Source of the DNA: Pseudomonadota bacterium
Lineage (GTDB): Bacteria; Desulfobacterota; Desulfobacteria; Desulfobacterales; JAHIVH01
Direction of reading: 5' to 3'
DNA length: 64,000 bases
Assembly (NCBI GenBank): GCA_018816735.1
Contig: JAHIVH010000129.1
Span: 64,479 to 128,478 of the forward strand
The translations under genes were made by a program, and so were the position numbers. A model generated the notes under the pieces. It was not told the origin of the DNA, did not search any database, and was given only the letters and a program-made list of their open reading frames with translations. Shown here piece after piece: positions 1 through 64,000 of the stretch; within the stretch, counting starts at the first letter, position 1; every line of letters begins with the position of its first letter.

Positions 1-1
1 A

Positions 2-2794
2 CCGGATCTGGGAATGATCTGTACGGTTTTTGTCGCGGATTCCGGAGCAGAAGCACTTAAAGAAGGGTTTTCTTTAGGAGATGTTTTTGCCGGTTTTCAG
101 TATTCAATTATTCATAATTATTTGAATCGGGTGATGGGGCAGCGTACGTTCGGCAGGAAAATTTTTTTTCAGGGAAAACCGGCGACCAATCCATCCCTGG
201 CCTGGACGCTTGCAGCGGTTACAGAACGTGAAATAACCGTTCCTCCCAATCCCGGTGCAATGGGTGCCTGGGGTATCGGCATGTGCGCCATCGATTCTTT
301 AAAAAAAATACCTTCTCAACAGATACATATCGGGAAGATACTTGAAGCAGATGTCGTTGGGAGAAGTGAATTTCCCTGTGCGGACAAGGATTGTCAGACG
401 CTTTGCCCGATTGAGCGCACGACAATCATGGTCGGTGAAGCGGCGCACAAGATTCTCTCTGGCGGTGCCTGTTCGAAATATGAAGTTCTGTCCCAGACCT
501 TTCCAAAACTCTCCAAGGACGCACCTGATCCATTCATGGAAAGGGAAAGGCTTTTGTCATCTTACGATGGAGACTGGAAAGGCAAAAGAATCATCGGCAT
601 TCCGGAGGTTGGTCCTGTCCAGGGACATTTGCCATGGCTTGTGACCTATATAGGAGAATTGGGATTTCAACCCAAAATATTAAAATCAAATCCAAAAGCT
701 TTGGCAAAAGGAGAAAATCTCTGTAACAGTTATGATTCATGCGGGCCGACCAAGATATGCCATGCGATCTGCGATGCGGATGTGCCGGTGCTTTTTTTTC
801 CCAAAATTATGAATATCTATGACAGAATGGGGCATGGCGGTGAAAGTTGCGTTACAGGGCAATCCATGCCGGAGATGATTGAGCAGAGCATCAAGGCCCG
901 TAAAATGAGTACTATAATGATTCGGCCTGCTATTTCTTTTAAGAACGGCCTTCTTCATGAATCTGGCGAAAGATCACTCGCACGCGCACTCGGTGTTGAC
1001 CCTGAAAAGAATCGGTGCGCCATAAAAAAAGCAGCCGCAGCACAACTCGATTATGAAACCCATCTGATTCAAATTGGGCGAAAAGCGATTGATTATGCAG
1101 AAGCCGGGAACATTCCTGTGGTCGTTCTTTGTGGCGCCCGACATGTGATTCATGATCCTGCAATGAATGGAACCATTCCAAAGATTATTCGTCAGAATGG
1201 CGCAATGGCGATTCCCATGGACTGTTATCCCATTTCTGACAGAACACCGCCCATGAAAAAAATATACTGGGGGGAGGCAAAGCGGTATTTGCGAGTGGCC
1301 TATTCAGCCCGGAACACCGGAAATACGTTTCCGGTGATGCTGTCATCCTTTGGATGCGGACCGGCTTCGTTTACCGAGCATGTTTTTCAGAACATCCTTA
1401 AAGGCTATCCACATACAATTCTGGAAAGTGACGGTCATGGTGGAACAGCCGGATTCGTCACACGAATCCAGGCTTTTCTCCAGTCTGTTCATCAGTACCG
1501 CTCGGAAGGACAAGGCACGCAGGCGTTACCTGACGACGGTAACATTCTCTATGCCGTGGATCATGTCGGCGATAGAGCAACGCTCAGAACAGATGTTCAC
1601 TATATTATCTTCTCAAACAATGTAAACGTGGGGGAGCTGGTCGCAGCTGTCTTCAGATCAAACGGATATGACGCTGTGCCTGCCCCGCCTTTTTCTCATG
1701 AAAATTATAACCTCGGCAAAAAGGATTGTTCCGGCAAGGAGTGCTACGCCTATCCGAACATGTGGGGATCATTCCGATCATATCTGGAGGCGAATCCCCC
1801 CAAAGGGCTGACGCAGATCGTCACAGTGACGTCAACCATGTGCCGGGTCGGGTTGTTTGCGGTCAAGGATCAAATGGGCCTCGGTTATCTGGGGCTCTCA
1901 GACAAGGTAGGTGTGGCCGGATTCAAGGTCGAGGGCAGGCTCAAATTCAGAGGCAAGTTATGGGTTGGTATTGTTGCACTCGATTTGTTAAGACAGCTCT
2001 ATCTCTATCACATAGCCATAGAGCGTGAGCCTGGAGCCTCATTAACCATTTACAATAAATACGCGGAAAAAGTGCTGCGTTTGATGGAAGAACCGTTTAC
2101 AAAGGGTTTTGTTAAAACATTTGAAAAACTTGTAAATGATTGGGGCAGACTTCAAAAGATTATCGAGCAGGCTGCTTTGGATTACACGGCAATAAAAGCT
2201 TCAAAAAACGGCAGTAAGCCTTTACCCGTTGTTTTTGCCAGCGGGGATCGATTTGTAAGGGGCAATGACTTTATAAATAATAATCTTTTTTTAAAACTCG
2301 CTGAAAAAGGCATTCACATTGTCATGGAACCGGTTTCCTATTTTTTTGAATATCTTGCCCGCTATCATCCGCACATTTTCTACCATGACAGGGAAAAGGC
2401 AGGAAAACCTGAATTGATGTTTATGGTTCAAACACGAAACAGGCTTTACAGTCTTGTAAAAAAATATCATTCATGGCTTCCGGTGAATGATGTCGTGGAA
2501 GTGACAAACCGCTCAAAAGAGTTTATGGATAGATCGACAAACGGACCTATCCCCTATGCCATCGGCAGTGTCATGCATAATTGGGAGACAGGCCATTATG
2601 ATGGTGTCGTCCTGACATCCTGCTGGGGATGCGACAGTGGCCTTGTCGAAGAGAGCATACTCAAGCATAACAAGGATATCCCATGGTATTTCTTTTATGC
2701 AGACGGTACCCATATTGATGAGCGGAAACTGGCTGCCTATGCATTCCGGTTACAGCGAAATGTGGCCCGGAATTCTTCCATACATGCCTCATAG
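2..2794 (+). CDS. Acyl-CoA dehydratase activase / 2-hydroxyglutaryl-CoA dehydratase activator-related giant protein (5' truncated by window edge)
   Basis: Frame is open to the window start (PDLGMICTVF...). It holds the end of a BadF/BadG-type activase domain (NPGAMGAWGIG) followed by DUF2229-like and HgdB-like regions (CGPTKICHAICDADVPVLFFP; FGCGPASFTEHVFQNIL; LTSCWGCDSGLVEE). Similar layout to the ORF at 26299. Confidence 0.85.
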   Translation, partial: PDLGMICTVFVADSGAEALKEGFSLGDVFAGFQYSIIHNYLNRVMGQRTFGRKIFFQGKPATNPSLAWTLAAVTEREITVPPNPGAMGAWGIGMCAIDSLKKIPSQQIHIGKILEADVVGRSEFPCADKDCQTLCPIERTTIMVGEAAHKILSGGACSKYEVLSQTFPKLSKDAPDPFMERERLLSSYDGDWKGKRIIGIPEVGPVQGHLPWLVTYIGELGFQPKILKSNPKALAKGENLCNSYDSCGPTKICHAICDADVPVLFFPKIMNIYDRMGHGGESCVTGQSMPEMIEQSIKARKMSTIMIRPAISFKNGLLHESGERSLARALGVDPEKNRCAIKKAAAAQLDYETHLIQIGRKAIDYAEAGNIPVVVLCGARHVIHDPAMNGTIPKIIRQNGAMAIPMDCYPISDRTPPMKKIYWGEAKRYLRVAYSARNTGNTFPVMLSSFGCGPASFTEHVFQNILKGYPHTILESDGHGGTAGFVTRIQAFLQSVHQYRSEGQGTQALPDDGNILYAVDHVGDRATLRTDVHYIIFSNNVNVGELVAAVFRSNGYDAVPAPPFSHENYNLGKKDCSGKECYAYPNMWGSFRSYLEANPPKGLTQIVTVTSTMCRVGLFAVKDQMGLGYLGLSDKVGVAGFKVEGRLKFRGKLWVGIVALDLLRQLYLYHIAIEREPGASLTIYNKYAEKVLRLMEEPFTKGFVKTFEKLVNDWGRLQKIIEQAALDYTAIKASKNGSKPLPVVFASGDRFVRGNDFINNNLFLKLAEKGIHIVMEPVSYFFEYLARYHPHIFYHDREKAGKPELMFMVQTRNRLYSLVKKYHSWLPVNDVVEVTNRSKEFMDRSTNGPIPYAIGSVMHNWETGHYDGVVLTSCWGCDSGLVEESILKHNKDIPWYFFYADGTHIDERKLAAYAFRLQRNVARNSSIHAS

Positions 2795-2817
2795 GGGTTT
2801 GAATTTTTATGTGAGCG

Positions 2818-3702
2818 TCAGTCTGCAAGGTGTTGTCTGAAAATAGTCATAAAGTCTTTCAGAATTTCTGAAAACCATTTGTCTTTATGCCAGATCATGC
2901 AGATGCCGGTTTCAATCTCCTCAGCCAGTGACAGTTGAACCAGTCTTTTCTGTTTCAGTTCTTCCCGGACGGCGATTTCCGGTATTATCGTCAATCCCAT
3001 GCCTTTTATAACGCTTTGTTTTATGGCTTCAATGCTGTTCATTTCAATAATGGCCGCAGGGCGGATGTTTTCTAGTGTCAGCATCTGTTCAAACATCATT
3101 CTGTATCCACAGTCCGATTTGGGGAGAAGCAGGGGGTGGTCACGCAGTGCTTTGTGGTGAAACGGTTTATTACAGGTCAATGGATGCCGGGGAGAGGTGA
3201 CGAGAATTAACTGCTCAACTTTTAACATTTCAAAATTCAAGTTGGCGACATCAATAGAATCGGCCAGCAGGAATGCCAGATCCACTGTACCGATGGACAG
3301 TTCATGTTCCAGTGAGTAGAGGGCACAGCTCGTTACATCGAAATGAACATCAGGGTACTTAGCGTGAAATTTGCACAGGGCCTCAGGCAAATGATATGTG
3401 GCGATTGTCTGGGGCATTCTCAGCGTTAACAGGGTCTTTATTTCTGATTTTCCTGTAATTTCAGCCCGGGCTTCCGCTTCAATCGACAGCAGTTTATGTG
3501 TATAACGAAGCATTTTTTCACCGGCTTCTGTGAGAACGACACGTTTTCCGATCCGCTTGAAGAGCGGGGCACCAATTTCATTCTCTAGTGTTTTGATTTG
3601 GGAAGAGATGCTGGATTGCGCATAATTTAATACTTTTGCCGCCTGATTGAAGTTCATTAATGTCGCTACAGTACGGAATGTTTTAAGTCGTTGAAAGTCC
3701 AT
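2818..3702 (-). CDS. LysR family transcriptional regulator
   Basis: N-terminal HTH typical of LysR (MDFQRLKTFRTVATLMNFNQAAKVLNYAQSSISSQIKTLENEIGAPLFKR) plus LysR substrate-binding domain; divergent to an aldo/keto reductase. Confidence 0.95.
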   Translation of the reverse strand: MDFQRLKTFRTVATLMNFNQAAKVLNYAQSSISSQIKTLENEIGAPLFKRIGKRVVLTEAGEKMLRYTHKLLSIEAEARAEITGKSEIKTLLTLRMPQTIATYHLPEALCKFHAKYPDVHFDVTSCALYSLEHELSIGTVDLAFLLADSIDVANLNFEMLKVEQLILVTSPRHPLTCNKPFHHKALRDHPLLLPKSDCGYRMMFEQMLTLENIRPAAIIEMNSIEAIKQSVIKGMGLTIIPEIAVREELKQKRLVQLSLAEEIETGICMIWHKDKWFSEILKDFMTIFRQHLAD

Positions 3703-3721
3703 GGGGTTCCTTTTTTTATAA

Positions 3722-3736
3722 ATCGAAATTTTCGAT
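3722..3736. promoter_or_regulatory. Candidate LysR-type operator (ATCGAAATTTTCGAT)
   Basis: Perfect 7-bp-arm palindrome with T-N11-A architecture, 20 bp upstream of the lysR start in the divergent intergenic region. Confidence 0.55.
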
Positions 3737-3868
3737 AAGTTTATTGAAAATATCCGTTGGACAACAAAATGTATTATCGTTAAAAATTGATTTTAAAGGC
3801 CATTTTAAATTCTTCAAGTAAAATCATAAATACAGATAAATGAATAGTATTGAAAAGGTGATGGAAAA

Positions 3869-5110
3869 ATGAATACAACACGGAACAGATACACACGAAG
3901 ATGCTTTTTAAAAACAGCCGGTGCGGCAGGATTAGGATCATTACTCTCTGCTGCGGATGACATGTCAGATGCATTTGCCGCACCATCGGAAATAATACAG
4001 CCGGAAGATACTGTACCCCGGCGTCCTTTTGGAAAAACAGGCGAAAATGTTTCCATTCTGGCGCTTGGGGGATACTTTGATGCGTTAAACAATCAGTCAC
4101 TTTTAAAACAGGCCATTCTCTCAGGCGTCACCTACTGGGAGTCGTCTTTTTCATGCAAAGGCGGAAAAGAAGGATACGGCGTTTACCTGAAACACAATCC
4201 CCAGGACCGTAAAAAAATATTTTTGTCTGCAAAGACGTCCTCAAAAGATCCGGTAAAAATGGGCCAGGAGCTCGATGAAACCCTAAGCGTATTGAATACA
4301 TCATATATTGATTATTTCGTTATTCACGCTGTTGACAATGCGGAAGATTTGAATGCTGACATCAGAAAATGGGCGGATCAGAAGAAATCCGAAGGAAAAA
4401 TTAAATTTTTTGGATTCAGCACACACCAGAATATGGAAGATTGCATCATCCGCGCGGCCAAGTTTGGCTGGATTGACGGCATTATGACAACCTATAATTA
4501 CAGGCTCATGAATACGGATAAAATGAAAATGGCAGTGGATGCCTGTGTAAAAGCCGGTATTGGCCTGAGTGCCATCAAATCACAAGCCGAATTAACCAAT
4601 CCAAAAGCGACAATAGGATTGGAGAGCCCTACAGCCATGAAACTGACGGCGCAATTCATGAAAAAAGGATTTACCTTGCAGCAGGCAAAACTCAAAGCAA
4701 TCTGGGAAAATCCGCATATCGCCAGTATTTGTTCCTTGATGCCGAATATGACGATACTGGTATCCAACGTGGCAGCCGCTCTGGATAAGACAAGTTTATC
4801 AACCCATGATTTGAACTTGCTGAAGCGGTATTCTGATGAAACATCTTCCTGCTATTGCTCAGGGTGTGCAAATGTTTGTGAAACTGCCATTTCAGGCAAG
4901 GTTCCTATAAGCAAAGTGATGCGGTATCTGATGTATTATCATAGTTATGGCGACCGTGACAGGGCGCGTTACCTTTATAATGCCCTCCCGATTCAGATGA
5001 GAAAAGATATTGCGAATCTGGATTATTTTGAATCCGAAAAAAAATGTCCACAAAAAATTGCAATTGGAAAATTCATGCGGCAGGCTGCAAAGGAACTGAT
5101 GTCTTCTTAG
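3869..5110 (+). CDS. Tat-exported aldo/keto reductase family protein with C-terminal Cys-rich segment
   Basis: Twin-arginine-like leader (MNTTRNRYTRRCFLKTAGAAGLGSLLSA); AKR fold motifs (FGKTGENVSILALGG; YIDYFVIHAVD; GKIKFFGFSTH); C-terminal CYCSGCANVC. Confidence 0.9.
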   Translation: MNTTRNRYTRRCFLKTAGAAGLGSLLSAADDMSDAFAAPSEIIQPEDTVPRRPFGKTGENVSILALGGYFDALNNQSLLKQAILSGVTYWESSFSCKGGKEGYGVYLKHNPQDRKKIFLSAKTSSKDPVKMGQELDETLSVLNTSYIDYFVIHAVDNAEDLNADIRKWADQKKSEGKIKFFGFSTHQNMEDCIIRAAKFGWIDGIMTTYNYRLMNTDKMKMAVDACVKAGIGLSAIKSQAELTNPKATIGLESPTAMKLTAQFMKKGFTLQQAKLKAIWENPHIASICSLMPNMTILVSNVAAALDKTSLSTHDLNLLKRYSDETSSCYCSGCANVCETAISGKVPISKVMRYLMYYHSYGDRDRARYLYNALPIQMRKDIANLDYFESEKKCPQKIAIGKFMRQAAKELMSS

Positions 5111-5153
5111 GCAGACATAAATCAGAATTTCCATACCCGGGAGCAGTTTTCGC

Positions 5154-7319
5154 TTAGGGGAGCTTTATCGAAAACACGGTGTATTCGATTGATGAGAAAA
5201 CAGGTGATTCCGGAATGATTCTGATTCTGATTTCATCCTTGTTGGCTGTGGTTTCAGGTTTAAGTACGATATCGTCTTCAGACCATATCTTCCATTGATT
5301 ACTTCCTGCATTGTACAGGACGGCAGCCAGCTCCCCATCCACCTCCACACGGGCTCTCTGATCCGGAATGCTTTGATTGAAAAGCCGGCGCAGCAGGATT
5401 CCTTTGTTATCCGGGTCGATCTTAACGGTAAACGCATATGGCGCATCATGTTCAACAACGGAAAAATGCTCCCGGTATTCTGAATCCTCAGGGGGTGAAT
5501 GAAAAATACCTGTTATGGTCAGATAGGATACCCAAAAAATTTCAGGGAAAAATTTCGGCCTTTTTAAAATAACGCCAAGATCCTGACCATTATTCTCTCC
5601 TTCAAAAAAACCGGAAAGGTCTTTGGTCGATACAGGATCGTCGCCATAAAAATCATGATTTTGAAGATTATCCCTATCTGTCATATCTATATAATCCGTT
5701 TTAAAAAGACTGCTATCATTTACACCGTAATATAAGACCATGCTTCGATAATGACCGGGCACATTATTGAAAGGCCCGTGCTGAATGGAGAAGCGGGCTC
5801 TCTTTCGAAAAGGCACCAGATCAGTCAGGTGGAATCTGTACATGGTAATATCCGAGGTATCGCCCAGGGATATGCTTTTTTTTCTATAGGTAGGCGCCCC
5901 GTGAAGTGGGCATGAAAATGCGCGGCTGCAGAAATACCAGGAACCGTTAAAATAGGTTTCCGTTGCATCGCCTATGATAAATGGTGTTCTGCAATCGTCT
6001 GTGTAGATATGCTCATCCCCTTCAAGGAAGGTTTCGGAAGTATCGCTTACAGAAAGAATTGTACCCACAATATGACCCCGGCCTTTGATATCGGCAAAAA
6101 GATAGTCCCGTCCGGGTTCAAGTTCATCGCTTTCATGAAACATAGTCCTAAAGTAACCTGACGACGTGCCCAAACCCGTTATCACAGAGGTGTCCGCCTC
6201 TATCACTATTTTTCCAAAGAAAGCGCTTGCCGCCCCCTTGTTACAGAGAGAGATGCGTGCATTTTTTTTAAACGGCATGGGTAACCTGAAGTAAAACATC
6301 CCTTCATGATCCTGGCCAATCACCGTGCTTTTCAATCGGGCATTTTTGGAAACCACCCTTCGTTTTTTTGAAAAGCGGTTTTCCACTGCATAAAAGAGAG
6401 AGAGAGGGGCATTGATGGAGGGTTGAGACTCATCATCCCAATACGCTTGAATCCAGGTGGATTTTAATATGTCATCATCTTCGGGGATGTTGATCCGGAT
6501 GCACGTGATGGTCCCGCTTTCATTTTTTACGAAAATATCCTTTGTCGAGGAAGGGGAAACGGTTACATCATCTAATTCTGTTGCAATATCGCCAGACGGT
6601 TCCATGGCCGTTTCAGGATCAAAAAACGCTGCATTTTCCTGGGCCATGGCTGCTTCAAGGGGTTGAACTTCGGTACCCAATGGATATGAATGGAACCAGT
6701 AATGATAGAAGAAACTTGGTAAGCCACCGCCATCCACCGTTCCTTTCAATCCGTCTGAAAACGGGATCGGAAGATAAGAGGTGTAACCTCCGGTCGATTC
6801 CTTGCCAGTGACGGTGAGCGGATAATCAAACGGCGGGTCACCATTCCATTTATCAAGGGCGATGGAAAGTTCAGGACGGGTATTGCCCTCAAAATAAAAA
6901 TTAACGTTTCCCAGGGCATCTGCGGCCATTCTCTCAAAACAAAACGGAATCAGATTATGATTCGACCACGAATACCATGAGCTGTAGATACAGCCTGGGC
7001 CGGAAACATCTATCACAACGACACGGGGCCAGATTTCCGGCCGGATATATTCGGAAATATTGGTAAAGCCATTGTCGTTTCCCCCTTTCCGGTCATGCAC
7101 GGAAGCCTCCCGGCAAATAATGAGGTCCCGCAATCGTGGCAGCGTTTTTTCAAAATTCAAACTGTTCACCCCGATAATCTCATCAGGCAAGGCCATTTCA
7201 TTTGCCGATGCTTCAGAGGTGAATGTGTTAACGGTTTGATAAGGAACTATCCAGAAGACAAGCATGGATAATACAATACAAGTTTTAAAATTCAAACATT
7301 TCAAAGTCAATTTTTTCAT
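5154..7319 (-). CDS. Exported DUF2961 domain protein (GH172-like), apparently two DUF2961-type modules
   Basis: Signal-peptide-like N-terminus; GPGCIYSSWYSW...VNFYFEGNTRPELSI...STGGYTSYLPIPFSDGLK and a second copy of the pattern IQAYWDDESQPSINAPLSLFY...FYFRLPMPFKKNARISLCNKG. Confidence 0.75.
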   Translation of the reverse strand: MKKLTLKCLNFKTCIVLSMLVFWIVPYQTVNTFTSEASANEMALPDEIIGVNSLNFEKTLPRLRDLIICREASVHDRKGGNDNGFTNISEYIRPEIWPRVVVIDVSGPGCIYSSWYSWSNHNLIPFCFERMAADALGNVNFYFEGNTRPELSIALDKWNGDPPFDYPLTVTGKESTGGYTSYLPIPFSDGLKGTVDGGGLPSFFYHYWFHSYPLGTEVQPLEAAMAQENAAFFDPETAMEPSGDIATELDDVTVSPSSTKDIFVKNESGTITCIRINIPEDDDILKSTWIQAYWDDESQPSINAPLSLFYAVENRFSKKRRVVSKNARLKSTVIGQDHEGMFYFRLPMPFKKNARISLCNKGAASAFFGKIVIEADTSVITGLGTSSGYFRTMFHESDELEPGRDYLFADIKGRGHIVGTILSVSDTSETFLEGDEHIYTDDCRTPFIIGDATETYFNGSWYFCSRAFSCPLHGAPTYRKKSISLGDTSDITMYRFHLTDLVPFRKRARFSIQHGPFNNVPGHYRSMVLYYGVNDSSLFKTDYIDMTDRDNLQNHDFYGDDPVSTKDLSGFFEGENNGQDLGVILKRPKFFPEIFWVSYLTITGIFHSPPEDSEYREHFSVVEHDAPYAFTVKIDPDNKGILLRRLFNQSIPDQRARVEVDGELAAVLYNAGSNQWKIWSEDDIVLKPETTANKDEIRIRIIPESPVFSSIEYTVFSIKLP

Positions 7320-7478
7320 AGCCGTCGCATTCGCCAGCGATTGGCAGGGTGGAATTTAATGCATTTTAAGATACAATATCAAATGCGTTCTGGGCAGATT
7401 AAACTGTATCATTGGGCCATTGTCGTTTCAAAACTTGCTAATCCATCAGAACGCCATAAAATATCAGTAATGTCACAT

Positions 7479-9653
7479 TTACTTGTGCGTATCCAGAAAA
7501 CGCCGGTATTCGACCATCCGTGCAAGCGATTTTACCGCTCTTTCCGGTGTGGGGAAGAACACAGCCTTATGCTTTTTCCCGTCAACCCGGTAAACGGTTT
7601 TGTCTTGTTCATCGGTGATGATATTGACGCCATATATCGGTTTTTTGTAGGTTTCCATGAGGTTAACCACATGTTCAATGTAACGTTTTTCAAAATCGGC
7701 AATGGCATTCACGACCGCATCGAGAAATTCCTTGGAGTAGGAGCTGTCTGCCTTTCCCACAGATTGGGCCAGGTGACTGCTCATGATTCGCTTTCCCATG
7801 ATGCCCAGGTTGATGACCGCATCACATCCATCCCATTTCATCAGTTCTTCCAGAACGGTCATGGGAAGGCTGTTGTCATTTTCTCCCACAAGGTCGATGG
7901 GATTGGCTTTACTCCAGTATGGCGGTAGAATTTTGTCAATTTTGGCCGTGATTTCAGGGGACAGCTGAGGTAAAGCCAGATTGTAGTATTCACAGAGATC
8001 TGCAGTTACAACGCCCCAACCGCCGCCCAACGTCATAACAGCTACCCGGTTTCCTGTGGGAAGCGGGAGGGAAGAAAAAGACGCTGCCAGATCGAGCATT
8101 TCAAGGGACTGGTTGACATTGATGATTCCTGCCTGGGTACACATGGCATCAAATACTTTGGTATCGGACGTCAGCGCCCCGGTATGGCTGGATGCGGCAA
8201 GATTGCCGGCCTTGCTCCGACCGCCTTTCAAGAGAACGATCGGTTTCTTTTTACTGACTTTTTTGGCGCTTTCAAAAAATCGCCGTCCGTTTTTCACGCT
8301 CTCCACGTAGAGCATAACCGTTTCCGTGAGTTCGTCTTCATGAAATGTATCCAGGAAATCTTCAATGGTAAGCATGGCTTCATTTCCCGATCCGCAGAAC
8401 CCCCGGATACCGATGTCCTGCTGGTAGGCGAAGGCCAGGAGCTGGGTTCCCATGTTTCCGGACTGGGAGACGATGGACGTACTTCCCTTTTTGGGTCTGA
8501 CATGAACGCCTGTGCAGTAGAGGTTGATATGCGGATTGCATATTCCCATCGTATTTGGACCAAGCATGAGAATACCCGCTTCTTTTGCTTTTTTGACGAG
8601 TTCCTTTTCGAGTTTTTTCCCCTCCTCACCGGTTTCGCCAAATCCGGAAGAAATAAGAAGCATATCCTTGATGCCTTTTTTCTGCAACTGGGGAATCAGG
8701 TCCATGACTTTGGACGCCGGAATGGTCACGACCACCAGGTCAACTTTTCCGGGAATGTCTTCGATGGATTTGTATGCTTTTTTGTTGATAATGGTTCCCC
8801 CTTTGGGGTTAACCAGATAAATTTCACTGTTGTAGTCGCCACTTATTGTATTTGTGGGAAGGGTGTGTCCCCATTTGCCCATGGTGGCTGTGGCACCGAT
8901 AAAGGCAATCGGTTTGGGATAAAAGAAGAACTTGATGGACTCCGGGCTGACCGGTTCCGGAAAAGACATCTCTCTAGTGGTTTTCCCCTTCACGATCAGT
9001 GCATCCACTGCCAGAATATTTCCATCCGGTTGCACCAGAAGGGGATTGATGTCGATTTCAGCGATGTCCGGGGCTGCCATGCTGAGGTCGGAGAGGCCTT
9101 TTAGCGTTCGGACGATTGCCTCCATGTTGACCTGTTTCTCACCCCTGAAATTGCCCAGAAGTTTTTGCGAATGGATTTCACCGATCATTCCCGTAATGTC
9201 GATATCTGTCAACGGAGCGAGTCTGAATGAAACATCAGAAAGGGCTTCCGTAAAGACACCGCCAAGCCCGAACATGATGACCGGGCCGAACATCTGGTCT
9301 CTGAACATGCCTGCCACAAATTCACGTTTACCGGTTAAAAACGGCTGAACCAGGAAACCTTCAAGATCACTGCCTGCCTCCTTTGAAATGGCATCAGCCG
9401 CATCTGTAACCGCTTTTTTATTTTCAAGGTTCAGATGAACAAGCCCCCGTTCTGTTTTATGAGTGAGCTTTGCCCCAAGGCCTTTTAATACAACGGGAAA
9501 ACCGGTTTCTTCCGAAAGACGGACAGCCTCTTCCTTGGTTTTGGCTGTCTTTTCAACGATAACCGGAACACCATAGCCGGAAAGGATTTTTTTGGATTCA
9601 CTTTCAGACAGGGATTGGCGATTTTCCGGGTTCTTTTTTTTTGTATCTGCCAT
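7479..9653 (-). CDS. Acetyl/acyl-CoA synthetase (ADP-forming), NDP-forming acyl-CoA ligase family
   Basis: ATP-grasp N-terminal domain (VPVIVEKTAKTKEEAVRLSEETGFPVVLKGLGAKLTHKTERG) plus CoA-binding/ligase domain (IAFIGATATMGKWGHTLPTN; GPNTMGICNP; SQSGNMGTQLLAF; SSHTGALTSD). Confidence 0.93.
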   Translation of the reverse strand: MADTKKKNPENRQSLSESESKKILSGYGVPVIVEKTAKTKEEAVRLSEETGFPVVLKGLGAKLTHKTERGLVHLNLENKKAVTDAADAISKEAGSDLEGFLVQPFLTGKREFVAGMFRDQMFGPVIMFGLGGVFTEALSDVSFRLAPLTDIDITGMIGEIHSQKLLGNFRGEKQVNMEAIVRTLKGLSDLSMAAPDIAEIDINPLLVQPDGNILAVDALIVKGKTTREMSFPEPVSPESIKFFFYPKPIAFIGATATMGKWGHTLPTNTISGDYNSEIYLVNPKGGTIINKKAYKSIEDIPGKVDLVVVTIPASKVMDLIPQLQKKGIKDMLLISSGFGETGEEGKKLEKELVKKAKEAGILMLGPNTMGICNPHINLYCTGVHVRPKKGSTSIVSQSGNMGTQLLAFAYQQDIGIRGFCGSGNEAMLTIEDFLDTFHEDELTETVMLYVESVKNGRRFFESAKKVSKKKPIVLLKGGRSKAGNLAASSHTGALTSDTKVFDAMCTQAGIINVNQSLEMLDLAASFSSLPLPTGNRVAVMTLGGGWGVVTADLCEYYNLALPQLSPEITAKIDKILPPYWSKANPIDLVGENDNSLPMTVLEELMKWDGCDAVINLGIMGKRIMSSHLAQSVGKADSSYSKEFLDAVVNAIADFEKRYIEHVVNLMETYKKPIYGVNIITDEQDKTVYRVDGKKHKAVFFPTPERAVKSLARMVEYRRFLDTHK

Positions 9654-9739
9654 GTTACACGTCCTTCATTCTTTAAAGTTAATTCGATATATTTCCTTTA
9701 AATCCGCCATGATATTTTTCATCAGGAAGGATTTGTTTT

Positions 9740-10492
9740 TTAACCTGCCACTGCCCGGTTGATGAGGCTTGCCTGAAATCCGGCACCAAATCCGTTGTCG
9801 ATATTCACCACGGATATGCCTGAGGCACAACTGTTCAGCATACTCAATAATGCCGCCAACCCCCCAAAGCTTGCCCCATACCCGACACTTGTGGGAACAC
9901 CAATGACCGGACACGATGCCAGGCCCCCGACAACGCTCGCAAGGGCGCCTTCCATGCCTGCCACAGCAATGATGACGTTGGCATTGAACAGGTCCTCACA
10001 GGAATAAAGCAGGCGATGGAGACCGGCTACACCTGCATCAAAAATCCGGGTAATCTTGTTGCCAAGTACTTCGGCTGTGACAGCCGCTTCTTCGGCCACA
10101 GGTAGATCTGATGTGCCACCGGTCACGATAACGATGCTTCCTTTTTTGTCAACCGGTCTGGGCTTGATGATAATGATTCTTGCCGCATCATGATAGTCGC
10201 AGTCGTCAGTAACCGACCGGATACCGTCATACACCTCACGGCTGGCCCGTGTGGCAAGGATATTGTCGTGATGATTTGAGATGACCTTTACAATGCCCTG
10301 AATCTGGTCAATGGTTTTTCCCTGACAGAAAATCACTTCAGGAACCCCGGTCCGGATGCTTCGGTGATGGTCGACTTTTGCGTAACCCAGATCTTCAAAC
10401 GGGAGTTTTTTAAGCTGTTGAAATGCACTCTCTATGTCGATTTGACCGTTTTTAACGTTTTCAAGCAGGGTTTTTAAATGAATGTGATCCAT
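9740..10492 (-). CDS. larB: Nickel pincer cofactor biosynthesis protein LarB (AIR-carboxylase-like)
   Basis: DHHRSIRTGVPEVIFCQGKT; VTGGTSDLPVAEEAAVTAEVLG; AGMEGALASVVGGLASCPVIGVPTSVGYGASFGGLAALLSMLNSCASGISVVNIDNGFGAG, all characteristic of LarB. Confidence 0.95.
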   Translation of the reverse strand: MDHIHLKTLLENVKNGQIDIESAFQQLKKLPFEDLGYAKVDHHRSIRTGVPEVIFCQGKTIDQIQGIVKVISNHHDNILATRASREVYDGIRSVTDDCDYHDAARIIIIKPRPVDKKGSIVIVTGGTSDLPVAEEAAVTAEVLGNKITRIFDAGVAGLHRLLYSCEDLFNANVIIAVAGMEGALASVVGGLASCPVIGVPTSVGYGASFGGLAALLSMLNSCASGISVVNIDNGFGAGFQASLINRAVAG

Positions 10493-10516
10493 ATGGGGGC
10501 ATCCTTTATCAATACA

Positions 10517-11338
10517 TCACAGGGTTTTGTTCATGCTGCCGGTCTGAAAGCCTTCAATATCCAGAGTAATATAGGTAAATCCAAGCTTTTTGAAATAAAG
10601 GATCATGTTTTGCCGGAATGCGTCATCTGAGAAAAAGGCCATGTCACCGGGATCAATTTCCAGCCTTGCAATGGTATCATGGTGTCTGACTCGAAGACAA
10701 GGCCTAAAACCCAGGTTTTTCAAAAAGCGTTCTCCCCGGTCTATGGCATCCAGTTTGTCACGGGTGATCGGGTGGCTGTAAGGGATCCGTGTCGCCAGGC
10801 AGGCATTTGCCGGTTTGTTCCAGGTGGAGAGTCCCATTTCTTTTGACAAAAACCGGATGTCTTCTTTGGTCATACCGGCATCAACCAGCGGGCTTCTGAT
10901 GCCAAGCTCAGTTGCAGCCTTTGTGCCGGGTCTGTAATCTGTCCTATCATCGAGATTTGATCCGTCCATGGCCACTGGAATGCGATTTTTTGCCGCATAC
11001 GCCATGAGCAGGCCGAATTTTTCTTTTTTGCAGTGGTAACAGCGATTTTTGTCGTTTTTAATAAAATCGGGGTTGTCGAATTCGGTTGATTTCAGGATAA
11101 CATGTTCGATGCCGAAAGCCCTGGTAAATGCTTTGGCATCGTCCAGTTCAGATGGGGACAGGGTCTCTGAGAAAGCTGTTCCCGCTACAACATGATCTTC
11201 AAGAACATCTTTTGCCGTCCTCAGAAGAAAGGTACTGTCAACCCCGCCTGAAAATGCCACCAGGACATGTTTCATTTTTGATAGAATATCCTTCAGGATG
11301 TCCAGTTTGGCATGGTATGTTTTATCCATAGCCCTCAT
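10517..11338 (-). CDS. larE: ATP-dependent sacrificial sulfur transferase LarE
   Basis: PP-loop SGGVDSTFLLR; CYHCKKEKF; DGSNLDDRTDYRPGTKAATELGIRSPL; KPANACLATRIPY. Ends overlap with the adjacent MBL gene (operon). Confidence 0.95.
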   Translation of the reverse strand: MRAMDKTYHAKLDILKDILSKMKHVLVAFSGGVDSTFLLRTAKDVLEDHVVAGTAFSETLSPSELDDAKAFTRAFGIEHVILKSTEFDNPDFIKNDKNRCYHCKKEKFGLLMAYAAKNRIPVAMDGSNLDDRTDYRPGTKAATELGIRSPLVDAGMTKEDIRFLSKEMGLSTWNKPANACLATRIPYSHPITRDKLDAIDRGERFLKNLGFRPCLRVRHHDTIARLEIDPGDMAFFSDDAFRQNMILYFKKLGFTYITLDIEGFQTGSMNKTL

Positions 11339-12267
11339 GTGGCAAAACGGGTGTCATTTATAATGAAACCGGCGTCTGTTTCCAGAACACGCCCGGTTTC
11401 AAGCATCAGTGCGATATTTTTTGATATCATTCCGCTTTCAAAGGTTTCCTGTAATCGTTTGTCCGGCATCATATCCTTGTATATGGGCGATTTTTGGACA
11501 AGGCCGGGAACGGTTTGAGGGGCGTCCAGAAGATCAAGAATCGCCTGGCTGTGACGTTCAAACCCGTTTAAAAATGTTTCAAACAATCCGGTTGCATTGC
11601 CTTTAAAAGGGGATCGGTGTGAGGCGCATACCTGGTTGTAAGGCAGTGCCATGACTTTTTTGATGCTTTCCCTGAAAAGCTTGATGTTACATTCCGGCTG
11701 ACCGTAAAAGGGGCCAAACCCTGAAAAATCGATGTCCCCTGTAATGAGCGTCTGTGAGTTTTCTTCAAAAAAGCAGTAATGATCGGAAAGATGGCCCGGT
11801 GCATGAATGGCCTTCAGCCTGAATGGACCGGATTCAATGATATCCTTGTCCTTGAACCGCATGTCCGGCTCCCGGAAAGGCTTTAATCCCAGTCCGTCAC
11901 CGATGAGCCTGGCCCAGTAAATGGCTTTTTCTTCCGTCCCCATGAACCGGAACCCCAGTTGATGAAGATCTGTGATTGCAGGCGGTGTTTCTTCGGGCAT
12001 CCAAATCTGCCTGTCCTTGAATAAATGCCAGTTCAGAATATGATCCGGATGAGAATGGGTGAAGATGACCGTGTCGATCCGTTTGATTTTATCAACGGCA
12101 AGAAGCGTATCCTTGTCCAGCCCGGTATCAATTAGAATGGTCTCATTTCCCATGAGAAGAAAACCGTTGCAGAAGGGAAACCGGGATTTGTTGGGGGCGG
12201 TCAAGCAGAAAAAATTGTCCGAAAGGGTATAAACTTTATGTTTCAGTTGAGAGAACATGGTGTCCAT
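11335..12267 (-). CDS. MBL-fold metallo-hydrolase
   Basis: FTHSHPDHILNWH metal-binding motif; HAPGHLSDHYCF; ITGDIDF. Confidence 0.92.
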   Translation of the reverse strand: MDTMFSQLKHKVYTLSDNFFCLTAPNKSRFPFCNGFLLMGNETILIDTGLDKDTLLAVDKIKRIDTVIFTHSHPDHILNWHLFKDRQIWMPEETPPAITDLHQLGFRFMGTEEKAIYWARLIGDGLGLKPFREPDMRFKDKDIIESGPFRLKAIHAPGHLSDHYCFFEENSQTLITGDIDFSGFGPFYGQPECNIKLFRESIKKVMALPYNQVCASHRSPFKGNATGLFETFLNGFERHSQAILDLLDAPQTVPGLVQKSPIYKDMMPDKRLQETFESGMISKNIALMLETGRVLETDAGFIINDTRFAT

Positions 12268-12564
12268 TTCGTGCGTCTTTTATTTTCAGGCCATTGTCCT
12301 TTAATTCAGTTCATATCAATAATCATTCAAACCCCTATATGGGTACCACAGACCTTGTGGCATTGACAATTCAATTTTAAATTCGCCAATGGATTATTTG
12401 GTTTTATGGCGCGTCATTTTATTTACTTGTCCTTTTGTTTGATGTATAGTTTAAATCCTTTTTTAAAAAATAGTACACCGATCATTCAAATCAAGATCGC
12501 CGAAAATCAGGTTGTGACCAAAAAGTATGGCAACGATGTTTTTAATCTTAAAGAGGAGGAAACA

Positions 12565-13491
12565 ATGAAAAAATCAGGATTGTTGACATTCAGGAAACCC
12601 GGGACATGGTTGAACGGGTTTTCAGTACTGCTTCTTTTTTGCTTGCTGACGGTTTTTTTTATCGGCTGCTCGGGAAACGCACTTGAATTTATGGCTGATG
12701 ACAATTCAAAGGAAGCAAAACTCGAAGAGGCCATGATCGCGCTAAATGACGAAGACTTTGATAAAGCTGTATCCATCCTTGAAGACATGGATCCGAATGA
12801 TCCGGATGTGAAAAAGTATTTAAGCAATGCCTATTCCGGTCAGGCCGGGCTTGATACCTTTTCTTTGATCGAAACAATTCAAGCGATTAACGACTCTCCT
12901 TCAGAAGGAAGTATCGACCTGGTGGGTATGATATTGACTGATGACCATTCCGGCATCTTCACCGGAGATGAGATCGACGATAAAATTGCAAAGTTTGACA
13001 AAGCAATTGAAGCCATGCTCGGCATCCATTCGGGTACCAGCAAGGCATTTGCCATGGTGAATGCATTGACCGTAGATCTTGTCGATCTTCAGGAAAAACT
13101 GGAAGATCCGGATATAGAAAATGATGTCCTGGTTCAGCTTGGCCTTCTGGGATTGAACCATGCCATCCTTTCGATTGCAAAAATTGTTTTAAACGATCTG
13201 GAAGTTGCGGGTATTACGGAAATCACCCTGACCGAAGCATGGCTGAAAGCAAAATATCCGGACGCAAGTCATATATCCATTGAGCTTACAGACGAGCAGC
13301 AGGCCCTGCTTGATAGTATTACACTTGATTTAAACCTCCTTTCCGCTTCAATTGATGCTCTCCTGGATGTTGTGGGAGATGATAACAATGAGCTTCAGGA
13401 TGCTTTTGATGAGTTCCTGGGTAAGATAGACAGCAATAATGATCTTATGCTTACTTCTGCCGAGTTCGAAAATTATATTAACAATCTATAG
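12565..13491 (+). CDS. Lipoprotein, TPR-like repeat protein of unknown function
   Basis: GGAGGAAACA RBS 5' of ATG at 12565 supports a shorter start than the ORF track (12406); lipobox-like LLTVFFIGCSG; EAMIALNDEDFDKAVSILEDMDPNDPDVKKYLSNAYSGQ. Confidence 0.75.
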   Translation: MKKSGLLTFRKPGTWLNGFSVLLLFCLLTVFFIGCSGNALEFMADDNSKEAKLEEAMIALNDEDFDKAVSILEDMDPNDPDVKKYLSNAYSGQAGLDTFSLIETIQAINDSPSEGSIDLVGMILTDDHSGIFTGDEIDDKIAKFDKAIEAMLGIHSGTSKAFAMVNALTVDLVDLQEKLEDPDIENDVLVQLGLLGLNHAILSIAKIVLNDLEVAGITEITLTEAWLKAKYPDASHISIELTDEQQALLDSITLDLNLLSASIDALLDVVGDDNNELQDAFDEFLGKIDSNNDLMLTSAEFENYINNL

Positions 13492-13530
13492 GTATTGGGA
13501 CATCAAACCTGGGAAAGGAGATCAAACAAA

Positions 13531-14649
13531 ATGACACAACTATTCAAGTATTTCAGGCATGCATGCATCGGGGTTGCAGCTGCCATTTTTATATGGGGAT
13601 CAGGTGTTGCGACAGCCGTAGAATATCAGAGTATTTACCAGAGTATCCGGCCCCTTGGCATGGGCGGGGCATTCACCGCAGTCGCCGATGACAAGAATGC
13701 CCTTTATTATAATCCGGCAGGCCTGTCGCACATTTCTGAATTCAGGGTGGGTATGGATACGGTCTTTGAAATGTCTGAAAGCGGCATTGGTTTGATTTCA
13801 GATATTCAGGATACGGATTTTGAGAATGAAGCAGAAGTTTCAACATTTTTACAAGATTATGTGGGTGATGTGCAATATATCCGTTTTTCTCTGGCACCCC
13901 AGCTGGGCATGCGGGTCAAGGACGCTGGTGTGATGGTAAGCGGTTTGGCCCAGGCCAAGGTCACTGCGGAAGTATTTAACCCGCCATGGCCCAATCTGCT
14001 TGCCGGCATTATTGTCGATGCCGGTGTCATTGGTGGCGCGGGTATGGAACTTGAAGCGGTGGAAGGGCTGCGTGTGGGCGTCGCTGCGAAGTTCATCCGG
14101 CGGGAGAATTTATACAAGGTCTATACACCCACGGATATCGTAAACGAAAATTTTGATCCGTTTGAAGAAGACCGGGAAAGTGGATCGGGGTTGTCCCTTG
14201 ATCTTGGGGTGATTTACCGTCTGCCGTTTGTAGAAAGAATCGATACAGATGTGGCGATCTGTTTTCAGAATTTTCCGGAAATGGATATGGGGGATGCGGT
14301 AGGTATTGACTCCCAGATCAACATTGGTATTGCCGTAAACAAGGACATCAATGATTTTCATGTGACCGGCGCCTTTGATATAAGGGATCTGACGAATAAT
14401 CTGGGGAGTGTCGATGATGTCAATGTCGACGATGACCTGGCCAAGCGAATGTATATGGGCGCCGAGGTCCGGTTCCCCAAAATTCTGGCGTTAAGGGCAG
14501 GGCTTCACCAGGGATACATGAGCTTTGGTGCAACAGCGGATTTAACGTTCATCAGCTTTGATTTCGCATCCTATGTTGAAGAAATTGGCGCCTATGCCGG
14601 CCAGAGAGACGATCGAAGGTATGTGGCGCAGTTAACCCTGGGATGGTAA
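13531..14649 (+). CDS. Outer-membrane beta-barrel protein, TraF/PorV-like family (IRPLGMGGAFTAVADDKNALYYNPAGL)
   Basis: Signature RPLGMGGAFTAVADDKNALYYNPAGLSH; signal peptide; RBS (GGAAAGGAGATC) ahead of ATG at 13531; ends in aromatic ...QLTLGW. Confidence 0.8.
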   Translation: MTQLFKYFRHACIGVAAAIFIWGSGVATAVEYQSIYQSIRPLGMGGAFTAVADDKNALYYNPAGLSHISEFRVGMDTVFEMSESGIGLISDIQDTDFENEAEVSTFLQDYVGDVQYIRFSLAPQLGMRVKDAGVMVSGLAQAKVTAEVFNPPWPNLLAGIIVDAGVIGGAGMELEAVEGLRVGVAAKFIRRENLYKVYTPTDIVNENFDPFEEDRESGSGLSLDLGVIYRLPFVERIDTDVAICFQNFPEMDMGDAVGIDSQINIGIAVNKDINDFHVTGAFDIRDLTNNLGSVDDVNVDDDLAKRMYMGAEVRFPKILALRAGLHQGYMSFGATADLTFISFDFASYVEEIGAYAGQRDDRRYVAQLTLGW

Positions 14650-14667
14650 CGATAAGATAGTTTGATT

Positions 14668-14707
14668 CGTCCGGGGAGGGAAGGATTCCCCCCGGACGGT
14701 TTTTTTT
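14668..14707 (+). terminator. Rho-independent terminator
   Basis: Stem CGTCCGGGG (14668-14676) / CCCCGGACG (14690-14698) followed by a T-tract; lies between convergent genes. Confidence 0.85.
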
Positions 14708-17036
14708 AAAACGTTCTCGCCAGTTCGCTATCAATCATGTAAATACAGATTTCTTTGGCCCCTTGTGTTGAATATCTGTGAGACTCGCAGAGATTTTTCA
14801 TCAGGTAGGTTACATCATCTTTTATTTTCTGATCGTATGTTTTAAATGCTTCGGTGCCATAATCCTTGATGGCTTTTCTGAAATTCTCGTTATCCAGAAA
14901 GGGGTCAAGAACTTTCTCCTTAAGGCTGTATACGTATTTTTCATGAAGGGTCTTGAAAAGTTTTGAGTCTTCAATTTTCATGCTGTTCAGTAAAATATCC
15001 TGCGGCAGAGTGCTTGTGGTATATTCCCTTTGCGTGGCCTTCCTGAATGAAAGCAGTTTGGCCTTTGTGTTTTTTGATCCGTAAAGGAGTTGCTCGATAT
15101 GATCAAAGTAGCTTTCAGTGATTTCAAGCTTTTCTTTGGTATAGGTGCAGACTTCCGTTGTTCCGGGTTCAAAATTTACGGCGAACATATAATTTTTCAC
15201 GTCTTTTGAAATCTGATCTTCATTGTAATAGTAAAGCGATTCCTTGACTTCCTGGAGAATCGTATAGTTGTAGTTCTTCATAAGAGAATCAAAAAAACCT
15301 TCAGGAATCAATTCACACAGGTCTTTCCGGATTTTGGTGAAAAACTGCTTCAGCATGGACATGGTAATCAGCTTGTTTTCTTTGGCATATGTCGAGTAAA
15401 ATTGATTGAATATTTTGATGGAATCCCGTCCTGAAAGGCCTTGCACACCGTCAAACTCCGCTTCTCCAATGGCTTTTCTCCTCATGGGAGCCGTAAATTT
15501 TTTACGGTCTTCCTCGTTAAGCCAATTGGGGATAAACCCTGTATAGATTTCCATTTTGAGAAGCTGGAGATTTTTATCACAATAGAGGTTATACTTATCC
15601 GGATCACCAATCCATTCCAGAAAGGCCTCCGACTTCTTTTGAAGACGGGTGGAGATAACGACCCGTGCAAAATTATGGAGCACACGGGGAAGAAAATTCC
15701 CGTCAATGTGCTTGCCAAATATGTTTCTATAGATTTCAACTTCCGTGTTGAGATCAAGTACGTAAGGAATTTTAATATATTCGATTCGGTCTGAGAACGA
15801 TTTGACGTCCTGGATGTTTTTCTTGTCCTCAGGATTCATCAGGGCAAGAAATATGGAGTTGACGTTTTCCTCCACATCTTCAACCTTATGGAGGCCTTCA
15901 CTGATAATATTGTGAAGATCGATCAACCGTTCGACATTATTGGATTTTACATCCATCAGGGCGTAAATCCCGTTGTTGGTTTTGGCGTATTGTGAAAAAA
16001 TATACTTTACAATATTGCTGTTTTTAAGAAGTTCATTGATCCGTTTCTGCAGCATGGGGTTTGTAAGGATACTCTGCCTCAATGGCTTGTCACCCGGGTT
16101 GAACACGCTGATGCCTTCTCCGAGCCGCCTGTTAAACCTGTATGGCCTTGCATAAAGCATCTGGAAGACTTTTTTTGGGCTTTTAAGAGCCGTGCCAAGC
16201 GCCTGATAAAGAGAGCTGCAGATTGTGCAGGGCGTATCCTTGAATACCCACTGGTATTCTTTTTCAGTAAACAGTTTCCACTTGAATTCATCATTTAAAA
16301 AAAGATCGTCAAAAAATTCCCGCCTCATGTTTTTGGGTATCATAAGGATGGGATGATCGTGGCTGGGGCAGGGGATTTCGATATATTCTTCGGTAAACAA
16401 CGGGGAAAATTCGTCTTCAGCATTACTCTCTTTCCTCTCAGCCTTGATGTCGTTAAATTTGGGATGGTAGACATCACTCGAATGGCCGAACACATGGGCC
16501 AGTGTCTTGACAAACGACACATCATTGGCAAAATCTCCCAGAACTTTCCGGTCCAGGCGCCAGACAGCCTCATAGCGCATTCCTTTTTCAGAATTGCAGT
16601 ACTCTTCAAATCGCATGAGAAGATTGTTTAAAAATGTACTTTTCCCGCACCCTGGGGGCCCTTCGAATATATAGATTTTATTCTGCTGAGCGCCGCGCCT
16701 CAAGGCTTCAATACGATTGACCAGACGGTTTGCAAAGATTCTGTCTGCAAAGAAGGGGTTATCCGAACCTTCCACAAAAAGTCTTTTACAATTGTAGTTG
16801 ATATAGTTGATCGATTCCGGATCATCAGGATATTCGTCAGCGCCTGATTCAATATATTCACTGAACATATCATAGAACACCTGGAAAATATTCCTGAATG
16901 CCTGGTGCGGATTGTCCATAAGTACTTTTAGGAAGTTCTCAAAAGGGACGAATTCAATCTTTTCCTGGCCGGAAATCTTAATGTCAAGATTCTGGATAGC
17001 GCTTGTAATTGTTTCCATAGGATTGTCTTGATCCAT
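14706..17036 (-). CDS. PrkA-type AAA+ serine protein kinase (divergent paralog 1)
   Basis: Walker A IFEGPPGCGKSTFLNNLL; PCPSHDHPILMIP...CTICSSLYQAL segment; sits in a locus with SpoVR, YeaH/DUF444 and a second PrkA. Confidence 0.8.
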   Translation of the reverse strand: MDQDNPMETITSAIQNLDIKISGQEKIEFVPFENFLKVLMDNPHQAFRNIFQVFYDMFSEYIESGADEYPDDPESINYINYNCKRLFVEGSDNPFFADRIFANRLVNRIEALRRGAQQNKIYIFEGPPGCGKSTFLNNLLMRFEEYCNSEKGMRYEAVWRLDRKVLGDFANDVSFVKTLAHVFGHSSDVYHPKFNDIKAERKESNAEDEFSPLFTEEYIEIPCPSHDHPILMIPKNMRREFFDDLFLNDEFKWKLFTEKEYQWVFKDTPCTICSSLYQALGTALKSPKKVFQMLYARPYRFNRRLGEGISVFNPGDKPLRQSILTNPMLQKRINELLKNSNIVKYIFSQYAKTNNGIYALMDVKSNNVERLIDLHNIISEGLHKVEDVEENVNSIFLALMNPEDKKNIQDVKSFSDRIEYIKIPYVLDLNTEVEIYRNIFGKHIDGNFLPRVLHNFARVVISTRLQKKSEAFLEWIGDPDKYNLYCDKNLQLLKMEIYTGFIPNWLNEEDRKKFTAPMRRKAIGEAEFDGVQGLSGRDSIKIFNQFYSTYAKENKLITMSMLKQFFTKIRKDLCELIPEGFFDSLMKNYNYTILQEVKESLYYYNEDQISKDVKNYMFAVNFEPGTTEVCTYTKEKLEITESYFDHIEQLLYGSKNTKAKLLSFRKATQREYTTSTLPQDILLNSMKIEDSKLFKTLHEKYVYSLKEKVLDPFLDNENFRKAIKDYGTEAFKTYDQKIKDDVTYLMKNLCESHRYSTQGAKEICIYMIDSELARTF

Positions 17037-17037
17037 A

Positions 17038-18702
17038 TTATAATTTCTTCTTTGTCAGTTTTTTTTTGTCCATGGTATAAAGAACACGTTGCCAGCTTAT
17101 AATTTGTTCCTGAGCTTCATCCGGTTGCGGCGGGGGGGGTACAGGAATACCCGGAAGCAGGAATGGCGCTGCTGGTCCTGCGGCGGACAAGGTGACTTCG
17201 CTTGTCTCAAGGTGAACAGGAGCCCCCAGAAGGTATTCAATACCCATCATGGTATTTGCGATATATTCATTGACCAGAGGCTTCCCTTCAAACAGGTGAT
17301 TCAGATAAAGGGAGCCGTTTTTACTTTTGGTTTCATCGATTTCGATATATGGCGGATGATACAACACATCGATGATCATTTTCCGGTAGTCGTTCACTTT
17401 TTTGCTTTTTACGAAATACTCATAAACCATTCGTTCCTTGTTCAATCGTTTCCCTGCCACGAAAAGTTTGTTTCGGGTCATGAAATCCTGGTCGAGAAAT
17501 GTATTGATAAACGTGAAGTCACAGAAATTTTCCCTGATATTGAAGATGAATTCTTGCCCTTTCCCCTTGTGTGCATCAAACTCTTGCCGTTCATTGGCGT
17601 CTTTTATTTTCTGGAAATCGTAAGAGTATTTTCCCTTATCACCCATTTCTTCCAGAAAATAGAACATTCTCATGCCAAGTGCGTAAGGGTTAAGTCCAAC
17701 CCTTGGCATGGCCGTCACCCCGGCGTTAACTCTGGCAAAGTCAACTTCATGGCCTTTGATCCTGTCATCGGCCAGAAAGAGTTTCTCATGCCAGTAACTG
17801 GCCCATCCTTCATTCATGATTTTGGTCCGTATCTGGGGCTGGAAGAAAATGGACGTGGTCCGGATCACTTCAAGAACCGGTTTCATCCAGCTGTTTTCTT
17901 CCTTGTTGATGAATGGCGAATGGTCAATCAGATACTGAAGCACATCTATCTTTTTACTGGACTTTTTATTCAGATATTTATTGAAAAGCGTTTCAAATTC
18001 AGGATGTTTTTTTTCAATATCGGAAAAAAACGATTCTTCTGCTGCGTCCCGGAACCGGGATTTGTAGCCATTATATTTTTCAATTTCCTTGATATAATCG
18101 CTGATGGAGACTTTTTTTTCAGATTGAAGGAAAACATCAAAATAATAATCGATGCGTTTTTCTTTTTTGGTTTTGTGGGGGTTGCTCAACATGGAGAGTT
18201 CGCTATGATAGCCAACAACATTATCGATGCTTCTTGCAAACTCGATCACATAATCGACAAACCGGCCTTTTTCAGAGCGGAGTCTTGCGATCAGACGTTT
18301 ATCTGAAAGCGCTCTTGCCGTAAAATCATAATCCCAGGTGTGTTTGAAGAAAATATTGTTCTGAAAAAAGTCGATATGGCCGATGACATGATAGAAAATC
18401 ATGACGTTCAGCCAGTCCGGATTGTTATCATTATAAAATGAGATGGCAGGCCGGGTATTGATGACGGTTTCATAAGGGTTTCCGGGATAGAGTTCGTATT
18501 TTCCCTTTTCCTTTAGGACCTCAACATCGTGTACCCAGTAATCATAAAGTGTGGGGATCATGACTTTGGGAGAAAGCTCGATTAAGTCCCTGTTTGTGAC
18601 GATATACTCCAGCGTTTCATCATCAAAAGACAAACCTGCGTCCAGGGCCCTTATTTTGCACCCTTCCATGATTTTTTTTGTATGCTGATTAATCAGTTCC
18701 AT
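17038..18702 (-). CDS. SpoVR family protein (YcgB-like)
   Basis: YHVIGHIDFFQNNIFFKHT; NEGWASYWHEKLF; NPYALGMRMF, SpoVR-family hallmarks. Confidence 0.93.
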   Translation of the reverse strand: MELINQHTKKIMEGCKIRALDAGLSFDDETLEYIVTNRDLIELSPKVMIPTLYDYWVHDVEVLKEKGKYELYPGNPYETVINTRPAISFYNDNNPDWLNVMIFYHVIGHIDFFQNNIFFKHTWDYDFTARALSDKRLIARLRSEKGRFVDYVIEFARSIDNVVGYHSELSMLSNPHKTKKEKRIDYYFDVFLQSEKKVSISDYIKEIEKYNGYKSRFRDAAEESFFSDIEKKHPEFETLFNKYLNKKSSKKIDVLQYLIDHSPFINKEENSWMKPVLEVIRTTSIFFQPQIRTKIMNEGWASYWHEKLFLADDRIKGHEVDFARVNAGVTAMPRVGLNPYALGMRMFYFLEEMGDKGKYSYDFQKIKDANERQEFDAHKGKGQEFIFNIRENFCDFTFINTFLDQDFMTRNKLFVAGKRLNKERMVYEYFVKSKKVNDYRKMIIDVLYHPPYIEIDETKSKNGSLYLNHLFEGKPLVNEYIANTMMGIEYLLGAPVHLETSEVTLSAAGPAAPFLLPGIPVPPPPQPDEAQEQIISWQRVLYTMDKKKLTKKKL

Positions 18703-18765
18703 AGTTAATTTAACCGACCTGTTTTTTTATGTTTAGAGAAAGCAAGCTGCTTTTTTCATATGCGA

Positions 18766-20169
18766 TTATGTCAAAGGAACCCTTGCGCGTTCATATGAAA
18801 TCAGTTTTTTGATTCCTTCGATCAATCGGGGTTCATCAGACCCTTTGGGAATCACATCAAGCCTGATATGTTCCGGTTTGTCTTTCAGAAGATTGGATTT
18901 TATCAGATATCGCTCCACTTCTGTATTTCCGCTTCTCCCGAAACCATGTTCCGCAATGGTTATGCCAATCCGGTTTGCGTATGACAGCATCTTCTTGATT
19001 TCCGGGATTGATTCCTTGCCGTCCGTATCCCAGTCATCCCCATCTGTTCCGTGAAAAACATAAATATTATAATCGGTTACGAGATTCTCCTTTTCGACGA
19101 TTTCATTGACCAGTTTATAAGCAGATGCCACCTTGGTGCCGCCAGCGACTTTTGAATTATAATATGTATAAAAATCAGGTACTTCTTTGGCATCTGTGTC
19201 GTGTAGAATAAATCGGGTTTCAACCTGTTTGTCGTACTGATATAAAAGCCAGCTGTATATCATGACATGCTGGGAGGCAATTAGTTCTGTCGGTTGACCG
19301 ATCATGGAACCGGAATAATCCCTTAAAAAGAATACGATGGCCTGGGATTCATAATCCTTTTCTCTTGAAAGTATCCTGTAAATTTTATCTCTGGGGGAGA
19401 TAATGAATTTTGTGGGATCTATGTTGTATATATCTTGCAGGTTTCCTAGTGCGATGTTGGTTTCAACAATCTGTCTCAATGTGGCTTTTTTGTCCAGGAA
19501 CTGACCAAACCCCCGGTTTTTATCTGTCATGTCATAGGTATACCGGGTAAGCGATCGTTTTTTCCCTTTGTCCTTGAGGTTGGGAAGTTCGAATTTCTCC
19601 GTAAGAATTTTTCCCAGGTCATAGGCGCTCGATTCCATCTCGTGGGGGCCGCCTTCGCCTTCTCCGGGACCTGCGCCTGAACCGTCCTGTGGACGCACCG
19701 GCTGTTCGCCGATGATTTCACCTTCTTCACCTTCACCGGAACCGCCGGATGCATCTTCTTCATTCTGGGGTTTCAGGGTATTGTCGTGGACGAATTTTTC
19801 TTCCACTGTGGTGGGTACAACCACAACCTTGCCCTTATTCCCTTTTCCGGGTTTGACCAGACGTCCCACTCTTATTTTTCTGGGGAAACCGTCTTTTTCT
19901 CTTAGCTTGTCTCGTTCCAGAAGTTCATCAAGAGAGCGGAGGCAGGTCGTGTAGGATGCGGTCGAAAGGGTCATGTTCTGGAGAACGGCCAGGTCATTTA
20001 TTGCATATATATCGTCAATACCTGTATTGGAAGATGCGTGTGTATCTGAAACAACGGGAAGATCGTGTGTGCCTTCATGATCCATTTCAGCAAGGATTCT
20101 TTTTTCCCGATCAGGGGTCAACCCTCTTTCTTTAATTTCCTTGTATAATGCTTTCAGTTTTTTATTCAT
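18766..20169 (-). CDS. YeaH/YhbH family (DUF444) VWA-like protein
   Basis: FFLRDYSGSMIGQPTELIASQHVMIYSWLLYQYDKQVETRFILHDTDAKEV; GGTKVASAYKLV; position between SpoVR and PrkA. Confidence 0.9.
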   Translation of the reverse strand: MNKKLKALYKEIKERGLTPDREKRILAEMDHEGTHDLPVVSDTHASSNTGIDDIYAINDLAVLQNMTLSTASYTTCLRSLDELLERDKLREKDGFPRKIRVGRLVKPGKGNKGKVVVVPTTVEEKFVHDNTLKPQNEEDASGGSGEGEEGEIIGEQPVRPQDGSGAGPGEGEGGPHEMESSAYDLGKILTEKFELPNLKDKGKKRSLTRYTYDMTDKNRGFGQFLDKKATLRQIVETNIALGNLQDIYNIDPTKFIISPRDKIYRILSREKDYESQAIVFFLRDYSGSMIGQPTELIASQHVMIYSWLLYQYDKQVETRFILHDTDAKEVPDFYTYYNSKVAGGTKVASAYKLVNEIVEKENLVTDYNIYVFHGTDGDDWDTDGKESIPEIKKMLSYANRIGITIAEHGFGRSGNTEVERYLIKSNLLKDKPEHIRLDVIPKGSDEPRLIEGIKKLISYERARVPLT

Positions 20170-20210
20170 TCAGCCCGCGCTTGTTAATCTATTTTATGTT
20201 GTCAGGCATG

Positions 20211-20237
20211 TCTGCCCTGAAAACGGTTCAGGGCAGA
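20211..20237. other. Intercistronic hairpin between prkA-like and DUF444 genes
   Basis: Perfect 11-bp stem TCTGCCCTGAA/TTCAGGGCAGA with 5-nt loop; no U-tract in the direction of the operon. Confidence 0.6.
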
Positions 20238-20276
20238 AAAAATAACCTGCCCGATTTGAGCCAATGATGCGGTGAA

Positions 20277-22337
20277 TTATTTTTCATCCTCCTGAGTACA
20301 GAAATACTCAATGGTTTTTTGCGCACACGTATTGCAATAATGAAGCTTTTCAAGCATGGTCTTGATCATGCGGTCATATAATTTCTGGTTTTCTTCATTG
20401 GTTCGGTTGGCAAGGGCGCCTATCAGGCTGCCTGCACCTGCAATGTCAGATTTCAGCCGGACATCGGTCACGGCTTTTACAAGTTCGAGGTTGTCCATAA
20501 AATCATAATCCGGATTCACGGATATTTTCTGTCCGTAAATTTTCCGGATTGACGTTCGGAAGGATTCCCGCTGTTCTTCTGTCTTCAGGCCGAGCTTTTC
20601 TTCGACGCTTTTGATATACCGTTCGTCTATTTTAAGGGCTCTCAATTCACCGGACTGGGGATCCTTGTATTTCCACATTTTATCCGGGCCGAGATTCTCC
20701 GCATCAATACCGATGATCATGTTCACGTAATTCATCACATCTTTTTTAATGGCAAGGGGTTCATCCATATATGCGTTGAACATTTCGGTCATAATCCGTT
20801 CACGGTACAAGCCTCTCGCGGTTTTCAGATCTTCCAGGAATTTTACCCTGTCGTTGGCATCGGTCACATAGTCCAGAATAATCCGTTCGATGGCCTTGAA
20901 AATATCATAGGCAAACATGCAATTGCCTTCATTGGTTTCTGAGCTTTCAATAAGAAGCTGGATGGCTCTGCCCAGGTTTCTCTGGCCCAGGCCTTTCTGC
21001 CCGAATCGTTTGGTGATATCCGGGTCCTGACTCAGTGTATCGATCACTTCGGAAAGGGTTTTGATACTTTTTTCGCCCGCTACCTCACCAGCAGCCAGCT
21101 TCATGGTTTCAATGGGTGTCAGCTTTTCTGAAATCGGCAGACGGGTCAAGGTAACGGCGATGGATGCCGCATAATTCAGGTTTGGATCCTGATGCAGTAT
21201 TTCCTTGTTAATGGTTGTCCGGGTTTCACTTCCAATGGAATACGCGGTAAGCTCTTTCTGCAGTTTGTAGTTCGTGTTGTGCGACACGTAGCAGATTCGG
21301 CACCGGTCCACAATGGGCGCTTCTTCTTTTTCAGCCAGGAAACGGTTGAATTCCGAATTGTTGCTCGTGGCGATGATCAATGTGTCAATCGGCCATTTGA
21401 AACCGTCTATTTCAATGGACCGGTTCTGAATGACACCCAGGTAAACCTGCACAAGGTCTTTTTTGTTTTTATAAATTTCATCGCTGAAATGAATACCGCC
21501 GCCCGCCACCCTGGCAAGGGCGCCTCTTCTCAGGTCAAAGCGGTAAGGGTTATTTGTATCTGTAATATGGAGAAGCCTTTGAATCGATTCTTCACCCAGA
21601 AGGTCTACTGCAGATGAGGTGATTTTATCCTTGGCCGGGTATTTGCCGGTTACGGTGCCGAGACTTTCTGTAAGCGGGACAGGAAGGATTTCTATAAATT
21701 TGAACATTTCTGACAAATCACCACCAGTAAATCGCCTGATATCATTCCACATATAACCGCTGCAAGCGCCGAGTGGCCTGTAGTTTTCATAAAGATCTTC
21801 GATTTCGTTGTCGGAGAATCCAATGGTTTTTCCAAGAAAAGTCTTTGTTTCGTTCGGATCATCAAAAACATTCATGGCAAGGATCATGGGATCTTCGTAA
21901 GTTTGGGATTCGATGGTGCTCAATCTCCCATAAGTTCCCAATTTGTCCATATTCATGAATTTGAACGTGTATTTACGGTTTTCCGGCCTGGAAAGAAATT
22001 CCCGGTATTTTGCACAGAGGAAGTCGACAAAAAAGGTTTTACCGTTTCCCGGCTCACCCACAAGCACATAGGCCATTTCCTTTGAAGAACCGCCTTCAGC
22101 CGCGTCTTTCACAAAAGAGACAAAGGAGTTGAGTTCGTCATACATACCGATGATATGTTTTTTGCTTGTTCTGAATATACTGAAGTCATAGGTTGTTTTG
22201 CCGTTTACAACCACTTTGCTGATGTCATTCTGGAGAATCATTCTTGAAACACCCTGGAAGGCGTTTTCAAACATTCTTTCACCCTGCTGGACGGCGATCA
22301 TGTGATTTTCAAACGAGCTGTTTTGCTTTTTTGCCAT
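20277..22337 (-). CDS. prkA: PrkA family serine protein kinase (paralog 2)
   Basis: VLVGEPGNGKTFFVDFLCAKYREF; RGALARVAGGGIHFSDEIYKNKKDLVQVYLGVIQNRSIEIDG; IIATSNNSEFNRF; RFGQKGLGQRNLGRAIQ. Confidence 0.93.
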   Translation of the reverse strand: MAKKQNSSFENHMIAVQQGERMFENAFQGVSRMILQNDISKVVVNGKTTYDFSIFRTSKKHIIGMYDELNSFVSFVKDAAEGGSSKEMAYVLVGEPGNGKTFFVDFLCAKYREFLSRPENRKYTFKFMNMDKLGTYGRLSTIESQTYEDPMILAMNVFDDPNETKTFLGKTIGFSDNEIEDLYENYRPLGACSGYMWNDIRRFTGGDLSEMFKFIEILPVPLTESLGTVTGKYPAKDKITSSAVDLLGEESIQRLLHITDTNNPYRFDLRRGALARVAGGGIHFSDEIYKNKKDLVQVYLGVIQNRSIEIDGFKWPIDTLIIATSNNSEFNRFLAEKEEAPIVDRCRICYVSHNTNYKLQKELTAYSIGSETRTTINKEILHQDPNLNYAASIAVTLTRLPISEKLTPIETMKLAAGEVAGEKSIKTLSEVIDTLSQDPDITKRFGQKGLGQRNLGRAIQLLIESSETNEGNCMFAYDIFKAIERIILDYVTDANDRVKFLEDLKTARGLYRERIMTEMFNAYMDEPLAIKKDVMNYVNMIIGIDAENLGPDKMWKYKDPQSGELRALKIDERYIKSVEEKLGLKTEEQRESFRTSIRKIYGQKISVNPDYDFMDNLELVKAVTDVRLKSDIAGAGSLIGALANRTNEENQKLYDRMIKTMLEKLHYCNTCAQKTIEYFCTQEDEK

Positions 22338-22460
22338 TTCTCCTCCGCATGTTTATCGTGACGTGATGAATTCTCTTGTTTGTGAGCCGGTTATGATTCC
22401 TTACTGTACCAGTAACGACGCATATCCGTCAAGAGTTAATGACTATTCTGTTCTGTGGGG

Positions 22461-22916
22461 TTAATCTGAAACAGTGAACCGTCTTAAGTTCTTCTCTTTT
22501 GATGGTTCTGTGGAAATATATCCGATGGCACCTTCTGATTTTTCGATGTAGTCAATCAGTTGGTTTTCGTCAGTGAAAAATTTCGGCAGGTTGCCGTTTC
22601 CCACGAAGATTTGATACTTCCAGAAATTGATGAACTGGGCAGGTGTTTTTCTCAAATAGGCCTTTGTGAAATTTTTTTGGAGATCTGCCTGATCGTTTAC
22701 TGTGAGTGTAATGGCTTTTCCACCTGCCCATTTCTTCTTTTTTCCCATAAAGATATCCTTGATATCGTTTTTTGTCAGTGTGGATTCGAAGATATCCGGG
22801 CTGCCGATAAAAACAGGTTCCTGGCATCTGGATTCATTAACGGAAATGCCAAACAACACCCATATAAGCAGTATGGCCATAAATGATTTCAGGTGTGGTT
22901 TCCTAACAAGTATCAT
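22461..22916 (-). CDS. Small PstS-like periplasmic substrate-binding-domain protein (copy 1)
   Basis: Signal peptide; PVFIGSPDIFESTLTKNDIKDIFMGKKKKWAGGKAITLTVN...FTKAYLRKTPAQFINFWKYQIFVGNGNLPKFF...GAIGYIS; same family as 24281, 31118, 32961 and 63341. Confidence 0.85.
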   Translation of the reverse strand: MILVRKPHLKSFMAILLIWVLFGISVNESRCQEPVFIGSPDIFESTLTKNDIKDIFMGKKKKWAGGKAITLTVNDQADLQKNFTKAYLRKTPAQFINFWKYQIFVGNGNLPKFFTDENQLIDYIEKSEGAIGYISTEPSKEKNLRRFTVSD

Positions 22917-22925
22917 ATGTTTTTT

Positions 22926-24239
22926 TCAGAAATTATAAGATATCTTTGCCGCGAAAAGATACCAGTATCTGTTGGTTTCAAAATATTCATCCGGTTCAAT
23001 CTTCACAGTATCGTCAAGCTGGGCGCAACCGTCAAGATAATGACCTTCGAGTTTCAGGGAACAGTTTCTGTTAAAGTCAAACCTGAAGCTTAAACATGAG
23101 TCTTTCTGCCATGCAAAATAGTCAGGACGGCCTGCGTTGGTGCCCAGTCCGTTTCCTTTTTTGTCTTCTTCATTGGGATAAAAAACCGAATAATAGGCGC
23201 CGAATTTTAGCCAGTCCGTATGCCGGTACGAAAACATGTAATAAAAGCCGACAGAATTGTTTTCGAAGGGCACGGTTATCGGCAGGGTTGTATCCGGAAG
23301 AAAAAGAACATCAACCGTGATGTCAAAATCGTGAATGTGCTTAACGTGTTCAAATGAAAAGACCAAATCCTGCCAGCTATATTCAAAACCAAACAGAATT
23401 TCCTCAATATATCCATCATAATCAACCGGTATATTGGTAACAGAAATACTTTCGGGATTGATTGTTGGCGCCATATCCGAAAGTGCATCTTCTTTCCGGG
23501 ACTGCCAGAATATGTCATTTATGGTTTTTCCACCCAGGTTATATCCGAATTTGGCATATTGTCCGATCAGACGAAGTCCGGGCACAGGTGGTTCCCAGTT
23601 GAAGATCATATTGATGGCCGTGTCTGATTCGGAATACTCGGAATCCGTATGAAATGCTTTTGCAAGAACCCTTCCAACACCTGATTCTTTGTTTATATCC
23701 ATGATGCCGCACTGAATGGTATAATTGAATTCACCCAGTATATCCTGAAATTCCGGCATGGTTGGCCGCCAGTTTCCCCGAAATTCAAGACCTTTGGCTG
23801 AATTCAGACAATCACGGAAAGATTCCGGGTACACGCCTGATGGCAGAAAAATGGTTGGCCGGATCATATCGAGGTCCCTGGTATCCCCATGCAAACCAAA
23901 GGCTACCTTGTTGATACCTGCATGGAAACTCAGCCATTGTCTGTAATAGTAACTCGCACGGGCAAAATTCACAGTAATTTTGTCGTTACCGATATCCCCG
24001 AAATCACTGGCAAAAAACTGGATGCCCAGATGGAGGTCATCTGTTATCTGTGTGTTGAAGTTCAGTCCCATTTCGTTGAACTGAAATGTCCCGTTTTCCG
24101 AGTTCTGGATAAATTGATTGTGGTCGGTCTGCAAGAACCCCTGGGAGATGAAGCCGTGGATATGAATGTCGTTGTCTACGGCCATGGAAACGCTGCATGA
24201 AATAAGGATGATGGTAATAATGAAAACGTATTTTTTCAT
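22926..24239 (-). CDS. Porin-like outer-membrane beta-barrel protein (copy 1)
   Basis: Signal peptide; DIHGFISQGFLQTDHNQF...GTFQFNEMGLNFNTQITDDLHLGIQFFASDFGDIGND; C-terminal NRYWYLFAAKISYNF ending in Phe. Confidence 0.85.
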   Translation of the reverse strand: MKKYVFIITIILISCSVSMAVDNDIHIHGFISQGFLQTDHNQFIQNSENGTFQFNEMGLNFNTQITDDLHLGIQFFASDFGDIGNDKITVNFARASYYYRQWLSFHAGINKVAFGLHGDTRDLDMIRPTIFLPSGVYPESFRDCLNSAKGLEFRGNWRPTMPEFQDILGEFNYTIQCGIMDINKESGVGRVLAKAFHTDSEYSESDTAINMIFNWEPPVPGLRLIGQYAKFGYNLGGKTINDIFWQSRKEDALSDMAPTINPESISVTNIPVDYDGYIEEILFGFEYSWQDLVFSFEHVKHIHDFDITVDVLFLPDTTLPITVPFENNSVGFYYMFSYRHTDWLKFGAYYSVFYPNEEDKKGNGLGTNAGRPDYFAWQKDSCLSFRFDFNRNCSLKLEGHYLDGCAQLDDTVKIEPDEYFETNRYWYLFAAKISYNF

Positions 24240-24280
24240 GGTTTGACACTTATCATAAAATGATATGAAATTCGATTGAT

Positions 24281-24733
24281 TCAGTCGGCAATGATAAATT
24301 TTTTAACCTTTTTTTCTTTGGGTGGATCAGATGAGATATATCCGATGGCACCTTCTGATTTTTCGATGTAGTCAATCAATTGGTTTTCGTCAGTGAAAAA
24401 TTTCGGCAGGTTGCCGTTTCCCACAAAGATCTGATACTTCCAGAAATTGATAAACTGGGCAGGTGTTTTTCGCAAATACGCCTTTGTGAATGTTTTCTCG
24501 ATGTCTGTCTGGTCATTCACCGTGAGTGTAATGCCTTTTCCGCCCACCCACTTCTTCTTTTTTCCCATAAAGATATCCTTGATATCGTTTTTTGTAAGGG
24601 TGGATTCAAAAATATCCGGACTGCCGATAAAAACAGGCCCCTGGGATTTGGCAATTCCTGCAAAGCCAAAGACAAGCCAGATCGCTATTGGAATCATAAT
24701 TGAATTGAGATGAGGTGTCTTTGTATGCATCAT
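24281..24733 (-). CDS. Small PstS-like periplasmic substrate-binding-domain protein (copy 2)
   Basis: Core nearly identical to copy 1 (PVFIGSPDIFESTLTKNDIKDIFMGKKKKW...). Confidence 0.85.
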   Translation of the reverse strand: MMHTKTPHLNSIMIPIAIWLVFGFAGIAKSQGPVFIGSPDIFESTLTKNDIKDIFMGKKKKWVGGKGITLTVNDQTDIEKTFTKAYLRKTPAQFINFWKYQIFVGNGNLPKFFTDENQLIDYIEKSEGAIGYISSDPPKEKKVKKFIIAD

Positions 24734-24780
24734 GGCTTTTTTTATATTTTAAGGCGTTTGGCTTTCAAATCGCTTTCAGG

Positions 24781-26097
24781 TTAAAAGTTAAAGGAAAATT
24801 TTGCTGCAAAAAGATACCAGTACCTGTTAATATCATCGTAGCCGGCCTCATCCTGATCGTTCATAAAATTGATCTGCGATGTGCCGTCTATGTAATGTCC
24901 CTCGAGCTTCAGGCAACTGTTTCGATTGAAATCAAACCGGACAGACAGGCATGAATCTTTTTCCCATGCAAAACTTCTGGGAAGCCCTTTTTCTGCGTTG
25001 ATATGATTTCCACGTTTGTCATCTGTATCAGGGTAGAAAACCGTATAGTAGCCTCCCAGTTGAAGCCAGTCTGAAATGCGGTAGGATAACATGTAGTAAT
25101 ACCCCAGAACCGTGTTTTTCCAGGGCTCTGTCTCAGGATTGGGGGGCATCGCGTTTTTAAGGCCGGGATACAGGGTGATATCAAAATCCTGTAGGCTGAC
25201 CGATCGTTCGAGCGTGACCACCAGGTTTTGCCTGGTATATTCCATGCCACATGTAATGATCTCGAAATCGCCATCAATATCCACCGGTACATTGCCAACA
25301 ATCAGGTTTTCTTTTAAATAGTCCTTAAGCGCCTGGTCTTCTATGTCCTCAAGGACTTTTGTTTTCTGGCTTGCCCAGAAAGCATCGTCATGGGTTGTGC
25401 CACCCAGATTATATCCAAGGAAGGCGTATTGCCCCTGTAATCTCAAACCGGGAATTGGTGTTTCCCAGCACAGGACGAGGTTGGGCGCCTTGTCTGCTGA
25501 TGAATAGCCGGCGTTAATGTGAAATTCATGTGAAAATCCTTTTCCGATACCGGTATCTTGTGAGATATCGATAATGCCATATTGAAAGCAATATGAAATC
25601 ACCCCGAGATCGATCAGGTCAGGTCTGTAGCTGCCTTTAAGTTCAATGCCTTTTGCTGAATCCAGGCTGTCCCTGTAAACTTCAGGGTAGACACCCATAG
25701 GAAGAAGGATATTTGGCCGAATCATCTCAAGGTCTCGCGTGTCTCCATAAAAACCGGATTTGACTTTACTGATTCCCACATCCAGGATCAGCCATTGTCT
25801 GAAGTAATACGATGCCATTCCATAATTGATACTGATTTTATCGTTTCCGGCGTCGCCGAAATCATATGCAAAGAGCTGGATACCCATGTGCAGGTCATCT
25901 GTAATCTGGTTACTGAAATTCAGCCCCATTTCGTTGAACTGGAATGTTCCGTCTTTTGTATCTTTGATGAATGGATTTTCAGTTGATTTAAGAAACCCCT
26001 GGGTGACAAATCCATGAATATCAATGGCGGTATCCAAAGCGTAAACCATATTATATGAAAGAGTGAGAATCAGTGTTGTGAAAAGGATTTTTTTCAT
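24781..26097 (-). CDS. Porin-like outer-membrane beta-barrel protein (copy 2)
   Basis: Likely start MKKILFTTLILTLSY at 26097; DIHGFVTQGFLKSTENPF...GTFQFNEMGLNFSNQITDDLHMGIQ; C-terminal NRYWYLFAAKFSFNF. Confidence 0.85.
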   Translation of the reverse strand: MKKILFTTLILTLSYNMVYALDTAIDIHGFVTQGFLKSTENPFIKDTKDGTFQFNEMGLNFSNQITDDLHMGIQLFAYDFGDAGNDKISINYGMASYYFRQWLILDVGISKVKSGFYGDTRDLEMIRPNILLPMGVYPEVYRDSLDSAKGIELKGSYRPDLIDLGVISYCFQYGIIDISQDTGIGKGFSHEFHINAGYSSADKAPNLVLCWETPIPGLRLQGQYAFLGYNLGGTTHDDAFWASQKTKVLEDIEDQALKDYLKENLIVGNVPVDIDGDFEIITCGMEYTRQNLVVTLERSVSLQDFDITLYPGLKNAMPPNPETEPWKNTVLGYYYMLSYRISDWLQLGGYYTVFYPDTDDKRGNHINAEKGLPRSFAWEKDSCLSVRFDFNRNSCLKLEGHYIDGTSQINFMNDQDEAGYDDINRYWYLFAAKFSFNF

Positions 26098-26248
26098 AAA
26101 ATTCCGTTTAGCACAAAAAAATGACACATGCTATTTTTTTTATTCACATTTAAATAAATCGCAATTCATTGTTGTTTTTTTCGCCAAATGTGTGATAGAC
26201 CCTTTTAGAAATGTAAAATTTTTGTAAAAGTATAGATTCCTGCCATAT

Positions 26249-26266
26249 CTGGTTTTTAAATTGCAT
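26249..26266 (+). promoter_or_regulatory. Sigma-54-like promoter (CTGGTTTTTAAATTGCAT)
   Basis: Exact GG-N10-GC spacing with TTGCA at -12; 33 bp upstream of the activase ORF; -24 box is degenerate. Confidence 0.4.
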
Positions 26267-26298
26267 GTCGCCCAGACTTTCTTCGGAAAGGAGGAAAC

Positions 26299-29200
26299 AT
26301 GAACCTTCATTCAAATATATTGGGAGTGGATATCGGGTCTGTCTCTGTATCACTCGTTGAAATGACGCCGGAAAAAAAGATCATCCGGACCGAATACCTG
26401 TTTCATCATGGGAGTATCAGGGAGACACTGAAACAGGCAATTTCCCGATTTCGCCTTCAGGACATCTGCGGCATCGCATCCACATCTTCCACACCGCTGG
26501 TCCTGAAAGTCAACCGTCAATATGACAATCGCATTGCTGTCATGAGGGCATGCCGGTTTTTTCATGGGACTGTCAGTGGCATTCTCATCGTCGGTGGAGA
26601 AAGATTTGGCCTGATTCAGTTTGATGATGAGGGGAATTATTTAAAATTTAAATCCAACACGTCATGTGCGGCCGGTACCGGCAGTTTTCTTGACCAGCAG
26701 GCCGAGCGGCTGGGGCTTGAAAATATCGAAGCCTTAAGCGACATGGCTGATGAAAATATCGACACGGTTCCCCAGATTGCGACCCGCTGTTCGGTGTTTG
26801 CCAAGACCGATCTGGTTCATGCCCAGCAGGAAGGGTATTCGCTGAATCAGATCGCAGATGGCCTGTGCAGAGGCCTTGCGAAAAATATCGTTGACACCCT
26901 TTTTGGCAGTGGCAGGAAAGAGGGCCTTGTCGTATTCAGTGGCGGGGTCTCCCGTAACACTGCCGTGGTCCGGCACATTCGGTCCATGATCAACCAGGAA
27001 ATTCAGATAGAAAAGACTTTGTATGGCGCAGCCGGGGCGGCCCTGCATCTTCTTGATGAAATGCTTTTAAAAGACAGGATCAGTGCCAGAGCGGTAGCCG
27101 ACATCCTTCTTCCGGTAAATGATGTCAAAAAAAATTACTATCCTCCCCTGACACTTCAAAAAAGCATTTACCCGGAATTCACAAGTTTTGAAACATTTAA
27201 ATATCATCCCGCCGGGCTTGGTCCAAACGAAAATGCCTCGGTCGAAGTGGATATCTATGAGAAGCTGAATAATAAACCCCTGACGTCCTATTTGGGTATT
27301 GATGTCGGGTCGACCAGTACCAAAGCAATATTAATGGGGAGAGATAAACATGTACTGGCAGGATTTTATACACGAACCGCAGGGCGGCCTGTGGACGCTA
27401 TCAGAAATTTATTTGCGGCCATTCATTTCACCATGGAAAAATATCAAAATGAGCTTCATATCCTTGGTGCTGGCACCACCGGGGCCGGCAGAAAGTTCGT
27501 GGGAAAGATTATCGGAGCTGACCTTGTCATTGATGAGATAACCGCTCATGCACGGGCAGCGGTTGAGATTGATCCGGCCGTGGATACCATCATTGAAATC
27601 GGCGGACAGGACTCCAAATTTACGACGCTTAAAAATGGGCAGGTGGTTTTTTCTGTCATGAATACGGTTTGCGCCACAGGCACGGGGAGCTTTATCGAGG
27701 AGCAGGCAAAAAAGCTTTCCTGCCCGCTTTCCGAATATTCCCGGAGAACGGAAAACAGGCCTTCACCAATGGTAAGTGACCGGTGTACGGTTTTCATGGA
27801 AAGAGATCTCAATCATTATCTTTCAGAAGGATATGCCAGGGAAGATGTTCTTGCTTCGGTTCTTCATGCGATTGTTGAAAATTATCTTTCAAAGGTTGCT
27901 GTGGAGGGAAATATAGGAAATGTCGTGTTTTTTCAAGGGGCAACTGCCAAGAACAAGTCTCTGGTTGCGGCGTTCGAACAGCGGCTTCAAAAGTCCATAC
28001 AGGTATCCCGTTACTGCCATCTGACAGGTGCGTTGGGCACAGCGCTTTCTCTTTTTGATCAACAGGCTGAAAAGAGCCAGTTTGAAGGTATTGACCTTTA
28101 TAAAAAAGAAATCCCCATCTCTTCCGAAGTGTGCGGATTATGCACAAATCATTGCAAAATTACCCTGGCTGACAGAGGAGAAAAAAAGGTCGCCTATGGA
28201 TTTCTCTGTGGCCGGGATTATGACACAGAACGGTTTGTGGACAATAACCGGTCCGGGTTTGATCTGGTCAAAAACAGAAAAACCGTGTGGAACTATAAAT
28301 CCGGCAGTGAGATTAAATACGAGATGACCATTGGATTACCCGAAGGGGTGTATATGAAAGAAGACCTGGTCTTCTGGAAATACTTTTTTGATAAACTATC
28401 CATACCCACCCTGTCAGGAGATGGCATCAAGGATGCGGTAAAAAAGGGAAAGGAAATGGCCGGCGCAGAATTCTGTGCGCCAATGGCGGCTTTTCATGCT
28501 CACGTGGCGAATCTCCTTGAACGCACCGATTATGTGTTTTTGCCATACTACCTTGAACGAAAGGTGGAGGAGAAAAACAGGCGGCGGCATTTTTGCTACT
28601 ACTCACAGTTTGCCCCTGCCTCTATTTCAGCCACAATACCTCCAAACTTACGCTATAAATTGTTAATGCCATTGGTCAGCTATCTTTACAGTTCGTTTCA
28701 TGACAAGGTTCAACTCTATCGAATGTTTAAATCAATTTTGCCCGGCAAAATCGGATTTTTAGACGTGTCATCTGCCTATGATGCTGCCATTTCCTTCAGA
28801 AAAACGTGTGAGCAAAAGCTCAGGAAAATATATCAGCAGGCATCCGGAACAGGAGATTTTCACGTGGTACTGATGGGAAGACCGTACACCGTCCTGTCGC
28901 CGGACATGAACAAGCGGATTCCGAATATTTTTGGAAAACTGGGCGTCAAGGCATTTTTTCAGGATATGCTTGCCTATTCGTCGGATCATATCCGGTCCCT
29001 TGAACCGCTGCTGGATGAAATCCCCTGGAATTATGCGGCGCGCATTCTGGAATCCGCCCTGGTTGTGGCCAGAAAACAGGGGGCATACCCGGTCCTTGTA
29101 ACGTCCTTCAAGTGCACACCAGATGCTTTTGTCGTCGATTATTTCAAGAAGATCATGGCATTGTACGACAAACCACATCTGATTCTGCAGCTTGACGACC

Positions 29201-30531
29201 ATGATTCAAGTGTTGGGTATGAAACCCGAATTGAAGCGGCATTACGGTCTTTTAAAAATCATTATCAATTTGATGCACCACTTGAATCTGAAAAGTTTTC
29301 TCCTATCGTTATTCATTCCCGGATAAAAACACTTGATAGACGGACCCTGTTGCTGCCAAACTGGGATAACCTCTCCATGCGTCTTGTTCAGGCTGCCTTG
29401 ATAAAGGAAGGTATCGATGCAAGACTTCTTTCTGAAAGTGCAGATGGTATCCGGAAAAGTCTTCGTCATAATACCGGTCAATGTATTCCGCTTAATATCG
29501 TTGCCCAGGAATGCACTGACTATATTGAAAGGCATAACCTTAACCCGGAGGAAACCGCCCTGTGGACCGTGAAGTCTTCCCTTGCATGTAATCTCCCGCT
29601 CTTTCCCCTTCATATCAAGAATCTGTTCAGCACATGGGGCAAGGGGATGGAGAAAACCGAAGTTTATGCCGGAGCACTTTCTTTTATGGATATTTCGGTT
29701 AAACTTCCTCCAAATATTTATTTTGCCTATATGTTTGGCGGTATGATCCGGAAAATCGGATGTCAGATACGTCCGTATGAGCAGATCAAAGGAGAAACGG
29801 ACAGAACCATTGAGAAAAGCATCCATATTCTGAGCGATGCATTTCTGGGCCGTCGATCCAAGGAAGATGCCCTTCTGGAGATCTTGAACCGTTTTCAGGT
29901 GATTTCCATGCACAACAAAAAAGATTTCAGGCCCAAAGTGGCGATTTTTGGCGATTTGTATGTTCGGGATAACACGGTGATGAATCAGGACCTCATTCAC
30001 TTTATTGAAGAGAATGGCGGAGAAGTTGTGGCAACACCCTACAGCTCTTACTTAAAAATGATTTGCAAGCCCTATCTGCAGAAATGGTTCCGGGAAGGGC
30101 TGTACTTTAATGTGCTTTCCGGAAAGGCATTGATGGTTGCCATGAAACAGCTTGAAAAAACCTATGATAGGTATTTTCAGAAGATTCTCAAAGAACCCGG
30201 GATATCTTATGACGAGCCTTTACAAAAAATTTTTAGAGATTTCAATATCAAGGTTGAGAACAACGGAGAATCCATTGAGAACATTCTGAAAGTGTATTAT
30301 ACCCAAAAGCAGTATCCGGATATCTCCCTGTTCGTACAGACCAGCCCGGCATTCTGCTGCCCGTCTCTGGTCACAGAGTCCATGGCTGACGAGATTGAAA
30401 GACAGTTTGGCGTTCCCATTGTGTCTGTCACCTATGACGGCACAGGCGGAAATAAAAATGAGGCCATTATTCCGTATCTGCAATATCCAAAGACCCAGTC
30501 CGGGAGATGGCAAAACAAGGCGCAGGGGTGA
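26299..30531 (+). CDS. Giant acyl-CoA dehydratase activase (two BadF/BadG/HgdC-type ATPase domains plus DUF2229/HgdB-like regions)
   Basis: Two actin-like activase signatures: ILGVDIGSVSVSLVEM...CAAGTGSFLDQQAERLG and YLGIDVGSTSTKAILMG...IGGQDSKFTTLKNGQVVFSVMNTVCATGTGSFIEEQA; C-terminal AFCCPSLVTESMADEIE. RBS GGAAAGGAGGAAAC. Confidence 0.93.
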   Translation: MNLHSNILGVDIGSVSVSLVEMTPEKKIIRTEYLFHHGSIRETLKQAISRFRLQDICGIASTSSTPLVLKVNRQYDNRIAVMRACRFFHGTVSGILIVGGERFGLIQFDDEGNYLKFKSNTSCAAGTGSFLDQQAERLGLENIEALSDMADENIDTVPQIATRCSVFAKTDLVHAQQEGYSLNQIADGLCRGLAKNIVDTLFGSGRKEGLVVFSGGVSRNTAVVRHIRSMINQEIQIEKTLYGAAGAALHLLDEMLLKDRISARAVADILLPVNDVKKNYYPPLTLQKSIYPEFTSFETFKYHPAGLGPNENASVEVDIYEKLNNKPLTSYLGIDVGSTSTKAILMGRDKHVLAGFYTRTAGRPVDAIRNLFAAIHFTMEKYQNELHILGAGTTGAGRKFVGKIIGADLVIDEITAHARAAVEIDPAVDTIIEIGGQDSKFTTLKNGQVVFSVMNTVCATGTGSFIEEQAKKLSCPLSEYSRRTENRPSPMVSDRCTVFMERDLNHYLSEGYAREDVLASVLHAIVENYLSKVAVEGNIGNVVFFQGATAKNKSLVAAFEQRLQKSIQVSRYCHLTGALGTALSLFDQQAEKSQFEGIDLYKKEIPISSEVCGLCTNHCKITLADRGEKKVAYGFLCGRDYDTERFVDNNRSGFDLVKNRKTVWNYKSGSEIKYEMTIGLPEGVYMKEDLVFWKYFFDKLSIPTLSGDGIKDAVKKGKEMAGAEFCAPMAAFHAHVANLLERTDYVFLPYYLERKVEEKNRRRHFCYYSQFAPASISATIPPNLRYKLLMPLVSYLYSSFHDKVQLYRMFKSILPGKIGFLDVSSAYDAAISFRKTCEQKLRKIYQQASGTGDFHVVLMGRPYTVLSPDMNKRIPNIFGKLGVKAFFQDMLAYSSDHIRSLEPLLDEIPWNYAARILESALVVARKQGAYPVLVTSFKCTPDAFVVDYFKKIMALYDKPHLILQLDDHDSSVGYETRIEAALRSFKNHYQFDAPLESEKFSPIVIHSRIKTLDRRTLLLPNWDNLSMRLVQAALIKEGIDARLLSESADGIRKSLRHNTGQCIPLNIVAQECTDYIERHNLNPEETALWTVKSSLACNLPLFPLHIKNLFSTWGKGMEKTEVYAGALSFMDISVKLPPNIYFAYMFGGMIRKIGCQIRPYEQIKGETDRTIEKSIHILSDAFLGRRSKEDALLEILNRFQVISMHNKKDFRPKVAIFGDLYVRDNTVMNQDLIHFIEENGGEVVATPYSSYLKMICKPYLQKWFREGLYFNVLSGKALMVAMKQLEKTYDRYFQKILKEPGISYDEPLQKIFRDFNIKVENNGESIENILKVYYTQKQYPDISLFVQTSPAFCCPSLVTESMADEIERQFGVPIVSVTYDGTGGNKNEAIIPYLQYPKTQSGRWQNKAQG

Positions 30532-30570
30532 TATGCCTGATTTGCGCATATCATGAACTGGAGGATAACT

Positions 30571-31050
30571 ATGACAAAAAGTCAATTTTTTACCTGTTTG
30601 ATAATTCTTCTATCCATTTGTTATTATTCCCCCCTGCCTTTACGGGCTGACGAAAAAACAGGGTTGTCTGACGGTCAGTCTATTTATGTGCCAGTTTATT
30701 CATATATTTACAGTGGCAACCGGGAGCAACCTTTTTTATTGACTGTAACTTTGAGTATACGAAACATTGACCCCAGGCAGCAAATTGAAATCAGCGTGAT
30801 CGACTATTATGCGACACAAGGGAAGTTATTAAAAAAATATCTGGATAAACCAGTTATTTTAAAACCATTAGAATCATTACGCTATATCATACCAGAAAAA
30901 GACAAAAGCGGAGGGTCCGGTGCCAATTTCATTGTTGAATGGAAATCGGGCCACTTTGCTAATCCACCTATTGTTGAATCAATAATGATTGGTACTCAGA
31001 ATCAGCAAGGTGTTTCTTTTACCTCTCGTGGACGGGAAATTATTAAATAG
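30571..31050 (+). CDS. DUF3124-like exported protein
   Basis: Signal peptide; GQSIYVPVYSYIYSGNREQPFLLTVTLSIRNIDPRQQIEISVIDYYATQGKLLKKYLDKPVILKPLES; RBS ahead of ATG at 30571. Confidence 0.75.
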   Translation: MTKSQFFTCLIILLSICYYSPLPLRADEKTGLSDGQSIYVPVYSYIYSGNREQPFLLTVTLSIRNIDPRQQIEISVIDYYATQGKLLKKYLDKPVILKPLESLRYIIPEKDKSGGSGANFIVEWKSGHFANPPIVESIMIGTQNQQGVSFTSRGREIIK

Positions 31051-31117
31051 AAGTACTCTCATAAAAGAGAATATCCATATTGCAGACACCAAAGACAGAC
31101 AAGGCCTAATGTATTCT

Positions 31118-31570
31118 TTAATCTGAAATGATAAATCTTCTGACGTCTTTTCCTTCAGGCGGGTCAGTTGAAATAAATCCAATGGCGCCATCCGTGGATT
31201 GGATATAGTCAATCAACTCTTTTTCATTGGAAAAAAATTTGGGAAATCTCCCCTGGCCCACAAAGACCATATTCTTCCAGAAGGTGATAAACTGGGCGGG
31301 TGTTTTTTGCAAATAGACTGAGGTGAACGATATCTGCACTTCAGGGGTATCATTGACGGTCAGTTTGATGGCATGGCCATTCAGCCATTTTTTTTTCTTT
31401 CCCAGATAGATATTTCTTATCTCTTTTTTGGTGAGAGTGGATTCAAAAATGTCCGGACTGCCTATGAGTACAGGATCACCTGATATCGCAGGTTTTGGAA
31501 ACATCAGGCAGACTCCCAGAAGGAGAAAGAGAAGAAAGGCATTGAAATGGTGTTTGGTGACTATTGTCAT
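31118..31570 (-). CDS. Small PstS-like periplasmic substrate-binding-domain protein (copy 3)
   Basis: DPVLIGSPDIFESTLTKKEIRNIYLGKKKKWLNGHAIKLTVN...LQKTPAQFITFWKNMVFVGQGRFPKFF...GAIGFISTDPP. Confidence 0.85.
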   Translation of the reverse strand: MTIVTKHHFNAFLLFLLLGVCLMFPKPAISGDPVLIGSPDIFESTLTKKEIRNIYLGKKKKWLNGHAIKLTVNDTPEVQISFTSVYLQKTPAQFITFWKNMVFVGQGRFPKFFSNEKELIDYIQSTDGAIGFISTDPPEGKDVRRFIISD

Positions 31571-31590
31571 GTTTTTATGATTTTCAAAAT

Positions 31591-32904
31591 TTAAAAATTA
31601 AACGATAGTTTTGCCGCAAACAAATACCAGTATCTTTGGGTGTCAAAATATCCTTCAGGGTCAAGATTCACAATATAGTCGAGTTGCGTACCCCCATCCA
31701 TATAATGGGCTTCGAGTTTTAATGAACTATGTCTGTTGAAATCGAATTCCAGGGACAGGCACGAATCCTTCTGCCAGGCAAAATAACTGGGCCGGTCAAT
31801 AAATACCAGATTGTCTTTTCCTTTTTTATCGTCTTTCAAAGGGTAAGTTACGGCATAGTAAGCCCCCATCTTTAGCCAGTCATAAAATTGGTAGGATGCC
31901 GCATAGTAATAGCCCAGACCTTTATTATTCAGTGAATCGGTTTTTTTCAGGATGCTGTCCGAAAGTCTGGCATCTATGGTATAATCGAAGGCCTGGCCGT
32001 AAATCGCTTCTTCAAAAGCGATAACGAGATTTTTTCGGGTGTATTCCGCGCCATAGACAATCATTGAAATATCACCGGAAAAATTGATTGGAACGTTTGT
32101 GATTACAAGGCTGTCTTCGAGGAATGAGCGGTATGCATCATCTTCTATGCCAAGAAGCATGTCCTCTTTTGTCTGTTTCCAGAATATATCGTCTTTTGTT
32201 GTGCCATTTAATTGATATCCTATCTGGACATACTGGCCCTGAATCCGCAATCCAGGCATCGGCGTGTCCCACGTCAGAAGCAGGTTGAAAGACGTGTCTG
32301 TGCTGGACGAGAGGGTATCTGTATGGCCTCTTTTTGCCAGGATTCTTTCTATGCCGGACCCTTTGGGAATGTCAATAAAACCGTATTGAAAGCGATAGGA
32401 GAGATCACCCATTTCCAGTGCCAGGAGGGATGGATACATGTTTCCATGAATTTCAACACCTTTTGCCGAATTGATACAGTCCCTGTATGCTTCCGGGTAA
32501 ACACTTGTCGGCAGGAAGACATATGTTCGAAGCATATCAATATCCCGTGTGTCCCCGTAAAATCCAAAAGCACCCCGATTGATACCGGCTTTGATGCATA
32601 GCCATTCCCTGAAATAATAGTCAACATTCGCATGGCTGATGGTAATTTCATCGTTTCCAATATCCCCAAAATCACTGGCAAAGAACTGAATGCTCATGAG
32701 AAGGGAGTCGGATAATTGGGTATTGAAATTCAATCCCATTTCATTAAACTGAAAAGTGCCGTCCTCTGTATTCTGGATGAAATTGTTGTGGTCGGTCTTT
32801 AAAAACCCCTGAGCAACGAATCCATGGATATCCAGCTCGTCATCCATGGCCATTGACAGATTAACTGAAAACAGGACAATGAGAATGCAAACCAGTTTTT
32901 TCAT
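31591..32904 (-). CDS. Porin-like outer-membrane beta-barrel protein (copy 3)
   Basis: LDIHGFVAQGFLKTDHNNFIQNTEDGTFQFNEMGLNFNTQLSDSLLMSIQFFASDFGDIGNDEI; C-terminal QRYWYLFAAKLSFNF. Confidence 0.85.
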   Translation of the reverse strand: MKKLVCILIVLFSVNLSMAMDDELDIHGFVAQGFLKTDHNNFIQNTEDGTFQFNEMGLNFNTQLSDSLLMSIQFFASDFGDIGNDEITISHANVDYYFREWLCIKAGINRGAFGFYGDTRDIDMLRTYVFLPTSVYPEAYRDCINSAKGVEIHGNMYPSLLALEMGDLSYRFQYGFIDIPKGSGIERILAKRGHTDTLSSSTDTSFNLLLTWDTPMPGLRIQGQYVQIGYQLNGTTKDDIFWKQTKEDMLLGIEDDAYRSFLEDSLVITNVPINFSGDISMIVYGAEYTRKNLVIAFEEAIYGQAFDYTIDARLSDSILKKTDSLNNKGLGYYYAASYQFYDWLKMGAYYAVTYPLKDDKKGKDNLVFIDRPSYFAWQKDSCLSLEFDFNRHSSLKLEAHYMDGGTQLDYIVNLDPEGYFDTQRYWYLFAAKLSFNF

Positions 32905-32960
32905 ACAGTGAACATATCATGAATCTAAATGTCCTGCCATTTGTTTTTTTTCGTCCCGGC

Positions 32961-33485
32961 TCATTCAGTTAGGGTGATGATTTTTAATTTTTTCCCTTCA
33001 GGCGGTTTTTGAGACAAATAGCCGATAGCGCCACTTGTCTTTTCGATGTAGTCCATCATTTCCTCTTCACTTGAAAATGCCTTGGGAAAGCGTCCCTGGC
33101 CTACAAATACCAGATGTTTACAGAAGTTCAAAAACTGGGCGGGTGTTTTATTGATATATCTTATCATAAATGTTTCATGAATCGTTGAGTGATACATAAC
33201 AGTGAGAACGATTTCTTTACCATCCGTCCATTTTCGTTTTTTTTCCAGAAAGATATCCCGGATTTCTTTTTTGGTCAGGGTTGATTCAAAAATGTCGGGA
33301 TTGCCAATAATAATGACCTCATTTTCGTCAGCTTTTATCTGAACTGAAAATCCGGAAAGGAGAATATACACCACAGCGGACAGAAAGATGAATCTGATTT
33401 TTGGCTGAACAGGGTAATGGGAATTCATATGACTTTCGATTAAAGGATCAACTGTACCTTCATTCCGTATATCGTTATTAAACAA
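32961..33485 (-). CDS. Small PstS-like periplasmic substrate-binding-domain protein (copy 4; start may be 33428)
   Basis: VIIIGNPDIFESTLTKKEIRDIFLEKKRKWTDGKEIVLTV...NKTPAQFLNFCKHLVFVGQGRFPKAF...GAIGYLSQKPPEG. Confidence 0.85.
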   Translation of the reverse strand: MFNNDIRNEGTVDPLIESHMNSHYPVQPKIRFIFLSAVVYILLSGFSVQIKADENEVIIIGNPDIFESTLTKKEIRDIFLEKKRKWTDGKEIVLTVMYHSTIHETFMIRYINKTPAQFLNFCKHLVFVGQGRFPKAFSSEEEMMDYIEKTSGAIGYLSQKPPEGKKLKIITLTE

Positions 33486-33494
33486 TGGTGTCGC

Positions 33495-34817
33495 TTAAAA
33501 ATTGTATGACAATTTTGCTGCAAACAGATACCAGTAGCGATGTGTTTTTGAGTAATCATCCAACGGTTTGACATAATCGAGCTGGGCTCCACCATCGATG
33601 TAATGGCCCTCAATTTTGAAAATACTGTTGGGACTCAAATCAAACCGGGCGGCAATGCATGAATCTTTCTGCCAGGCGAAGTAATCCGGGTTGCCAAGAT
33701 TGGTTCCGCCGCCCCCTTTTTTGTTGTCTTTGTCAGGATAGTAGACCGTATAATATCCGCCTATTTTCAGCCAGTCTGAAATCTGGTATGAGCCCATGTA
33801 GTAATACCCCAGGGTGGGGTTTTCAAATGTATAATCAAAGACACTATCTTCACCTGCGGCCTTGTATTTGATACGGGTCTTGTATTTCATATTAAAGAAA
33901 ACCTGCTCGGCGGCAAGTGTCAGGCCTCTCCACGTGAATTCAGCACCGATGATATACATGGAAACGTCACCTGAGTAGCTGACCGGCATATCGCCAATAA
34001 TAACGGCACTGCTGATGGCATTTTTCAGATCCTGGGACAAATCCGGGTATAATTGATCGATCGCCTGAATTTTGATTTCGTCCCAGAATTCATCATCAAA
34101 GGTTTTTCCGGAGAGAAACACGCCGTATTCTGAATACTGGCCCTGAAGCCGCAATCCCGGAACAGGGGTTTCCCAGCCCAGAACCAGATTGTATGATGTA
34201 TCGGAAGTCGATTCCTCAGGGTCTGTATGAAGGGTCATGGCAAGTACATGGCTGACACCGGAATCTTTTGGAATATCCATGATGCCATACTGGATCTTGT
34301 AATAGAATTCACCCAGAGGTTCCATGAATTTCAGGGGTTCAGGATATCCGCTGCCATAAATTTCAAAGCCTTTGGCCGAATGTATGGAATCCCTGAATGC
34401 TTCGGTATAAACCCCCTGGGGAAGCAGCACAAAGGTCCTCAGCATGTCCATGTCCCGGCTGTCACCATAAAGCCCATAAGAAACCTTGCTCTTGCCCGCT
34501 CTGAATGTAAATTGCTGATTGACATAGTAACTTACGCCAGCATGGTTGATGGCGATTCTATCATTTCCCAGTCCACCGAAATCATAGGCAAAGAACTGGA
34601 GGCTGAAATCAAGCCCGTCAGAAAGTCTCTTGTTGAAATTGAGACCCATTTCATTGAATTCAAAGGAGCCGTCTTCGGTTTCGGCAATGAAGTCGTTATG
34701 ATCCGTCTTCAGATATCCCTGAGTGATGAACCCATGAATGTCGATTGCGTCATGATCAGTCGCAAAACCGGCTTCAGTATAAAAAAGGATTATGACAAGA
34801 ATGAGTATTTTTTTCAT
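33495..34817 (-). CDS. Porin-like outer-membrane beta-barrel protein (copy 4)
   Basis: Likely start MKKILILVIILF at 34817; AIDIHGFITQGYLKTDHNDFIAETEDGSFEFNEMGLNFNKRLSDGLDFSLQFFAYDFGGLGND; C-terminal HRYWYLFAAKLSYNF. Confidence 0.85.
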   Translation of the reverse strand: MKKILILVIILFYTEAGFATDHDAIDIHGFITQGYLKTDHNDFIAETEDGSFEFNEMGLNFNKRLSDGLDFSLQFFAYDFGGLGNDRIAINHAGVSYYVNQQFTFRAGKSKVSYGLYGDSRDMDMLRTFVLLPQGVYTEAFRDSIHSAKGFEIYGSGYPEPLKFMEPLGEFYYKIQYGIMDIPKDSGVSHVLAMTLHTDPEESTSDTSYNLVLGWETPVPGLRLQGQYSEYGVFLSGKTFDDEFWDEIKIQAIDQLYPDLSQDLKNAISSAVIIGDMPVSYSGDVSMYIIGAEFTWRGLTLAAEQVFFNMKYKTRIKYKAAGEDSVFDYTFENPTLGYYYMGSYQISDWLKIGGYYTVYYPDKDNKKGGGGTNLGNPDYFAWQKDSCIAARFDLSPNSIFKIEGHYIDGGAQLDYVKPLDDYSKTHRYWYLFAAKLSYNF

Positions 34818-34964
34818 CGTTTGCCGGTTTTGGGTTTTGCTCATTTAAAGGGTTTCAGTATCCTGTTAATGATTTGTGGATGATATGATCAATCCTGTCC
34901 CCCTGTCAAGAATGCAATTAAAAATTTCATGGAGAATAAGCTATTTACAGGTGATCGTCCCTGG

Positions 34965-35933
34965 TCAGGATATGATCACCCGTAACATCATATCGCCTTT
35001 TTCGCTCCTGGCCGGTTGTTTGCCCATGCCTTTTAAACGGAGAATTTTTCCTGAGGAAATACCCGGAGGAATGCTGATTCTGTATAGCCTTTTATAATAT
35101 CCCCAGGGGATGTTCACGAGTTTGGTGGTGCCGGAAACCGCTTCGAAAGGTGAGATAACGATTGTGCCGTAAAGATTCGGATCTTCTCCCACGCCGGCTG
35201 TTTGAATGACCTGCAGCCGTGGGGTCTTTTTTTTCATCGTGACAGTCCTTAATCTTTCGGTAAAACCGGTATCCGGTATTCTGGGTGTCAGCTTTAAAAG
35301 AAGAATCCCGCAAAGAAATCCGCCTATGTGAGCCCACCAGGCAATACCACCGCCCATGGCATCACTTCCTGTAGCATTGATAAATTGCATCAGAAACCAG
35401 AATCCCAGGAAAAAGAAAGCTGGTATTTCGATGAACCAGGGAATAATGATGATCGGTATCAGGGTCAGGATTCTGGATCGGGGATAAAGGATTAAATACG
35501 CACCCATAACTCCGGCAATGGCACCGCTCGCACCTATGGTGGGCACATTCGCATGGATATTCAGAAACAGGTGGAAAAGGCCGGAACCAATTCCGCAAAG
35601 GAGATAGAAGGCCAAGTACCTGATGGAACCGAAATGATCTTCCACATTGTCTCCAAAAATATAAAGGCTCCACATATTCGACAGAAGATGCCAGAAACCG
35701 CCATGTAAAAACATATAGGAGACAAGTGAAAACAGTTTCTCCGGCATGGAAAAATGGATCGTGATGGCGGGCACGGAAAATTTTGCAGGCACAATCCCGT
35801 AGATATAGATAAACTGACCCAGGTTATCTCCCTGCATGTACTGGAAGATAAAGAAAAGCACATTTAAAAGAATCAGGGTATTATTGACAACCGGATAGTT
35901 CCGGGAGGGGATCGTATCTCGAATCGGGATCAT
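34965..35933 (-). CDS. Rhomboid family intramembrane serine protease with C-terminal DnaJ CTD-like domain
   Basis: Rhomboid core with GASGAIAGVMGAYL, HGGFWHLLSNMWSLYIFGDNVEDHFG, WWAHIGGFLCG; C-terminal ~70 aa LYGTIVISPFEAVSGTTKLVNIPWGYYKRLYRISIPPGISSGKILRLKGMGKQPARSEKGDMMLRVII resembles DnaJ CTD. Confidence 0.9.
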   Translation of the reverse strand: MIPIRDTIPSRNYPVVNNTLILLNVLFFIFQYMQGDNLGQFIYIYGIVPAKFSVPAITIHFSMPEKLFSLVSYMFLHGGFWHLLSNMWSLYIFGDNVEDHFGSIRYLAFYLLCGIGSGLFHLFLNIHANVPTIGASGAIAGVMGAYLILYPRSRILTLIPIIIIPWFIEIPAFFFLGFWFLMQFINATGSDAMGGGIAWWAHIGGFLCGILLLKLTPRIPDTGFTERLRTVTMKKKTPRLQVIQTAGVGEDPNLYGTIVISPFEAVSGTTKLVNIPWGYYKRLYRISIPPGISSGKILRLKGMGKQPARSEKGDMMLRVIIS

Positions 35934-35942
35934 TATTGGTCC

Positions 35943-36674
35943 TTACAAACTCAACCGTTTGAAAATGGTTTCCGGTATGCCCCGGATAATGAGCATGATC
36001 CATTTCCAGAACCATCGGGTGTAGATGATGTTCTTTTTTTTCTGAAAAGCCTTATGGATATCCAGGGCCACCTGATCAGGCGTAGCCGTGAGTTTCTCGG
36101 GAAGGTCCATGCCGTCGGTCATTTTTGTGTTGATAAAACCGGGAAGCACAGTCACCACATGAACACCCCGTTTGGCGAGCCGGTTTCGAAGTCCGCTTAA
36201 ATATGTGGATAACGCGCCTTTGGCTGCCCCGTAAATATAATTGCTCTGTCTGCCTCTTAAGCCGGCTACGGAACTTATTCCGATAATGACGCCATGGCCT
36301 CTTTTTTCAAAATCTTCGGCGATAACTTCAAGAATACTTAACGCACCGGTGAAATTGGTATCAATGACTTCCCTGGCATGGGAAACATTTTTTTGGGCAT
36401 CTTCCTGGTTTCCTAAAATACCGAAACAGAGAACCACGATATCGGGTTTTATTTCAAGATTAGTATAAAACAACTGATGGGTGTCATAATCGGTTGCATC
36501 GAAAAAAAGAGGTGTTGCTTTAATCTGGTGCCTGATGGCGATATCTGTTGCTTTTTTTTCCAGTAAATCCATGTTTCTTGAGGCAAGGTATACATTTGCC
36601 CTCTCTCTTTCCGCAAACAGTCTGGCTGTGGCATAGCCCACATCCGAGTTCGCACCCAGGATCAGTAAGTTCAT
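35943..36674 (-). CDS. SDR family oxidoreductase, DprE2-like
   Basis: LILGANSDVGYATARLFAERERANVYLASRN; GISSVAGLRGRQSNYIYGAAKGALSTYLSGLRNRL; VVTVLPGFINTKMT; next to DprE1-like and UbiA-like genes. Confidence 0.88.
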   Translation of the reverse strand: MNLLILGANSDVGYATARLFAERERANVYLASRNMDLLEKKATDIAIRHQIKATPLFFDATDYDTHQLFYTNLEIKPDIVVLCFGILGNQEDAQKNVSHAREVIDTNFTGALSILEVIAEDFEKRGHGVIIGISSVAGLRGRQSNYIYGAAKGALSTYLSGLRNRLAKRGVHVVTVLPGFINTKMTDGMDLPEKLTATPDQVALDIHKAFQKKKNIIYTRWFWKWIMLIIRGIPETIFKRLSL

Positions 36675-36677
36675 TAT

Positions 36678-38021
36678 CTATACTCCTATCCGTTTGGACT
36701 GCAGTGATTGAAATTTTTGATTCATGCCATAGTGCTGCCGCAGGGCTGAAAACGTATCCCACGCCGGATACCCTTTTTTAAATGTGTCCGGTGACATCCT
36801 CACATCTTTTGTCAGATAAATGCGTCCGCCGTAATCGGTTACAATGTCATCCAGATGATCGAGAAAAGCGAACAGTCTCGATTGAATTTTAAAATCAAGG
36901 GCCAGGGTATATCCTTCCATGGGGAAGGACAGATAATTGTCATTTTGAGGACCAAACAATTTCAGGACAGCCAGAAACGAGCCCATTCCTGCGGATGAAA
37001 TTTTATCAAGGATCAGATCAAGGCCTTCAAAACTCGATGCCTTGGGAAGCACCATCTGGTATTGGGTAAATCCTTTTTTCCCGTAGATCCTGTTCCAGTG
37101 GCCGATTGCATCCAGGGGATAAAAAAACGTATCCAAAGGCGTCAATCTGTTTTCCGTGTATTGGGGGCTTTTCATGTAATACAGATGATTGAAGCATTTT
37201 ACGGAAAAAGAGTTAAGACAAAATGAAGGAAGGTCAAGCGGGATGGATACTGTTCTTTTCCGAGGAAGGTCAATCGCCCCTGTTGATGCATTTTCACCGG
37301 CCATCAAAACCGATCTTCCTTTGGCCTTTCCTTTTGACAGGCAGTCAATCCAGGCTACGGAATAGGTGGCATCTTCGTGTATCTCGAATTTTTCAAATGC
37401 ATCCTTGAGGTTGTTGCATCGGACTACGGTTTCCCGGATATAGGCACTTTTTACAGGTTTCAGCTTTATCGCTGCAGTTAAAATGATACCGGTAAGTCCC
37501 ATGCCGCCTGCTGTCGCCAAAAAAAGGTCCCTGTTTTTTTCTCTGTCGCATCGCACGATCCGGCCATCCGGAAGCATCAGATCAAACCACAGGACACTGT
37601 TGCTGAAACAGCCTGCCTTGTGATGGTTTTTCCCATGGACATCGCTTGCAATGGCGCCACCGACGGTCACGAATTTTGTGCCGGGTGTGACAGACAGAAA
37701 CCAGCCTTTTTTGAGAAAAATCCGGATCAGCTCATCAAGTGTCACGCCGCTCTCACAGATAACGATCCCCTGTTCCGGGTCAAATTGAATGAGTTTGTCA
37801 TATCGGCGGGTCAGAATCACCTTCTCATTTAACGCGCTGTCACCATAGCTTCTCCCCATGCCATAAGGTATAAACATATTATTTTTTTCAAGATGTGCGG
37901 CAAGGGTTTTGACCGTTTCAAAGGAATAGCCTTCTCCCGTTGTTTTTGGATAGCGCCCCCAACTTTCAATATTCATTTTTTCTCCGTCCGCCAGAATATT
38001 CACTGCACGTGCGTGATCCAT
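36678..38021 (-). CDS. FAD-binding oxidoreductase, DprE1-like (decaprenylphosphoryl-ribose 2'-oxidase family)
   Basis: WGRYP...FIPYGMGRSYGDSALN; VTVGGAIASDVHGKNHHKAGCFSNSV; LSFPMEGYTLALDF; adjacency to SDR and UbiA genes. Confidence 0.88.
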   Translation of the reverse strand: MDHARAVNILADGEKMNIESWGRYPKTTGEGYSFETVKTLAAHLEKNNMFIPYGMGRSYGDSALNEKVILTRRYDKLIQFDPEQGIVICESGVTLDELIRIFLKKGWFLSVTPGTKFVTVGGAIASDVHGKNHHKAGCFSNSVLWFDLMLPDGRIVRCDREKNRDLFLATAGGMGLTGIILTAAIKLKPVKSAYIRETVVRCNNLKDAFEKFEIHEDATYSVAWIDCLSKGKAKGRSVLMAGENASTGAIDLPRKRTVSIPLDLPSFCLNSFSVKCFNHLYYMKSPQYTENRLTPLDTFFYPLDAIGHWNRIYGKKGFTQYQMVLPKASSFEGLDLILDKISSAGMGSFLAVLKLFGPQNDNYLSFPMEGYTLALDFKIQSRLFAFLDHLDDIVTDYGGRIYLTKDVRMSPDTFKKGYPAWDTFSALRQHYGMNQKFQSLQSKRIGV

Positions 38022-38022
38022 G

Positions 38023-38904
38023 TCAGAACTGCAGGTAGATGATCAGGTAAAAATTCACAAACCATAACACAATAATCGCCTGAAGAAAAACATCCTTCAT
38101 GAGGATCAATGTGGGTGACCCGCTTTTTTGTTCCACAAAGGTGATCTGAAGATATCTCAGGATTCCGGCGAGTACCCAGAAGGCTGTTGTATAAAGTGAA
38201 TGGGTATCATATTTGATCTGTATTTCTGTCGAGACCGTGTAAAGAATGTAGGATACGATAATGACCGATGCCATGATCCCCATTGAGAGAGAAATAAATT
38301 CATGATTGTATCCGTCAATATTTTTCCGGGTATTCAGGCCGGTTTCAGAAAGAATCAGATCATCCCTTCGTTTCGCTAATGCCAGAAACAGGGCAATCAG
38401 GAATGTCATGATAATGATCCAGTGACTGATGGCCACATTGGCGGCAATGCCGCCGCCGATGACCCGTATGACGAAACCTGTGGCGATGAGAATGATGTCT
38501 ACAATGGCCACATGTTTCAGAAAAAGAGAATAAAGCACATTCAATCCCAGGTACGCCAAAAGGATCATTACAAATGTTCCGGGAAGGAGTAATATGGAAA
38601 AAATGAGCGTGGCGCCGGTTAAAAGAATCATGAATGCCCATGCGGCTTTTAAAGTTAGCTTTCCGCTTGCGATAGGGCGGTTTTTCTTTTCAGGATGATT
38701 CCGGTCGGCTTCCACGTCTTTTAAGTCATTTAATGTGTAAATACTGCTTGCTCCCAGGCAGAAGGCAAGGAATGCATATCCGGTCATCAGGGCGGCAGAG
38801 GGATCGTGCAACTTGTGACCAAAGAAAAGTGGCAGCCAGACAAAACCGTTTTTCAAATATTGATGGGGTCGGGCGGTTTTTATGAAATCGACAAGGCCAG
38901 GCAT
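38023..38904 (-). CDS. UbiA-family decaprenyl-phosphate phosphoribosyltransferase
   Basis: Multi-TM; SIYTLNDLKDVEADRNHPEKKNRPIASGKL; context with DprE1/DprE2-like genes. Confidence 0.88.
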   Translation of the reverse strand: MPGLVDFIKTARPHQYLKNGFVWLPLFFGHKLHDPSAALMTGYAFLAFCLGASSIYTLNDLKDVEADRNHPEKKNRPIASGKLTLKAAWAFMILLTGATLIFSILLLPGTFVMILLAYLGLNVLYSLFLKHVAIVDIILIATGFVIRVIGGGIAANVAISHWIIIMTFLIALFLALAKRRDDLILSETGLNTRKNIDGYNHEFISLSMGIMASVIIVSYILYTVSTEIQIKYDTHSLYTTAFWVLAGILRYLQITFVEQKSGSPTLILMKDVFLQAIIVLWFVNFYLIIYLQF

Positions 38905-38936
38905 CGGCTCCCTTTTCTTTTTTTTAACAGGGGGTA

Positions 38937-39479
38937 TCAGGTTTTCAGGGTTTTCAGGGCAGAAAACCGGATGTCACCCTTATCCTGATCGCACGCACAC
39001 GCCTGTTCGTTCAGGTTTTTGCCACAATTGAAGCATAGTCCCTTGCAGGTTTCACTGCAAAGGGCTTTAAAAGGAATGGAGAGGATGACCTGTTCCTGAA
39101 CAGCATCCTGAATATTAATCTTTTCTCCTTTAAAGAAGATCAATCCCATTTCTTCAGCAGTAAGCTCTTTTCCTTCTTTACCATATGTGTCCGCATATTC
39201 AGGCAGGTTTTTCGTAAAAGTAAATGCGAAATCTGTTTTCACAGGAAAGTCAAAGTCTGTCAAACATCTGCTGCAGGAAAGACCTATTACTGTTTCAATG
39301 GTGCCTTCCATTTCGACCAGATCTTTAATGCGGATGGCTTTGAGACTTGTTTTTACCGGGCTGATGGAATTTAACTCGCCGTTTTCCTTCATTTCCACTA
39401 AAAGAGGAAACGTTTTCGGGTTTTCCGCCACAGTCAGAAATAGTCCGTTTTCCAGAATCTCTTCCAGATTGATAATCAC
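38937..39479 (-). CDS. DUF177 / YceD family protein
   Basis: CSRCLTDFDFPV...GEKINIQDAVQEQVILSIPFKALCSETCKGLCFNCGKNLNEQACAC. Confidence 0.9.
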   Translation of the reverse strand: MIINLEEILENGLFLTVAENPKTFPLLVEMKENGELNSISPVKTSLKAIRIKDLVEMEGTIETVIGLSCSRCLTDFDFPVKTDFAFTFTKNLPEYADTYGKEGKELTAEEMGLIFFKGEKINIQDAVQEQVILSIPFKALCSETCKGLCFNCGKNLNEQACACDQDKGDIRFSALKTLKT

Positions 39480-39580
39480 CGCCAGCTCCTGTTCATATAT
39501 TCAAGAAAAATTAAGTATTACATTCATTTCAACCTGTCAAGGAATTCACATTGACCCCTGATCAGGTGGATTGCCCGCCA

Positions 39581-40507
39581 TCATGCCTGGTATTCATGGG
39601 ATGGGGTGTCGTTTGCCATTAATTCCTTGGAAACCAGGTTGACAAGCCCCCAGATCGCATCTGCCGAAAAATAGTTTTCAATGGAATGATCAAAAAGGAT
39701 CGACAGCCTCGACGGGTATTCATCGTCGGCCTTCCACAGGAGATAGTAAACCGGTACTTTCGGAAGCGGGAAAAACATAAAAGCCATGTCTGCCATATTC
39801 ATGGGTTTGCCGTCAATCCGTTTACCGGCGTTCATAAATCCCTTCAGGTTATTTCCAAAACGGTCAATAACATGATCTTTTCTGATAGCATGAGGGCCCT
39901 GAAAGAAATGGGCATCTTTCAGTTGATTAATGCTGACCATTTTTGTGGAAAAAGGCACGGAAGACGCATTGATGAGGTATATCAGTATCAGAAGTTCTTT
40001 CATCGGGGCATCCATTTTAATCAGCCTTTCGGGTGTGATTCGAAAAAGTGTATTTTCTTCTGTGTCAACGAGTATATCCTCATGCAAAAATCTTATCTGA
40101 ATGCCACGCCCTTTGAAAGGAAGAACAAGGGCGTGCTCACAGAGTTTTTTCAGGTCTTTTTCCCTGACTTTTCCCCAGTATTCAACAGGCACAATAAATT
40201 TTTCCGTATTCTGCGGAGGGTCTAAGTCTTTACGCCGTCGTTCCTGCATGGCCAGAAATCCGTTTCCATAAGGATAGGGGCCATTTTTGAAATTTTCACA
40301 GGGAAATGCCTCACAGTCACTCATGCAGTACTTAATATGGTTCAGCCGTGCACATTCGAGGATCGGGCAGGCACGACCGAAAAGCTTTATCTGAATGTCC
40401 GCTTTTTCCTTGCCTTCCTTGCTCAAGCCATGTCCGCAGGTGGTGCAGACATTTGAATGGTTTAATTTGCATACGTCACAATTGATACCGCAGGCGCCTG
40501 TTGCCAT
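39581..40507 (-). CDS. Cys-rich DUF3795-like plus DUF3786-like protein
   Basis: Likely start MATGACGINCDVCKLNHSNVCTTCG at 40507; C-terminal half VPVYYLLWKADDEYPSRLSILFDHSIENYFSADAIWGL fits DUF3786. Confidence 0.7.
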   Translation of the reverse strand: MATGACGINCDVCKLNHSNVCTTCGHGLSKEGKEKADIQIKLFGRACPILECARLNHIKYCMSDCEAFPCENFKNGPYPYGNGFLAMQERRRKDLDPPQNTEKFIVPVEYWGKVREKDLKKLCEHALVLPFKGRGIQIRFLHEDILVDTEENTLFRITPERLIKMDAPMKELLILIYLINASSVPFSTKMVSINQLKDAHFFQGPHAIRKDHVIDRFGNNLKGFMNAGKRIDGKPMNMADMAFMFFPLPKVPVYYLLWKADDEYPSRLSILFDHSIENYFSADAIWGLVNLVSKELMANDTPSHEYQA

Positions 40508-40834
40508 ATCTGTCCTTTCTTGCAATTCAAAAATCCTGTTTGATGTGTCCTCGTGACTATCAAAAACGGTTTTTTTCCGGCACAAGGAATGATACCTTAA
40601 TCCATATCATATATAAACAGGCCCGATCAATAGGGATCATTGGCAGGGAATGCGGATATTTTATTTAAATGTTGACTATTTATTATTAATGATTACTATT
40701 AAATACGATATTATGCTTTTTGATAAACCCATTATCGCCACGCTGGTTTTTACCTGTATGCTGTCTTGTTCTTTCTCATGTTCTCTCCGTGGATAATAAA
40801 TGACTGATCGTGGCGAAAACAAAAGGAGGGGGCT

Positions 40835-41122
40835 ATGGATATTAATCAAATAAATACTTCAAATTCAAGTGGTTTGGGTGCATATAGGACTGCCCAGACC
40901 GGAAACACCGAAAATACCCGGCAGCAGCCGGCAGCGGGAAATCAACCCGCAGAGACCGCGCCGCCTGCAGACAGTGTCAATATATCTGCAGCCGCAAGGG
41001 CCAGGCTGGCAGAAACCCCGGCGCCTGTTGAATCCACCACTTCACAATCACCACCACCTGAACCGGCACCTCAACCTCAGGATATCATGACCTATAATGC
41101 GGCAGGTACGATTGCAGGTTGA
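40835..41122 (+). CDS. Small Pro/Gln/Ala-rich protein, motility-associated-like (SVNISAAAR motif)
   Basis: Strong RBS (AAAGGAGGGGGCT) and ATG; SVNISAAARARLAETP; C-terminal TYNAAGTIAG. Confidence 0.6.
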   Translation: MDINQINTSNSSGLGAYRTAQTGNTENTRQQPAAGNQPAETAPPADSVNISAAARARLAETPAPVESTTSQSPPPEPAPQPQDIMTYNAAGTIAG

Positions 41123-41263
41123 TAATACAAAATGGGTATGGTTTTTTTGAAGAAAATGGCTTATTATTACCTGAAAATATAGAGGAATTTTTTTCGAAAA
41201 GGCGGACAGTGTCGAATTTTTTTTCGAAACCGTTTGATATCAATAAGTTAAGCGGAGGTACCC

Positions 41264-41641
41264 ATGAGAATAGATGCGTATTTAAAAGCCATGGGGACAC
41301 CAGATATCAGCAATAATATTGCCCGTTCCATGAAGGTCGCATCCCAAATACTGAAAAATACGGATACAACATCAGCAAGTGCGTCGGGGGAAAAAAGCGA
41401 TACTTCCGGCAATGCATTCAATGTCTCCATATCAGAAGAAGGTCGCCGTCTGTCTGAGAGCGAATTCCGTCAGGGCCAGCAGAACGAGGAAGCCCGTTTC
41501 TCCAGAGATCAGGAACTGGATGAGGCCAATTTTAAACAGCAACAGGTCCGGGAAGAGACAACATTCAGAAGAGAACAACAGCAAAAATTTGCTGAATTTA
41601 AAAGAAGAAATGCCTTAAAAGAAAATTATCAGGTTGCCTGA
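41264..41641 (+). CDS. Small Gln/Glu/Arg-rich coiled-coil-like protein
   Basis: RBS (AGCGGAGGTACCC) and ATG; NVSISEEGRRLSESEFRQGQQNEEARFSRDQELDEANFKQQQVREETTFRREQQQKFAEFK. Confidence 0.55.
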   Translation: MRIDAYLKAMGTPDISNNIARSMKVASQILKNTDTTSASASGEKSDTSGNAFNVSISEEGRRLSESEFRQGQQNEEARFSRDQELDEANFKQQQVREETTFRREQQQKFAEFKRRNALKENYQVA

Positions 41642-41825
41642 TATATCGCATTGGATTATGCAATGATCCTTTCCGCATTATCAATTCTCACGGCTGTTTT
41701 TTAAACAATAGGCCCACTTTTACCCAGAGATATAATAGCAGTTTTCAAATCGGCTTCAGTATGGTAACGACATACCGGTGTATGATGATTTGAAATGATA
41801 AAGTTCATGAAAGGGGTAAAAGGAA

Positions 41826-42182
41826 ATGGCCAAACGAATTGGGATTATTTATTGCAAAAAAATTCAGGATTCAAGCTGTGTGGGGTGCGCCAAATGTTAC
41901 AAGGCCGTGAATGACAAAACATTTGCCTTTGAAGGCGAAGATGATGTGGATGTTGTATTCAAGACGGGTTGCGGTGATTGTCCGGGCCTGGTTTTGCCGA
42001 GACTTCAATTGCAGTATCAGGTAATTGGCGAACTTGAGACTGGCGTGGATGAAATTTATTTCGGCACCTGTGTCAAAAAGGCCCATATGCTGATGAACTG
42101 TCCGATGAATCTGGAGGGCATCAAAGCAAAGATAGAGGAAGTTTACAGAATTCCGGTTAAAGTCGGCACCCATGAGTATTGA
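41826..42182 (+). CDS. CGGC domain-containing protein
   Basis: IGIIYCKKIQDSSCVGCAKCYKAVN...TGCGDCPGLVLPRLQ...EIYFGTCVKKAHMLMNCPMN. Confidence 0.8.
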   Translation: MAKRIGIIYCKKIQDSSCVGCAKCYKAVNDKTFAFEGEDDVDVVFKTGCGDCPGLVLPRLQLQYQVIGELETGVDEIYFGTCVKKAHMLMNCPMNLEGIKAKIEEVYRIPVKVGTHEY

Positions 42183-42191
42183 TTGAATCAT

Positions 42192-44195
42192 TTATGTGCT
42201 GTCTGTCCATGACGTCATCTGGCTTAATTTGTAGTAAAATCCTTTTTTTCTCATCAGATCATCATGGGGTCCGGATTCGATGAACCGGCCATCCTTCAGC
42301 ACATAAATTTTATCCGCTTTTTTGGCGGTGGCCAGTCTGTGGGCGATGATGATGGCCGTTCTGTCTTTCATAAGACGGGATATGGCGTTCTGGACCAGTT
42401 CTTCAGATCCTGAATCAATATAGGATGTGGCTTCATCGAAAATTATCAGATCCGGGTTTCTGGAAATGGCTCTGGCAATTGAAATGAGCTGTCTTTCCCC
42501 GCTTGATATGGATGTGCCACCCTCTGAAAGGGGCGTGTCCAGTCCTTTTGGCAGTTTTTGGACAAGTGATGCACAATTGGATACTTCAAGAATTTTGTCA
42601 TATTCTTCCGAAGAAAGCGTCTGATCGCTTGCAATATTTTCCCGTAAGGATCCGGAAAACAGAAACGGATCCTGAGAGACCAGCGATATTTTTTTTCTCA
42701 AATCCTTTACCGGAAACGATTGGATGTCCAGGTCATTGATCAGAATGGCACCCTTTTGCGGATCGTAAAGCCGGATGACAAGATTAATGAGGCTGGTTTT
42801 CCCTGTTCCCGTTGGCCCCACAATGGCAATGGTCTCTCCTTTTTTGACCTTGAAAGAGATATGTTTTAAAACCGGTTCTCCGGGGAAATAGGAAAAAGAA
42901 ACATCATTAAACGACAGTTCCTTTATAACCTCTGGCATGGGGTGACGCTCGTCCGGGATCGGTTCGGGGATATGGTTTTTATTGTCAAATATCTGAAAAA
43001 TTCTTTCTGCCGAAGCCAGGGCGTTTTGAAGAATATTGAATTTTTCAGCAATATCCCGAATGGGCCTGAAAAACAATTTCATATACGAGATAAATGCCAC
43101 CAGCGCCCCGAGCGTAATGGCTTTTGACACGACATGTCCGCCGCCATAAAAAATGACCAGGGCAATAGTGACAGAGCCCATCAGCTCTATAATAGGCATA
43201 AAAATGGCAAACAGGCGGACCTGCTGCATACCTGCCAGATAATTGTCCCGGTTGAGTTGTTTAAATCGCATGTAATTGTCTTTTTCTTTTAAAAAGAGCT
43301 GGAGGACCTGCATCCCATGAATGGTTTCTGAAAAACGGGTATTGATTTCAGCGAGCTTGATCCGTAACACCCTGAAAATATCTCTGGCTATATCTGCAAA
43401 TTTATATGCGGTGAAAAGGACGACAGGAAGTGCCAAAAAAGAGATAACGGCAAGCTCTGCATTTATTGAAAAAAGGACGGTTGTAATACCGATCAGGAGA
43501 AACAGATCCTTGAATACAAATGTAATGATGGAAGTAAACATTTCATGAAGGTTCTGAATGTCGTTGGTTGTTCGGGTAACGAGTCTTCCCACAGGATTTT
43601 TAGTATAATAGGACATGGACAGATGCTGCATATGCTGGTAGAGGCTCATCCTCAGATCATGCATGATCATCTGGCCGGTGTATTCCATCAGGACTGTCTG
43701 GATAAAATTTAGAAAAAAATTCAGAATGACGATACCCAGAAGAATACCTGCCATGATCGTCATGCCGTCTATATCTTTTTTCCTGAGAATGGCGAGGTCA
43801 TCCCCAGAAAGCATGCCAAGTTTTCGAAAGGGGATGTTTACAGATTCATCATCAACCATGAAGAGATCCGGGTATTTTTCTGCAATCCGCATGACCCCAT
43901 CCTGATCGGAACGACCATGGAAAATACGTTCTGTCTCATCTTTGTTTTTTTGATTATTTTTAAAAATGAAAGACGTTTTTCCAGGGACGATGTATCTGTC
44001 GATGGCTATTTTTGTAATATAGGGCAACGACAGTTCAAGAATGGTAATCATGGTGATCATCAGGATCGCCGTGAAAAAGAAAAACCGGTATTTGCCGATA
44101 AAGGGGAGAATGCGCTTCAGCAGTTTCAGGTCATATTTTTTTGCAAGTGCATCTTCGCTGTAATGGTCTGCCATCTGGTTCATGTCAACTAACAA
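42192..44195 (-). CDS. ABC transporter, fused permease/ATP-binding protein (MsbA/MdlB-like exporter)
   Basis: Walker A GPTGTGKTSLINL; signature SSGERQLISIARAI; Walker B LIIFDEATSYID; N-terminal TM domain. Confidence 0.95.
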   Translation of the reverse strand: MLVDMNQMADHYSEDALAKKYDLKLLKRILPFIGKYRFFFFTAILMITMITILELSLPYITKIAIDRYIVPGKTSFIFKNNQKNKDETERIFHGRSDQDGVMRIAEKYPDLFMVDDESVNIPFRKLGMLSGDDLAILRKKDIDGMTIMAGILLGIVILNFFLNFIQTVLMEYTGQMIMHDLRMSLYQHMQHLSMSYYTKNPVGRLVTRTTNDIQNLHEMFTSIITFVFKDLFLLIGITTVLFSINAELAVISFLALPVVLFTAYKFADIARDIFRVLRIKLAEINTRFSETIHGMQVLQLFLKEKDNYMRFKQLNRDNYLAGMQQVRLFAIFMPIIELMGSVTIALVIFYGGGHVVSKAITLGALVAFISYMKLFFRPIRDIAEKFNILQNALASAERIFQIFDNKNHIPEPIPDERHPMPEVIKELSFNDVSFSYFPGEPVLKHISFKVKKGETIAIVGPTGTGKTSLINLVIRLYDPQKGAILINDLDIQSFPVKDLRKKISLVSQDPFLFSGSLRENIASDQTLSSEEYDKILEVSNCASLVQKLPKGLDTPLSEGGTSISSGERQLISIARAISRNPDLIIFDEATSYIDSGSEELVQNAISRLMKDRTAIIIAHRLATAKKADKIYVLKDGRFIESGPHDDLMRKKGFYYKLSQMTSWTDST

Positions 44196-44293
44196 ACCCG
44201 ATATACCAAAAGAACAGGGGCTTTCCGAAAATCAAAAGCCTCTGCTCTGGTATAATTAATGATTGTATGTTTCAGGGGATTCTGGCTGGATAA

Positions 44294-44710
44294 TCATCTG
44301 TCTCTGTTAAAAGAGCCTCTTCCAGGTTTTTTCCCGCCGCCGCCACCGCCGCCGTATCCGCCGCCACCACCGCCGCCGTATCCGCCACCTCTGCTACCGC
44401 CGCCGCCACCACCACTTCTCCTCTGATTACTTCTACCGCCGCCGCCGCCACTTCCTCCGCGACTGTCAGTCTTGGGACGAGCTTCATTTACGGTAATTGT
44501 TTTACCCCCAAGTTCTTTGCCATTTAGGCTATCGATAGCAGCCTGGCCCTCAGACCGTGTTGAAAATTCGACAAAACCAAATCCTTTTGACCGGCCACTC
44601 ATTCTATCTTTGATAATAACAATGGATTCTATCTGACCGTATTCTTCAAAAGCTGCTTTTAATTCTTCTTCTGTTGTTTCATAGGATAAATTCCCTGCAT
44701 AAATCTTCAT
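44294..44710 (-). CDS. RRM-type RNA-binding protein with Gly-rich C-terminus
   Basis: MKIYAGNLSYETTEEELKAAFEEYGQIESIVIIKDRMSGRSKGFGFVEFS (RNP1/RNP2) then GGGGGGSRGGGYGGGGGGGYGGGG. Confidence 0.95.
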   Translation of the reverse strand: MKIYAGNLSYETTEEELKAAFEEYGQIESIVIIKDRMSGRSKGFGFVEFSTRSEGQAAIDSLNGKELGGKTITVNEARPKTDSRGGSGGGGGRSNQRRSGGGGGGSRGGGYGGGGGGGYGGGGGGGKKPGRGSFNRDR

Positions 44711-44841
44711 TCGAGTCTCCTTTTTTAATTATAGCCTATTTGATTTAAAAACTTTTACTGCCTACTCATTCCTAATTGTGATATATCAACCGCCGTTTTT
44801 CTTTTCATGATTTCTGCCGGATAAAATGAATGGGGCTATCA

Positions 44842-45894
44842 TCAGGCATGACGATAAATCAGGTGCTGATAAACGGAAATTGCCGTAAGTTTTAAAATAC
44901 TTGCCACAGGTATGGAAATAATCATTCCCGGGATACCTGCCAACTGGGCACCAATAATGACAACAATAATGACAATAACTGCGTGCAGGTCAACAATTCT
45001 GGCAACAACCATGGGTACGATGAAAATAGTGTCGATCAGCTGGGCAACACCAAAGGCGCCTGCCACATATACGATTTCAAGCCCTGGAAACCCTTTTATC
45101 ACTGCAAGCAGAATGGCAGGAATGGCGCCGATGACAGGGCCTATATACGGAATCAGGTTGGTGATTCCTGCAAAAATGGCAAAAAACAGGGCATAGGGGA
45201 AATGAATGGCAAGAAGGCATGCCCATACAACAGCCCCAACAATTGCAGCTTCAAGAAGCCTTGCCCGCACAAATCCGCCGATTTGAAGATTGATCTGATA
45301 TTGAAGGTTTAACGCGGATTCAAACAGGTTATTCGGGACAATGGCAAGCAGGTTTTTAATCGCCCTCTGGCCATCCAGCATCATGAAAAAAGCAAAAAGC
45401 GGGGCAAGTATCATTGTCTGGAGGAGGACAGAAAATAACCCGGGTAATCCTTCAAAGATGCGCATGGAAAAAGATTTCATTGCGGTTTCGGCAGTTTTGC
45501 TCAAGTCAAAGGTGATCATGCCCGGTACAAAGGCGTTGAGGTCCTTTTCGAAATTGGCGGTTAAATGTGTGGCCCCTTCAATGTATCCGGGAAATTCATA
45601 TTTGATAGAAGAAAACTGATGACTGATGGCAGGCAGCAGCATGATGACAAGGCAAACAAAAATACTTCCAAAAAAGCTATAAATCAGCGAAACCGCCAGG
45701 CCTCGTTTTACGCCCGTTCTTTCGATGGTTGCGGCAAGGGGAGAAAAAAGATAGTTGATAATGAATGCCATGATAAAAGATACAAGCATATTATTGACCT
45801 TGAGGAGCAAAACAACGCATATCGTCACAATGAGAATAACCGTAATCGTTTTTATAAGTCGTTCCCTTGCTATCTGAATGGCGGAATTCATCAT
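44842..45894 (-). CDS. AI-2E family transporter (PerM/YdiK-like)
   Basis: Multi-TM; FAIFAGITNLIPYIGPVIGAIPAILLA; hydrophobic C-terminal VIIGAQLAGIPGMIISIPVASILK. Confidence 0.92.
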   Translation of the reverse strand: MMNSAIQIARERLIKTITVILIVTICVVLLLKVNNMLVSFIMAFIINYLFSPLAATIERTGVKRGLAVSLIYSFFGSIFVCLVIMLLPAISHQFSSIKYEFPGYIEGATHLTANFEKDLNAFVPGMITFDLSKTAETAMKSFSMRIFEGLPGLFSVLLQTMILAPLFAFFMMLDGQRAIKNLLAIVPNNLFESALNLQYQINLQIGGFVRARLLEAAIVGAVVWACLLAIHFPYALFFAIFAGITNLIPYIGPVIGAIPAILLAVIKGFPGLEIVYVAGAFGVAQLIDTIFIVPMVVARIVDLHAVIVIIVVIIGAQLAGIPGMIISIPVASILKLTAISVYQHLIYRHA

Positions 45895-45895
45895 G

Positions 45896-46498
45896 TCAGC
45901 AGCTTTTTTTCAATGCGTTCAGTTGATCTGTCAGGTCAGATACCATATCTGTTGTCTCAACAAGGCGTCGTCCCAGCACTTCGCTTAATTTTAACAAAAT
46001 TTTAACGCCTGCAGAAGGTCTTCTTTCAATAATTTCAATCAGGTTGGGTTTAAAAAAGCCTATTAATCTGGTTTGTTCCGTGGCCCGTGCTGTGGCGCTC
46101 CGGATGCCATTTTGCTGTACCAGGGCAATCTCGCCAAAAAAATCACCGGAGACCAGCTCTGTAATCAACGCCTCTTTTTCATTTGCTGCATCTGAGGAGG
46201 TGTTTTGATCGTAAACCGTTATGGCCACACGCCCCTTTGAGATGATATACATGCCGGACCCCGCATCTTTTTGATGAAAAATGATTTCATCTTTTTTAAA
46301 ATCCCGTATATGGACGATATCGGTCACGAAATGAAGTTCTTTTGTGGAAAGATTTTTGAACAGGAAATTTCCCCTGATATTTTCGAAAACATCGTCTCCA
46401 GATCGTCTGATTACATTTTCCCATAAAGATTTGAACATGTTGCCTATAAAATTGCGTTGAAGCCGTTTGGGCTCTATCCGGTCATTTCTGATGAACAA
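45896..46498 (-). CDS. Cyclic nucleotide-binding (CAP-ED/Crp-like) domain protein
   Basis: FKKDEIIFHQKDAGSGMYIISKGRVAITV...ELVSGDFFGEIALVQQNGIRSATARA. Confidence 0.9.
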   Translation of the reverse strand: MFIRNDRIEPKRLQRNFIGNMFKSLWENVIRRSGDDVFENIRGNFLFKNLSTKELHFVTDIVHIRDFKKDEIIFHQKDAGSGMYIISKGRVAITVYDQNTSSDAANEKEALITELVSGDFFGEIALVQQNGIRSATARATEQTRLIGFFKPNLIEIIERRPSAGVKILLKLSEVLGRRLVETTDMVSDLTDQLNALKKSC

Positions 46499-46793
46499 GA
46501 AAATCTTATGTGACTTTTCATAAAAAGTAAACCGTTTTTAAAACTGGTTTTTAATTGAAACCAGTGGATCAAAAATATGTTCATATCATTAATCTTTCTT
46601 GAAAAATACACTTGAAATAAGATATAGTTCATCTCAGTAATTTTTGTAAGTCGAGAATTCGCTTTCGGCTTTCCATAGTCCCATGGTTGAGACAGCTTAC
46701 CTATAACGACAATAATGATTTGATCAGTCCGCATAAGCGCATTTTTCCAAAACCGTTTCATTTTCTGTTTCCTGGACGTTTAGGAGATATATC

Positions 46794-49586
46794 ATGCCAA
46801 ATAAAAAAAAATATTTTGATTATAGTCATAAAATTATAATGCTATCCACCATTTGTATGGTCTTATGGACAGGCGTTATGCTTATATCGTATGCGCTTCA
46901 TATATTTTCCCCGTGGAAAGCCGCCGTCCAAAACCCAACCCACACCGGCCTTGTCCATATGCTGGTGTTTTTTCCCGGCTTGATGGCTATCGGTTTTTTT
47001 TCGAACCGGTTCAAAATACAGATCGACAACCGGAAACAGATCGAACACACCCTTTCAAAAGCAAATGAAATGTTTGAAACCATTTTTGATACAACCCATT
47101 TCAATATTGCTTTGCTGGACAGGCAATTTAATTTTATCCGGGTCAACAGGGCCTATGCCGATACATGCGGTCATGAGCCGGGATTTTTTATAAGCAAAAA
47201 TCATTTTAACCTGTATCCGCACAAGGAAAATCAGACCATATTTGAAAATGTGGCGAGAACCGGCAAACCATTTTCAATTCTTGCCAAGCCATTTGAATTT
47301 CCCGATCAGCCTGAGCGCGGTGTAACCTACTGGGATTGGACCCTTCATCCGGTAAAAGATCATAAGGGCGATGTGGAGGGGCTTATTTTTGCGCTGGTTG
47401 ATGTCACCCGATCTAAAAAAGCGGAAATGGAACTGATTGACTATCAAAATGACCTTGAGAAAACAATCACCGAACGTACCAGGGAACTGAAAGAGATAAA
47501 TCTTCAGCTGAAAAAGGAAATCGGAGAAAGAAAATCTGTCGAGAATTCACAGGTGCGCATGCAGTCACGCCTGAATGCGTTATGGCAAATGGCGCGCATG
47601 GTTGATGCGGATTTCAAAACACTTTGCGACCATATTTTAACGGAAATGATTTCAATGACCCAAAGCCAGTATGCATTTCTGGGTTTTTTAAATGACGATG
47701 AAAGCCGTTTAAGCATCATTTCATGGTCCAAAGGGGTAATGGCGGATTGCGAAATGGACCATGGACAGGTTGTGTTTTCCGTGTCGGATCTGGGACTTAT
47801 TGGCGATGCCGTGCGGGAAAGAAAACCGGTTATTGTCAACCAATATGACAGGTATGATACTATCAAGAAAGGCATTCCAAAAGGCCATGTCCGGATGTCA
47901 AACCTGATGATCATCCCCGTTTTTTTTCAGGACAAGATGAAATCCCTGATTGCTGTAGCCAATAAACCCGCTGATTTTACAAATGAAGATTTGGAAGAGA
48001 TCAAAGGATTTGCATCCAGCGTTCAGATTGTCATTGAACGCCAGAGAACAGAAGACAACCTGAAAAAGAGTGAGGAACGATACCGGGAACTGGTTGAGAG
48101 GACGTCCGATCTGATCATTCGGACGGATAAAACGGGAAATTTCATATTTGTCAACCATATGTCGACATTGTTTTTTGGCCTTCCGCCAAAGGACTGCATC
48201 GGCCTTCCTGCCCTGTCTTTCACCCATCCTGATGATAAGGAGAAAACATTTTCAGTCATTTCAAGGGCGATCAAGGACCACGCCGAATCCATGACGCTTG
48301 AAAACATTCAGGTCGGCCAAAATGGCGTCTCGCATACCATTTCCTGGACCATGAATCTTCACTATAATGAAGCGGGCCAATATACAGGAAACAGCGGTAT
48401 CGGCCGGGATATTACCCGGCGGAAAAAAATGGAAGAAGACCTGATAAAAGTGAAAAAACTCGAAGCCACAGGTATGCTGGCAGGGGGAATTGCCCATGAT
48501 TTTAACAACATCCTGTTTGTTGTGATGGGGAACATCGAGCTGATTAAAACACTGACAACACCGGATGAAAAAACACTTAAATTTCTGGGACAGGCCGAAC
48601 AGGCAACCTCGCGTGCCATTGATCTCACCCGTAAATTCATTACGTTTTCTTCTGGTGGTGATCCTGTGAAATCCTTAATCAATATCAATTCGGTCATTCT
48701 TGAAGTCAAAGATCTGGTTTTAAGCGGCTCCAATATTTTCTGTGACTGTGTTTTGGGCGAGACGCTTCCCATGGTGAAGGTGGATAAAGGGCAGATGCAT
48801 CAAGTATTTTCAACGTTGGTTGACAACGCAAAACAGGCCATGCCCGATGGCGGTACGCTCAGGATATATTCTGAAAAAACAAGCGCAGACACTGAAAAAA
48901 GAACTCTGGGACTTGAAATGGAAAAAGGGGACTATATCAAGGTGGTGTTATCGGATAACGGGCTTGGAATACGGCCTGCCCATCTTGAAAAGGTGTTTGA
49001 TCCTTATTTTTCCACCCGGGAATGTGTGGCCAAAAAGGGCCTGGGCCTGGGCCTTTCTATTGTCCATTCGATTATGAAAAAACATAAAGGATATATTCAT
49101 ATTGAATCAAAATGGGGAGAGGGTACGACGGTTTATCTTTATTGGCCCGCTTCAGATGAAAGCGCCGCAACAGTCATGATTCATAAGAGAATGCCTTCTT
49201 ATCACCCATCGAAACGCCTGCTTCTGATGGATGATGAAGAACAGATCCGCGTCATGTCCCGGGAGATACTTGAGCAACTGGGGTATGCGGTTGAGGTCGC
49301 ATCCTCAGGAGAAGAGGCTATCCGTGATTATAAATTGGCCATGGAAGAGGGGAAGCCGTTTGACGCTGTTTTGCTGGATCTCACCGTGAAAGGCGGCATG
49401 GGGGGGATTGAAACCATCAGGCATTTATCTGACCTTCACCCGGATGTCAAAGCGGTTATCTTAAGCGGATATATTGAAGATCCGGTCTTGTCGGATTTCC
49501 GGGCCTATGGCTTCAGAGCGGCTGTCATGAAACCTGTGGCCATCCCCAAGCTGAAGGAAACGATTGAAAACGTCCTGGCAGAATAA
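46794..49586 (+). CDS. Membrane hybrid sensor histidine kinase (TM-PAS-GAF-PAS-HisKA-HATPase-REC)
   Basis: MLAGGIAHDFNNILFVVMGNIELI (H-box); GLGLGLSIVHSIMKKHKGYI (G-box); receiver LLLMDDEEQIRVMSREILEQLGY...DAVLLDLTVKGGMGGIE. Confidence 0.95.
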   Translation: MPNKKKYFDYSHKIIMLSTICMVLWTGVMLISYALHIFSPWKAAVQNPTHTGLVHMLVFFPGLMAIGFFSNRFKIQIDNRKQIEHTLSKANEMFETIFDTTHFNIALLDRQFNFIRVNRAYADTCGHEPGFFISKNHFNLYPHKENQTIFENVARTGKPFSILAKPFEFPDQPERGVTYWDWTLHPVKDHKGDVEGLIFALVDVTRSKKAEMELIDYQNDLEKTITERTRELKEINLQLKKEIGERKSVENSQVRMQSRLNALWQMARMVDADFKTLCDHILTEMISMTQSQYAFLGFLNDDESRLSIISWSKGVMADCEMDHGQVVFSVSDLGLIGDAVRERKPVIVNQYDRYDTIKKGIPKGHVRMSNLMIIPVFFQDKMKSLIAVANKPADFTNEDLEEIKGFASSVQIVIERQRTEDNLKKSEERYRELVERTSDLIIRTDKTGNFIFVNHMSTLFFGLPPKDCIGLPALSFTHPDDKEKTFSVISRAIKDHAESMTLENIQVGQNGVSHTISWTMNLHYNEAGQYTGNSGIGRDITRRKKMEEDLIKVKKLEATGMLAGGIAHDFNNILFVVMGNIELIKTLTTPDEKTLKFLGQAEQATSRAIDLTRKFITFSSGGDPVKSLININSVILEVKDLVLSGSNIFCDCVLGETLPMVKVDKGQMHQVFSTLVDNAKQAMPDGGTLRIYSEKTSADTEKRTLGLEMEKGDYIKVVLSDNGLGIRPAHLEKVFDPYFSTRECVAKKGLGLGLSIVHSIMKKHKGYIHIESKWGEGTTVYLYWPASDESAATVMIHKRMPSYHPSKRLLLMDDEEQIRVMSREILEQLGYAVEVASSGEEAIRDYKLAMEEGKPFDAVLLDLTVKGGMGGIETIRHLSDLHPDVKAVILSGYIEDPVLSDFRAYGFRAAVMKPVAIPKLKETIENVLAE

Positions 49587-49591
49587 GTTTA

Positions 49592-49716
49592 TTGGGTTGC
49601 TTGAGTTGCTTGGGTTACTTGAGTTACTTGGGTCGCTTGAGATCAAAGAATTCTATCAATGAATTTTATTGAAATCATTAAACCCAACGAACCCAACGAA
49701 CCCAACGAACCCAACA
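49592..49716. repeat. Convergent intergenic region with two 9-nt tandem repeat arrays
   Basis: Left: TTGGGTTGC/TTGAGTTGC/TTGGGTTAC/TTGAGTTAC/TTGGGTCGC (49592-49636). Right: AACCCAACG x3 plus AACCCAACA (49681-49716). The arrays are approximately reverse complementary. Confidence 0.85.
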
Positions 49717-49722
49717 AACCTG

Positions 49723-51282
49723 CTATTCAGTTTTGATAATTTCAATTCTGTTTTTCGCGTAAAGCTCGTACATGTCCGGCCGTCTGTCATGTAAAGGCCT
49801 TACTGTGGCCACATGTCTTTGTTGCGCCAGTGCTGAAAGTGCGATCTCGGAAACCACAACCGCTTCCACATTGGGGTCTGCTTCTCCCTCAATGCCTTTT
49901 TCCGGAAAAGAAAAGTCACTTGGCGTAAGAATGGCTGCCTGGCTGTAATTCATGAAGGAACCGATTTTGGTGCGCATATTTCCCACACTTCCCGTCATAA
50001 CGACATAAACGAAGTTTTCCACCGCTCTGGCCTGGGCGCAGTGACGAACGCGGTAGTAAGCTTTTTTTTCTTCCGTATAAAAAGGTACAAAAATGATTTC
50101 CGTGCCAGCAAGGGTAAGAAGTCGGGATACTTCAGGAAATTCAATGTCATAACAGATTTGAATCGCTATCCTCGCAAGCGGTGTACTGAAAATCCGTATG
50201 GCTGTGCCTGGCTGTATATCTCCTTCGGTTCGTTCCGATGGCGTAATGTGGAGCTTGTCCTGAGTATAGACATTCCCGCTGGGCGTAAACAGATGGGCAG
50301 TGTTGTACAGCTTTCCATCTCGCAATACAGGATGCGAACCGCCAATAATATAGATGTTGTATTTTTGGGCAAATTTTTTCAGCATATCAATATACCGATC
50401 CGCAAGACCGGCAAGCATCATGATCATTTCCTTCATGGACCTGCCGTCCATGAAACTCAGCAGCTGGTATGTGAAATATTCCGGAAACAGGAGAAAATGG
50501 CAGTGGTAGGCATCCGCTGAATTTATAAAAAACTCCACACTGTTTTCAAGATCTTCAAAAGATTGGATCTGGCGCATGCGATACTGGGCAGTGCACACCC
50601 TGACTCTTCTGGCCTGCATTTTTGGAAAAACAGCTGAAGATATTTTTTTTTTGGCCATGTTGAAATCAGGGTTGGGCATTTCAAGGAAGGTTGAATAGTT
50701 CAGGCTGGACCGGTCAATCGTTATATCCAGTTGAACCTTTTTAACCTCATACCCTGCTTTCAGGTGAGCATTCAGGGCGGAATCTTTTAATTCACCATTT
50801 TTCACTTTCTCAACATATTGCTCTGCAGACATTTTCCCCGCATAATCCTTGTATCCGGGAATTCTGCCATAGGCGATCATTCGCCTCAGATTGAACCGTT
50901 TTATAACGCTTTTGCGCCTTTTATAGAGCATCATGGCAACCCCCCGGCGCTGATAGTCCGGATGTACGGCAATGTCAGCCCCATAAAGTGTATCTCCATC
51001 CTGGTTATGCGTGCTGAAGGTGCCCGCGCCTGTCAGTTCATCCACATCATACCAGAATTCATCATCGATACTTACAATCATGCAGGTGGCATATCCGATA
51101 ATCTTACCCTCGCAGACGGCCACAAACTGCCCGTCCGGAAAGGTGCTGAACTGCATTTCATATTGACGTTCCGTGTAAATATATTCAGGCGGATAATCAT
51201 GATAGGTTTCTCTGCTGCAAGCGATAATACCGGGAATATCTTCGCGCCGCCATCTTCTTGTGGTTATTTTAGGTTTGTTCAT
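49723..51282 (-). CDS. GNAT N-acetyltransferase / carbon-nitrogen hydrolase (nitrilase) fusion protein
   Basis: N-terminal GNAT (GADIAVHPDYQRRGVAMMLYKRR); C-terminal nitrilase fold (FLLFPEYFTYQ; CYDIEFPEVSRLLTLAGTEIIFVPF). Confidence 0.92.
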   Translation of the reverse strand: MNKPKITTRRWRREDIPGIIACSRETYHDYPPEYIYTERQYEMQFSTFPDGQFVAVCEGKIIGYATCMIVSIDDEFWYDVDELTGAGTFSTHNQDGDTLYGADIAVHPDYQRRGVAMMLYKRRKSVIKRFNLRRMIAYGRIPGYKDYAGKMSAEQYVEKVKNGELKDSALNAHLKAGYEVKKVQLDITIDRSSLNYSTFLEMPNPDFNMAKKKISSAVFPKMQARRVRVCTAQYRMRQIQSFEDLENSVEFFINSADAYHCHFLLFPEYFTYQLLSFMDGRSMKEMIMMLAGLADRYIDMLKKFAQKYNIYIIGGSHPVLRDGKLYNTAHLFTPSGNVYTQDKLHITPSERTEGDIQPGTAIRIFSTPLARIAIQICYDIEFPEVSRLLTLAGTEIIFVPFYTEEKKAYYRVRHCAQARAVENFVYVVMTGSVGNMRTKIGSFMNYSQAAILTPSDFSFPEKGIEGEADPNVEAVVVSEIALSALAQQRHVATVRPLHDRRPDMYELYAKNRIEIIKTE

Positions 51283-51438
51283 AGGGTGGTTCCTTTGAAA
51301 ATTGTTGATCTTGATTTGATGGAGACCGAAGGTTGGGCTGATAAAGTGACTCCGGACAGTGTCAATGAGTCCAGTTCGTTATTGACAGCAAACCCCTAAC
51401 CCAATATAATCCTGCGTAAAAAGCATCAATAAAAGTTC

Positions 51439-52621
51439 TTGTCAAGACAATCCGTCAGTTTAAAATCCATTCATCCTGAGAACGCTTGCTTTTTCAGGTT
51501 TCAGACTCAGCACAGTGATGATATCATGAAATCCTTTGTATCCATTCAAACACTGGTGGCATCAGCCGTGAATGATGACCCGGATTATCAGGTTTACCAG
51601 AATAAGAATAATGAAATTATCGAATTTTGCGCGCCGGTTTTTTGGGGGGGGGGTGAAATTTTAGGATTTGTTCGTTACGGCATTAGCACGGCTTCCATGC
51701 ATCAGGCACTTTCTGAAGTATTATCAGACGGGATTCGAACACGAAATCAAATCATTTTTGTGCTTGGCTGCTTAGCGATCATTTCGCTTGTCGCCGGTTA
51801 TTTTATGGTGAGACAGCTTGCCATAAAAATTACCAAACCCATCAGATCCATTGTTGATCTTGTCAGGCAGATCGCTGAAGGCAACTATGATATCCCGGTT
51901 ATATCCGGGCATAATGATGAAATCGGACTTCTGGAAACAGATATTGAAAAAATGCGCATACATGGAGCCTGCAGATGAGGTTGGCGGTGATTATTATGAT
52001 GTGATCAATGCTGCCGGGAAAGACTGGGTGGTGATCGGTGATGTCTCCGGGCACGGCATCCCTGCGGGCCTGATCATGATGATGACCCAGACCGCCATCC
52101 AGACTGTTGTGATTGAGAACCCGGAAAGCCAGCCGTCGGATCTCATCAAAAATGTCAATCGGGTCATCGCAAACAACATCAGTCGCCTGGGTGAGGATAA
52201 ATATATGACCTTGACCGTGTTTGCCATTCACCAGCAGGGTGTATTCCATTTTTCCGGGCTTCATCAGGATATATTGGTTTATCGTGCATCAGATGGAAGA
52301 GTGGATACTTTTGAAACGCATGGGATGTGGATTGGCATGATGGATAATATTGATGCCATGATTACCGATGCCGTCCTGAAAATAAACAAGGGCGATACAC
52401 TTCTTCTTTATACAGATGGGGTGACAGAGGCGAAAAAAAAGAAACAGCCCGGCCTGAAGGGAAATACTGAAACCATGTTTGGCGATGATAATCTGGTGAG
52501 TTTTCTGGCCCAGCATGGTTCAGGAACACCTGAGCAGATCAGGAATGCCCTGCTTGAAATGTTAAAAGCCTATCACCACAAGGATGATGTTACCTTTATT
52601 GTAATAAAACGCGATGAATGA
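51439..52621 (+). pseudogene. Decayed HAMP-SpoIIE (PP2C) phosphatase: HAMP part and phosphatase part in different frames
   Basis: ORF 51439-51978 encodes TM-HAMP ending ...GLLETDIEKMRIHGACR*; ORF 51851-52621 continues as MEPADEVGGDYYDVINAAGKDWVVIGDVSGHGIPAGLIMMM. The coiled-coil/linker expected between them is missing. Confidence 0.75.
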
Positions 52622-52643
52622 TTTGTCTCTCCGCCGATCCACC

Positions 52644-52671
52644 TTGACACCAGCCAGATTGTCTGTAATAT
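52644..52671 (+). promoter_or_regulatory. Sigma-70-like promoter TTGACA-N16-TAATAT
   Basis: Consensus -35 and near-consensus -10 with 16-bp spacer, 68 bp upstream of the 1405-aa ORF. Confidence 0.55.
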
Positions 52672-52738
52672 CTCAATTTTATGAGACTTAAGAAAAACCG
52701 TTACCCCTGCTTCGGAAACAAGGATCAGATCAGCTGAT

Positions 52739-55700
52739 ATGAAAACAGACGGGAAAATCAGATCAAAAGCGCTTGAGGTCAATATTGCGGATTATCATGT
52801 GGAGGTGGCTGTTGATCCCAAATATGCCGTACTCCAGAAAATCATGAGTGAGTATTATGGGCTCAAGAAGGGACTGGATACATTCCTTCAGGAATTGTCA
52901 CATCCGTATAAAAACTGGGATTTTATCATAAGCGAGGCCAGACGGTACTCCCTTGAATATTTTCATCTGCTTAAAAGCCATAAAGAAGGACCAAAGGGCG
53001 CTGAAATCTTCCTCGATATTTTTTTAAATGCGGTTGAGGCTGTGGTAAAGGCCGAGCAGAAGACCAATGCCGCCAATAACTATCTTCTCTATATTCAGAA
53101 AATTTTTTCTGATGCAGGAAATGAAATCAAACGGTTCATGCCGGTCCTGGAAACGTCTTTCAACCGTATTTTATCCTGCAGCGACCCGTATTTTTTTCTC
53201 TTTGTCAAAAGCTATTACCAGTTAAACCGGCTTTGTGAGATTCTGCTGAACAATTCAACCGGAATTGACAAAATGAATTTTAAATTTTTAAATCTGCTTC
53301 TGATCAGGTATTACCGTCATACCTATACCTACTGGCTGAACGAGGAGGACCCGCAGAAGTGGTTTGAGAAGGAATGCGGGGAAGTGGTTGTCAATGACAG
53401 TCTCAAGGCCACTTTTGACATGATTTCCCATGCAAATATTAAAAAGTGGGCCGGTGAAGTGGAAAAGATGGCTCAAAAAGGAGCGAACGGGGACCGGGAG
53501 ATCCTTTTGATACTGGTCAGACGCCCGGGATTCAGGCAATTTGTGGATACCTATCGTGAAATTCCCCGGATGCTTTATGAAAAAGCCGGGAAAAAAAGCA
53601 AAGGCGTCCAGCGTGAGCTGATTTTTCTTTTTCTTATCATGAATACATCCGGACTATCCATCATTCATGATGAGGCGTTAAGGGAAATCAACCGAACGTT
53701 AAGCTGGATCATCGAAAATGAAGATCTGAGAAAAGTCAGAAATCTCATTCAGAAAACATTTTCTATCCTTAAGGAGCAGACCAGCAAATACCCGGCCACC
53801 GCGTTGAACTGCGTGGAGAATATGGGCCGGGGCATTTATAAAACCAATGACCTGGATCTGGTTCATTATTTTTTAAGATCTGTTATCGATCTTGGTTTTC
53901 AGTCCCCCATGATACAAGGTGTGGGGAATGACTGGCAGGTGCGGGTCAATATTTCCCACTTACGGAACATCAGAACCTGGCTGTCACTCATCGAACAGCA
54001 TCCCAAGCTGTCCACGCGTCTTCTTTCCACACTGATTATCTATCTGTCGGTTTGCGGCGTCTATATAAAGGATACAGATCTTTTTCCCAGGGATATCACC
54101 CGTCTTTTGAACAGTGATATTGAACCTGTATATAACCTTGTCAAGCAGCTCTCCCGGATATTCCCCGCCTTTTTTAATGATATCGGTGCAGAAGGAAAAC
54201 TGCGGGATACGTCCACAGAACTGGATGAGTTGACCCGAAGAAAAGATCCTCTCGTGCATTTTTTAAGAAAACAAAGTCATGTGGAAAGCAGTAACCGTAT
54301 CCTGGGATTTATGGAATCCGTTGTTGAGTATTGGCGGACCCGGGACAAGTCAGTTCTTTCACCCTACCTTCCCCCTGATATTTACCGGAAAATTGAAACA
54401 AGTGGCGTATATGTAGATGGTATCAACAGGCTTTTCTCCGGTTTGAAAGAAAAGGGGCTCGATCTGGATGCCGAGAAAATGCTTCTTGTTGATGAACATG
54501 ACCTGAAGAAGAAGATGGATGCCATAGATGATGTTTCGGAGACAGACAAAAAAAGAGTGCTTCTTTTTATCGCTTTCAACAAGCTTCTGAACCAGAAATA
54601 CAACCTGAATTTTGTTCAGATGGAGAGCATGATTTCAGATCTGCGAAGAGAAGCTTTTCCGGATCTGGAATTCTTTGAAGTTGCGTTAAAGGAGACGGAT
54701 CTGAAGAAGAGAATTCATGGTCTTCTCGATTATCTCGAGGATTTGAAATGCCTGATTATTTCGGATAAAACATATGAAATCAAGGAGGATATCTACCAGA
54801 AAAGGCATTTTACCGTGGATATCCCCTCCATGTATGGCAGTTATCATGAGTTGAAGTTCGACGCACTGGGATTGTCTTTCAGAATAGAATCGATTGTGAA
54901 TACGCTTTTTGAAGAATTTATAGAGACGATAGATCTTTCCATTATCACAAAAGCCACTTTCTTCCAGATCTATGACCGGTTAATCCTGTTTGACAAGGCC
55001 CTGAAACTGGAGGGCGTCTCATCGATTGAATTTGAGCGCCAGCTTGATCTTCTTGCGCACTCCCTTGAAGTCAGGGAATTCTCTTTTACCCAGTACCTGG
55101 ATATTTTCAAAGGATTTGCCCTTGCGGTTAAAAACATCATCAATTTCAATATCAATAAGCTTCATGAGGAGAACCTGAATCAGGTATTGTCGCAAGTGGT
55201 GTATAATCAGGTGCTTCCCAGATACCGGATCGGTGATGACACGCTTGATACTGAAAAACGAAAATATCGGGTATCTGAAATATTTTATCGGGATATAATC
55301 GCAAAATCCCTGGGACTTCAGCAGCTGGATGTGTTTTTAAGCCGGGTGCTGAATACGCTTTTCTACCAGTCAGACAAACTGCACCGGGAACGGCTCCACA
55401 TGCTTTTAAACTACGATCCCAAAAGGGCCATGATCGGTATCGATAATGCGGATACGAGAATTTCAGGAATTATTTTTCTGGGGAACAAGGGCAATAACCT
55501 GGTGCGCTTAAAAAAGTTCAACCTGCCGGTTCCTCCGGGCTTTATTATCACCACAGAAGTATTCAGGTGCAAGGAACTTATTGACAATTACAGGCCGGCT
55601 GAGCAGAATTTCAAAGAGCAGCTGGCAAGACAGTTGGGCTCACTTGAGAAAACAACCGGCAAATTCTTTGGGAATCCCTTGAAACCCTTGCTTCTTTCCG

Positions 55701-56956
55701 TAAGAAGCGGGTCTTCCATCTCGCAACCCGGGATGCTGGACACCTATCTGAATGTGGGTATCAGTGAAGATATCGCTGCGGCCATCGGCAAAAGCAGGGA
55801 CAATCCCTGGTTTGCCTGGGATAATTACAGACGGTTTCTCCAGAGCTATGGCATGTCTTTTGGACTGAAACGGGATGACTTTGATGAGATAATAAACGCG
55901 TTTAAGAAAAAACAGGGTATTCCTTTCAAGCGCGGGTTCTCAGGTACCCAGATGCGTGAAGTCGCCCTTTCGTACAAGACATTTATAAGCGATTCAGGTA
56001 TTGAAATCGTTGAAAAACCGTTTGATCAGATCTACATGATCATTAAAAAGGTGTTGAATTCCTGGGATTCGCCCAAGGCCAAGGTCTACCGGAAGATTAT
56101 GGGGATCTCGGATGATTGGGGCACGGCAGTAACGGTTCAGGCAATGGTCTATGGGAATCTTTCAAGACGCTCGGGATCAGGTGTTTTTTTTACGCATAGC
56201 CCCAGATCCGGAGACATCCTGAGGCTGTGGGGAGATTTTTCCCTTCAGAATCAGGGTGAAGATGTGGTTTCAGGCCTTGTACAGACCCTTCCCATATCCC
56301 TGATGCAGAAAGAAATAGAAAACAGGGACACGGATATTACACTGGAAACCCATTTTCCTGAGATTTTCAATGCACTGAAAGACTGGTCAAACGAGCTGGT
56401 GTTCAGAAGGGGATGGGGGCCTCAGGAGATGGAGTTTACCTTTGAAGATGCGTTCAGAAAGGATCTTTATCTCCTTCAGACAAGGGACATGTCGCTCATC
56501 AAGGGAGACAAGGTTAAAAAATTTGACTTTGACAGCATGAGCCAGGGAAGTGCAGGTGTTCTGATAAACACGCTTCTGGGGCATGGTATCGGCATCTCGG
56601 GTGGCGCCATGAGCGGGCGCGTGGTATTCACGCTTGCTGAAATTGAATCCTGGCGAAAAAAAGAACCAGATACCCACCTTATCCTGGTTAGAAATGACAC
56701 GGTGCCGGACGATATTCAGGAAATTTATGCATCTGACGGTTTGTTGACGTCACGCGGGGGGGTGACGTCCCATGCGTCCATTGTGGCCACCCGGTTACAG
56801 AAGACCTGTGTGGTCGGGTGTACGAATTTTGTATGCAATGAATCAGATGAAACCTGCCTGTTTGGAGATGTTGAAATCCGGACAGGTGGTTTTATCAGCA
56901 TCGATGGCCAGGAAGGGTCTATTTATCTGGGAAAGATGAAAATAAAAGATGAATGA
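52739..56956 (+). CDS. PEP/pyruvate-binding-domain protein (PEP synthase/PPDK-like) with long uncharacterised N-terminal region
   Basis: GNKGNNLVRLKKFNLPVPPGFIITTEVF; LLLSVRSGSSISQPGMLDTYLNVG; phosphohistidine-type SRGGVTSHASIVATRLQKTCVVGC near the C-terminus; no TIM-barrel PEP/pyruvate domain follows. Confidence 0.88.
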   Translation: MKTDGKIRSKALEVNIADYHVEVAVDPKYAVLQKIMSEYYGLKKGLDTFLQELSHPYKNWDFIISEARRYSLEYFHLLKSHKEGPKGAEIFLDIFLNAVEAVVKAEQKTNAANNYLLYIQKIFSDAGNEIKRFMPVLETSFNRILSCSDPYFFLFVKSYYQLNRLCEILLNNSTGIDKMNFKFLNLLLIRYYRHTYTYWLNEEDPQKWFEKECGEVVVNDSLKATFDMISHANIKKWAGEVEKMAQKGANGDREILLILVRRPGFRQFVDTYREIPRMLYEKAGKKSKGVQRELIFLFLIMNTSGLSIIHDEALREINRTLSWIIENEDLRKVRNLIQKTFSILKEQTSKYPATALNCVENMGRGIYKTNDLDLVHYFLRSVIDLGFQSPMIQGVGNDWQVRVNISHLRNIRTWLSLIEQHPKLSTRLLSTLIIYLSVCGVYIKDTDLFPRDITRLLNSDIEPVYNLVKQLSRIFPAFFNDIGAEGKLRDTSTELDELTRRKDPLVHFLRKQSHVESSNRILGFMESVVEYWRTRDKSVLSPYLPPDIYRKIETSGVYVDGINRLFSGLKEKGLDLDAEKMLLVDEHDLKKKMDAIDDVSETDKKRVLLFIAFNKLLNQKYNLNFVQMESMISDLRREAFPDLEFFEVALKETDLKKRIHGLLDYLEDLKCLIISDKTYEIKEDIYQKRHFTVDIPSMYGSYHELKFDALGLSFRIESIVNTLFEEFIETIDLSIITKATFFQIYDRLILFDKALKLEGVSSIEFERQLDLLAHSLEVREFSFTQYLDIFKGFALAVKNIINFNINKLHEENLNQVLSQVVYNQVLPRYRIGDDTLDTEKRKYRVSEIFYRDIIAKSLGLQQLDVFLSRVLNTLFYQSDKLHRERLHMLLNYDPKRAMIGIDNADTRISGIIFLGNKGNNLVRLKKFNLPVPPGFIITTEVFRCKELIDNYRPAEQNFKEQLARQLGSLEKTTGKFFGNPLKPLLLSVRSGSSISQPGMLDTYLNVGISEDIAAAIGKSRDNPWFAWDNYRRFLQSYGMSFGLKRDDFDEIINAFKKKQGIPFKRGFSGTQMREVALSYKTFISDSGIEIVEKPFDQIYMIIKKVLNSWDSPKAKVYRKIMGISDDWGTAVTVQAMVYGNLSRRSGSGVFFTHSPRSGDILRLWGDFSLQNQGEDVVSGLVQTLPISLMQKEIENRDTDITLETHFPEIFNALKDWSNELVFRRGWGPQEMEFTFEDAFRKDLYLLQTRDMSLIKGDKVKKFDFDSMSQGSAGVLINTLLGHGIGISGGAMSGRVVFTLAEIESWRKKEPDTHLILVRNDTVPDDIQEIYASDGLLTSRGGVTSHASIVATRLQKTCVVGCTNFVCNESDETCLFGDVEIRTGGFISIDGQEGSIYLGKMKIKDE

Positions 56957-57070
56957 TTTTTGTGAGATCAGTCAAAAAAAAATAACCCCAAGGGAAAATA
57001 TGTGATATAGGAACGAACAAAAAAGGATATGTCAAACGGTTTTTGGTTTTTTTAAGAAAGGTTGAGAAAA

Positions 57071-58333
57071 ATGGATAATGTGGCGAATAATCAATCCGGA
57101 AAGAAACTGGGTATAAACGGCCTTGGCAGAATCGGCAAACTTACAGTCTGGCATCATGTGGCAAGAAAATATTTTGATGAAATCGTCGTCAATGTGGGAC
57201 GCGATGTGGGCACGTCTCTTTTGGATGTTGCCCATTATATGGAAAGGGATTCGACCTACGGGTCTCTTGCTGCATTTCTTCATGGGTATAAAGCAGAGCC
57301 CGCGATTCAGGATGTGGATGAAAAACAGGGTAGCATGATGATAGATGGTGTAAAAATGACGGTTTTAAGAACCACACGGTTGCCATCTGAAATTCCATGG
57401 CGGGACAATGGGGTTAAACTGGTGGTGGACACAACCGGACAGTTTCTTGATCCTACCCTGCCATCTGACAGCAAAAAAGGATCGATTCGGGGGCATCTTT
57501 ATGCGGGGGCGTCAAAAGTGATTGCATCTGCACCTTTTAAAATCAAGGACAAGGGAAAGGACATGCCGGATGATGCCGTGACAACGGTTATGGGTGTTAA
57601 CGGAAACACTTACGATCCCACCAGACACGCAATAATATCAAATGCCTCCTGTACAACAACGTGTCTTGCCCATATGATGAAACCCTTAATCGATCATTTC
57701 GGTATCAAAAAGATACTGTCCGCATCCATGGCAACCGTGCATGCATCCACCGGGTCACAGCAGGTTCTGGATCGATTGCCCAAAAGCGGTGTATCTGATC
57801 TCAGAAAAAACAGAAGCATCATGAACAATATTATTTTAACCACCACCGGTGCAGCCAAGGCCCTGAGCCTGGTTATCCCTGAAATGGCGAACATCGGATT
57901 TATTGCTGAATCTGTTCGGGTGCCCATTTCAAGCGGTTCCCTGATTATTCTGGTTTTAAACCTTCAGGAAGATGTGGTTGGCGGTGAGATCCGGCGAAAC
58001 GTCATCAATGATGTTTACCGAAATGCAGCGCTAAATGATCCCAATAAATATCTTCATTATTCAGACAAACAGAATGTATCAAACGATATTATCGGCCTCC
58101 CAAGGGCTGCGGCCATCATAGAAGGCCATGAGACACATACCCGAACAGCTGAAATAGCATTTGATCTATTGAGCGTACCGGGATTTGACAAAAAGATTTG
58201 TTCATCCCTCCCAGATACCCTCATCAGAGTGCCTGTGACACAGACGGTCATTTATGGCTGGTATGACAATGAACTGGGAAGCTATGTCAATCTCTTAGGG
58301 GACCGGACGGTTTCAATCGCTCAGGATTTTTAG
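57071..58333 (+). CDS. Glyceraldehyde-3-phosphate dehydrogenase
   Basis: LGINGLGRIGKLTVW; catalytic ISNASCTTTCLAHMMKPL; GWYDNELGSYVNLLGD. ATG at 57071 preferred over TTG at 57062. Confidence 0.93.
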   Translation: MDNVANNQSGKKLGINGLGRIGKLTVWHHVARKYFDEIVVNVGRDVGTSLLDVAHYMERDSTYGSLAAFLHGYKAEPAIQDVDEKQGSMMIDGVKMTVLRTTRLPSEIPWRDNGVKLVVDTTGQFLDPTLPSDSKKGSIRGHLYAGASKVIASAPFKIKDKGKDMPDDAVTTVMGVNGNTYDPTRHAIISNASCTTTCLAHMMKPLIDHFGIKKILSASMATVHASTGSQQVLDRLPKSGVSDLRKNRSIMNNIILTTTGAAKALSLVIPEMANIGFIAESVRVPISSGSLIILVLNLQEDVVGGEIRRNVINDVYRNAALNDPNKYLHYSDKQNVSNDIIGLPRAAAIIEGHETHTRTAEIAFDLLSVPGFDKKICSSLPDTLIRVPVTQTVIYGWYDNELGSYVNLLGDRTVSIAQDF

Positions 58334-58342
58334 GTTTTCATA

Positions 58343-58375
58343 TCAGATGGGGCTTTCAAAAAAAACCCCATCTGA
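58343..58375. terminator. Hairpin at convergent gene ends (TCAGATGGGG...CCCCATCTGA)
   Basis: Perfect 10-bp stem with 13-nt A-rich loop, overlapping the stop codon of the minus-strand kinase; no strong U-tract. Confidence 0.45.
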
Positions 58376-58987
58376 TTGTATTTGCCTTGCAATCATTTCA
58401 GGGGTTGTATTCACATCCACATCAACAGATACCACTTTCGCGTTTTTATCTCTGAAATAGTCGATCAGGGGAAGGGTTCGTGCATTGAATATGGCCAGTT
58501 TTTTCCTGATTTCCTTTAATGAATCATCATTCCTGTCTTTCCGGTCTAAACCCGTATTCTTCAGTATTCTTTCATACACCACTTCAGGTTCGCATTTGAG
58601 TTGAATCATCATCCGGATAGCAATTGTTTTTTCCACGTCACGGGCCTGATCAATATGTCTGGGAAGACCGTTCAAAACAAGAATATCCGCTTCGGTCATC
58701 TGGTGGCCGGTTATAAAGGCATCAAGAATATTTTCAGCAATATAAAATGTTTCCTTTTCAAGAAGGGCGCCTTCCTGAAGTACTTTTTCAAGGAAAAGGA
58801 TGTCATTTTGAGAAAGAAGGTCATGAAATTTTTCTCTGGCAGCCGCTTTTCTTAAAGACGCTCCAAAATCAAAGTGAAAGCACGTTTTTCCGTTCAATCT
58901 GTATCGGGTCATGAAATCCCCAAATGGCGTTTTTCCTGAACCGGTAGGACCGATCAGAAGGATGGCCTGATGGTTGGTCGTATTCAT
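58343..58987 (-). CDS. Adenylate kinase-like nucleoside monophosphate kinase
   Basis: P-loop ILLIGPTGSGKTPFGDFM; LNGLPRHIDQARDVE; RKDRNDDSLKEIRKKLAIF. Confidence 0.85.
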   Translation of the reverse strand: MNTTNHQAILLIGPTGSGKTPFGDFMTRYRLNGKTCFHFDFGASLRKAAAREKFHDLLSQNDILFLEKVLQEGALLEKETFYIAENILDAFITGHQMTEADILVLNGLPRHIDQARDVEKTIAIRMMIQLKCEPEVVYERILKNTGLDRKDRNDDSLKEIRKKLAIFNARTLPLIDYFRDKNAKVVSVDVDVNTTPEMIARQIQSDGVFFESPI

Positions 58988-59190
58988 ACATGATATCCTT
59001 TAAAAAGAATTGAAAAAGAAAGTGCTTAGTAAAAACCATATGATTTTTCAACCTTTTATTCTACCCTAAACAACAGGTTGAAAAAAAACTTGAACTCTTT
59101 TGCCGGGTTGTGGTATTTATATGTCGACGTAACACCGTTATAGATCGCAGACGAATGGCCTGCCCATCCAAATCAGATAAGGTAGATGCG

Positions 59191-59206
59191 TGGCACGGGA
59201 CATGCA
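59191..59206 (+). promoter_or_regulatory. Sigma-54 promoter TGGCACGGGACATGCA
   Basis: TGGCAC at -24 and TGCA at -12 with exact GG-N10-GC spacing, in a ~377-bp intergenic region upstream of the acyl-CoA dehydrogenase gene. Confidence 0.65.
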
Positions 59207-59364
59207 TCACTATGGCAGGGTTAAATCGTTTTTTTTTGATATGGAAGTAACAAGGCACGCCAAAATCCAATCAAAGCTGCCGCGCAAAAAATAACTATCA
59301 CCTGGGAATTCAGCCAACATTATAGCTGTAGAAGGTTTAAGCATTCTTTTAGAGGAGGGTAACC

Positions 59365-60489
59365 GTGTCATTGGTTGATTTTAATGTTGCTATTGAAAAA
59401 TTGAGGACATTTGCCGAAAAAGAAATAGCGCCATTTGCAATAGATGGTGATCTTGAGCCAAGCAGCGCCTGGGTCAGAACCGTATGGCAAAAGAGTGAAA
59501 CGCTGGGGATGCCATCACTCCCCTTGTCTGAAAACCTGGGCGGCGCGGCATATCCGGATTTTTGCCTGGCCCTTTTTCTGGATGTGCTTTCCTCGGCCTG
59601 TCCGGGGGTTGCTTCTGTGTATGCCCACCATTATGCCGCATGTCTCTCTGTCCTGCACGCCGAGGCGGAACAATTGAAAGGGCTTTTCTCAGGTGGAACG
59701 TGCCTTAAGACCCGCCATACGCCCATTTTTTGCATGTTGTTTTCAAAAAATGACTCCCCTGAAAAACTCTCATTAAAGGAAATAGACGGTCATCTGTTTC
59801 TTTCAGGCGTGAGCAGCCTGACCGGTAATGCTCATTTCGCCGATAAGTTCTGCGTGTTTGCCAAAGACGGTGATATGGAAGGCAGCATGACCTGTATGGT
59901 TCTGGATAGCAGGCAAACCGGCTTTGCTTTTCCTTATTTACAGGATATTTCAGGTCTTAAGCTAAACCCGATGGCAGAGGTCCGGTGTCGCAATATACCT
60001 GTTTCCCGGAAGGATATTATTGGCATCAGGGGACGGGGCAATAAAATTCTGGAGGAATCCTTGTTTTCGTTTCATAATTTTTTATCTGCCATGATTATGG
60101 GGGCTGTGAGAAATGTCTGGAAAAAAACAATTGATTATGTGGATGACAGATATCAATTTGGCATCCAGACGATTCATTATCAGGAAATCCAGAAGATATT
60201 GAAACATATGATGCAAAAGCTGAATGACGGCACATCCGCCTATATCAAGGTGTTTGAAGCCCCAGGGGGAAACAGGGACGTCTCCCCTGAAGATACAAGG
60301 CAGACCAGAAAATTGTGCAAGGCCTGTGCCTGTGACATCATCATGGATGCGCTTAAAATTGAAGATCCCGCCACACATGCGGTAGCATACGGGCTTGAAA
60401 AAATTATACGGGATGTGGAAACACTTGCCATGATCGACAGAGGAGGCAGGTATCATCCGTTGGAGAGAGTGCATAGGAAGGTGGGGTAG
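59365..60489 (+). CDS. Acyl-CoA dehydrogenase family protein (divergent)
   Basis: N-terminal ACAD helices (TLGMPSLPLSENLGGAAYPDFCLALFLDVLSSACPGVASVYAHHYAACLSVL), FSFHNFLSAMIMGAVRNVWKKTIDYVDDRYQFG; RBS AGAGGAGGG. Confidence 0.85.
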   Translation: MSLVDFNVAIEKLRTFAEKEIAPFAIDGDLEPSSAWVRTVWQKSETLGMPSLPLSENLGGAAYPDFCLALFLDVLSSACPGVASVYAHHYAACLSVLHAEAEQLKGLFSGGTCLKTRHTPIFCMLFSKNDSPEKLSLKEIDGHLFLSGVSSLTGNAHFADKFCVFAKDGDMEGSMTCMVLDSRQTGFAFPYLQDISGLKLNPMAEVRCRNIPVSRKDIIGIRGRGNKILEESLFSFHNFLSAMIMGAVRNVWKKTIDYVDDRYQFGIQTIHYQEIQKILKHMMQKLNDGTSAYIKVFEAPGGNRDVSPEDTRQTRKLCKACACDIIMDALKIEDPATHAVAYGLEKIIRDVETLAMIDRGGRYHPLERVHRKVG

Positions 60490-60507
60490 GGTTTGTTGTG
60501 GGTTTAT

Positions 60508-60635
60508 TGAGTTGAATAGTTAAATTGTTGATTGGTTAAATAGAGAATTGGTTGAATGGCGTATTGGTTAAAACAGATAGAATACCGCTCACTATTTTTC
60601 CATTTGACCATTCATCTATTCACCTATTTAACGCT
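60508..60635. repeat. Convergent intergenic region with degenerate TTGGTTAAAT/TTGGTTGAAT-type repeats and complementary-like right arm
   Basis: gttgaatagttaaattgttgattggttaaatagagaattggttgaatggcgtattggttaaa on the left; catttgaccattcatctattcacctatttaac on the right. Confidence 0.6.
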
Positions 60636-61404
60636 ATCCTGTTTTTATTCCCCATACCACCAGTTTGATCCATGAAAATGCAAATTTCAGCAGGTCGGCC
60701 TGATTTTTTTTTATTTTTTTTTGTAATGCGGGCTTTACGTTGTAGCGCTTTAAAAAACTGCTTTTGAAAACAAATTCCTGAAACGCGTCGATATTGTATG
60801 CAGCCATGAAAGTCATTTTTCCTTTTGGGCCCTGGAATCCTTCCGGTCCCCAGGGGTCCTGATGGAACAGTGCCTTTACTGCGGCCCATCTGGCTGTCAT
60901 ATCATTGTAAATAAGGGCATTCTGATCTTCTGCCCAGGAGGCCACGGTCATTTCATCTGTCTCGTGCCGGCCCTTGCAGAAAACAGGTGGCCTGAAGAAA
61001 TGCACGATCTCCGGTTTTTCTCCGGAATCGCCAAAAAGAAGACCATGCTCTACCGGGAAGGTTCTGCAGGTATCCGGCCTGTCCGGATAGACCGAACACC
61101 CTTTTTCCGACAGAAACGGGCAGGTCTTCTCGTCGTTTTCCTGCATTTTCAGCAATACTTCCGGAAAAAAACTCGATGGCTTCATGACAATGTCCACATA
61201 CTGGTCCAGAAAAGCATCTGAGGATATCTTAAGATTGTTTTTCAGCCTGAGCACGTCATAGGGGTAAAGATAAAGGTTCAGGTTTCTGCAGCACAGGTTG
61301 AAGCAGTCAAGCCTGTCATGACATTTGAACCGGAAAGTGTCCCCCATTTCAAGGCGTTTTCCCTGAAGCGTTTTAATATCCCTGACATCGACGGATTTCA
61401 TCAT
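60634..61404 (-). CDS. YkgJ family cysteine cluster protein
   Basis: FKCHDRLDCFNLCCRNLNLYLYPYDVLRLK; CPFLSEKGCSVYPDRPDTCRTFPVEHG. Confidence 0.9.
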   Translation of the reverse strand: MMKSVDVRDIKTLQGKRLEMGDTFRFKCHDRLDCFNLCCRNLNLYLYPYDVLRLKNNLKISSDAFLDQYVDIVMKPSSFFPEVLLKMQENDEKTCPFLSEKGCSVYPDRPDTCRTFPVEHGLLFGDSGEKPEIVHFFRPPVFCKGRHETDEMTVASWAEDQNALIYNDMTARWAAVKALFHQDPWGPEGFQGPKGKMTFMAAYNIDAFQEFVFKSSFLKRYNVKPALQKKIKKNQADLLKFAFSWIKLVVWGIKTG

Positions 61405-62033
61405 TCACCATCCCGGATGCTGACAATCATTTCCGCAATTGTCTTTTTAAATTTCAAACTGAGTTGCAGTGCGGTTTTTAGATTTTTCTCAATGGTTGCC
61501 ATTTTGATGTAAAAAGGTGTCCTGTCAAATGTATAATACTCCTTTTTTCCGTGACGCCTGTTGAATTCAGGACAACCCGGCCCTCTTAACGTGATGCCGT
61601 CCGGCCGCCTCATTTCGTTTGGAATGCCGTGCATCCTGCAGATCATGGGCCGGTGGTTATACAATACGCAGCGGCCGTCCGTGTTCAGCGGGCACATGAT
61701 CCTTTGGGGAGGGGCATCCTTTTCATAAGTCTGAACCGCGAGCCTCGCCTTTTTAATGATTTCATCTGCAGTCTCAGGAGGGAGTTTCAGAAAAGCGGAT
61801 GTCAGATAGAGAAATTCGGCCAGCGTATGATGGTAAAACCGGGTCAGGCAGCAATTGTCTTCACAGCCGCTGCAATCAAATGCGTAATGGGTGGACGCAA
61901 TGTAATATTGCCGGTCCATTTCCCGGTAAAGGTTTTCCAGTTCATCCAGAAAGGGCCTGGCCCTGTCCGGTATGGGTGAATATTCGGGTATCATGATGAA
62001 ATGCCCTATACACGATACCCGATTGATTTTCAA
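61401..62033 (-). CDS. YkgJ family cysteine cluster protein (start may be 61994)
   Basis: FDCSGCEDNCCLTRFYHHTLAEF; CPLNTDGRCVLYNHRPMICRMHGIP; ends overlap with the neighbouring YkgJ gene. Confidence 0.9.
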   Translation of the reverse strand: MKINRVSCIGHFIMIPEYSPIPDRARPFLDELENLYREMDRQYYIASTHYAFDCSGCEDNCCLTRFYHHTLAEFLYLTSAFLKLPPETADEIIKKARLAVQTYEKDAPPQRIMCPLNTDGRCVLYNHRPMICRMHGIPNEMRRPDGITLRGPGCPEFNRRHGKKEYYTFDRTPFYIKMATIEKNLKTALQLSLKFKKTIAEMIVSIRDGE

Positions 62034-62039
62034 CAGTTT

Positions 62040-63326
62040 CTAAAAGGTATATGTCACTTTTGCAGCATAAAGGAACCAGTACCTGTCCACATCCGCTACA
62101 AATGGGTCATCAGGCTTTCTGGGGTTTTCGGCGGACGTATAGGCGCCGAACCCGTCATTGTAAGCCACTTCGAGTTTCAGGAGCCAGTATTCATTGACGT
62201 CAAACCGCAGGGAAAGTGTTGTCGTCTTGAGCCAGGCTTCAAAATCATTGCCGAATACCTTTCTATTCGATAACAGAAGTCTGGTATTATAGTCCGTTAC
62301 AGGGTTTACATCTTTACCGTGTCTGTTATCCACGTCCGGGTAAAATTCCGAATAGGACACGCTTGCTTTAAAAAATTCACTGAAATCATAATTCAAGGCC
62401 CCATACCATCCTTGAAATGTTCGGGGTGGCCTGTCTTCATATCCCAAACCCAAATCCCATTTGCCGTCCATTGATCCTGATAGGAATTCACCTATCAGGG
62501 ATAGTTTTTCCCGTTGATATTCTGTTGAAACAAAATACGAGTCAAAGTCGTATTCATACTCAAATTTCGTCAATCCTGCACGATCTGCAAGTGCAGAGTT
62601 CAGGCTTCCCGAAATCAATGTATTTTTTCCTTCAATCCACCCGGACTTGATTTTAAATCCTGCCAGAGGCGCATACCATGTTACGCGATACGCTTGGGTA
62701 GTTGAGGGTTTAACATTGTTGATCTCCAGATTCAGAATGGAAAATGCCTGTTTAAATGCATAGGCAATGCCTGTATCCGGGGAAAAATTCGGCTCGCCTA
62801 CACTGAATTCATAGGCGAGAAGTCCTGCTCTCCCCAACAGAATCCGGCCATAAAACTCAACACCGCGATAACTTGAAAACGCATCCCGGAACAGCTCGCC
62901 ATAGGTGCTCTGGGGAAGCAAAATGCATGTTCGCAGCATATCCAGATCTCTTGTGGCCGAAAAAAAGCCGGAGAACCCTTTGTGCTTGCCGATCCGCACT
63001 CCCAGCCAGTCCCGCCAGTGGTAGTCGGCATTGGCCCAGTCCACGACGATTTCATCGTTGCCGTTTATGCCCATGTCCCTTGCGAAGAACTGAACACCCA
63101 GTCGAAGCCTGTCTGTCACGTCTGTCGTGAAATTGATGCCCATTTCATTGAATTGAAAGGTGCCATCTTCAGTTTCAGCCAGATAGTTGTTTTTATCTGT
63201 CTGTAAATAGCCCTGGGAAATAAACCCGTGAATATCGACCTGGCCATACTGATCTTCGGCCAGACTATTTTTTGAAAAAATGATGACAGCAAACAGAATA
63301 AGCGTTGTTGTTTTTTTTAGGTTCAT
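62040..63326 (-). CDS. Porin-like outer-membrane beta-barrel protein (copy 5)
   Basis: VDIHGFISQGYLQTDKNNYLAETEDGTFQFNEMGINFTTDVTDRLRLGVQFFARDMGINGND; C-terminal DRYWFLYAAKVTYTF. Confidence 0.85.
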   Translation of the reverse strand: MNLKKTTTLILFAVIIFSKNSLAEDQYGQVDIHGFISQGYLQTDKNNYLAETEDGTFQFNEMGINFTTDVTDRLRLGVQFFARDMGINGNDEIVVDWANADYHWRDWLGVRIGKHKGFSGFFSATRDLDMLRTCILLPQSTYGELFRDAFSSYRGVEFYGRILLGRAGLLAYEFSVGEPNFSPDTGIAYAFKQAFSILNLEINNVKPSTTQAYRVTWYAPLAGFKIKSGWIEGKNTLISGSLNSALADRAGLTKFEYEYDFDSYFVSTEYQREKLSLIGEFLSGSMDGKWDLGLGYEDRPPRTFQGWYGALNYDFSEFFKASVSYSEFYPDVDNRHGKDVNPVTDYNTRLLLSNRKVFGNDFEAWLKTTTLSLRFDVNEYWLLKLEVAYNDGFGAYTSAENPRKPDDPFVADVDRYWFLYAAKVTYTF

Positions 63327-63340
63327 CTTTCTTCTCCCCC

Positions 63341-63787
63341 TTAATTATCAGAAACAGTTATGACTTTGACGGTATCAATGGCAGCTGAGGGAGAAACATA
63401 CCCAATTGCGCCATCGGTTTTAGCCACAAAGTTGACTATTTCCTGTTCGGTTTTGAATATTTTGGGGATTCTTCCTTTACCGATAAACAGCTGGTTCCTC
63501 CAATACGCGCGAAACTGATCGGTACTTTTATTTGTATATTTAACGACAAATCGTTTATGTACTTCAAGTTTCACAAGGGTGGCAAAGGTTATTTTCGTAT
63601 TATCCGGCCAGAACGTGGTCATGCCCAGAAAAATATTTTTTATTTCAGCTTTTGAAAGAGAATTTATTGTCATGTCTTTATTGGCAATAATCAAAACCTC
63701 GGATTCGGATGCCATACCGGGCGTATTGTTGAAAGCGGTTATGGCCACCATTACGGCAACCGCTTTAAGAAATCGTTTAATCGTCAT
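63341..63787 (-). CDS. Small PstS-like periplasmic substrate-binding-domain protein (copy 5)
   Basis: Signal peptide; EVLIIANKDMTINSLSKAEIKNIFLGMTTFWPDNTKITFATL...NKSTDQFRAYWRNQLFIGKGRIPKIF...GAIGYVSPSA. Confidence 0.83.
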   Translation of the reverse strand: MTIKRFLKAVAVMVAITAFNNTPGMASESEVLIIANKDMTINSLSKAEIKNIFLGMTTFWPDNTKITFATLVKLEVHKRFVVKYTNKSTDQFRAYWRNQLFIGKGRIPKIFKTEQEIVNFVAKTDGAIGYVSPSAAIDTVKVITVSDN

Positions 63788-64000
63788 TCATTCATCTCCT
63801 TTTTTTCAGAAAGGTCTTTTCCTGTGTTCGCAATGCATGCGGCGTTAATTCAAACTGCTCATTTTGAAAAAGGGGAAAAAACAAAAAAAATATCTGGCAT
63901 GACTGGCCAGTTTTTCTACTCGCTTAATGAAATTGGGGAGAGCATATTATTATTTCTGTATAATTTCAATCCTTAAATCAAGATTCTAAATTATTGACAT

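Follow-up and report, generated by a model that had tools for sequence, protein, structure and literature searches.

Paired porins and half-size PstS-like proteins as probable sensory input cassettes in bacteria

Introduction

Why should a bacterial genome hold repeated pairs of genes, each coupling an outer-membrane porin to a small periplasmic protein that resembles part of PstS? The question arises from a stretch of 64,000 nucleotides (the window) of a Desulfobacterales genome (GCA_018816735.1), hereafter the focal genome, which comprises 6.5 Mb in 135 contigs, is 94.5% complete and has 1.3% contamination. An earlier note on this DNA had described four such pairs and a fifth at 62-64 kb, and had proposed a modular unit of porin and binding protein for uptake or sensing. 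Our analysis points to sensing: the pairs are probably copies of a sensory input cassette, akin to PstS-CtpL signalling, in which a dedicated porin and half a binding protein serve exchangeable outputs. Sequence and structure prediction resolve the cassette as a 16-stranded porin and an exported protein corresponding to lobe 2 of PstS, whose genes adjoin, were duplicated together and are often accompanied by one for a transducer; the sensory role of the cassette we infer wholly from these same two sources.

Results

Ten open reading frames (ORFs) of the window, called mechanically, make up five porin/small-protein pairs, all on the minus strand. Each is listed below with the evidence for it.

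22461..22916, minus: pair 1 small single-lobe PstS-like periplasmic protein, 151 aa (ORF, homology, AlphaFold2)
22926..24239, minus: pair 1 porin, 437 aa, predicted 16-stranded barrel (ORF, AlphaFold2, Foldseek)
24281..24733, minus: pair 2 small PstS-like protein, 150 aa (ORF, homology)
24781..26127, minus: pair 2 porin, 448 aa; an ATG 10 codons into the ORF is the probable true start (ORF)
31118..31570, minus: pair 3 small PstS-like protein, 150 aa (ORF, homology)
31591..32904, minus: pair 3 porin, 437 aa (ORF)
32961..33485, minus: pair 4 small PstS-like protein, 174 aa counted from TTG; an internal ATG is the probable true start (ORF, homology)
33495..34844, minus: pair 4 porin, 449 aa; matches Porin_O_P weakly, at E 0.002 and short of the cut-off (ORF, Pfam)
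62040..63326, minus: pair 5 porin, 428 aa (ORF)
63341..63787, minus: pair 5 small PstS-like protein, 148 aa, encoded ahead of the pair 5 porin; PF12849 match above cut-off (ORF, Pfam)

All five pairs lie where the earlier note had placed them, and the N- and C-terminal motifs that it had picked out are real in the window sequences. Its order of porin followed by small protein holds for pairs 1-4, in which the porin lies on the 5' side; pair 5 has the opposite arrangement. Identity to the first copy ranges from 34 to 54% for the window porins and from 30 to 75% for the small proteins. A sixth pair lies just outside the window (C77:130909-132577), with a hybrid histidine kinase gene between pairs 5 and 6.

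The two genes of pair 1 are in frame, and modelling them with AlphaFold2 as a stop-codon read-through returned a barrel of 16 strands together with an alpha/beta lobe that is well ordered (pLDDT 84; only five distinct alignment rows join both proteins). With the barrel making up about 70% of the chain, the pTM of 0.81 suggests that the lobe is not placed at random, and the model gives no more than a hint of contact between porin and small protein. The porin matches OmpF-class porins in Foldseek (best E 6e-13) and has what is expected of an outer-membrane porin, namely a barrel within the range of 16-18 strands (16 in the model), a signal peptide (judged by eye) and a C-terminal aromatic residue, here F. 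A Pfam search of the window porins yielded weak matches and no curated family above cut-off. Porin_O_P (PF07396) was matched by pair 4 alone, at 17.9 bits against a cut-off of 20.9, which falls short of OprP/OprO membership. A relative of the porin in Pseudoalteromonas matches Porin_4.

The small proteins align with Pfam PF12849 (PBP_like_2) only at about positions 90-192 of its 267, that is with lobe 2, and they match PstS structures in the corresponding lobe. Pair 5 reaches E 4e-7 and other copies in the genome up to 4e-9; the matches of pairs 1-4 are weaker and below cut-off. After removal of a signal sequence judged by eye, the mature protein has about 125 residues and one lobe, against the two lobes and roughly 270-320 aa of PstS-type proteins. 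The S-G-T phosphate motif is missing from at least 100 of 109 small proteins: any SGT occurs in nine of them, and SGT after S or G in three. The full-length PstS of the same genome carries RDESSGT in lobe 2. Near the SGT region, 80 of the 109 share a conserved His, in a gapped local alignment that leaves its exact equivalence uncertain. The description "PstS-like" thus stands as PBP_like_2 homology limited to lobe 2, whereas oxyanion binding of the ordinary PstS kind, which had also been supposed, is unsupported because the protein has a single lobe and lacks the motif. Homology alone should not be taken as sufficient ground for naming it phosphate-binding. The absence of an ABC partner remarked on earlier extends well beyond the window, an ABC ATPase signature being found in one of 214 immediate cluster flanks. 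The largest PBP_like_2 match of the focal genome is a TupA-type protein.

Whole-genome searches with the five window proteins of each kind put the small PstS-like proteins of the focal genome at 28 and the related porin genes at about 31 (porin fragments on contigs C117 and C96 were counted as one split gene). The family is therefore expanded, as the earlier note held, on a scale that it understated; since many copies lie at or near contig ends, 28 may be a lower bound. Every one of the 26 small-protein genes with intact flanks has a porin gene at most 91 bp away on the same strand, which excludes chance pairing; the remaining two are at contig ends. Here and in the other genome sets surveyed, the median gap between the two genes is 12-13 bp, and their order varies. 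Across 25 intact pairs, the distance matrices of porins and small proteins are correlated (Mantel r 0.79, p 1e-4; largest r among 9999 permutations, 0.27), and r is 0.81 without the four tandem window pairs. This correlation indicates that the pairs duplicated and diverged as units. Their ligands may have diversified along with them.

Conserved pairing in other genomes had been set as a test of the unit, and it is borne out. Among 40 genomes of the same order, 13 carry the cassette; outside the focal genome none has more than seven members of either family, and close relatives have 0-7. In the set of relatives, 22 of 27 small-protein genes are paired with a porin. The porin family occurs in seven of 148 genomes of the phylum, and all seven also encode the small protein, adjoining the porin. 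A GTDB search seeded with the porin retrieved 49 loci from Desulfobacterota, Acidobacteriota, Calditrichota, Planctomycetota, Myxococcota and Aminicenantes, and in these loci, found by way of the porin, 51 of 53 small proteins are paired with one. A protein search of plasmid records added gamma- and betaproteobacterial versions. To judge by this spread, the pairing is old. That linkage is kept despite differing gene order argues for functional coupling rather than mere inheritance of neighbours. An apparent porin-PBP gene fusion in a Kofleriaceae locus (L117) proved an artefact: a long high-GC frame runs across the porin gene in a different reading frame, and the start of the small protein falls inside it.

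A third partner, missed by the earlier note, recurs beside the pairs. In several phyla the adjacent gene often encodes a transmembrane transducer, which may be a chemoreceptor (MCP), a histidine kinase, a GGDEF/EAL protein or a SpoIIE phosphatase. Profiles of MCP, HATPase, GGDEF and SpoIIE, derived from members that Pfam annotates, served to count transducers outside the focal genome. Transducers occupy 54 of 172 cluster flanks, compared with 33 of the 543 remaining genes at those loci (odds ratio 7.1, p 4e-16). The GTDB loci and those of the relatives, pooled here, come in part from the same MAGs and are not independent; on its own the GTDB set gives p 2e-8. In the phylum set, selected by the small protein only, a transducer stands beside 13 of 18 clusters (p 2e-5). 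The annotated order is porin-PBP-MCP (methyl-accepting chemotaxis protein) in Pseudoalteromonas and Massilia and porin-PBP-GGDEF/EAL (EAL-domain protein) in Caballeronia. Elsewhere roughly one locus in two is without an adjoining transducer, and in the focal genome one is the immediate neighbour of six of 25 clusters, four of the six being histidine-kinase-type genes without a demonstrated shared sensor domain.

A domain of about 210 residues, without a Pfam match in the main set, is common to the N-termini of most transducers at the Desulfobacterota loci; the outputs joined to it are MCP, histidine kinase (with receivers or Hpt) or SpoIIE. The occurrence of one sensor domain with differing output domains supports a cassette with exchangeable outputs. 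The domain is predicted to be a four-helix bundle (pLDDT 89). Its Foldseek matches, to the helical-bundle ligand domains of Tsr, NarQ and Vc1313, are weak, none having E <= 0.001, and we therefore claim no family for it. As in binding-protein-assisted reception of the PstS-CtpL, MBP-Tar or TorT-TorS type, a gene for a periplasmic binding protein is here associated with a receptor that has a helical ligand domain.

With a profile seeded from receptors beside the cassette, the sensor domain was found in 11 of the 13 cassette genomes and, at high score, in none of the other 27 genomes of the order (p 3e-8). Two of these 27 hold fragments of it (E 3e-4 to 6e-4), and the profile search did not detect it in the cassette genomes G020 and G026. 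Several of the receptors are unlinked to pairs, so the co-occurrence goes beyond adjacency. The focal genome has seven receptors with this domain (two MCPs, three kinases and two SpoIIE proteins), of which two adjoin a pair (on contigs C20 and C21) and five are unlinked. At locus L231 the transducer carries a different receptor domain, dCache_3; since the receptor domain differs in other lineages, the cassette seems capable of working with receptors of more than one kind.

Discussion

The recurrent transducer speaks for the sensing half of the original proposal. A sensor kinase completing a known Pst-like system had been named as a finding that would count against the proposed unit; transducers are indeed present, but no known Pst-like system is. 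In the sensory cassette that we favour, a solute would pass the dedicated porin or alter its state, and the half-PstS would detect the solute or the porin state at the periplasmic face of the porin. It would then relay the signal to the periplasmic four-helix-bundle domain, sometimes a dCache domain, of the transducer. Depending on the output domain, the result in each lineage could be taxis, two-component signalling, or c-di-GMP or phosphatase signalling. In the focal genome, some 28 diverged input pairs would probably feed a few shared receptors, of which seven were detected. Several observations count against the sensory reading: 28 pairs exceed seven detected receptors, many clusters of the focal genome and of other genomes have no transducer beside them, and the sensor domain was not detected in two cassette genomes. 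Moreover, with one lobe the small protein cannot clamp a ligand in Venus-flytrap fashion; recognition might then use a site shared with the porin or with the receptor helices. A bolder version, which we think doubtful, would make the whole an envelope-spanning relay of three parts: the porin would be a selective gate, the ligand site of the half-PstS would be complete only with porin or receptor, and in the focal genome about 28 inputs, converging on some seven receptors that are shared and differ in output, would form a combinatorial array instead of one receptor per ligand.

The same genes could be read as an uptake unit, in which a solute let in by the porin is passed on by the small protein to an unlinked inner-membrane transporter, while adjoining transducers merely regulate the process or steer the cell toward the substrate. 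Porin and binding-protein pairs are typical of uptake loci, most pairs of the focal genome stand alone without a transducer, and the half-PstS is homologous to a transport protein. Yet no transporter recurs among the neighbours, which were inspected by eye, and this leaves the uptake option of the earlier note unsupported; together with the lone ABC ATPase among 214 flanks and a single lobe without the phosphate motif, it makes uptake an improbable account.

The single lobe with no closed ligand site would suit envelope surveillance, the small protein watching the assembly or occupancy of its porin much as RseB or CpxP do, and the four-helix domain reading a protein and not a ligand. Strict pairing and co-divergence with the porin fit this explanation, as does a receptor domain that is a plain four-helix bundle. 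However, the frequent MCP outputs suit taxis to external cues more than stress control, and 28 diverged copies are too many for quality control, so that we hold surveillance to be quite unlikely. Least probable is surface variation, in which tandem-amplified porins would diversify against phages or other surface attack with the small protein as a chaperone or plug. Tandem paralogs, wide divergence and a copy number unusually high in one genome would be expected of it, but it does not account for why many lineages have transducers, why cassette and sensor domain tend to occur in the same genomes, or why a PstS-derived partner has stayed with nearly every copy.

Should the sensory reading hold, outer-membrane permeation would be directly tied to chemotaxis, two-component and c-di-GMP signalling, receptors with unknown stimulus would gain a testable partner, and the focal genome would show, as a natural experiment, the expansion of a sensory repertoire.

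We found no description of a module of porin, half-PstS and transducer in the open-licence papers searched. Its nearest counterpart is phosphate chemotaxis by PstS-CtpL of Pseudomonas aeruginosa, in which a PstS-type protein carries the ligand signal to a chemoreceptor (PMC4926252). The ligand domain of CtpL does not itself bind the ligand, the signal being delivered by PstS, a full-length, two-lobed component of an ABC transporter with nM affinity for phosphate (PMC4926252). Both systems pair a PstS-type periplasmic protein with a chemoreceptor, in the cassette as far as sequence and prediction tell. PstS-CtpL has no dedicated porin and one type of output, whereas the cassette has one lobe, its own porin, no ABC partner, four kinds of output, many paralogs and, in the focal genome, more inputs than receptors.

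The sensor domain resembles those of 4HB_MCP, Tsr, NarQ and Vc1313 in its two long membrane-spanning and two short helices and in preceding HAMP/MCP, HK and similar outputs; it differs in lacking a Pfam match (main set) and in co-occurring with the cassette at the genome level. YfiBNR is likewise composed of an outer-membrane protein, a small periplasmic protein and a membrane signalling enzyme. It shares the three-part layout of the cassette, but its protein families are unrelated, and a Pfam search of the window proteins gave no YfiR-family match. MifA/MifB of Vibrio fischeri were dropped as a parallel, the papers found being concerned with c-di-GMP-modulating proteins.

Like the OmpF/OmpT-class and OprP/OprO (PF07396) porins, the cassette porin has 16 predicted strands, a C-terminal Phe and, in Foldseek, an OmpF-class match; unlike them it has a fixed genetic partner. 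That partner, although homologous to lobe 2 of PstS/PBP_like_2 proteins (PF12849, TIGR02136), is half their size and is without lobe 1, the S-G-T motif and PstCAB. NCBI names its proteobacterial relatives "phosphate ABC transporter substrate-binding protein", and if the pairs are indeed sensory, that name would be wrong for what would be components of a widespread signalling module.

Genes around the porin-PBP pairs

Three sets of neighbouring genes lie between or beside the window pairs, each of which joins a porin gene to one for a small, single-lobe PstS-like periplasmic protein (PBP):

17038-22337, minus strand: PrkA-DUF444-SpoVR genes, after pair 1
26299-31050, plus strand: BadF/BcrA-DUF2229 activase-like protein of 1410 aa, and DUF3124 protein
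34965-35933, minus strand: rhomboid protease domain followed by DnaJ C-terminal domain, single ORF

In DeMMO2_31, a MAG of the same genus (loci L131/L184), a porin-PBP pair directly precedes genes of the same PrkA-DUF444-SpoVR kind, and the synteny is thus conserved. The activase-like and DUF3124 genes separate two tandem groups of pairs and are encoded on the strand opposite to them. The rhomboid-DnaJ ORF is an unusual combination of domains.

Just past the window end, on the same contig (C77), a further gene is flanked by pair 5 and a sixth pair:

L083 5629-7797: PAS-histidine kinase-receiver protein

This protein gave no match to the predicted four-helix sensor domain shared by many cassette-linked transducers.

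Copies in the focal genome and elsewhere

Many porin-PBP loci of the focal genome are located at or near contig ends (contigs C117, C96, C2, C101, C35, C48, C108 and C10). The paralogs may therefore have caused breaks in the assembly, and their true copy number may exceed that counted.

Beyond this genome, two sites in genome G035 encode small proteins of a divergent branch, and a plasmid carries a porin-PBP pair:

L201 4999-5481: divergent small protein
L202 5218-5736: divergent small protein
L203, Alteromonas mediterranea plasmid NZ_CP018030.1, 126690-139046: locus with a porin-PBP pair

At both G035 loci the small-protein gene shares a 4-bp overlap with an upstream gene of 441-450 aa, which the porin profile did not recognise. 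The plasmid also bears a type IV CRISPR (csf) locus, about 0.7 kb from its pair.
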